32,099 bases of DNA from Polaromonas sp. (GTDB taxonomy: Bacteria > Pseudomonadota > Gammaproteobacteria > Burkholderiales > Burkholderiaceae_C), in NCBI GenBank assembly GCA_025363315.1, contig JANYED010000109.1:1-32099 (forward strand), in the 5' to 3' direction. The translations under genes were made by a program, and so were the position numbers. Positions 1 to 32,099 of the stretch are shown here, one piece after another (within the stretch, counting starts at the first letter, position 1; each line of letters starts with the position of its first letter). A model generated the notes under the pieces. The model saw only the letters and a program-made list of their open reading frames with translations, was not told the DNA's origin and ran no database searches.

Positions 1-1
1 G

Positions 2-2392
2 AGCCAGTACAGCCGATCGCTCAATGGCATTCGTAGCCGGTATGAAGAGGGCAATGTAGTTGCTAACGCATTCGTTTCGCAGCAAACATTTCGCCAGATT
101 ACTGATGAATTTCCCGCGCGCGGCGTGTCTGGCCCCTACGCGGTGTCCAATCCTAATGGTGTAACTGGTTCGGAAAAAGTTGAGATTGTGACTCGCGACC
201 GATTCCGTCCGGTAAATATTATCAAAGTTACTCCCGTTTCAAGGAACCTGGATTATGAGTTCGAGCCATTTACTGGTCAGATCCTTTTTCGCGCTCCGGT
301 TCCCAGTTTTGATGACCAGCTCAATCCGATTTCAATTCGCGTTGTCTATGAAGTAGAGCAAGGGGGGCAGAAATTTTTTGTCTACGGTGCCGACGTTCGA
401 CTGAAACTGACCGAAGGCCTGACGATTGGCGTTGCGGCTGCCAAAGATGAAAACCCTTCGGCGCCGTATGAAGTGAGCGGAGCAAATATTTCGCTCAAGC
501 TCAGCAAAAATACAGAGGTCACCGCTGAAGTTGCACGCACCACCAGCGTGGTGAATACACCCGCGAGCGGCTTTAACAACAACGTCAGTGCCAACTTCAA
601 TGGTAAAACGGGTGAGCTAAAAGGTGACGCGGCTCGAGTCGAAATTCGCCATGCCGATGATGATCTGCGTTACAAAGCCTATGGTCTGCGCTCAAGTGCA
701 GACTTCAACAATCCATCTTCTGGCATCACAGGCGGCAAAGTGGAGCTTGGTGCTTCAGGCGCCTACAAAGTCACACCAAAAATCACGGTGACGGGAGAGT
801 TGCTAAGCTCAAAAGACAACGTTATCGGAAGTCTGAATGAGCAAAGTTCGGTTGGCGTTGATCTTAAGGCGACTGACCAGCTTACCGTTGGCGCTGGTGT
901 TCGACGAGTCACTCAAAACTCGATCAGCCTGACCCAAACGACATCCACGAACTGCGCCAATCTTGCGGGTACTGCAACGGTGGCAGGCGCAATTGCGGGC
1001 TACAACACGGGTTACGGCATCAGCCAAACGGGCAACCAGTCAATTGATCCCGCAACCGGTCTGCCGATTGTTTGCAACACGGCTATTAACGCTGCCGCCC
1101 CCGTCGCCCCAACTGGCCTGGACAGAACCTCCTATTTTGTGCGAGCAGCCTATAAGGTCACGGACGCATTGACCGTTGATGGAGAACTTCAGTCGGTTAC
1201 AGGTACCGACCCGACCAACCTTTACCGCCTGGGCGCGCGCTGGGCCGCGACAGACCGCTTGAACTTGTCGGCTGAAACGCAGCGTTCGTTTGACGACAGT
1301 GGCTCAAGCTTGTATCGCCTCGGTGCTGACTGGCGCGTGGCTGATAAGACCCGACTTTACAGCCGCTTTGAAAAAGCTACGCAGTACAGTGGTGCCTACG
1401 GTTTGGGTGTTGGTCCGCTTACCAGCGCGTTCACTCTGGGTGTTGATACCCAGTACATGCAAGATGGTTCGCTGTACAGCGAATATCGGCTGCGAGATTC
1501 AGCGTCAGGCAAAGAGATCCAGCGTGCGCTCGGCTTGCGAAACGGCTGGCTCATAGCAGAGGGATTGCGCTTGACAACCAATGTGGAGCGTTTGGCCAGC
1601 ACGAGCGGCAACACAACCGCAGCCGCTGTAGGCCTGGAATACACCGCCAGCCCTGTGTGGAAATCGTCAGGCCGCGTTGAATGGCGCGAGGACACCAACA
1701 GTACCAACTGGCTCTATACGTTGGGTGTCGCACGTAAATTAGACAGCGACTGGACAATGCTGGCGCGCGAATACGCCAATATCGTCAACCCGCGCACAGC
1801 TCTCGGCAGTGATAAATTTCAAAGTCGATTCCAGGTGGGTTTTGCCTATCGGCCAGTCGACAATAACAAGTTTGATGCGCTGGGCTTGTACGAGCGTAAA
1901 GACAACCGGGATTCATCACCCGGCTCACAAATCAACAGCGCAACGGACATCATCAGCGTGCGCGGCAACTATCACCCCAGCAGGGTATGGTGGCTATCTG
2001 GTCGCTATGCGTATAAAAATGTCAATGAATTGTTGCTGGGCACTGTTCAGGACAGCTACCGTGCGCAATTGCTGGGCGGCCGTGTTACCTATGACGTCAC
2101 CAACCAATGGTCTGTTGGCGGTATTTTCTCGGTGTTGCAAGGCTCCGGCGGTGACAAGCAATATGCTTATGGCTTGGAGGTTGGCTACATTGTGATGGAC
2201 AACCTGTATGCCACTTTGGGCTACAACTGGCGCGGATTTGCATCGTCAGGCACGGCTGCTGGATTGACCGGCAATGACTATACGAACCGGGGTTGGGTAT
2301 TGGGCTTGCGCTACAAGTTTGACGAAGATTTGTTCAAAAAGAACGAAGCTGGCGTTAATAAAACAATCGACCCTAATGTGATGAAACCCTAA
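2..2392 (+). CDS. Large outer-membrane beta-barrel protein, 3' part (5' end outside window)
   Basis: The frame is open without a stop from base 2, so this is the last 796 residues of a longer protein. The in-frame GTG at 125 is unlikely to be the real start, because the residues before it continue the same kind of sequence. The first 130 residues resemble the beta-sandwich modules of large surface proteins, with the pattern DYEFEPFTGQILF followed by VVYEVEQ. The remainder is a long series of alternating amphipathic strands rich in Gly, Tyr, Thr and Arg (for example YRLGARW, YRLGADW, YTLGVARKL). It ends in LGLRYKFDEDLF, as expected for a transmembrane beta-barrel. A cysteine pair sits in an apparent loop encoded near 950-1080. 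The OmpA-type lipoprotein gene follows 17 bases downstream and is probably cotranscribed. The substrate and exact family are not recognisable to me. Confidence 0.75.
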   Translation, partial: SQYSRSLNGIRSRYEEGNVVANAFVSQQTFRQITDEFPARGVSGPYAVSNPNGVTGSEKVEIVTRDRFRPVNIIKVTPVSRNLDYEFEPFTGQILFRAPVPSFDDQLNPISIRVVYEVEQGGQKFFVYGADVRLKLTEGLTIGVAAAKDENPSAPYEVSGANISLKLSKNTEVTAEVARTTSVVNTPASGFNNNVSANFNGKTGELKGDAARVEIRHADDDLRYKAYGLRSSADFNNPSSGITGGKVELGASGAYKVTPKITVTGELLSSKDNVIGSLNEQSSVGVDLKATDQLTVGAGVRRVTQNSISLTQTTSTNCANLAGTATVAGAIAGYNTGYGISQTGNQSIDPATGLPIVCNTAINAAAPVAPTGLDRTSYFVRAAYKVTDALTVDGELQSVTGTDPTNLYRLGARWAATDRLNLSAETQRSFDDSGSSLYRLGADWRVADKTRLYSRFEKATQYSGAYGLGVGPLTSAFTLGVDTQYMQDGSLYSEYRLRDSASGKEIQRALGLRNGWLIAEGLRLTTNVERLASTSGNTTAAAVGLEYTASPVWKSSGRVEWREDTNSTNWLYTLGVARKLDSDWTMLAREYANIVNPRTALGSDKFQSRFQVGFAYRPVDNNKFDALGLYERKDNRDSSPGSQINSATDIISVRGNYHPSRVWWLSGRYAYKNVNELLLGTVQDSYRAQLLGGRVTYDVTNQWSVGGIFSVLQGSGGDKQYAYGLEVGYIVMDNLYATLGYNWRGFASSGTAAGLTGNDYTNRGWVLGLRYKFDEDLFKKNEAGVNKTIDPNVMKP

Positions 2393-2409
2393 CCGTGATT
2401 AGGATATTT

Positions 2410-3501
2410 ATGAATTGCTCTATTCACCCCTTTAAAAAAATCTCGGGATTTGGTGTGCTGTTGCTGGCTTTGGCTGGTTGCAGTTTGGGCATCAATAGGA
2501 ACGAATTGCCCGGCCCTGCTTCGCAGGCCACAGGCTTGACCAGTCAGCAAGCCCGTATCACAGACGAGCGTATTTTGTCGGACCGCCGCACCCTTGAGGC
2601 AGTGCAACTTCGTTTGCGCAAACTTAACGAGGCAGGCGTCGCACAAAACAATTATTCTCTTGCCAAAGCTCAGTGCTGGCTGGACACTGCCAAGTCTCAG
2701 TACCACGAGAATGACCGCACCGGTTACATTGAAGAAGCGCTGACGGAGTCTGTGAAAATTGCCCAAGCGTTAGAAGCCGACAAATCTGCCAGAGCTGGTT
2801 TTGACACACCTTTGATCGCTCGCAGTTCGCTGCTGCGCAGCGACCTGTGGGCGCAGCTCAGCGGCTACAAAAACCAGCTTGCTACCTTGGCTTGCAACGC
2901 CAAAACTGTTGCCTGCGCCGAAGTCCGCTTGGTCCGTGCGGGCCACGCCAACGAGCAGACCGGCTGGCGTCAAGCCACCCCCTGGGTCCAAATGGTTGAA
3001 GACGCGTTGCTCAAAGCAAAAGTTGAAGCCGACAGCTGCCAGCCTGCCACCCAAGTCGCTGCCAAATCGACAGCCAGCGTTGCTGTTGCTGCTCCGGGCC
3101 CTGTTATCAGCAAGGAAACTTATGTATTGCTGACAGACACACTGTTCAAGTTTGATAAATCTGGTCGTGAGGACATGATGCCGGGCGGTTTGCAGCGCCT
3201 GACCGATGTGGCTCAGCGGCTCAAGGCCTACAAGTCGATTCAAACTTTAACGGTTGTGGGCTATACAGACCGCCTGGGTAGCGATGATTACAACGACAAG
3301 CTGTCGCAGGCACGAGCAACAACCGTTCAGACTTATCTAGAGTCGTTGGGCGTTAAATTCGCGTCTGCTGCGGCGCAGGGCAAAGGCAAACGCGAGCCGG
3401 TCAGCAAAGACTGCAGCACCACCGCCAGCCGTGAGCAGCAGATCCTGTGCCTGCAACCTGATCGCCGGGTGACGATTGAAGTCACGGGTGTGGCCCGCTA
3501 G
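2410..3501 (+). CDS. OmpA-family peptidoglycan-associated lipoprotein
   Basis: Predicted 363 residues. The N-terminus is a lipoprotein signal with the lipobox LAGC and the acylated Cys at residue 24. The middle (about 30-230) is alanine-rich and probably helical. The C-terminal ~120 residues form an OmpA-like peptidoglycan-binding domain, shown by LFKFDKSG, VVGYTDRLGSDDYNDKLSQ and the RATTVQTYLESLGV segment, ending in DRRVTIEV. I chose the ATG at 2410 over the in-frame GTG at 2395 because AGGA stands a few bases before it and the signal peptide then has normal length. It would tether the outer membrane to the cell wall, possibly as a partner of the barrel protein encoded just upstream. The domain assignment is seen in the sequence; the partnership is inferred from adjacency. 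Confidence 0.88.
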   Translation: MNCSIHPFKKISGFGVLLLALAGCSLGINRNELPGPASQATGLTSQQARITDERILSDRRTLEAVQLRLRKLNEAGVAQNNYSLAKAQCWLDTAKSQYHENDRTGYIEEALTESVKIAQALEADKSARAGFDTPLIARSSLLRSDLWAQLSGYKNQLATLACNAKTVACAEVRLVRAGHANEQTGWRQATPWVQMVEDALLKAKVEADSCQPATQVAAKSTASVAVAAPGPVISKETYVLLTDTLFKFDKSGREDMMPGGLQRLTDVAQRLKAYKSIQTLTVVGYTDRLGSDDYNDKLSQARATTVQTYLESLGVKFASAAAQGKGKREPVSKDCSTTASREQQILCLQPDRRVTIEVTGVAR

Positions 3502-3524
3502 CAGGTTCATTTGCTATTTAAATA

Positions 3525-3559
3525 GGAGCTGCTCGCGCCCGTATTTATTGGGCTCCAGC
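3525..3559 (+). repeat. Dispersed 35-bp repeat, copy 1 (intergenic)
   Basis: This copy lies between the convergent OmpA and RidA genes. It carries the core GCCCGTATTTATTGGGC, in which GCCC pairs with GGGC across a 9-base loop, and it is flanked by GGAGC and GCTCC. Three related copies lie at 8178-8212, 24536-24570 (opposite orientation) and 28066-28101. By direct comparison this copy differs at 3 of 35 positions from copy 2 and 2 of 35 from copy 3. It may act as a weak bidirectional terminator here, but there is no run of T. Confidence 0.8.
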
Positions 3560-3614
3560 CTGGTTTAGCTTCGAAATTTGGCGTTTCAGAGTCTAACATC
3601 GGCTTGTAACGCCC

Positions 3615-4007
3615 TCAATCTGGCAAAACAGCCGTTACTTCAATCTCAATTCGCGCCCGCTCTTCCACCAGGCCTGAGACTTCCACGCAGGTCATGGCCG
3701 GGAAGTTTTTTCCCATGACTTCACGGTAAACGCCGCCCAGCTCTTTTAACCGGGCGTCGTACTCGACCCGGTCGGTCACGTACCAGGTCATTCGCACCAT
3801 GTGCTCTGGCCTTGCACCGCCAGCTTTCAGTACCGCTGCAACGTTTATCAAGGCTTGCCGCGTTTGCACAATGAAGTCGTCGCTTTCAAACTGCTGAGCT
3901 GCGTTCCAGCCTATTTGACCGCCAACAAAAATCAGCGTTCCGCGTGCCATGATGCCGTTGGCGTAGCCTTTGGGTTCAAGCCAGTTGGGTGGTTGGAGTC
4001 TTTGCAT
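3615..4007 (-). CDS. RidA/YjgF-family enamine/imine deaminase-like protein, last gene of 2-aminobenzoate operon
   Basis: Predicted 130 residues, the usual length for RidA proteins. Family signatures are GTLIFVGGQIGWN near the N-terminus, the TRQALINVAAVLKAGGA helix, TWYVTDR, and the C-terminal ARIEIEVTAVLP with the conserved arginine that binds the carboxylate in active RidA enzymes. The gene starts 4 bases after the stop of the CoA ligase gene with an AAAGGG ribosome site, so it is the operon's sixth gene. RidA enzymes hydrolyse reactive enamines and imines. The 2-aminobenzoyl-CoA pathway passes through an amino-ene (enamine) ring product after monooxygenation and reduction, so release of ammonia from such an intermediate is a plausible job. 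That role is inference; the family assignment is firm. Confidence 0.9.
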   Translation of the reverse strand: MQRLQPPNWLEPKGYANGIMARGTLIFVGGQIGWNAAQQFESDDFIVQTRQALINVAAVLKAGGARPEHMVRMTWYVTDRVEYDARLKELGGVYREVMGKNFPAMTCVEVSGLVEERARIEIEVTAVLPD

Positions 4008-4011
4008 GTTG

Positions 4012-5661
4012 CTACCCTTTTTGCTGTGACGCGCTGCGCAGTTTAAAGCGCTGCAACTTGCCGGTTTCGGTTCGCGGCAATTTGCTCACAAACTCAATCT
4101 GTCGTGGGTATTTGAAAGGCGCAAGCGCGGCTTTGACGTGGTCTTGCAACTGCTTGACGCACGCCTCGTTGCCATTCACACCGGGCTTCAGAACCACAAA
4201 AGCCTTCACAACCATCCCGCGTTGGTCGTCCGGTATTCCAATCACGCCGCATTCCGCCACCGAGGGGTGCTGCATCAGGGCGTCTTCAACCTCCGGTCCA
4301 CCGACGTTGTAGCCTGACGTGATGATCATGTCATCATCACGTGCTTGGTAAAAAAAGTACCCGTCAGCGTCTTGTATGAAGGCATCGCCGGGGTGGTTCC
4401 AGCCGTTTTTGACGTAGTTGCACTGCCGGGCATCATCAAGATATTTGCAGCCCGTTGGCCCCAGCACTGCCAGCTTGCCGACAGTACCACGCGGCACTTC
4501 AACGCCCTGGTCATCCACCACTTTGGCGGTGTAGCCCGGCACGACCTTGCCAATCGCACCGCGCCGCACATCGTCTGGCTTGCTCGAGATGAAGATGTGA
4601 AACATCTCTGTGGCACCAATGCCATCCAGCATTTCAATACTTGTGGCGTCCTTCCACAGCTGGCGCGTGGCGTCTGGCAGTGCCTCGCCAGCACTCACGC
4701 AGATCCGCAATGAGGGCAGTGGTGTCTGCTTGGCGAAGCCAGCCATTTGCCGGTAAAAAGTAGGTGCTGTGTACACAATCGTGGCGCGCGTTGCCTGAAT
4801 GAGCTTGACCATCGCCTCGGGCGTGTAGGCGATGGACGGAAAGTAGCTAGATGCGCCTGCCGCAAAAGGAAACAGCAGCAAACCGCCCAAACCAAAAGTA
4901 AAAGCCAGAGGCGGCGACCCCATCACGATGTCGTCTGGATTCGCTTCGAGAATGTGGCGCGGCCAGGCTTGGCAAGCGGCCAGCACGTCGCGGTGGCTGT
5001 GTACCACGGCCTTGGGTTTGCCGGTGGTGCCTGATGTAAAAGCCATCAGCGCCACATCGTCTGCTGCAGTTAAACAGGGTTTGAAGTTGCCGTCTTTCTG
5101 CGCTGACAAAACTGCCAATGATCCGGGCTCGTTCATCAGGTTGAACGGCACGATGGTCGTCAAGATACTTGTTTGCGCTTTGGTGATGTTCAATTCTTCC
5201 ATCAGCGTTGCATCACACAGCGCAATACTGATCTGCGCTTTCTCAATCACTTCGCCCAGCTCTTTGGCTCTCAACAATGGCATGGTAGCCACCGCAATCA
5301 GCCCAGCTTTCACCACGCCCAGCCAGGCTAATGCCATACCGATGGAGTTGCCGCCGCGCAGCAACACACGGTTTCCGGGTACCAGGCCAAAGTCCTCAGT
5401 CAGTACCTGCGCAATGCGGTTGATGCGCTCGCTCGCGTCGGTGTATGTCAGCGCGATATTGTCTGAACGTAAAAACGGCTTGTCCAGCAAACCCCGTGCT
5501 TTAATTTGGCTTAGGAGCACGTCGACCAGATTGGCCTGATCGGCTATCTGTAGCTCTGACAGGTCATAACGCATTTGCGCGCGTGCCGCAAGCGGGGGCA
5601 AGCGGTCATGAACAAAGCGGTCAGTTTGCGCAGAGTTGGGCGGAACCATGACTTCACTCAT
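4012..5661 (-). CDS. abmG: 2-aminobenzoate-CoA ligase (AMP-forming)
   Basis: Predicted 549 residues. It is an ANL-superfamily adenylate-forming enzyme: P-loop [16 protein letters not shown], the [12 protein letters not shown] motif, the hinge [18 protein letters not shown] and the C-terminal catalytic-lysine motif [11 protein letters not shown]. The reading frame extends 31 codons further upstream, but that stretch overlaps the acyl-CoA dehydrogenase gene; the ATG at 5661 gives an 8-base overlap with that gene's stop and a typical length. The reaction is aromatic acid plus CoA plus ATP to aromatic acyl-CoA. Substrate assignment to 2-aminobenzoate comes from the linked 2-aminobenzoyl-CoA monooxygenase/reductase, as in the abm clusters of Azoarcus evansii. 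Benzoate or another aminobenzoate is the main alternative. Confidence 0.85.
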
Positions 5662-6826
5662 TTCGAAGCAAAGCCTTTCCAATAATGAGTTGCTGAATTT
5701 CAGTCGCGCCCTCGTAAATGCGCAGCGAGCGAATGTCTCGGTACAGGCTTTCAACTTTCGTACCCACCTTTACGCCCAGCCCTCCATGCATTTGCAGCGC
5801 CATGTCAATCACGCGCTGAGCGTTTTCTGTGGCAGTCATTTTGGCCATCGCTGCCTCGGATGTCACGCGTGCGGTGTTGCCAGTGCGCTCGCCCTCGTCA
5901 CGCAGCCATGCCGCGCGGTAGGTCAGTAGCGCGGCCGCATCCACTAACGCGGCCATCTCGCCCAGCTTGGCTTGCGTGAGCTGAAAGTCCGCCAGCTTGC
6001 CGCCAAACATGCGGCGCTGTTTTGAATAGCTAACTGCCTCTGCCAACGCCCGCCGAGCCATGCCCAGTGCAGCAGCAGCGACGGATGCGCGAAAGATGTC
6101 CAGCGTTTTCATCGCTAATTTAAAGCCGCCATTCAACTCACCCAACTGGCTGGCAGCAGGTACAACGCAGTTTTTAAATTCAAGCGTGGCCAGCGGGTGC
6201 GGTGCCATCACGGCGATGTGTGCGCTGCTGTCCAGGCCGGGCCTAGCCGCATCCACAATGAACGGCGTGATACCGCGCGTTCCGGCGTCCAAGTCTGTTT
6301 TAACAAACGCCACATAAAAATCAGCAATGCCGCCGTTGCTGATCCAGGTTTTGCTGCCGTTGATGGCCCATCCTTCATCAGTTTGTACGGCGCTGGTGGT
6401 CATTGCGCCAGCGTCTGATCCTGCATCCGCTTCACTCAAAGCAAAAGCCGCAATCTTTTTACCACTGGCCACTTGGGGCAAATAGGCTGCTTGCTGCGCT
6501 GGTGTGCCCACCAATGTTATCGCGCCGCTGCCCAAGCCCTGCATGGCAAACGCAAAGTCAGCCAGCGGTGAATGAAAGGCCAGCGTTTCACGCAAGATGA
6601 CCAACGCGCGTGAATCAAGTTTCGGTAGCTCCCCACCAAATTCGGCAGGTACGCAATAGCGCAGCCAGCCCGCATCGCCCAGCCGCTGTACCCATTCGCG
6701 GCAAGCAGCGCGGTCATCTGTTTCATCGACGTGCTGTGCTGCTGCCCAGTCGACAAGGCCAGTGGCAAGTGTGCGGTGAGCGTCGTCAAAAAAAGGTAGC
6801 GCCAAGTGCTTTGTATCGGGTGTCAT
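5654..6826 (-). CDS. Acyl-CoA dehydrogenase of the 2-aminobenzoyl-CoA pathway
   Basis: Predicted 390 residues, normal for the family. It shows the FAD-binding segments [15 protein letters not shown] and [12 protein letters not shown], the C-terminal helix with QMHGGLGV, and the catalytic-base region [19 protein letters not shown]. The start codon overlaps the stop of the crotonase gene by one base (TAATG), and the end overlaps the ligase gene, so translation is probably coupled. It would oxidise a CoA-bound alicyclic or ring-opened product of the monooxygenase/reductase in beta-oxidation style, passing electrons to ETF. The exact substrate cannot be read from the sequence. Confidence 0.88.
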
Positions 6827-7680
6827 TAGTTGCCCTCAAACACAGGTTTTTGCTTGGCTGCGAAGGCCGTGTATGCCCGCGTAAAGTCTTGCGTCTGCAT
6901 ACAAATCGCCTGCGCCTGCGCTTCGGCTTCAATGGACTGATCTAGCGTCATCGCCCATTCCTGGTGCAGCATGGTTTTGGTCATGCCGTGCGCAAAGGTC
7001 GGGCCGCTGGCCAGCTCAAGTGCCAGCTTTTTGGCGGCGGGTAGAAGATCGCTACCCTCGTGCAGTGCGTTGAAAAACCCCCACTGCAAACCTTCTTGCG
7101 CCGTCATCGCACGACCGGTAAACAGCAGCTCAGACGCGCGCCCCTGGCCAATCATGCGGGGCAGCAGGGCACATGCGCCCATGTCGGCACCAGCCAGCCC
7201 AACGCGAGTGAACAAGAAAGCGGTTTTGGCTTTCGGCGTGCCCAAGCGCATGTCGCTGGCCAGCGCCATCATCGCGCCAGCGCCTGCACAAATGCCGTCA
7301 ATCGCCGCAATGATGGGCTGCGGGCATAGCCGCATCTGCTTGACGAGATCGCCCGTCATGCGGGTGAATTCCAGCATTTCGGCCATGCTCATGTTGGTCA
7401 GCGGGCCAATGATTTCATGAACGTCACCGCCTGAGCAAAAGTTGCCGCCTTCTCCCGTTAACACCACAGCCTTCACATCCGTCGCTTGATTCAGTCCGCT
7501 AAACAGGTTGCGCAGCTCGTGGTACGAGTCAAACGTCAGCGGGTTTTTACGCTCTGGGCGGTTCAAGGTCAGTGTTGCGACGCCGGCGTCAAACCCGTAG
7601 GAAAAGTGGGTCGCGTTGTAGCTGGCCATCGCGTCAAACTGTGGGCGCATCGGGTTGGTGGGGGTGATGTAGTGCTTCAT
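6826..7680 (-). CDS. Enoyl-CoA hydratase/isomerase (crotonase) family protein
   Basis: Predicted 284 residues. Crotonase features are [18 protein letters not shown], the oxyanion-hole segments [11 protein letters not shown] and [18 protein letters not shown], and a C-terminal helical trimerisation region. At the usual catalytic position the sequence is [17 protein letters not shown] rather than the Glu-containing motif of classical hydratases, so an aspartate may act and the reaction may be a hydration, isomerisation or ring hydrolysis on an unusual substrate. The ATG overlaps the marR stop by 4 bases (ATGA). An alternative start is the Met at about residue 11. Its position between regulator and dehydrogenase places it in the CoA-thioester phase of 2-aminobenzoate breakdown. 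Confidence 0.87.
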
Positions 7681-8153
7681 AGGATTTCTAGTGTTTTTGC
7701 ATGGTGGTGCTCTTTGACTTTGCCCAGCAGCTTGTACAGCGCGTCAACTTCTTGGGCAGTGAGTACGTCAAAGCTTGAAACAATCCAGTCTTCGTGCTGC
7801 CTGGCCATGGCATCGAATGTCTTGCGGCCGTGCGCGGTTAGCCGCACGCGGTAAGCACGGCGATCACCGTCCACCTCCATCCGCTCTACCAAGCCCTCGG
7901 CCACCAGCTGGTCGGTGATGCCGGTCACATTTCCGCCCGTCACCATCATCCGGCGTGACAGCTCGTTCATCTTCAGGCCGTCGGGGTTGCGCTGCAATTG
8001 CGCCATCAAGTCAAAGCGCGGCAGCGTGGTGTCAAACTGCTCGCGCAGGTTATTGCGTACCTGCTTTTCAACCAGCTGGGTGCAGGTCAGCATGCGCAGC
8101 CACAATCTCAGCGCCTCGGGGTGCGAGCTGTGGCTTTGTGCTTCCATGTCCAT
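7677..8153 (-). CDS. MarR-family transcriptional regulator of the 2-aminobenzoate operon
   Basis: Predicted 158 residues. It has a winged-helix core with the recognition region [33 protein letters not shown] and the wing [15 protein letters not shown], typical of MarR. I chose the ATG at 8153. The longer frame from a GTG at 8189 would take its first codons from the dispersed repeat at 8178-8212 and adds nothing conserved. The gene is second in the operon, between the monooxygenase and crotonase genes, so it is probably autoregulated. Relatives in aromatic-acid clusters are usually repressors released by a CoA thioester or the aromatic acid; that is family knowledge applied here, not shown. 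A candidate operator is the palindrome at 10544-10555. Confidence 0.85.
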
Positions 8154-8177
8154 AAGGTCTCTCTTACTATTAAATAA

Positions 8178-8212
8178 AGAGCTGCTCACGCCCGTATTTA
8201 TTGGGCTTCAGC
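8178..8212 (+). repeat. Dispersed 35-bp repeat, copy 2, spanning the end of abmA
   Basis: Matches copy 1 at 32 of 35 positions. Read on the minus strand, its bases encode the last four residues of the monooxygenase/reductase (EAEAQ ending) and supply the TAA stop codon at 8200-8198. It then continues through the gap to marR. The insertion therefore seems to have set the present 3' end of the upstream gene. Confidence 0.8.
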
Positions 8213-10510
8213 TTCTTTTTGCTTAGATATTTCACGGTATAGCTGGTCTCTGCCACTCAAATACGGCAACGGCCAGCTCACATGGCGGCTTTGCAGTTTG
8301 GCCGCTTCGTGCAGCGTCCAGGCCGGGTCAGCCAGGTGCGGGCGGGCTATGGCGCACAGGTCTGCGCGGCCGGCCGCAATGATGCTGTTGACCTGGTCGC
8401 TTTCTGATATTGCGCCTACCGCCATGGTTTGAATTCCCACCTCGTTGCGAATGCGGTCAGCAAACGGTGTTTGGTACATGCGGCCGTACACCGGCTTGGC
8501 AGCACGTGTGGTCTGGCCTGACGACACGTCAATCACATCGCAACCTGCGCCTTTGAAGAGCCGGGAAATTTGTACCGCTTCATCGTCGGTATTGCCACCT
8601 GGTGCCCAGTCATGCGCCGATATTCGTACGCTCATTGGCAAGTGTGCTGGCCATAACGTGCGCATGGCCTTGAAGACTTCTAGTGGGTAGCGGCAACGGT
8701 TCTCCAGACTGCCGCCGTATTCATCAGTACGCACGTTCGTCAGCGGCGTGATGAAGCTGGACAAAAGATAGCCGTGGGCGCAGTGCAGCTCCAGCCAGTC
8801 AAAGCCTGCGTTTATTGCGTAGCGGGTGGACTGCACAAACTCGGCGGTGACCCGATCCATATCGGCGCGTGTCATGGCGGTGGGCGTCTGATTAGTCGGG
8901 CCAAAGGCCACAGCACTGGCGGCTATCAATGGCCAGTTGCCTGTGGTCAGCGGCTCATCAGTCTGTTCCCACCCAACTTGGGTAGAGCCCTTGGGCCCGC
9001 TGTGGCCGAGCTGCAAGCCCATCTTGGCGCCATCGCCTGATGCATGCGCAAAGTCAACAATGCGTTTTAGCGCATGCATTTGCGCTTCGTTGTACAAACC
9101 CGTGCAGCCGGGTGTGATGCGGCCTTCTGCGGAGGGCGATGTCATTTCAACAAATACCAATGCAGCGCCGCCCAAAGCCCTTGCACCGAGGTGAACTAAA
9201 TGGAAGTCTTGTACCAGTCCATTGATCGCACTGTAAGTCGCCATCGGGGAAACCACGATGCGATTTTTAAGCTGAATTTCGCGCACTTTCAGCGGCAATA
9301 GCATCGGCAAAGGTGCGGACTTTCCAGGCGCAGACTTCGCCAGCCACTGCTCATACTCCGCCAGCCAATCGGCATCACGCACCCGCAAGTTTTCATGGCT
9401 GATGCGCTGTGAGCGCGTCATCATCGAATAAAAAAACTGCTCGGCCTCCAACCCACTGTAACGGTCAACGTTTTCAAACCACTCGGTCGAATTGCGCGCC
9501 GCATTTTGAATCTTCAGCACCTCAACTGAACGCACCGCTTCATAGGCTTGCAGTGCATCAGCAGTGTCAGACCTGGTCGTAAAGCAGCGTGCCAGCTCAA
9601 TCGCATCTTCCAGCGCCAGCTTGGTGCCGCTACCAATTGAAAAATGCGCGGTGTGCGCTGCGTCCCCCATCAACACAATCGGAACTTGCTTGCCACCAAT
9701 CGCTTCGTTGTGTACCCAGCGCTCACACACCACACGCGGGAACTGAATCCAAATCGCCGAGCCGCGCACATGCGTGGCGTTGTTCATCAGGGGGTTGCCG
9801 TCCAGGTATTTTGCAAACAGCCGCTCACAAAATGCAATGCCATCCTCCTGGCTCATTTGGTCCAAGCCATGCGCCTTCCACACCGCCTGTGGCGTTTCAA
9901 CGATAAAGGTTGATGTGTCCGCATCAAACTTATAGGCATGCGCCGCAAACCAGCCATGCTCGGTTTGTTCAAAAGCAAAGGTAAACGCATCAAAAGTCTT
10001 CTTCGTGCCCAGCCACACAAAGCGGCAGTCGCGCATTTCAACATCTGGCTTGAAGGTCTCGGCATGTCGTGTGCGTACCCGGCTGTTCAGGCCGTCGCAG
10101 GCAATCAGCAGGTCGGCGTTGTATTGCGCGGCAATGGCCTGGTCGTCCTGCACATCGGCTTCAAACACCAAGTCAACGCCCAGTTCAATGCAGCGCCCTT
10201 GCAGAATATTCAGCAGCTTTTTACGCCCGATGCCACAAAAGCCATGACCGCCTGAACGCACACTTTGGCCTTTGAAAAACATCTCCACATCGTCCCAGTG
10301 GTTGAAGGCGTCGCCAATCAGTTGCGCGCTAACCGGGTCTGCCGTGCGCAGGTTACCCAGGGTCTGGTCAGACAGCACCACGCCCCAGCCAAAGGTGTCG
10401 AACGGGCGATTGCGCTCCACTACGGTGATGACATGTGTCGGGTCTTGCAGTTTCATCAACAGCGCAAAGTACAAACCCGCAGGACCACCACCCAAACAAA
10501 CAATACGCAT
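8198..10510 (-). CDS. abmA: 2-aminobenzoyl-CoA monooxygenase/reductase (bifunctional flavoenzyme)
   Basis: Predicted 770 residues with two fused flavin domains. Residues 1 to about 385 are a class A FAD monooxygenase: Rossmann motif [21 protein letters not shown], and the second FAD motif [25 protein letters not shown]. Residues from about 395 are an Old Yellow Enzyme-like FMN reductase: [48 protein letters not shown] and RPHLADP. This fusion and length match the Azoarcus evansii enzyme, which hydroxylates and then reduces 2-aminobenzoyl-CoA. Databases often call such proteins bifunctional salicylyl-CoA 5-hydroxylase/oxidoreductase, so salicylyl-CoA is the alternative substrate. It is the first gene of the minus-strand operon, with a good promoter at 10568-10540. 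Its last codons come from the dispersed repeat. Confidence 0.9.
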
Positions 10511-10539
10511 GACACCCTTACCTTTTAATCAATCCTTGA

Positions 10540-10568
10540 ATTGTTTAGGCTTAAAGTAAGTTTGTCAA
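10540..10568 (-). promoter_or_regulatory. Probable sigma70 promoter of the 2-aminobenzoate operon
   Basis: On the minus strand a perfect -35 TTGACA (10568-10563) is followed after 17 bases by AACAAT (10545-10540, 4 of 6 matches to the consensus -10). The start codon of abmA lies 29 bases downstream of the -10. This is the only strong promoter-like pair in the 83-base gap between the enamidase stop and abmA. Confidence 0.5.
10544..10555. promoter_or_regulatory. Candidate operator palindrome in the abmA promoter
   Basis: TTTAGGCTTAAA is an interrupted palindrome with 4-base arms. It lies in the spacer and reaches the -10 of the abmA promoter, a position suited to repression by the MarR protein encoded in the same operon. 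The arms are short and chance occurrence is quite possible. Confidence 0.3.
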
Positions 10569-10593
10569 GCGGGCGAAAACGAGGGTGAGAATG

Positions 10594-11781
10594 TTATTCA
10601 ACCACCGGTATTCGCGTCGCTGGCGGCGTATTACGGCTGCGCCCACAGCGCACCAAGCCGTCAATCATGACCATGCCCACGCCGGGCAGGTCGCCACGGG
10701 TGATGCTGTCCAACATGTCGCTACCGGCCGAGTGCTGGGCTTTGTCTAAAAACACAAAGTCTGCTGCGCGGCCGACTTCAATCAGCCCGCAGTTCAGGCC
10801 GCGTATGCGTGCGGTGTTGCCTGTGGCAAAGCAAAACACCAGTTCTGGCGCAATGTTGCCCAGCGCTGACAAAAGCGAAATCATGCGCAGCATGCCCAGC
10901 GGTTGCACGCCAGAGCCAGCCGGGCCGTCTGTGCCCAAAATCACGCGGTGCGGGCATTTGAGTTGTAGCGCCGCCTGAGCCGCTGCAATCGCGACTTTTT
11001 CATTGCCGTTGTGCACAATTTCAATTGCGCGCGAAGACTTTTCACACAGTTCGCACACGTGTTGCTCTGACAATGATGTGTGGCCGCCATTAATGTGGCC
11101 AATCACATCGGCGTCGGCCTCCAGCACCGTGTCTTTGTCAATGTAGCCGGAGCCTGGCACTGACGGGCCACCCGTATGGATGGTGCTTTGAATGCCGTAC
11201 TTGCGCGCCCAGCCGACCATTTCTTTGGCCTCGTTACCTGCCTTGACGGTCCCCAGGCCGACTTCACCCAAGAGCGTCACGCCGGCGTCGGCCAGGTCTT
11301 TAAAGTCCTGCTCGACCATGCCTTTTTCAATGATGGGTGCGCCTGCAATCACCTTCACACCGCCAGGACGAAAGTTGTCGAATGCACGCTGCGCCGTGAT
11401 GGCCAAGGCTTTTAAACCGACAATGTCTTTGGGCCTGCCGGGCAGATGGACTTCACCCGCCGACACCATAGTCGTCACGCCGCCATGCATGGTCGACTCA
11501 ATCCAACCCAGCTGGTTTTGGCGTGGTGTCCAGTCGCCAAATACCGGGTGAACGTGGCTGTCAATCAAGCCTGGGCAGACACAAGTTTGTTGCGCCTCAA
11601 TCACTGTGGTTGCATGGCTTTGGTCGCAGTCTTTGGCTTTGCCAACAGCCACAATCAGCCCGTCGTTGATGACGATGGTATCTGCATCAAGAATGGGCTG
11701 GTCAATATCGCCCGACAGCAGCAAGCCGATGTTTTTGATGACGACTTTGCCGGATACGCCGGTGGTTTGTAGCTCTGCCAT
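10594..11781 (-). CDS. ena: Enamidase (1,4,5,6-tetrahydro-6-oxonicotinate amidohydrolase)
   Basis: Predicted 395 residues, amidohydrolase superfamily. As I remember the Eubacterium barkeri enamidase sequence, the similarity is unmistakable: IKNIG near the N-terminus, HGGVTTMVSAGE, HLPGRPKDIVGLKALAIT, GGVKVIAGAPIIEKG, GEVGLGTVK, IHTGG, HINGG and the terminal RNTPPA. Visible metal and catalytic residues are H76 and H78 (HVH), E173 (GEVGLG), H202, H229 and D285 (GTDGP). The E. barkeri enzyme is an Fe-Zn hydrolase that opens the reduced ring to 2-formylglutarate and ammonia. The gene is 17 bases after tetR with an AAAGG ribosome site, and is divergent from hnr, whose product makes its substrate. 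Cytoplasmic; no signal peptide. Confidence 0.9.
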   Translation of the reverse strand: MAELQTTGVSGKVVIKNIGLLLSGDIDQPILDADTIVINDGLIVAVGKAKDCDQSHATTVIEAQQTCVCPGLIDSHVHPVFGDWTPRQNQLGWIESTMHGGVTTMVSAGEVHLPGRPKDIVGLKALAITAQRAFDNFRPGGVKVIAGAPIIEKGMVEQDFKDLADAGVTLLGEVGLGTVKAGNEAKEMVGWARKYGIQSTIHTGGPSVPGSGYIDKDTVLEADADVIGHINGGHTSLSEQHVCELCEKSSRAIEIVHNGNEKVAIAAAQAALQLKCPHRVILGTDGPAGSGVQPLGMLRMISLLSALGNIAPELVFCFATGNTARIRGLNCGLIEVGRAADFVFLDKAQHSAGSDMLDSITRGDLPGVGMVMIDGLVRCGRSRNTPPATRIPVVE

Positions 11782-11798
11782 GTTGCGCCTTTAGAAAT

Positions 11799-12425
11799 TC
11801 AAAGTTTTAACAAAACGTTGCGCCGCACCGCACTGCTGATAAAAGATTGCCACGCCTCAATCGCCTGCGGCGTTTGCAGGTTTTCACCCAAAAAGGCCGA
11901 TAGGGTGTAGCGGTTTGACATATAAAAATAAGCCGTTGCCACGATTAACAGGTAAACATTGCGTGCCGAAACATCTTTGCGAAACATGCCTTGCGCTACG
12001 CCGTTTTTCAGCAGTTCGCTGATGATGGCAATGGCGGGTGACGAATATTCGCGCGCACGCTCAGACTTGGCAATATGCTTGCCGCGCTGCAAGTTCTCGG
12101 TGTTCAGTAAGGTGATGAACTCAGGGTGCTTGCGGTAGTACGACAGCACAAATCCAATGACTTCGTTCAAGCCCTCAACTGGCTGACTGGTGTTGAGCTT
12201 GAGTTTGAGTTCGGCATCGTTCATGCGGCGATAGGCGTTTTCCAGCACTTCAATGAACAGGCCTTCCTTGCTGCCGAAGTAGTAGTAAATCATCCGGTCT
12301 ACGGATTTGGCTGACTTGGAAATCTTCTCCAAACTGCCGCCGTCATACCCATAGCGCGCAAACACTTTGGTTGCCGCTTGCAGAATGTTGTCGCGGGTGT
12401 TGGCCGTAGCTGCTTTGACAGTCAT
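11799..12425 (-). CDS. TetR-family regulator, probable controller of the nicotinate genes
   Basis: Predicted 208 residues. The N-terminal helix-turn-helix is clear (NILQAATKVFARYGYDGGSLEKISKSAKS, then YYYFGSKEGLFIEVLE), followed by an all-helical ligand-binding domain. It heads a two-gene unit with enamidase and faces the long plus-strand nicotinate operon across a 118-base gap that holds a palindrome at 12490-12507. In Pseudomonas putida the nicotinate hydroxylase genes are controlled by the TetR-type repressor NicS, which responds to 6-hydroxynicotinate and nicotinate. A similar role here is inference from position and family, not from recognisable orthology. Confidence 0.85.
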   Translation of the reverse strand: MTVKAATANTRDNILQAATKVFARYGYDGGSLEKISKSAKSVDRMIYYYFGSKEGLFIEVLENAYRRMNDAELKLKLNTSQPVEGLNEVIGFVLSYYRKHPEFITLLNTENLQRGKHIAKSERAREYSSPAIAIISELLKNGVAQGMFRKDVSARNVYLLIVATAYFYMSNRYTLSAFLGENLQTPQAIEAWQSFISSAVRRNVLLKL

Positions 12426-12452
12426 GGGGTTCTCAACACATCAAAATTGCTG

Positions 12453-12481
12453 TTGCATTGATTAGCAGGATACGCTATATT
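12453..12481 (+). promoter_or_regulatory. Candidate promoter of the nicotinate operon
   Basis: TTGCAT (12453-12458) and TATATT (12476-12481, 5 of 6 to the consensus -10) are separated by exactly 17 bases. The -35 is weak (3 of 6), as in many regulated promoters. It faces hnr, whose ATG is 62 bases beyond the -10. The palindrome at 12490-12507 would lie at about the transcription start. Confidence 0.45.
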
Positions 12482-12489
12482 CAAAATAA

Positions 12490-12507
12490 ATGTAGTGGTT
12501 GCTACAT
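12490..12507. promoter_or_regulatory. Candidate TetR-type operator in the tetR-hnr divergent region
   Basis: ATGTAGTGGTTGCTACAT is an inverted repeat with perfect 6-base arms (ATGTAG and CTACAT) around a 6-base centre. It sits between the divergent tetR and hnr genes, just downstream of the predicted hnr -10, where bound repressor would block transcription. It is the strongest palindrome I found in this gap. Confidence 0.5.
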
Positions 12508-12543
12508 ATTGTATGAAAAACGGATTGGGATTTCTGTCTGTCA

Positions 12544-14088
12544 ATGCCTGAGCACACCAAAACCGATGGCCTGCCCGAGCGGTACAACTCCAGCGCCGAC
12601 AAAGCAGCGACAGGGAAGATTGCGTGCAACGCCTGCCCCGTGCTGTGCCTGATATCGGATGGCCGCAGCGGGGCGTGTGATCGGTATGCCAACCGCGGCG
12701 GAAACTTGATTCGCGTCGATCCGGTCATTTTCTTGCGCCGTACATTAAAAGATGACGAGTCGCGGTTGGTGCCGTTCAGCGCTGATCAAGCGTGGAGCGA
12801 TGAACCGGTCAACAACAACGAGGTGTTTGTCACTGGCGTCGGATCATCCACCACCTACCCCGACTACAAACCTGCCCCTTTTATCGTTTCATCCCAGGTC
12901 GCAGGGGTTGACATGGTGACAGTCGTCACCGAAGGAATTTTCAGCTATTGCAGCCTGAAAGTAAAAATCGACACCGATCGGTTTTTGGGCGCAGAGCAAG
13001 CCAACGTCCGCTGCAAAGGCGAGGTGGTGGGCCATGTCACTACAGCCGAATATGGTTCGCAAATGTTGTCACTTGGCGGCGTGCATCACCTGACGGGTGG
13101 CAGTAAAAAAGAAGGCCGCACCACGATGGAGATGATGCTGGCGTTGGGCAACAAGCAGGCGGTTGAATTAACGATTGATGGCGGCTCGCAAATCGTGATT
13201 CAGGCGGGTAAGGCGCCTGTTGTTAACGGGGTGGAAGAAAAACGCATGCGCGTCGGTTGCGGTTCGGCGGCGATTGGTATATTTGCCCAGCAGTTCGACG
13301 GTCTGGCGGACGAGGTAGTGGTCGTGGATGACCACATTACCGGCGTGTTGACCGAGCACCAGGCGGGTCGTTGCCTGGATATGCGTCCATCTGGCATCCA
13401 AATGAATGGGCGCAAGTCCACACCGGGCCGCTACTTTCAAGTCGCCAACCCAGGCACCGGCTGGGGCGGCACGGACATTTCTGACCCGCTGTCCATCATC
13501 GAAGCCTGGGACGCTGCCACGGCCTGGCCTGGCTTGCGGCTTCTGATGACATCAACTACCGGTGAGCATGCCAGCTGGTTCGTGCTTGACGATGCTTTAA
13601 AACCCATTGAGCAAGCCATGCCGCCTGAAGTGCAAACCGTGATTGACCGGATTGGCGAGAACTGTGAGCCGTCTTTGTGCACGGTGCTGTTTTTAGGCGG
13701 TGCGGGCGGCAGCCTACGTGCCGGCGTCACTGACAACCCAGTGCTACTGACCCGAGCCATCAAAGACGCGTTGGTCAATGTGACTTGCGGCGGCGCACCC
13801 GCTTATGTGTGGCCAGGTGGCGGCATTACCGTGATGGTGGATGTGATGCGCATGCCGGACAACAGCTTTGGTACTGTGCCCACGCCCGCTATCGTTGCGC
13901 CGATTGAGTTCAGCATGAGCCTTGGCAACTACCGCGCTTTGGGTGGGCACATGGCGCATGTACGAACGCTGAGCGAGGCTTTGCGCAGCGGTGCCTGGCA
14001 CAACGATGGCGCACCGACTAATTTTCAATGGCAAGCCGCCCAGCCGACCAATGCGTGGCCGCTGGGTACCCCGCCCATGCTGGGATGA
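12544..14088 (+). CDS. hnr: 6-hydroxynicotinate reductase
   Basis: Predicted 514 residues. An N-terminal four-cysteine motif, C28-X2-C31-X3-C35-X9-C45, suggests a [4Fe-4S] cluster. Seven further cysteines are scattered. The rest contains glycine-rich stretches (LSLGGVHHLTGG, FLGGAGGSLRAG, VWPGGGITVMVDV). I assign it to the 6-hydroxynicotinate reductase family from overall character and from its divergent pairing with enamidase, which acts on its product. The E. barkeri enzyme reduces 6-hydroxynicotinate to 1,4,5,6-tetrahydro-6-oxonicotinate and carries covalent flavin, one [2Fe-2S] and two [4Fe-4S] clusters. Here only one clear cluster motif is visible and no ferredoxin gene lies nearby. The following gene overlaps by 4 bases (ATGA). 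No strong ribosome site precedes the ATG (GGGA lies about 13 bases away). Confidence 0.75.
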   Translation: MPEHTKTDGLPERYNSSADKAATGKIACNACPVLCLISDGRSGACDRYANRGGNLIRVDPVIFLRRTLKDDESRLVPFSADQAWSDEPVNNNEVFVTGVGSSTTYPDYKPAPFIVSSQVAGVDMVTVVTEGIFSYCSLKVKIDTDRFLGAEQANVRCKGEVVGHVTTAEYGSQMLSLGGVHHLTGGSKKEGRTTMEMMLALGNKQAVELTIDGGSQIVIQAGKAPVVNGVEEKRMRVGCGSAAIGIFAQQFDGLADEVVVVDDHITGVLTEHQAGRCLDMRPSGIQMNGRKSTPGRYFQVANPGTGWGGTDISDPLSIIEAWDAATAWPGLRLLMTSTTGEHASWFVLDDALKPIEQAMPPEVQTVIDRIGENCEPSLCTVLFLGGAGGSLRAGVTDNPVLLTRAIKDALVNVTCGGAPAYVWPGGGITVMVDVMRMPDNSFGTVPTPAIVAPIEFSMSLGNYRALGGHMAHVRTLSEALRSGAWHNDGAPTNFQWQAAQPTNAWPLGTPPMLG

Positions 14089-15017
14089 TGGCCGCTATGC
14101 AAGCACAATGCGCTCGATTGCCAGACGGCCGCTTGCATTTTCACCACGGGCCGATGGACATCATCATTGGGGCTGAGGGTAATTTGGCGGCGTTGACTGC
14201 AGCTCATCAAGGGGCCTGGGAGCGCTTCAAAACCATATTGGAAGAGCTGGTGCAAGAGCTGTCCGCACTTCGCCGTCCTGTTCAGGGTGCGTGCCCTGTA
14301 GCTGGCCCGATTGCCAAGCGCATGTGGTCTGCCTGCCAGCCTTATCAAGCCAGTTTCATCACGCCCATGGCTGCGGTGGCGGGTTCTGTAGCGCAAGAGT
14401 TGCTGCGCTATTACGTAGTACCCGGCATCAAACGCGCGTGGGTCAACAACGGCGGGGATATCGCTATTCATCTTGCGGCAGATGAGTCCATCCGTGCGGG
14501 GCTTTACAGCAACTTGGCTCGCTTCAATGCGCAGCAGCTTCAAAAGGGCATCACAGTTGATGGGCAGTTTGAAGTGCACAGCAGCTCACCCGTTCGCGGC
14601 GTGGCCACCAGCGGTTGGCGTGGGCGCAGCTTTTCGCTGGGCATTGCTGACAGTGTTACGGTTTTGGCTGCGACGGCCGCCCAGGCCGATGCCGCGGCCT
14701 CTGTCATCGCCAATGCCGTCAACATCAACGACTCTCGCGTCATCCGCCGCCCCGCTTGCGAATTGAAAGACGACGCCGATCTGGGGGCTATCGAGGTGAC
14801 GATTGATGTACCGTCACTTGAAACGGACTTGGTAGATCAGGCGCTGGCCGCTGGGCTGGCTCGTGCGCTCGTGCTGGGTGCTCAAGGCTTGATTTGCACG
14901 GCGGTGCTGGTCTGTCAGAACCGTTGCCTAAGTACCGAGATGACGACTGAAAACACCTTCGACTTACCGGCACACGAGCATGAGACCATCGCAGCGCTGC
15001 GAAGGGAATACGCATGA
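14085..15017 (+). CDS. UPF0280 family protein (ApbE-like fold), candidate flavin transferase
   Basis: Predicted 310 residues. UPF0280 hallmarks are HHGPMDIIIGAEG near the N-terminus, ITPMAAVAGSVAQELL, VNNGGDIAI (from residue 120), GVATSGWRGRSFSLGIADSVTVLA and AAQADAAASVIANAV. Structural classifications place this family beside ApbE, the enzyme that attaches FMN covalently to Thr or Ser; NNGGDI, ATSG and the DSVTV...AD stretch recall ApbE motifs. The start is set by the ATGA overlap with hnr. Since the E. barkeri 6-hydroxynicotinate reductase has covalently bound flavin, tight coupling to hnr suggests that this protein flavinylates the reductase. That is inference; the family call is firm. Confidence 0.85.
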   Translation: MMAAMQAQCARLPDGRLHFHHGPMDIIIGAEGNLAALTAAHQGAWERFKTILEELVQELSALRRPVQGACPVAGPIAKRMWSACQPYQASFITPMAAVAGSVAQELLRYYVVPGIKRAWVNNGGDIAIHLAADESIRAGLYSNLARFNAQQLQKGITVDGQFEVHSSSPVRGVATSGWRGRSFSLGIADSVTVLAATAAQADAAASVIANAVNINDSRVIRRPACELKDDADLGAIEVTIDVPSLETDLVDQALAAGLARALVLGAQGLICTAVLVCQNRCLSTEMTTENTFDLPAHEHETIAALRREYA

Positions 15018-15658
15018 TCGAGATACGCCGGATCTTCACCCATGTAGAGTTAATTGCCCACGAGTTTGGCCCACCGCCCACCGAGCCATTGCTGCGCGGT
15101 GCAATAGGCATCGTCATGACCAACCCCTATGCAGGACGCTATGAGTCCGATATTTTGCCGATGATGGACGCGTTGGGTGGAGTCGGTGTTGACATGGCTG
15201 AACGATTGCGCGCTGCGATGGATGTGCCCGCTGAGCAGATTCAAGGATACGGCAAAGGTGCTATTGTGGGTGCCAATGGCGAGTTGGAGCACGGCGCGTT
15301 GTGGCATGTACCTGGCGGCTATGCGATGCGTGAGCTGCTGGGCTGGAAGGGCGACCGCAATGCCTATGTTCAGGGGAGTGCATCTCAAAGTGCGAGCGTT
15401 CAAACCGCAAATGCCTTGGCCATCGTGCCATCCACCAAAAAAGTCGGCGCACCCGGTACGGCACTCGATGTGCCGATGACCCACATCAACGCCAGCTATG
15501 TGCGCAGCCATTTTGATGCGATAGAAGTCCGCGTGCCCGGCGCACCAACGGCCGAGGAAATTGTTTTTATTCTCGCCATGAGCACCGGTGCCAGGATCCA
15601 CGCGCGCGTCGGTGGCCTGGCAGCAAGCGCCATCAGCAAATGGGACGGCCTGCGCTAA
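15014..15658 (+). CDS. DUF1185 (PF06684, 'amino acid synthesis') family protein, first of a tandem pair
   Basis: Predicted 214 residues. It shares with the next gene the motifs NPYAGRY, QGYGKGAIVGANGELEHGA, AIVPSTKKVGAPGTALDVP, YVRSHFDAIEVRV and terminal WDGLR. The start overlaps the UPF0280 stop by 4 bases (ATGA). DUF1185 structures have been described as a variant of the Bacillus chorismate mutase fold with no proven reaction; the family name reflects a guess. Compared with its neighbour it carries a longer N-terminal part and an insertion of about 10-15 residues (around WKGDRNAYVQGSASQ). Its place in a nicotinate operon suggests a catabolic step, possibly on 2-formylglutarate, or a structural partnership with the paralogue. 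No signal peptide. Confidence 0.85.
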   Translation: MIEIRRIFTHVELIAHEFGPPPTEPLLRGAIGIVMTNPYAGRYESDILPMMDALGGVGVDMAERLRAAMDVPAEQIQGYGKGAIVGANGELEHGALWHVPGGYAMRELLGWKGDRNAYVQGSASQSASVQTANALAIVPSTKKVGAPGTALDVPMTHINASYVRSHFDAIEVRVPGAPTAEEIVFILAMSTGARIHARVGGLAASAISKWDGLR

Positions 15659-15686
15659 GAACGCATCCCTGCACGCAAGGAAAAGC

Positions 15687-16271
15687 ATGAAAGCCCAAAT
15701 TCGCAAAATCATTGTTCAGGTCGACGAGGTTCATATCGAAATGGGTAAGACCATATCGCCGCCGACTCGGCGCGCATTGGCGATGGCTGTCATTCACAAC
15801 CCGCTGGCAGGCAGCTATGCCGAAAACCTGGACGGGCTGATTGCCATCGGCGAAGAGCTAGGAGGTTTACTGGGTGACAAGTGCGTCAAGGCACTGGGCA
15901 TTGCACCGGGCGAAGCACAAAGCTATGGCAAGGCAGCCATCGTGGGCGAGGCTGGCGAGATTGAACACGCCGCCGCCATCCTGCACCCCAAGCTCGGTGC
16001 GCCGCTGCGGGTGGCCGTTGAAAAGGGCGCGGCCTTGGTGCCATCCAGCAAAAAGCGTGGTACGTTGGGCACAGCGATTGACGTGCCGCTGGGCCACAAA
16101 GATGCTGCCTTTGTGCGCAGCCACTTTGATGCGATGGAAGCGCGGGTATCGGACGCCCCGCGCGCCAACGAGATTGTAGTGGCGGTTGTCGTGACTGACA
16201 GCGGCCGGCCGCTGGCGCGCGTAGGTGGCTTGCAAGCGCATGAGGCCAAAGGAATAGATGGCTTACGCTAA
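15687..16271 (+). CDS. DUF1185 (PF06684) family protein, second of a tandem pair
   Basis: Predicted 194 residues, close to the usual family length. Conserved motifs are NPLAGSY, SYGKAAIVGEAGEIEHAAAILHP, ALVPSSKKRGTLGTAIDVPLGHKDAAFVRSHFDAMEARV and the terminal GIDGLR. The frame is open further upstream, but the ATG at 15687, preceded by AAGGAAAA, gives a protein that aligns with the paralogue from its first residues (MKAQIRKI against MIEIRRI). The gap to the first copy is 28 bases. The two proteins keep the same His, Lys, Asp and Arg residues in the shared motifs, so neither looks degenerate; they may form a mixed oligomer or act on successive intermediates. Function unknown. Confidence 0.87.
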   Translation: MKAQIRKIIVQVDEVHIEMGKTISPPTRRALAMAVIHNPLAGSYAENLDGLIAIGEELGGLLGDKCVKALGIAPGEAQSYGKAAIVGEAGEIEHAAAILHPKLGAPLRVAVEKGAALVPSSKKRGTLGTAIDVPLGHKDAAFVRSHFDAMEARVSDAPRANEIVVAVVVTDSGRPLARVGGLQAHEAKGIDGLR

Positions 16272-16309
16272 TTTCAATGTCGATTTTTCATCACCCTCCA
16301 GGAGTTTTC

Positions 16310-17524
16310 ATGACCATACACTGCAGAACCCTCAACGCGCTGGCGCTAGCAACATTGATGGCCATTACGCTCACAGCGCAGGCGCAGAACACCATCAAGA
16401 TCGGCGAGATCAATAGCTACAAGGCGCAGCCCGCTTTTTTAGAGCCGTACAAAAAAGGCATGGAACTGGCGGTTGAAGAAATCAATGCTGCTGGCGGTGT
16501 GAATGGCAAAAAGATCGAGCTGATTATTCGCGACGACAACGCCAATCCCGGCGATGCAGTACGCGCAGCCGAAGAGCTGATCTCGCGCGAAAAAGTCGAT
16601 GTATTAACAGGTTCTTTTTTGTCCAACATCGGCCTGGCGCTAACTGATTTTGCCAAGCAAAAAAAGTTTTTCTTCCTTGCAGCTGAGCCGTTAACCGACA
16701 AAATCGTATGGCAAAACGGCAACCGCTACACCTTTCGCCTGCGCGCCTCGACTTATATGCAAACCTCCATGTTGGTGCCTGAAGCCGCCGCGATGAAGAA
16801 AAAGCGCTGGGCCATTATTTACCCCAACTATGAGTACGGTCAGTCGGCAGCCGCCAGCTTTAAGGCCTTGCTTAAAGCCGCACAACCGGATGTTGAGTTT
16901 GTGGCAGAGCAAGCCACTCCGCTGGGCCGTATTGACTCCGGAAGTGTGGTCCAAGCCGTAGCTGATGCGAAACCAGATGCGATTTTCAATGTGCTGTTCG
17001 GTGCTGACTTGTCTAAGTTTGTGCGTGAGGGCAACACGCGCGGTTTGTTCCAGGGGCGCGAAGTCGTCAGCTTGCTGACGGGCGAGCCAGAGTATTTAGA
17101 TCCACTGAAAGAAGAAACACCCAACGGCTGGCTGGTCACGGGCTACCCGTGGTATGGCATTCAAACGCCAGAGCACAAGGCTTTCTTTTTGGCGTACAAC
17201 GCCAAATTCAAAGACCACCCGCGTCTGGGTTCTGTAGTCGGCTTCACCGCCATCAAGTCTTTGGCTGAAGGCATGAAGAAGGCCAAATCTACTGACACTG
17301 AAAAAATGATCGCAGCGTTTCGCGGCCTGAAAGTCATTACCCCGTTTGGTCCGGCAACCTACCGTGCACAAGACCACCAATCAACCATGGGCGCTTATGT
17401 GGGTCGCACTAAAAATGACGGTGGCAAAGGCACCATGGTCAATTACCGCTACGTAGATGGTGCAAAAACGCAGCCTAGCGATGCAGAGGTCAAAAAACTT
17501 CGACCGCTTGAGGCGCAAAACTGA
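16310..17524 (+). CDS. Branched-chain-type ABC transporter periplasmic binding protein, probable nicotinate binder
   Basis: Predicted 404 residues with a Sec signal peptide (hydrophobic core ALALATLMAITLTAQAQ, cleavage near residue 24-26). The mature protein begins NTIKIGEINSYKAQPAF and shows the two-lobed LivJ/LivK type I binding fold: GMELAVEEINAAGGVNGKKIELIIRDDNANP, VDVLTGSFLSN, WAIIYPNYEYGQSAAASF. The ATG at 16310 is favoured over an earlier in-frame start at 16277 because CCAGGAG lies 5 bases before it. Permease and ATPase genes follow directly. Proteins of this group bind amino acids or aromatic acids; being inside the nicotinate operon suggests nicotinate, which is inference. Confidence 0.9.
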   Translation: MTIHCRTLNALALATLMAITLTAQAQNTIKIGEINSYKAQPAFLEPYKKGMELAVEEINAAGGVNGKKIELIIRDDNANPGDAVRAAEELISREKVDVLTGSFLSNIGLALTDFAKQKKFFFLAAEPLTDKIVWQNGNRYTFRLRASTYMQTSMLVPEAAAMKKKRWAIIYPNYEYGQSAAASFKALLKAAQPDVEFVAEQATPLGRIDSGSVVQAVADAKPDAIFNVLFGADLSKFVREGNTRGLFQGREVVSLLTGEPEYLDPLKEETPNGWLVTGYPWYGIQTPEHKAFFLAYNAKFKDHPRLGSVVGFTAIKSLAEGMKKAKSTDTEKMIAAFRGLKVITPFGPATYRAQDHQSTMGAYVGRTKNDGGKGTMVNYRYVDGAKTQPSDAEVKKLRPLEAQN

Positions 17525-17572
17525 AACACGCTTGCGTTAAATCGCGCACTGTACAGCTCAAGGCGACACAGC

Positions 17573-19483
17573 ATGAGTTTTTCTGGTCTTCTGGTTCAGT
17601 TGCTGAACGGTTTGGCGGGCGCGTCTTCATTGTTTTTGGTGGCTGCGGGTTTGTCGCTGATTTTCGGCGTCACCCGCATCGTCAACTTCGCGCACGGCTC
17701 GTTCTTTATGGTCGGTATTTATGTCGCCTATTCGCTGGTGGCCAATCTTGGCGGAGCGATTGGTTTTTGGCCATCGTTGTTGTTGGCTGCCCTGGCGGTT
17801 GGCGTACTGGGTGCGCTGGTTGAAATATTGATCTTGCGCCGTATTTATAAAGCACCCGAGCTGTTCCAGTTACTCGCTACCTTCGCGCTGGGGCTGGTAG
17901 TCAAAGACGCAGTGCTGTGGTTTTGGGGGCCTGAAGAATTGCTCGGCCCCAGAGCACCAGGCTTCACTGGCTCGGTGCTGCTATTGGGTAGGCAATTCCC
18001 AACCTACGATCTTTTTTTAATCGTGGCTGGCCCCGGTGTGCTGGGCTTGCTGTGGTTGCTGCTGACCAAAACCCGCTGGGGCACGCTGGTGCGTGCAGCC
18101 ACGCAAGATCGCGAAATGGTCAGTGCCCTGGGTGTGAATCAGGCCTGGCTTTTTACTGCCGTGTTTGCACTAGGCGCAATTCTGGCCGGGCTTGGTGGCG
18201 CGCTGCAATTGCCGCGCGAGCCCGCTAATCTGGACATGGACTTGAACATTATTGGCGCAGCTTTTGTAGTGGTGGTCGTCGGCGGCATGGGCTCAATCCC
18301 TGGGGCGTACGTTGCTGCGCTTTTAATAGCGGAGTTAAAAGCGATGTGTATCTGGCTTGGGTTGATTGAAATAGCCGGCGTTGCCATTTCTTTTTCAAAA
18401 CTTACGCTGGTGGTTGAATTTGTGGTCATGGCCGTAGTGCTGGTGGCCCGGCCCTGGGGCTTGTTCGGCCGGGCGCAAACGCCTGGTCGACATTCAGCCA
18501 AGGCCGAAGGCCCGCTGCGGTTGCCGGACGATCTGCAACGATATGGCGCCATCTTATTGATCGGCCTGTTGGTGTTGATGCCATCACTGACCGCTGCTTT
18601 TCCCTACTTGACAGTGCTGGCTATTGACCTCATGGTGGCGGCGCTGTTTGCCGTTAGCTTGCACTTCATCATGGGGCCTGCGGGCATGCATTCGTTTGGC
18701 CATGCGGCGTATTTTGGTTTGGGTGCGTATGCGGCGGCGCTGCTGGTACGCAAGCTTGCGATGCCGATGGAAGTTGCCCTGCTGGTAGCGCCATTGCTGG
18801 CAGCACTGGGGGCATTTATTTACGGTTGGTTTTGTGTGCGTTTGTCTGGTGTTTATCTAGCCATGCTCACGTTGGCGTTTGCGCAAATCACTTGGGCCAT
18901 TGCTTTCCAGTGGGACGCTGTCACGGGCGGCAGCAATGGGCTGACGGGTGTGTGGCCTGCCGAATGGCTAGCTGACAAGCAAATGTATTACTACCTGACG
19001 TTAGCCTTGGTCGTTGGTGGCGTGATGCTGCTGCACCGTTTTTTGCATTCCCCCTTCGGCTATGCCCTGCGCGCCTCGCGCGATTCGGTGCTGCGTGCCG
19101 ACGCGATTGGTATCGATGTTCGCCGTATCAGTTGGGCGGCGTTTGTAGTGGCTGGTGCTTTCGCCGGGCTGGCGGGTGCGCTGTATGCGTTTTCAAAAGG
19201 AAGTATTTCACCGGAAACACTGCACGTCAACCGCTCAATAGATGGCCTGGTCATGGTGCTGCTGGGTGGTATTCAAACACTGGCGGGTCCTATTGTTGGG
19301 GCTGTCACCTTCACCTGGCTGCACGACACGGTAGCCCGCAACACAGACTATTGGCGTGCCATGCTGGGCGCTATTGTTTTGATACTCGTGCTACTGTTTC
19401 CGCAGGGAATTGCAGGTTTTGTAAATCAGAAAATACAGAAGTTGCGCGGGCGAAAGGCTGAATTGAAAGAGGTTGCAGCATGA
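17573..19483 (+). CDS. Fused LivH-LivM permease of a branched-chain-type ABC importer
   Basis: Predicted 636 residues, about the sum of LivH and LivM, which are usually separate. Residues 1 to about 295 are LivH-like (SLIFGVTRIVNFAHGSFFMVGIY, TRWGTLVRAATQDREMVSALGVN, VVVVGGMGSIPGAYVAALLIAE). Residues from about 320 are LivM-like (HFIMGPAGMHSFGHAAYFGLGAYAAALLV, RLSGVYLAMLTLAFAQITWA, FGYALRASRDSVLRADAIGIDVRRI, VMVLLGGIQTLAGPIVGAVTF). The two halves are joined by a charged linker near RAQTPGRHSAKAEGPLRLPDDLQ. Many membrane helices are evident in both halves. The last codon overlaps livG (ATGA). It would form the channel of the importer for the operon's substrate. Confidence 0.92.
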   Translation: MSFSGLLVQLLNGLAGASSLFLVAAGLSLIFGVTRIVNFAHGSFFMVGIYVAYSLVANLGGAIGFWPSLLLAALAVGVLGALVEILILRRIYKAPELFQLLATFALGLVVKDAVLWFWGPEELLGPRAPGFTGSVLLLGRQFPTYDLFLIVAGPGVLGLLWLLLTKTRWGTLVRAATQDREMVSALGVNQAWLFTAVFALGAILAGLGGALQLPREPANLDMDLNIIGAAFVVVVVGGMGSIPGAYVAALLIAELKAMCIWLGLIEIAGVAISFSKLTLVVEFVVMAVVLVARPWGLFGRAQTPGRHSAKAEGPLRLPDDLQRYGAILLIGLLVLMPSLTAAFPYLTVLAIDLMVAALFAVSLHFIMGPAGMHSFGHAAYFGLGAYAAALLVRKLAMPMEVALLVAPLLAALGAFIYGWFCVRLSGVYLAMLTLAFAQITWAIAFQWDAVTGGSNGLTGVWPAEWLADKQMYYYLTLALVVGGVMLLHRFLHSPFGYALRASRDSVLRADAIGIDVRRISWAAFVVAGAFAGLAGALYAFSKGSISPETLHVNRSIDGLVMVLLGGIQTLAGPIVGAVTFTWLHDTVARNTDYWRAMLGAIVLILVLLFPQGIAGFVNQKIQKLRGRKAELKEVAA

Positions 19484-20259
19484 GCCTGCTCAAAGTCACG
19501 AACCTGGGTAAATCCTTTGGCGGCGTCAAGGCGGTTGACGGCATCAGCTTTGAGCTGGCTGCTGGCGAGCTGCTAGCTTTGATTGGCCCCAACGGCGCGG
19601 GCAAGTCCACCACCTTCAACATGGTCAATGGCCAGTTGCGGGCGGATATGGGCTCCATCACGCTAGACGGCCAAGAGTTGTTGAGCCTTGCACCGCGAGA
19701 TATCTGGCGCTTGGGTGTGAGCCGCACCTTTCAGATTGCGGAAACGTTTTTGTCGTTGACCGTGGTTGAAAACGTGCAGATGGCTTTGCTGTCGCGTGAC
19801 AAAAAACTGTATTCGTTTTTAAGCCGCGCTGCCCACTACAAACGTGAAGAAGCATTGGCCTTGCTAGACCAAGTCAGCATGAAGCCACAAGCTGACAGGG
19901 CCTGCAGCGTGCTGGCCTATGGCGACGTGAAGCGGGTTGAGTTGGCGATTGCTATGGCCAATGCGCCCAAGCTGCTGTTGATGGACGAGCCCACCGCAGG
20001 CATGGCTCCCAAGGAGCGTAACAACTTGATGGCGCTGACCAAGCAACTCGTGACCGAGCGCAACATGGCCGTGCTGTTTACCGAGCACAGCATGGACGTT
20101 GTGTTCGCCTATGCAGACCGCATGATTGTGCTGGCGCGTGGGCGCTTGATTGCAGGCGGCAAGCCACTTGAAATCCGCGACGATCCCAAGGTGCAAGAGG
20201 TGTACTTCGGAACTGGTAAGACGTTTGAGAAAACCTTAAAGCTGAAAGAGCCAGTTTGA
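19480..20259 (+). CDS. livG: ABC transporter ATP-binding protein, LivG type
   Basis: Predicted 259 residues. Walker A is IGPNGAGKSTTF, Walker B LLLMDEPTAGMAP, and the H-loop lies in VLFTEHSMDVVF. The signature segment reads LAYGDVKRVELA in place of LSGGQ, a common LivG variant. The C-terminal YFGTG is typical of LivG. It overlaps both neighbours by 4 bases and 1 base, so the permease and both ATPases are translated as a unit. It energises import of the operon's substrate on the inner face of the membrane. Confidence 0.92.
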   Translation: MSLLKVTNLGKSFGGVKAVDGISFELAAGELLALIGPNGAGKSTTFNMVNGQLRADMGSITLDGQELLSLAPRDIWRLGVSRTFQIAETFLSLTVVENVQMALLSRDKKLYSFLSRAAHYKREEALALLDQVSMKPQADRACSVLAYGDVKRVELAIAMANAPKLLLMDEPTAGMAPKERNNLMALTKQLVTERNMAVLFTEHSMDVVFAYADRMIVLARGRLIAGGKPLEIRDDPKVQEVYFGTGKTFEKTLKLKEPV

Positions 20260-20993
20260 TGTCGTGCGCTGATTTGTTGTTGAGTACGAAAAGCTTAAGC
20301 GGCTGGTATGGCGCGGCCCAAATTTTGTTTGACGTAAACCTGGAGGTCGGTCGCGGTGAAGTGGTGGCGTTAATGGGCCGAAATGGTGCGGGCAAGTCCA
20401 CCACACTTAAAGCATTGACGGGCATGCTGGACAAGCGTGGCGGCGCGATTCAGTTCATGGGTGCTGACATTTCAAAAAGTGAGCCGCACCGCGCAGGCCG
20501 AATGGGGCTGGGCTACGTGCCTGAAGACCGCCGCATTTTTACCGACCTGACGGTTATGGAAAATCTGGAAGTCGGCCGCCAAAGCCCGCGCCATTGGCCT
20601 GACGGCACAGCCGCGCCCGTGTGGACGCCCGAGAAGCTTTTCAAGCTCTTTCCCAATCTGGGTGAAATGCCGGATCGCCTGGGCGGCCGCATGAGTGGCG
20701 GGGAGCAGCAAATGCTGACAGTTGCTCGCACGCTGATGGGCAATCCGTATCTGGTGCTGCTCGACGAGCCGTCAGAAGGGGTCGCTCCTGTGATTGTTGA
20801 GCAAATGGTGCAAACTATCCTGGAGCTGAAATTGCGGGGCGTCAGCATTTTGCTGTGTGAGCAAAACTTGCATTTTGCAGAGCTGGTGTCTGATCGGGCC
20901 TATGTGCTCGAAAAGGGGCAAATCTGCTACCAGGCGTCGATGGCTGAGCTGTCAGCCAATCAAGATGTGCGGCGTGCGTATTTGACTGTTTGA
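20259..20993 (+). CDS. livF: ABC transporter ATP-binding protein, LivF type
   Basis: Predicted 244 residues. Walker A is MGRNGAGKSTTL, the signature RMSGGEQQMLTVART, Walker B LVLLDEPSEGVAP, and the H-loop region ILLCEQNLHFA, all normal for LivF. The ATG at 20259 overlaps the livG stop (TGATG); an in-frame TTG one codon earlier is less likely. It completes the five-component importer as four polypeptides. An 82-base gap follows before the nicotinamidase gene, with no convincing terminator or promoter. Confidence 0.92.
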   Translation: MSCADLLLSTKSLSGWYGAAQILFDVNLEVGRGEVVALMGRNGAGKSTTLKALTGMLDKRGGAIQFMGADISKSEPHRAGRMGLGYVPEDRRIFTDLTVMENLEVGRQSPRHWPDGTAAPVWTPEKLFKLFPNLGEMPDRLGGRMSGGEQQMLTVARTLMGNPYLVLLDEPSEGVAPVIVEQMVQTILELKLRGVSILLCEQNLHFAELVSDRAYVLEKGQICYQASMAELSANQDVRRAYLTV

Positions 20994-21075
20994 ATGATGC
21001 GTTTGACGCAGGCAATTCGCACCCATGGAGTAGTTCAAATGGGGTTATTCAGTCAACGATTTAAGGAGAAAGACC

Positions 21076-21804
21076 ATGTCATCATCCAATCGAAGAGTTT
21101 TACTGTCGTTGTCAGGCAGTGCCGCCCTGCTTGCAGCCTCAGGTTTACTAGGTCGTACCGCTTTTGCTGCTGGAAAAATCAAACCCAATGCCACCAGCGC
21201 CTTGGTCGTTGTAGATGTACAAAACTGTTTTGTCACGGGTGGAACGCTTCCGGTCAAAGGCGGAGAGGAGGTAGTGCCCATCATCAATACGCTGTCTGGC
21301 AAATTTGAGAACATTGTTGTCACGCAAGACTGGCACACCAAAGGGCACACGTCGTTTGCCAGCGCACACCCTGGCGAAAAGCCATTCGGCATGAAGAAAA
21401 TGTTTTACGGCAATCAGGTCCTATGGCCTGACCACTGCGTGCAAGGCACTGACGATGCTGCGCTGCACAAAGACTTGACGCTTGCGTCAGCCCAGCTCAT
21501 TGTGCGCAAAGGCTATCACTCAGGCGTTGACAGCTATTCAGCCTTCATGGAGGCTGACGGCAAAACACCCACCGGCCTTGCCGGGTACCTGAAGCAACGC
21601 GGCATTAAAACGGTTTTTTTGACAGGGTTGGCCACCGACTTTTGCGTGGCTTGGACCGCCACGGATGCCCGCAAACTTGGATTTGAAGCATTCGTGATCG
21701 AGGACGCAACCCGGGCCATTGATTTGAATGGTTCACTGGCTGCTGCGTGGAAAACCATGGCGGCCAAAGGCGTCAAGCGTATTCAGTCTGCCGACCTGGC
21801 CTAG
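21076..21804 (+). CDS. pncA: Nicotinamidase with a Tat signal peptide (exported)
   Basis: Predicted 242 residues, isochorismatase-like hydrolase fold. The N-terminus MSSSNRRVLLSLSG with a hydrophobic stretch and TAFAA is a twin-arginine signal, so the enzyme should act outside the cytoplasm, perhaps folded with its metal before export. Nicotinamidase residues are all visible: D47 (VVVDVQNCF), K145 (IVRKGYHSG) and nucleophile C190 (TGLATDFCV), with metal ligands D85, H87 (QDWHTKGHTSF) and H120 (WPDHCVQGT). It converts nicotinamide to nicotinate and ammonia. AAGGAGAAAG stands before the ATG. Lying between the importer and nicotinate dehydrogenase genes, it would feed periplasmic nicotinate to the ABC system. 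Other amides such as pyrazinamide are possible substrates. Confidence 0.9.
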   Translation: MSSSNRRVLLSLSGSAALLAASGLLGRTAFAAGKIKPNATSALVVVDVQNCFVTGGTLPVKGGEEVVPIINTLSGKFENIVVTQDWHTKGHTSFASAHPGEKPFGMKKMFYGNQVLWPDHCVQGTDDAALHKDLTLASAQLIVRKGYHSGVDSYSAFMEADGKTPTGLAGYLKQRGIKTVFLTGLATDFCVAWTATDARKLGFEAFVIEDATRAIDLNGSLAAAWKTMAAKGVKRIQSADLA

Positions 21805-21828
21805 CCTTTCGTTCTGGTGGTTGATGCA

Positions 21829-22320
21829 ATGCAGTCTCAGCCGCTTTCGTTGATGCTCAATTTCAAACTGAATGGCACAGAAAAAACTTCGCGAGTGTTT
21901 AAAGAAACGTCGCTGCTCAACCTACTGCGTAATGACTTTGAATTGAACAGCCCCAAATACGGCTGCGGGTTGGGTGAATGCGGCGCGTGTACAGTGCTGG
22001 TGGACGGGATAGCCGCGCGAGCTTGCGTCATGCCGGCTACAGGCGCTGACGGCCGAAGCATCAGCACGATTGAAGGTTTGGGTACGCCGGGCCACCTGCA
22101 TCCGATTCAACAGGCTTTCATTGACGAGCAGGCTGCCCAATGCGGCTATTGCTTGAGCGGCATGGTCATGATGTCTGTAGCACTCTTGAGTCGAAACCCC
22201 GATCCGACGGAAGCCGATATTCACCGTGAGTTGTCAGGCAACCTGTGCCGCTGCGGCACCCATGTTGAAATTGTCAAAGCCGTGCAGCGCGCTGCAGTGT
22301 TGATGAGGCACGCCGCATGA
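21829..22320 (+). CDS. nicA: Nicotinate dehydrogenase small subunit, two [2Fe-2S] clusters
   Basis: Predicted 163 residues. It is a xanthine dehydrogenase-family iron-sulfur subunit: plant-type cluster ligands C46, C51, C54 (GCGLGECGACTVLVDG) and C66, then the second cluster C105, C108, C140 and C142 (QCGYCLSGM and NLCRCGTHVEI). It resembles Pseudomonas putida NicA, including YGCGLGECGACT and QQAFIDEQAAQCGYC. No signal peptide is present, so the subunit is cytoplasmic unless carried by its partner. The ATG at 21829 has GGTGG about 9 bases upstream; a GTG at 21817 in the same frame is the alternative. The stop overlaps nicB by 4 bases (ATGA). It transfers electrons from the molybdenum centre of NicB. 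Confidence 0.9.
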   Translation: MQSQPLSLMLNFKLNGTEKTSRVFKETSLLNLLRNDFELNSPKYGCGLGECGACTVLVDGIAARACVMPATGADGRSISTIEGLGTPGHLHPIQQAFIDEQAAQCGYCLSGMVMMSVALLSRNPDPTEADIHRELSGNLCRCGTHVEIVKAVQRAAVLMRHAA

Positions 22321-25300
22321 CGCGTCGGGCAGATGTGGCGCGCAGTCGGGCAGATTTTCATGCTGCCACGGGCGTGCTGCTGGTAAAGCGAACGCCGCCG
22401 GTCGCTACGCCGCCTGCTCAAGGTCAGCCGCCCACCGTGCAAGCCAATCCGCTTGAGGGTGACGAAATACTGCTGGCGGTTTGGGACGACGGCAGCGTGA
22501 ATGGGCTGCATGGCCATGTTGATTTGGGCACCGGCATTGCTACAGCTTTGGTGCAAATCGTGGCGGAAGAGCTGGATGTTGATGTGGGCGACATCAACAT
22601 GCTGCTGGGTCACACCGCTAGCGTCCCAAACCAGGGCGCCACCATTGCCAGCGCGTCATTGCAAATTCATGCAACGCCTTTGCGTGCCGCTGCTGCGCAG
22701 GCGCGGGCCTGGCTGGTGGCGCGTGCGGCGGAGTTCCAAGTGTTGACTACTGACTATGCAAAGCTGCTGACTGGTCATGACGAGCTGCTGCTCGACTTCA
22801 ACACGCCGCTCAAGTCGCCCAGCGACTACCGTATCGTCGGCACCAGCACGCCTCGCATTGACATTCCCGCTAAAGTCACAGGCGCACTGACCTTTGTGCA
22901 CGACATGCGTGTTTCCGGCATGTTGCACGGCCGGGTGGTGCGGCCGCCGTATGTGGGTGCTGACCATGGCGACTTTATCGGCAACACGCTGCTGTCGGTT
23001 GATGAGTCCTCGATTGCTCACATCCCCGGAATTCGTGCCGTGGTGGTAATACGCGATTTTGTGGGCATCGTGGCCGAACGTGAAGAGCATGCCGACCAAG
23101 CCTTGCGTGAGCTGCGTGCGCACTGGAAGCCGTGGCCCGGCATGCCTGACCAAAGCGACTTGACGGCAGCCATCAAAAGCAACCCGTCCACCCAGCGCAG
23201 GCTGGTTGATGAGGGCAATGTTGATTCGGCCATGGCGGCAGCAGATCAAAAAATGCCGCGCAGCTACGTGTGGCCTTACCAGCTGCATGCGTCCATCGGC
23301 CCGTCATGTGCATTGGCTGATTGGCAGGTTGACGCCATGACCGTTTGGGCGGGCAGCCAAAACCCGCATGTGCTGCGCGCCGATTTGGCCCAACTCATGG
23401 GCTTGCCGGATACCCAAATCAACGTCATCCGCATGGAAGCGGCAGGCTGCTACGGCCGCAACTGCGCTGACGATGTAGCGGCTGATGCCGCGCTGCTGTC
23501 ACGCGCCGTGGGTGCGCCGGTTCGGGTTCAGCTCACGCGCGAACAGGAAAGCGCTTGGGAGCCCAAAGGCGCGGCGCAGCTGATGCAGGTCAACGGCGGC
23601 TTGAATGCTGATGGAACAGTTGCCGCGTACGACTTTCAAACCTCTTACCCGTCCAACGCATCGCCCACGCTGGCGCTGTTGCTCACCCGCACCATCGAGC
23701 CCGTAGCGCAGGCTTTCGAGATGGGTGACCGCACAGCCCGCCCGCCTTATGACTACCCAAACCTTCGCGTAGCTGTGAATGACATGGCGCCGCTGGTACG
23801 CGCCTCATGGCTGCGCGGTGTGTCGGCGCTGCCCAATTCGTTTGCGCATGAGTCCTACATAGACGAGCTGGCCACTGCTGCCGGAGTGGACCCGGTGGAG
23901 TTTCGCCTACGCTACCTGCAAGACCCACGCGCTGCCGAGCTGCTTAAGGCTACGGCTGACAAAGCCGGTTGGCAGGTGCACACATCGCCGCAAAGCCAAG
24001 CTGCACGAGGCGAAATCCTCAGCGGCCAAGGCGTCGGCTACGCCCGCTACAACCACAGCAAGTGGCCTGGCTTTGGCGCAGCTTGGGCGGCTTGGGTGGC
24101 AGATGTTGAAGTCAATCGCCGCACGGGCGAAGTGCACGTGCGCCGCGTGGTGGTGGGGCATGACACGGGCATGCTGATCAACCCGGCCGGTGTGCAGCAT
24201 CAGATTCATGGCAACGTGGTGCAAACCACCAGCCGCGCGCTGCTCGAGGAGGTCAAGTTCAACCCTGGCAGTGGAACCGTCGCCAACCTCGAATGGGGCA
24301 GCTACCCGATTTTGAATTTCCGTGATGTGCCGGTGATTGACATCGTCACCATGCCCCGCCCGGGTGAGCCGCCGCTCGGTGCGGGAGAGTCGTCATCCGT
24401 ACCCGGAACAGCCGCGATTGCCAACGCGATTTTTGATGCGACCGGTGTGCGCTTTCGCCAGCCACCCTTTACGCCTGAAGTGGTTCTGGCAGGCTTACAG
24501 GGGCTGAATAATGGCGGTTCAGGGTATAAAAAAGACCTGCAGCCCAATAAATACGGGCGCGAGCAGCTCCTGAATAATGAGCAAGTTGATATAAAAGTTC
24601 CAGCGTCAAGCATCTGGCCAACCACGAAAAAGCGCTGGCTTCAAGCAGGCGGCGTGCTTGCTGGCTTGTTTGGCGTGGCCATAGCAATGATCGGCTGGCG
24701 TTCAGTCATTGCGCCTGTGTCGCCGGCTTCTGCCAACATCTACTCCCTGGAGGTCATCGAGCGCGGCCGTCAGCTAGCCGCTTTGGGCAACTGTGTCGGC
24801 TGCCACACGGCGACCGACGGCGTGCCCAACGCAGGCGGCAGGGGGCTAGACACGCCTTTCGGTCAAATCTACAGCACCAACCTGACGCCAGATGCCACGG
24901 GCATCGGCAACTGGTCACTGCCCGCTTTTCAGCGTGCCATGCGTGAAGGCATTTCACGCGATGGGCATTATCTGTACCCTGCCTTCCCATACACCTCGTA
25001 TGCCAAAACCACCAGCGAGGACTTGACAGCGCTCTACGCTTACCTGATGGCGCAACCTGCGGTCAAGTCCAATCCGCCGCAAACCCAGCTGGCCTTCCCG
25101 TACAGCATTCGCCCGCTGATGGCGGTGTGGAACGGCCTGTTTCATGACATCTCACCCATCAAACTTGAAGCCGATCAAACCGCCGAGTGGAATCGCGGCA
25201 ACTACCTGGTCAACAGCTTGGGCCACTGCGGCGCATGTCACACGCCTCGCAATGCGTTGGGGGCAGAGCGGGGTGGACAGGCCTATCTGGCAGGCGCAGT

Positions 25301-25919
25301 GATTGATGGCTGGGAGGCACCCGCACTCACTGGCCTGTCTCGCGCGCCTGTGCCGTGGACAGTTGCTGAGCTGTACCGCTATTTGCGAGTTGGCTACACC
25401 CAGCAACACGGAATTGCCGCCGGGCCGATGGGCGCTGTGGTCAAAGAACTGGGTGCGCTGCCTGATGCTGACGTCTCTGCAATGGCCAACTACTTGGCTT
25501 CATTCACATCGCCAATCACCGACACGCAAAGCGACACCCGTGCTATGAAAGTAGTAGCTACGGCTCTGCAAAACGCAGGCGCCTTGCTGGGTTCAGGCCA
25601 GCGCTTGTTCAGCGGTGCATGCAGCGCTTGCCATCATGACGGTGACGGCCCCAAGCTGCTTGGCGTGAACCCGCCGCTGGCGTTAAACAGCAACCTGCAC
25701 AGCACCAGGCCAGACAATTTGATCAACATCATCTTGAGCGGCGTGCGTGAACCCGCCACGCAAGACATCGGCTACATGCCTGCTTTTAAATACGCGCTGA
25801 ATGACGCGCAAATCGCCGAGCTGGCCAACTACATGCGCAGCCGCTATGCGCCGGGTCAGCCTGCCTGGGGCAATCTGCCCGCTGACATTGCGCGGTTGCG
25901 CAAAGCCGCGACAGATTGA
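22317..25919 (+). CDS. nicB: Nicotinate dehydrogenase large subunit: molybdopterin domain, one membrane helix, three cytochrome c domains
   Basis: Predicted 1200 residues. Residues to about 735 are the molybdenum-cofactor domain of the isoquinoline 1-oxidoreductase type (GHVDLGTGIATALVQIVAEEL, WAGSQNPHVLRADLA, and the catalytic-glutamate motif PLGAGESS with E691). A single hydrophobic helix follows at about 776-796 (LQAGGVLAGLFGVAIAMIGW), preceded by KKR. Three CXXCH haem c motifs come next: CVGCH at 826-830, CGACH at 971-975 and CSACH at 1102-1106. Pseudomonas putida NicB has the same fusion and hydroxylates nicotinate to 6-hydroxynicotinate. There is no N-terminal Tat or Sec signal; the positive charges before the helix suggest the molybdenum domain is cytoplasmic and the cytochromes periplasmic. 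A dispersed repeat is read through at residues 740-752. The gene ends 2 bases from the convergent neighbour. Confidence 0.92.
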   Translation: MTRRADVARSRADFHAATGVLLVKRTPPVATPPAQGQPPTVQANPLEGDEILLAVWDDGSVNGLHGHVDLGTGIATALVQIVAEELDVDVGDINMLLGHTASVPNQGATIASASLQIHATPLRAAAAQARAWLVARAAEFQVLTTDYAKLLTGHDELLLDFNTPLKSPSDYRIVGTSTPRIDIPAKVTGALTFVHDMRVSGMLHGRVVRPPYVGADHGDFIGNTLLSVDESSIAHIPGIRAVVVIRDFVGIVAEREEHADQALRELRAHWKPWPGMPDQSDLTAAIKSNPSTQRRLVDEGNVDSAMAAADQKMPRSYVWPYQLHASIGPSCALADWQVDAMTVWAGSQNPHVLRADLAQLMGLPDTQINVIRMEAAGCYGRNCADDVAADAALLSRAVGAPVRVQLTREQESAWEPKGAAQLMQVNGGLNADGTVAAYDFQTSYPSNASPTLALLLTRTIEPVAQAFEMGDRTARPPYDYPNLRVAVNDMAPLVRASWLRGVSALPNSFAHESYIDELATAAGVDPVEFRLRYLQDPRAAELLKATADKAGWQVHTSPQSQAARGEILSGQGVGYARYNHSKWPGFGAAWAAWVADVEVNRRTGEVHVRRVVVGHDTGMLINPAGVQHQIHGNVVQTTSRALLEEVKFNPGSGTVANLEWGSYPILNFRDVPVIDIVTMPRPGEPPLGAGESSSVPGTAAIANAIFDATGVRFRQPPFTPEVVLAGLQGLNNGGSGYKKDLQPNKYGREQLLNNEQVDIKVPASSIWPTTKKRWLQAGGVLAGLFGVAIAMIGWRSVIAPVSPASANIYSLEVIERGRQLAALGNCVGCHTATDGVPNAGGRGLDTPFGQIYSTNLTPDATGIGNWSLPAFQRAMREGISRDGHYLYPAFPYTSYAKTTSEDLTALYAYLMAQPAVKSNPPQTQLAFPYSIRPLMAVWNGLFHDISPIKLEADQTAEWNRGNYLVNSLGHCGACHTPRNALGAERGGQAYLAGAVIDGWEAPALTGLSRAPVPWTVAELYRYLRVGYTQQHGIAAGPMGAVVKELGALPDADVSAMANYLASFTSPITDTQSDTRAMKVVATALQNAGALLGSGQRLFSGACSACHHDGDGPKLLGVNPPLALNSNLHSTRPDNLINIILSGVREPATQDIGYMPAFKYALNDAQIAELANYMRSRYAPGQPAWGNLPADIARLRKAATD
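24536..24570 (-). repeat. Dispersed 35-bp repeat, copy 3, inside the nicB coding sequence
   Basis: This copy is in reverse orientation and matches copy 1 at 33 of 35 positions. It encodes NicB residues about 740-752 ([10 protein letters not shown]) between the molybdenum domain and the membrane helix. Here it is read in a frame (AAT AAA TAC) that avoids the TAA that ends abmA in copy 2. Confidence 0.85.
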
Positions 25920-25921
25920 TT

Positions 25922-26668
25922 TCAGGGCGCTTGAAACCCACCCGCCCGATACGTCAACACCAGCGTGTCCCGATAGCCCTGTTCCCCATCCGCATGGTCA
26001 GGAAATATCGGCGTGGTTTCATGAATTACCCGCGCATCGTCCAGCAGCAGCGCCGTTAATGGCTCGCGCATCAAAAAGCGCACACCCTGCGGGCCGTTGG
26101 CGTCGAACACCCGCGTCTCGCCGCCTTTCACGCCATGGCGCGCAACCAGCATGACCACTACAAAGGCCACCCCATCGCGGTGCGCTCCCTCAGGCGTGGG
26201 GCGGCCCACGCCGCCTGCGGTGTCGATGCGGAACTGGTGTGCTTCTACAAACCATTTGTCGACAGCTTGTACCTGCGCGAACAGCTTGCCAAAACCTGCC
26301 AGCAAATCTGTCCAAGCGCTGGCATTTGCCACGCCAGGTTCCACAGGTTCAAACCATCGTTCGTATCCACCATGCAATGCGTTGTAATCTGTCGGTTGCC
26401 AATGTGCGCGATGCGCCGCCTGCGTCAAGGTGTTGGCAGTCACTTCTTGTACAAAGCATGCATGGCGGCGCTGCCGATAACTGCCACCGTCTTTCAGGTG
26501 CGCATCAGGCGGCAACTTATGCCACGACTGGCTCAAAGCATCCCAGTTTTTAACCCAATCTCCAGGCAGCTTGAGCGTACCGGTCAGCTCAGTAAGGTAA
26601 AGCAGACTCAGGCCGTCCTGGCTCAGGGCTTGAGCGGCGGGTTTTTGCGGGATAACAATATTGAACAT
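25922..26668 (-). CDS. 2OG-Fe(II) dioxygenase-like protein (2OG-Fe_Oxy_2 / PF10014 type)
   Basis: Predicted 248 residues from the ATG at 26668; the frame extends 25 codons upstream, but those residues look non-coding (Cys- and Arg-rich). Iron ligands are suggested by EGAHRDGVAF (HxD) and the distal His in DDARVIHETTPI, with YRDTLVLTYR providing the 2-oxoglutarate-binding Arg. Members of this family hydroxylate free amino acids such as isoleucine, although the product here cannot be predicted. It is convergent with nicB, the stops being 2 bases apart, and divergent from the DUF1840 gene across 120 bases. That gap holds a tandem GCTTGAATC pair near 26680-26698. No obvious link to nicotinate metabolism. 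Confidence 0.75.
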   Translation of the reverse strand: MFNIVIPQKPAAQALSQDGLSLLYLTELTGTLKLPGDWVKNWDALSQSWHKLPPDAHLKDGGSYRQRRHACFVQEVTANTLTQAAHRAHWQPTDYNALHGGYERWFEPVEPGVANASAWTDLLAGFGKLFAQVQAVDKWFVEAHQFRIDTAGGVGRPTPEGAHRDGVAFVVVMLVARHGVKGGETRVFDANGPQGVRFLMREPLTALLLDDARVIHETTPIFPDHADGEQGYRDTLVLTYRAGGFQAP

Positions 26669-26788
26669 GCCTATATTTTGCTTGAATCCGCTTGAATCAG
26701 ATCCAGCTTTGTGCCTACAGCATCTGCTGCAAAACCGTCCCATAATAAAACGTTATTTAAGTTAATTCGAACCTGAAAAGAACTCACC

Positions 26789-27091
26789 ATGCTGTACAAA
26801 TTCAAATCCAAAAATGCCGGCGATGTCATCATGCTGGAGGTCAATGGTCGAAAGGTGCTGGAAGTGATCGGCAAGGATGCAGGGCCGACCGGCATCATTT
26901 TGGCGGCGCAAATGCCAGCGGCTGTCAAAGCGCTGCAAGATGCGATTGCGCTTGAAGAGTCACACGATGAAAATCATGACGAAAACGTGGTGCAGGGCGA
27001 TTCGCCCGGGCTGCGGCAGCGTGCGATGCCCTTTATCGACATGCTCCAGCGCAACCATAAAGCAGGAACTGATGTGACTTGGGGCGTGTGA
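26789..27091 (+). CDS. DUF1840 family protein
   Basis: Predicted 100 residues, the normal length. It has the family opening MLYKFKSKNAGDVIMLEVNGRKVLEVIGKD, then GPTGIILAAQMPAAVKALQDAI, an acidic His-rich linker (EESHDENHDENV) and a C-terminal RQRAMPFIDMLQRNHKAGTDVTWGV. DUF1840 is small, cytoplasmic, widespread in betaproteobacteria and of unknown function. It stands alone between minus-strand genes with its own upstream region, and ends 13 bases before the stop of the convergent Bug gene. Confidence 0.88.
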   Translation: MLYKFKSKNAGDVIMLEVNGRKVLEVIGKDAGPTGIILAAQMPAAVKALQDAIALEESHDENHDENVVQGDSPGLRQRAMPFIDMLQRNHKAGTDVTWGV

Positions 27092-27104
27092 GCCTCAGAT
27101 CGCG

Positions 27105-28127
27105 CTAGTCGACCTTCGCACCAGAGGCCTTCACCACTTGCGCCCACTTGATGTGCTCGGCGTTGATGAAAGTGGTGAATTGCTCTGGCGTGTTGCCGCC
27201 CGGTATCGCCCCTTGAGCCAGTAACTTTTCCTTGACCGCAGCCGTGCCAAGGGCTTTGCTGGTCTCCTGCTGAATGCGATTGACGACATCTGGCGGCGTG
27301 CCGGCAGGCGCCAGCAAGCCAAACCACGAGCTGGCGTCAAAGCCCTTGAGGCCGGCAGCTTCTTCAATCGTCGGCAGCTCTGGCGTTGCTGCAGAACGCT
27401 GTGCGCTGGTGACAGCAAAGGCCTTGAGCTTGCCCGCTTTGATTTGCGGCAAGGCTGACGGCAGGTTGTCGAACATCACATCGACACTGCCGCCCATCAG
27501 GTCAAGCAGCGCCGGGCCAGAGCCCCGGTATGGAATATGCGTCATGAAGATACCCGTGCGAGATTTGAACAACTCCCCCGCCAGGTGAATTGATGTGCCA
27601 TTGCCGCTAGAAGCCATGCTGAGCTTGCCGGGATTGGCTTTGGCATACTTGACGAAATCTGGCACGCTGTTGATGTTCAGGGCACGCGCTTTGTCGACGT
27701 TCATCACCATTACATTCGGCACACCCGCCACCAGCGTGATGGGTGCAAAGTCTTTTTGGGAGTCGTAGGGCATCTTTGTGTACAGCGCCTTGTTGATGCC
27801 GTGTGTACCCACGGTGCCCATCAAAATCGTGTACCCATCCGGCGCAGACTTTGCCACCAGGTCTGCGCCAATGTTGCCGCCCGCACCAGCCTTGTTTTCA
27901 ACAATGAACGCTTGGCCAAAGGCTTTGGTCAGCTCGGGCGCCATGGCCCGCGCCAAAATATCGGTCGTGCCGCCCGCTGCAAATGGCACCACGATGCGCA
28001 CCGGCTTGTTGGGCCAGGCGCCTTGCGCTAAAGCAATAGACGTAACTGAAAGTGCTACTAAAAAAATAGCTGCTTGCGCCCATATTAATTGGGTTAGCGG
28101 CTTTTTTAATGGTTGAAGTGCAGTCAT
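27105..28127 (-). CDS. Bug-family (tripartite tricarboxylate transporter) periplasmic receptor, second of a tandem pair
   Basis: Predicted 340 residues. The mature part begins about residue 36 ([31 protein letters not shown]) and shows Bug hallmarks: [58 protein letters not shown] and [15 protein letters not shown]. Bug proteins bind carboxylates and related small acids in the periplasm, often without a linked TctAB transporter, as here. The signal peptide is odd: residues about 9-20 ([12 protein letters not shown]) are encoded by a copy of the dispersed repeat. No internal Met offers a shorter start. It lies 45 bases after the first Bug gene and is probably cotranscribed with it. Confidence 0.88.
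28066..28101 (+). repeat. Dispersed repeat, diverged copy 4, inside a signal-peptide coding region
   Basis: Shares the AGCTGCT-GCGCCC-TATT-ATTGGG skeleton with copies 1-3, with more substitutions, and is about one base longer at its right end. On the minus strand it encodes residues of the Bug signal peptide in the same frame in which copy 2 gives a stop. A single A to T change (TTA in place of TAA) keeps the frame open. Confidence 0.65.
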
Positions 28128-28172
28128 GGTCGATGCTTGAGAGGTGTGTCAGTCAGCTGCAGGCAATCGGCA

Positions 28173-29177
28173 TCAGTCTGCGTAAACGCCAGCCGCCTTA
28201 ATGATGGGACTCCATTTGGCGATCTCAGCGACCACAAACTTCTTGTGCTCGCCAGGTTCGACCCGCTTGTCCGTTACCACTACGGCGCCTAGGCCTTCTT
28301 GCTTCTTGATGAAGTCGGGGTCTTTCAAGGCAACTTTCAATGCGCTATTGAGTTTAGCCAGTACATCAGCCGGTGTACCTTTAGGCGCATACAACCCGTG
28401 CCATACCGTCACTTCAAAATTCTTCAAACCACTGGCTGCCAGAGTCGGCACGTTCCTGAGCGCGGCAGTCGTCAAAGGCTTCGCTGTTGTCACGCCGAAA
28501 ACCTTGACCTTCTTCGCCTCAATCTGGCTGGTGGTGTTGGTGGTTTGGTCGCACATCAGGTCAATCTGGCCGCCAATCAAATCAGTCATGGCGGGGGCTG
28601 TGCCCTTGTACGGTACGGTTGTCATGTCGACTTGAATCGCATTTTGAAAAAGCAGACCGCACAGATGCGATGCCGAGCCGATGCCAGCGTTACCCAAGTT
28701 AACTTTGTTTTTGTTTTCAGTGATCCAGGCGCCCAGCTCTTTGTAGTTGTTCGCTGCCATGCTGGGTTTTGAGATCAACGTCATCGGCACTTCATTGATC
28801 AAGCCCAGATATTCAAAGTCACTTTCAACCTTGAACGGAATGTTGCGCACCAGCGTGGGCATGGTCGACATGCCGATGTGATGCACCAGCAATGTGTAGC
28901 CGTCCGGTGCGGCCTTGGCGGTTTTGTTGGCACCAATGGAGCCGCCTGCACCGGCAGCGCTGTCAATCACGATGCTGATGCCACCTAGCGGCTTGCGCAT
29001 GGCTTCTGCCAGGTCGCGTGCAACGCGGTCAGTGGGGCCACCAGCGGCAAAAGGCACAACGATGGTGATGACTTTGTCCTTGGCTGGGAAGTCTGCCGAA
29101 TGTGCGGCGGTCAGCATGCCCCAAGTCAGCAACGCTGCACCAGCGATGGCGGTTGATTTTTTGAAAAATGAGTTCAT
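28173..29177 (-). CDS. Bug-family (tripartite tricarboxylate transporter) periplasmic receptor, first of a tandem pair
   Basis: Predicted 334 residues with a standard Sec signal (MNSFFKKSTAIAGAALLTWGMLTAAHSAD, cleavage after HSA). Bug motifs are [81 protein letters not shown] and WHGLYAPKGTPADVL. The ATG at 29177 is preferred over the one at 29213 because AGGAC lies 8 bases before it and the signal peptide is then normal. It differs substantially from its tandem neighbour, so the two probably bind different ligands. It follows the PaaK-like gene after 128 bases; the ligand is unknown. Confidence 0.9.
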   Translation of the reverse strand: MNSFFKKSTAIAGAALLTWGMLTAAHSADFPAKDKVITIVVPFAAGGPTDRVARDLAEAMRKPLGGISIVIDSAAGAGGSIGANKTAKAAPDGYTLLVHHIGMSTMPTLVRNIPFKVESDFEYLGLINEVPMTLISKPSMAANNYKELGAWITENKNKVNLGNAGIGSASHLCGLLFQNAIQVDMTTVPYKGTAPAMTDLIGGQIDLMCDQTTNTTSQIEAKKVKVFGVTTAKPLTTAALRNVPTLAASGLKNFEVTVWHGLYAPKGTPADVLAKLNSALKVALKDPDFIKKQEGLGAVVVTDKRVEPGEHKKFVVAEIAKWSPIIKAAGVYAD

Positions 29178-29305
29178 TAATGTGTGTCCTGACAACGGTA
29201 AATAAGTACGCAAGATAGCAAATTTGACTATTCATTACTTTAGCGGCTGCCTGCCAACCGTAAACCTCGGAAAACACTTACGCAACAACCCTGCATCGAC
29301 AGGGC

Positions 29306-30553
29306 TTACTTGTAGCTGCGCGCGTCTTCAATCACCTTGCCGTCGTTGGGCAGACTGCCCGGTGCCAGCATCTCCACGGTACCGCGCAATTTAGTCACGT
29401 CTCGAATCGCATCGCTGATTTTTTGGTCTAAACCGTCGTGGCCCGAAGCAGCTTCCACCTGAAAGTGCATGCTGTCATTGGCCATTTCGCCGCTAACGAC
29501 CAGGCGTGCCTTGATGACTTCCGGAAAGCGCCGAGCAATGGCGGCGACCTGACCAGGGTGGACAAACATCCCGCGAATCTTCACGGTCTGGTCAGCCCGA
29601 CCCATCCAGCCCTTGATGCGGCTGTTGGTGCGGCCGGTGGGGCAATGGCCCGGCAGCACGGCCGACAGATCACCGGTACCAAATCGGATCAGCGGGTAAT
29701 CAGGGTTCAGCGTGGTGACGACCAGTTCGCCAACTTCGCCTTCCGCCACTGGGTCGTCCGTGCCCGGCCTGACAATTTCAACAATCACGCCTTCGTCAAT
29801 TACCAGGCCTTGGCGTGATTCCGTCTCGTAGGCAATCAGCCCCAAGTCAGCCGTGGCATAACACTGGTAAACGGTCATGCCGCGCGCGGTAAACCAGTCA
29901 CGCAAGCTGGGTGGAAACGCTTCGCCGCCGACAAGGCCCTTTTTCATGCTGCTGATGTCTGCGCCAGTCTCTTGTGCTTTTTCGACCAGGATGCGCAAAA
30001 AGCTGGGTGTTCCTGCGTAGCCGTCGGGTCGCAATGCCGTAATCGCTTCTAACTGCTGTTCGGTTTGACCAATACCTGCGGGGAATACCGTGCAACCCAC
30101 AGCATGCAAACCCGATTCCATGATGAACGCGCCGGGCGTCATGTGGTAGCTGAACGAGTTGTGCGCTAAGTCGCCTGGACGAAAGCCCGCTGCGTACATC
30201 GCCCTTCCTGCTCGCCAGTAATCCCTAGCCGTCCCTTCGGGTTCATAAACAGGGCCAGGCGATGAAAACAGGCGCGGCATCTTCGGCCCGCGCAGCAAGG
30301 CGCTAAAACCGCCGAAGACGTCGTTCGGTTGCCCGACTTTTTGCAGATCATGCAAATCGCTTTTGCGCGTCACTGGCAGTTTGGCCAAAGCTTGACGCGA
30401 TGTGATGGTGCTCGCATCTACGCCAACCAGCAATTTGCCAAAGGCAGTCGTGTTTTTCTGCGCATTTGCAATTTGTTGCGGCAATGCGGCCATCAAAGCG
30501 CGCTCGCGAGCGTCTGGCGAGCGCGTTTCCAGCACATCAAAAAATGTATTCAT
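29306..30553 (-). CDS. PaaK-like phenylacetate-CoA ligase family protein
   Basis: Predicted 415 residues, the length of PaaK-type adenylate-forming ligases. Recognisable parts are KLPVTRKSDLHDLQ, YYAxADLG-like YQCYATADLGLIAYETE, GELVVTTLNPDYPLIRFGTGDLSAVLPG, RIKGWMGRADQTVKIRGMFVHPGQV and the C-terminal domain ending GSLPNDGKVIEDAR. At the ATP phosphate-binding loop the sequence is LFSSPGPVYEPEGTARDYW rather than the Ser/Thr/Gly-rich loop with Lys of classical PaaK, so nucleotide handling may differ. It starts 19 bases after a LivF gene and follows an ABC binding protein, a linkage suggesting activation of an imported aromatic or aliphatic acid. Substrate unknown. Confidence 0.85.
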   Translation of the reverse strand: MNTFFDVLETRSPDARERALMAALPQQIANAQKNTTAFGKLLVGVDASTITSRQALAKLPVTRKSDLHDLQKVGQPNDVFGGFSALLRGPKMPRLFSSPGPVYEPEGTARDYWRAGRAMYAAGFRPGDLAHNSFSYHMTPGAFIMESGLHAVGCTVFPAGIGQTEQQLEAITALRPDGYAGTPSFLRILVEKAQETGADISSMKKGLVGGEAFPPSLRDWFTARGMTVYQCYATADLGLIAYETESRQGLVIDEGVIVEIVRPGTDDPVAEGEVGELVVTTLNPDYPLIRFGTGDLSAVLPGHCPTGRTNSRIKGWMGRADQTVKIRGMFVHPGQVAAIARRFPEVIKARLVVSGEMANDSMHFQVEAASGHDGLDQKISDAIRDVTKLRGTVEMLAPGSLPNDGKVIEDARSYK

Positions 30554-30572
30554 GGCGATCCCTGACGACGAT

Positions 30573-31382
30573 TTAGGCCAACCACCGCTTGCGGCGCTTG
30601 TAGCTCTTTACGTCCTTAAAACTCTTGCGTTCACCACCGCCCATGCCGAGGTAAAACTCTTTGACGTCTTCGTTGTTGGCCAAGTCGCTTGCTGCGCCGT
30701 CCATCACCACCCGGCCGCTTTCCATGATGTAGCCGTAGTCGGCATACTTCAGAGCCATATTGGTATTTTGCTCGGCCACCAGGAAAGTCACTTGTTCCTT
30801 CTGGTTCAGGTCTTTGACAATCTCAAACACCTCTTCAACAATTTGCGGCGCTAGGCCCATAGAGGGTTCGTCCAGCAACACCATGGTGGGGCTGGCCATC
30901 AGCGCCCGGCCAATGGCGCACATTTGTTGCTCGCCGCCTGACGTGTACGCGGCTTGCGAAGCGCGACGTATTTTGAGGCGCGGAAAGTAGGCGTAAACCT
31001 TCTCCAGATTTTTGGCCACTTCGGCTTTTGACTTGAGCGTGTAGCCGCCCGTCAACAGGTTTTCTTCAATCGTCAAATGCGCAAAGCAGTGACGGCCTTC
31101 CATCACCTGAACAACGCCGCGCTGCACCAGGTCTGACGGCGACAGGTTTTCAATGCGCTCTCCGCGCAGTTCAATCGAGCCTTTGGTCACCTCGCCACGT
31201 TCACCTTTGAGCAGGTTGGACACGGCTCGCAATGTGGTGGTTTTACCTGCACCATTGCCGCCCAGAATGGCCACAATTTTGCCTTCAGGCACGCTCAGCG
31301 ACACGCCTTTTAAAACCAGAATCACGTGGTTGTAAATGACTTCGATTCCGTTGACGTTGAGAACTATTTTGGGTGTGTCCAT
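30573..31382 (-). CDS. livF: ABC transporter ATP-binding protein, LivF type (second importer)
   Basis: Predicted 269 residues from the ATG at 31382. The frame runs on upstream, but those codons cross the perfect inverted repeat at 31435-31465 and are not conserved-looking. Walker A is LGGNGAGKTTTL, signature YTSGGEQQMCAIGRAL, Walker B MVLLDEPSMGLAP, and the H-loop segment FLVAEQNTNMAL. The basic tail SFKDVKSYKRRKRWLA is an extension beyond standard LivF. It belongs to a different transporter from the nicotinate-linked one: its binding-protein gene lies just upstream, but its permease and LivG are not in the window. Confidence 0.9.
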   Translation of the reverse strand: MDTPKIVLNVNGIEVIYNHVILVLKGVSLSVPEGKIVAILGGNGAGKTTTLRAVSNLLKGERGEVTKGSIELRGERIENLSPSDLVQRGVVQVMEGRHCFAHLTIEENLLTGGYTLKSKAEVAKNLEKVYAYFPRLKIRRASQAAYTSGGEQQMCAIGRALMASPTMVLLDEPSMGLAPQIVEEVFEIVKDLNQKEQVTFLVAEQNTNMALKYADYGYIMESGRVVMDGAASDLANNEDVKEFYLGMGGGERKSFKDVKSYKRRKRWLA

Positions 31383-31434
31383 AAACTTTTGTTTTCTCCA
31401 ATTTTCAGCACTGCGCGCAATGCTGGAAATTAGA

Positions 31435-31465
31435 CTGTCATGCCGGACTTCATCCGGCATGACAG
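31435..31465. repeat. Perfect inverted repeat between binding-protein and livF genes
   Basis: CTGTCATGCCGGA (31435-31447) and its exact complement (31453-31465) flank a 5-base loop, giving a 13-bp stem. It starts 12 bases after the binding-protein stop and is not followed by a T run on the transcribed strand, so it resembles a REP-like or mRNA-stabilising element more than a terminator. Confidence 0.85.
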
Positions 31466-31477
31466 GGTATGTTGTGT

Positions 31478-32099
31478 CTAGCTCTGGCAGTCGGCAGGCG
31501 TGCGCGCCGTTAACTTTTTGTCAGCAGCATATTTGGCGGCCGTCGTTTTCACCAGCGGCTTGATGATCTGCTCATCCGCCTGCAGCCAGTCAGACGTGAA
31601 CTTCCAGGCCTTTCCGTCCCAGGTGTGAATGCGTGCCCAAGACGCGCCCATGTGGTCATTACACGATGTGCTGATGGGGCGCATCACGCCTGCAAAGCCC
31701 AGTGTGTCCAGTTTGGCCTGCGTCAGGTTCAGGTTTTCCAGGCCCCAACGCACTTGCTCGCCGGTCATGACCTTGCCCTTGCCAAAGCGCTCTTGCGCGC
31801 GGCGAACCGCTTCAATACTCAGCATCTGAATGATGACACCGCGGGTGTACAGCACTTGGCCGACTTCGTCTTTGGGGCCAGTTCCCTGACCTTTGTCGTG
31901 GACATATTTCAGGATGTCCTGAATCACCTTGGGTTGCTGGCCGGATGTGTTGAGCGCCAGCGCGTTATAACCCTTGGCACCTTCGCCGACATCCTTGACA
32001 TCAGGCTCTGCGCCCGCCCACCAGACACCATACATCTTGTCGCGCGGATAGCCAGTAGCCTGTGCTTCTTTTAGCGCGGTGGAGTTCATCACGCCCCAG
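31478..32099 (-). CDS. Branched-chain-type ABC transporter binding protein, C-terminal part (5' end outside window)
   Basis: The frame is open to the window edge (the residues before the GTG at 32092 read WG), so this is the last 206 residues of a larger protein. WGVMNSTALKEAQATGYPRDKMYGVWW is the typical second-lobe segment of LivK-like proteins linked to PaaK-like and LivF genes. KGYNALALN, LYTRGVIIQMLSIEAVRRAQERFGKGKVMTGEQVRWGLENL and the cysteine-containing STSCNDHMGASWARIHTWDGKAW and TPADCQS end follow. It heads the visible part of a minus-strand unit with livF and the PaaK-like gene. The ligand is unknown, plausibly an aromatic acid given the neighbours. Confidence 0.88.
   Translation of the reverse strand, partial: WGVMNSTALKEAQATGYPRDKMYGVWWAGAEPDVKDVGEGAKGYNALALNTSGQQPKVIQDILKYVHDKGQGTGPKDEVGQVLYTRGVIIQMLSIEAVRRAQERFGKGKVMTGEQVRWGLENLNLTQAKLDTLGFAGVMRPISTSCNDHMGASWARIHTWDGKAWKFTSDWLQADEQIIKPLVKTTAAKYAADKKLTARTPADCQS

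Follow-up and report, generated by a model that had tools for sequence, protein, structure and literature searches.

A probable reductive nicotinate catabolic locus in Polaromonas sp. and the protein families that accompany 6-hydroxynicotinate reductase

The window analyzed in this study is a 32,099-nucleotide stretch of Polaromonas sp. DNA (contig C343); it belongs to a draft genome of 3.57 Mb in 386 contigs that is 95% complete, so the absence of a gene from this genome is not absolute. Genes for an enamidase, which would hydrolyze the ring (10594 to 11781), and for a TetR-family regulator (11799 to 12425; TetR_N and TetR_C_29 domains) lie on the reverse strand, and a predicted TetR operator (12490 to 12507) separates the regulator from hnr (12544 to 14088), a 6-hydroxynicotinate reductase gene by annotation family. 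This gene and those that follow are on the forward strand. A gene for a UPF0280 protein with an ApbE-like fold (14085 to 15017) shares its first 4 bases with the end of hnr, and two genes for PF06684 (“AA_synth”) proteins come next, at 15014 to 15658 (E value, 3.6e-64) and 15687 to 16271 (solved homologue 2QTP; E value, 3.4e-82); the frame of the second is open from a GTG at 15588, with the ATG at 15687 as the preferred start. According to their Pfam domains, the four genes spanning 16277 to 20993 encode an ABC importer, comprising a substrate-binding protein (16277 to 17524; Peripla_BP_6), a fused permease (17573 to 19483; BPD_transp_2 in two stretches), and two ATPases (19480 to 20259, ABC_tran and BCA_ABC_TP_C; 20256 to 20993, ABC_tran). 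The remaining genes encode a nicotinamidase with an N-terminal twin-arginine-like leader (21076 to 21804; PRK11609, 171.7 bits, just below the cut-off of 174), NicA, the 2x[2Fe-2S] subunit of nicotinate dehydrogenase (21817 to 22320; Fer2_2 and Fer2), and NicB, with molybdopterin and three cytochrome c domains (22317 to 25919; three CxxCH motifs). All of the genes that an earlier note on this DNA had claimed were found as open frames at or beside these positions, and NicA, NicB, the regulator, and the importer were borne out by their domains. The UPF0280 gene, the PF06684 pair, the TetR operator, and the nicotinamidase leader go beyond that note.

In the flanks of the locus, the reverse-strand genes from 4012 to 10510 encode a salicylyl-CoA 5-hydroxylase/oxidoreductase (PRK08255; 1357.6 bits against a cut-off of 1078), a MarR protein, an enoyl-CoA hydratase, an acyl-CoA dehydrogenase, and a benzoate-CoA-ligase-like protein, and they form a separate aromatic-CoA module. 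The stretch from 125 to 3501 holds a 755-residue frame (open to the edge, at position 2) for which neither Pfam nor NCBIfam gave a match; a gene for an OmpA-domain protein comes after it. Downstream of nicB, the reverse strand from 25922 to 32092 carries a 2OG-Fe dioxygenase, two TctC receptors, a PaaK-like ligase, and a further importer.

Hnr (514 residues) had no match in Pfam or NCBIfam and no convincing PDB relative in sequence or profile searches, and its predicted model (pLDDT 77) gave no clear fold match. Plasmid-borne homologues are 58 to 74% identical to it, many of them annotated as 6-hydroxynicotinate reductase, and 26 plasmid records match it over at least 80% of its length. The N-terminal motif C28-x2-C31-x3-C35-x9-C45 was invariant across 43 aligned sequences; it resembles the N terminus of weakly matching proteins that have a radical-SAM-like CxxxCxxC farther along the chain. 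A 2012 report gives the Hnr homologue of SG-6C as 42% identical to the Eubacterium barkeri enzyme (PMC3511419). The putative identification of the window protein as Hnr is based on this printed value and on the annotation family.

Full-length Hnr was found in 4 of 369 genomes of an even class sample, and in 32 of 398 genomes of an even phylum sample, and Hnr was present in 14 of 49 genomes of the same genus (its own genome counted); the Hnr and UPF0280 counts leave out weak matches far below full length (Hnr in G435 and G561, UPF0280 in G718 and G794) and four N-terminal-only Hnr matches in the class sample. In one genome (G459:C1:2969784-2971261) the Hnr match falls into two pieces in different frames, as might result from a split or a frameshift in the gene. 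The 48 hnr regions compared below comprise the window, 10 of the 26 plasmids, and 37 genome stretches, of which the phylum sample supplied 31 and the class and same-genus searches 6. A search of public genomes yielded at least 593 related stretches, the best 80 of which, mostly Burkholderiales by name, were analyzed. Among these best 80 of at least 593 loci, 50 exceed 21 kb; all 50 have UPF0280 together with one or more PF06684 matches, and NicA was present in 49, the enamidase in 48, TetR in 47, the substrate-binding protein in 40, NicB (at 400 bits) in 35, and the nicotinamidase in 27. The association of these genes across related loci exceeds chance; the Fisher values calculated here take no account of relatedness.

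The combination of genes, which the earlier note inferred from a biochemical scheme and presented as noteworthy, is not new. The 2012 report describes a conserved nicotinate cluster in Azorhizobium, Bradyrhizobium, Rhodopseudomonas, and SG-6C that has in common with the window the putative Hnr, the first three steps, an ABC importer, and conserved proteins of unknown function (PMC3511419). By comparison with that cluster, the window has a TetR regulator and an exported-type nicotinamidase and contains no ferredoxin-NADP reductase gene. The locus is an ordinary member of a pathway already in print, and it is common in Burkholderiales. Paraburkholderia xenovorans LB400 (L109), Azorhizobium ORS571, and Variovorax paradoxus are laboratory organisms that carry this cluster.

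The enamidase aligns end to end with the E. barkeri enzyme, a comparison proposed in the earlier note. In a phmmer search of the PDB, residues 11 to 391 of the 395-residue protein matched 2VUN, the E. barkeri enamidase (E value, 1.5e-111; 376.6 bits), and the next PDB match reached only 4.9e-6; the two aligned proteins share H-x-H, GEVGLG, HTGG, HINGG, and G-x-D motifs, which we take to be metal ligands of the amidohydrolase type. Among the 48 hnr regions, 17 have an enamidase, 16 have HyuA, none has both, and 15 have neither (some being cut by region ends); in the best 80 of at least 593 loci, the enamidase was found in 67 and HyuA in none at the thresholds used. The window has no HyuAB. For the HyuAB of Neorhizobium NCHU2750, the closest NCBIfam models are those of caprolactamase CapA and CapB, at 482.5 and 309.2 bits, both far below the cut-off of 1000. 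A caprolactamase-like HyuAB appears, from these matches, to replace the enamidase in other hnr regions, and an ATP-dependent lactam opener would fit the tetrahydro product chemically.

The twin-arginine-like leader of the nicotinamidase was seen by eye in the window and in 33 of the 35 Burkholderiales loci with this gene (L086 and L101 being the exceptions) among the best 80 of at least 593, and in 0 of 10 non-Burkholderiales-type nicotinamidases of the wider set. With regard to the first step, NicB is 64% identical to the NicB of a comamonad reductive cluster, 49 to 50% identical to that of two alphaproteobacterial reductive clusters, and 55 to 57% identical to that of Pseudomonas sp. BYT-5, Pantoea At-9b, and Azospirillum 4B, whose clusters also include NicX along with the remaining oxidative genes. 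The domains of NicAB and these identities place the pair among the molybdenum nicotinate hydroxylases, and the identities support nicotinate as the probable substrate without proving it. VanA-type Rieske oxygenase genes were observed in some alphaproteobacterial and other hnr clusters (L146, L153, L155, L187, and L188), where they may act on a methylated pyridine, for example trigonelline.

The Hnr of E. barkeri is ferredoxin dependent. In 62 of the best 80 of at least 593 loci, hnr is preceded within 1.5 kb by a ferredoxin-NADP reductase gene that points away from it, and such a gene was seen in 18 of the 48 wider regions. None adjoins hnr in the window, and a ferredoxin-NADP reductase encoded on contig C369 of the same genome is 82% identical to a cluster copy. 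Because of the frequent position of this gene beside hnr, we suggest NADPH, acting via ferredoxin-NADP reductase, as the driving force for the reduction by Hnr; the earlier description of a “fermentative” second step is misleading, since the neighboring gene suggests ordinary NADPH.

The predicted operator, ATGTAG-N6-CTACAT, is a perfect palindrome. With one letter left free, TGTAG-N6-CTACA is present in the 260 bases preceding hnr in 73 of 81 loci (the window and the best 80 of at least 593); the remaining 1,467,284 bases contain it 8 times, and none of 81 random pieces has it. The pattern was picked after the window palindrome and its variants had been viewed, and the 80 loci are related, so these statistics are descriptive. 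Four of the loci that lack the pattern (L047, L049, L101, and L113) also have no TetR match, with 10 kb upstream covered, and the other four (L055, L062, L090, and L091) do have one.

UPF0280 occurs in the same 32 of 398 phylum-sample genomes as full-length Hnr and in all 26 plasmids with hnr. It was absent near hnr in 2 of 48 regions (L189 and L192), and one plasmid, that of Hydrogenophaga BPS33 (L202), has UPF0280 without hnr; on this plasmid UPF0280 recurs in IS1071-linked units that also carry Rieske oxygenase and TctC genes. The family has the ApbE fold, which it shares with flavin transferases, and transfer of FMN to protein Thr or Ser is putative for UPF0280; the window protein alone gave no Pfam ApbE match. 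PF06684 was found in 31 of the 32 hnr-bearing phylum-sample genomes and in 28 of the 366 others, and it was missing from 4 of the 48 hnr regions. The two PF06684 queries match each other, so locus counts do not separate the pair; in L046, L062, L081, L090, L091, L093, and L095, all from the best 80 of at least 593, a separate first copy was not seen beside hnr and the second copy was present.

We consider it highly probable that the locus in the window serves reductive nicotinate catabolism of the Azorhizobium/E. barkeri type, because of the 2VUN homologue, the 55 to 57% identity of NicB, and the lack of any NicX match in the 95%-complete genome; the pathway proposed in the earlier note is thereby supported. 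What the comparison shows directly is homology, gene order, co-occurrence, and folds; all of the reactions, the electron path from NADPH, the functions given to UPF0280 and PF06684, export, and regulation are inferred from these. In the proposed scheme, a Tat-exported nicotinamidase would hydrolyze nicotinamide, probably outside the cytoplasm, and the ABC importer would take up the nicotinate. NicAB would convert nicotinate to 6-hydroxynicotinate, passing electrons to its own c-type hemes, and Hnr, with its [4Fe-4S]-type N-terminal cysteine motif, would draw on NADPH, through a ferredoxin-NADP reductase encoded elsewhere in the genome, to reduce the ring to 1,4,5,6-tetrahydro-6-oxonicotinate. 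The enamidase would then open the lactam and release ammonia, and conversion to glutarate would follow in an Azorhizobium-type pathway. UPF0280 most likely supplies or assists flavin on Hnr in an ApbE-like manner, and for the PF06684 pair our best guess is a role on the ring-opened enamine or imine or its tautomers. The TetR protein is predicted to repress hnr and, divergently, itself and the enamidase through 12490 to 12507. The type of the enamidase and, by annotation, that of Hnr are common to this locus and the E. barkeri nicotinate fermentation, whereas the first step in the window is the cytochrome-linked NicAB; the fermentation has later B12-dependent steps, including 2-methyleneglutarate mutase. 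The reductive route would represent a widespread aerobic use of vitamin B3 in Burkholderiales, beyond the rhizobia, and three families without a role (the Hnr fold, UPF0280, and PF06684) become tied to one testable pathway.

NicX is the 2,5-dihydroxypyridine dioxygenase of the P. putida-type oxidative pathway. The oxidative nic cluster of Pseudomonas (compared here in Pseudomonas sp. BYT-5, Pantoea At-9b, and Azospirillum 4B) shares NicAB with the window but cleaves the ring by oxygen, whereas here nicX is lacking and the ring is proposed to be reduced instead. That the genome relies on this oxidative pathway, with the locus only accessory, is extremely improbable, even though a gene could be missing from the draft. 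Of the later nic genes that the earlier note gave as lacking, NicX, NicC, and NicE were sought across the genome: the BYT-5 NicX query had 0 matches in the 95%-complete genome (positive controls, 54 to 55% in same-genus genomes G380 and G414), and the best NicC match was only 34%. A NicE-like (maleate-isomerase-like) gene was found in two pieces (63% and 50%) that span the joint of contigs C277 and C292 (the ends of L211 and L212), which overlap by exactly 141 bases. This gene favors the oxidative alternative, but it sits between hisD and hisC, outside any nic cluster. Within the genus, NicX at 48% or more occurs in three genomes, one of them partial, with no overlap with the 14 of 49 Hnr genomes; against this argument, 6 of these 14 hold distant NicX relatives (37 to 39%). 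NicX matches occur in 11 of the 32 hnr-bearing phylum-sample genomes: at 54% and at 47% in one genome each and at 35 to 37% in the other nine. It is also improbable, if less extremely so, that the locus targets another substituted pyridine (6-chloronicotinate, trigonelline, or isonicotinate) and that nicotinate is minor. The molybdenum hydroxylase does differ among the 48 hnr regions (NicB type in 15 and XDH type in 25), some alphaproteobacterial hnr clusters include the VanA-type Rieske oxygenase, and SG-6C channels 6-chloronicotinate into the same route (PMC3511419). The window cluster, however, has no Rieske oxygenase, its operon includes a nicotinamidase, and its NicB is close to that of three NicX-bearing clusters.

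A different question is whether UPF0280 and PF06684, instead of serving in maturation or further downstream, belong to the reductase itself as subunits. The tight adjacency of hnr, UPF0280, and PF06684, with overlapping starts, and their co-occurrence would suit subunits, but PF06684 is also found in genomes without hnr, and the fold of UPF0280 is that of flavin transferases; we regard the subunit explanation as unlikely. We tentatively put forward, as a possibility still open to considerable doubt, that hnr, UPF0280, and PF06684 constitute a conserved ring-reduction module that Pseudomonadota combine with exchangeable partners. The module would be preceded by one of two kinds of molybdenum hydroxylase and followed by one of two unrelated lactam openers, an enamidase of the zinc/iron type or an ATP-dependent caprolactamase-like HyuAB. 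In such a module, UPF0280 would be a dedicated ApbE-like flavin inserter for Hnr, NADPH-ferredoxin reductase would give the electrons, and PF06684 would be an enzyme of N-heterocycle enamines or imines. If this is true, functions could take the place of the “AA_synth” label and of the “hypothetical protein” tag of UPF0280, and opening of the lactam would have two solutions, one of them ATP dependent.

The amino-acid synthesis in the name of PF06684 goes back to neighbors that resembled importers of branched-chain amino acids. Among solved structures, the closest homologue of the second PF06684 copy is 2QTP, which is SPO0826 of Silicibacter pomeroyi; the authors of that structure inferred an amino-acid role from SPO0822 to SPO0825, called branched-chain amino-acid importers (PMC2954203). 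Since importers of this kind stand in a nicotinate context in the hnr clusters, the amino-acid role given to SPO0826 may rest on a nicotinate importer. Outside hnr clusters, PF06684 genes were found among flavin-dependent oxygenases, hydrolases, and aldehyde dehydrogenases (L203 to L207). On a plasmid of Arthrobacter dokdonellae (L205), two PF06684 genes lie beside an LLM flavin oxygenase, a flavin reductase, and an aldehyde dehydrogenase, a gene set that we take to be, in appearance, a pyridine-type operon.
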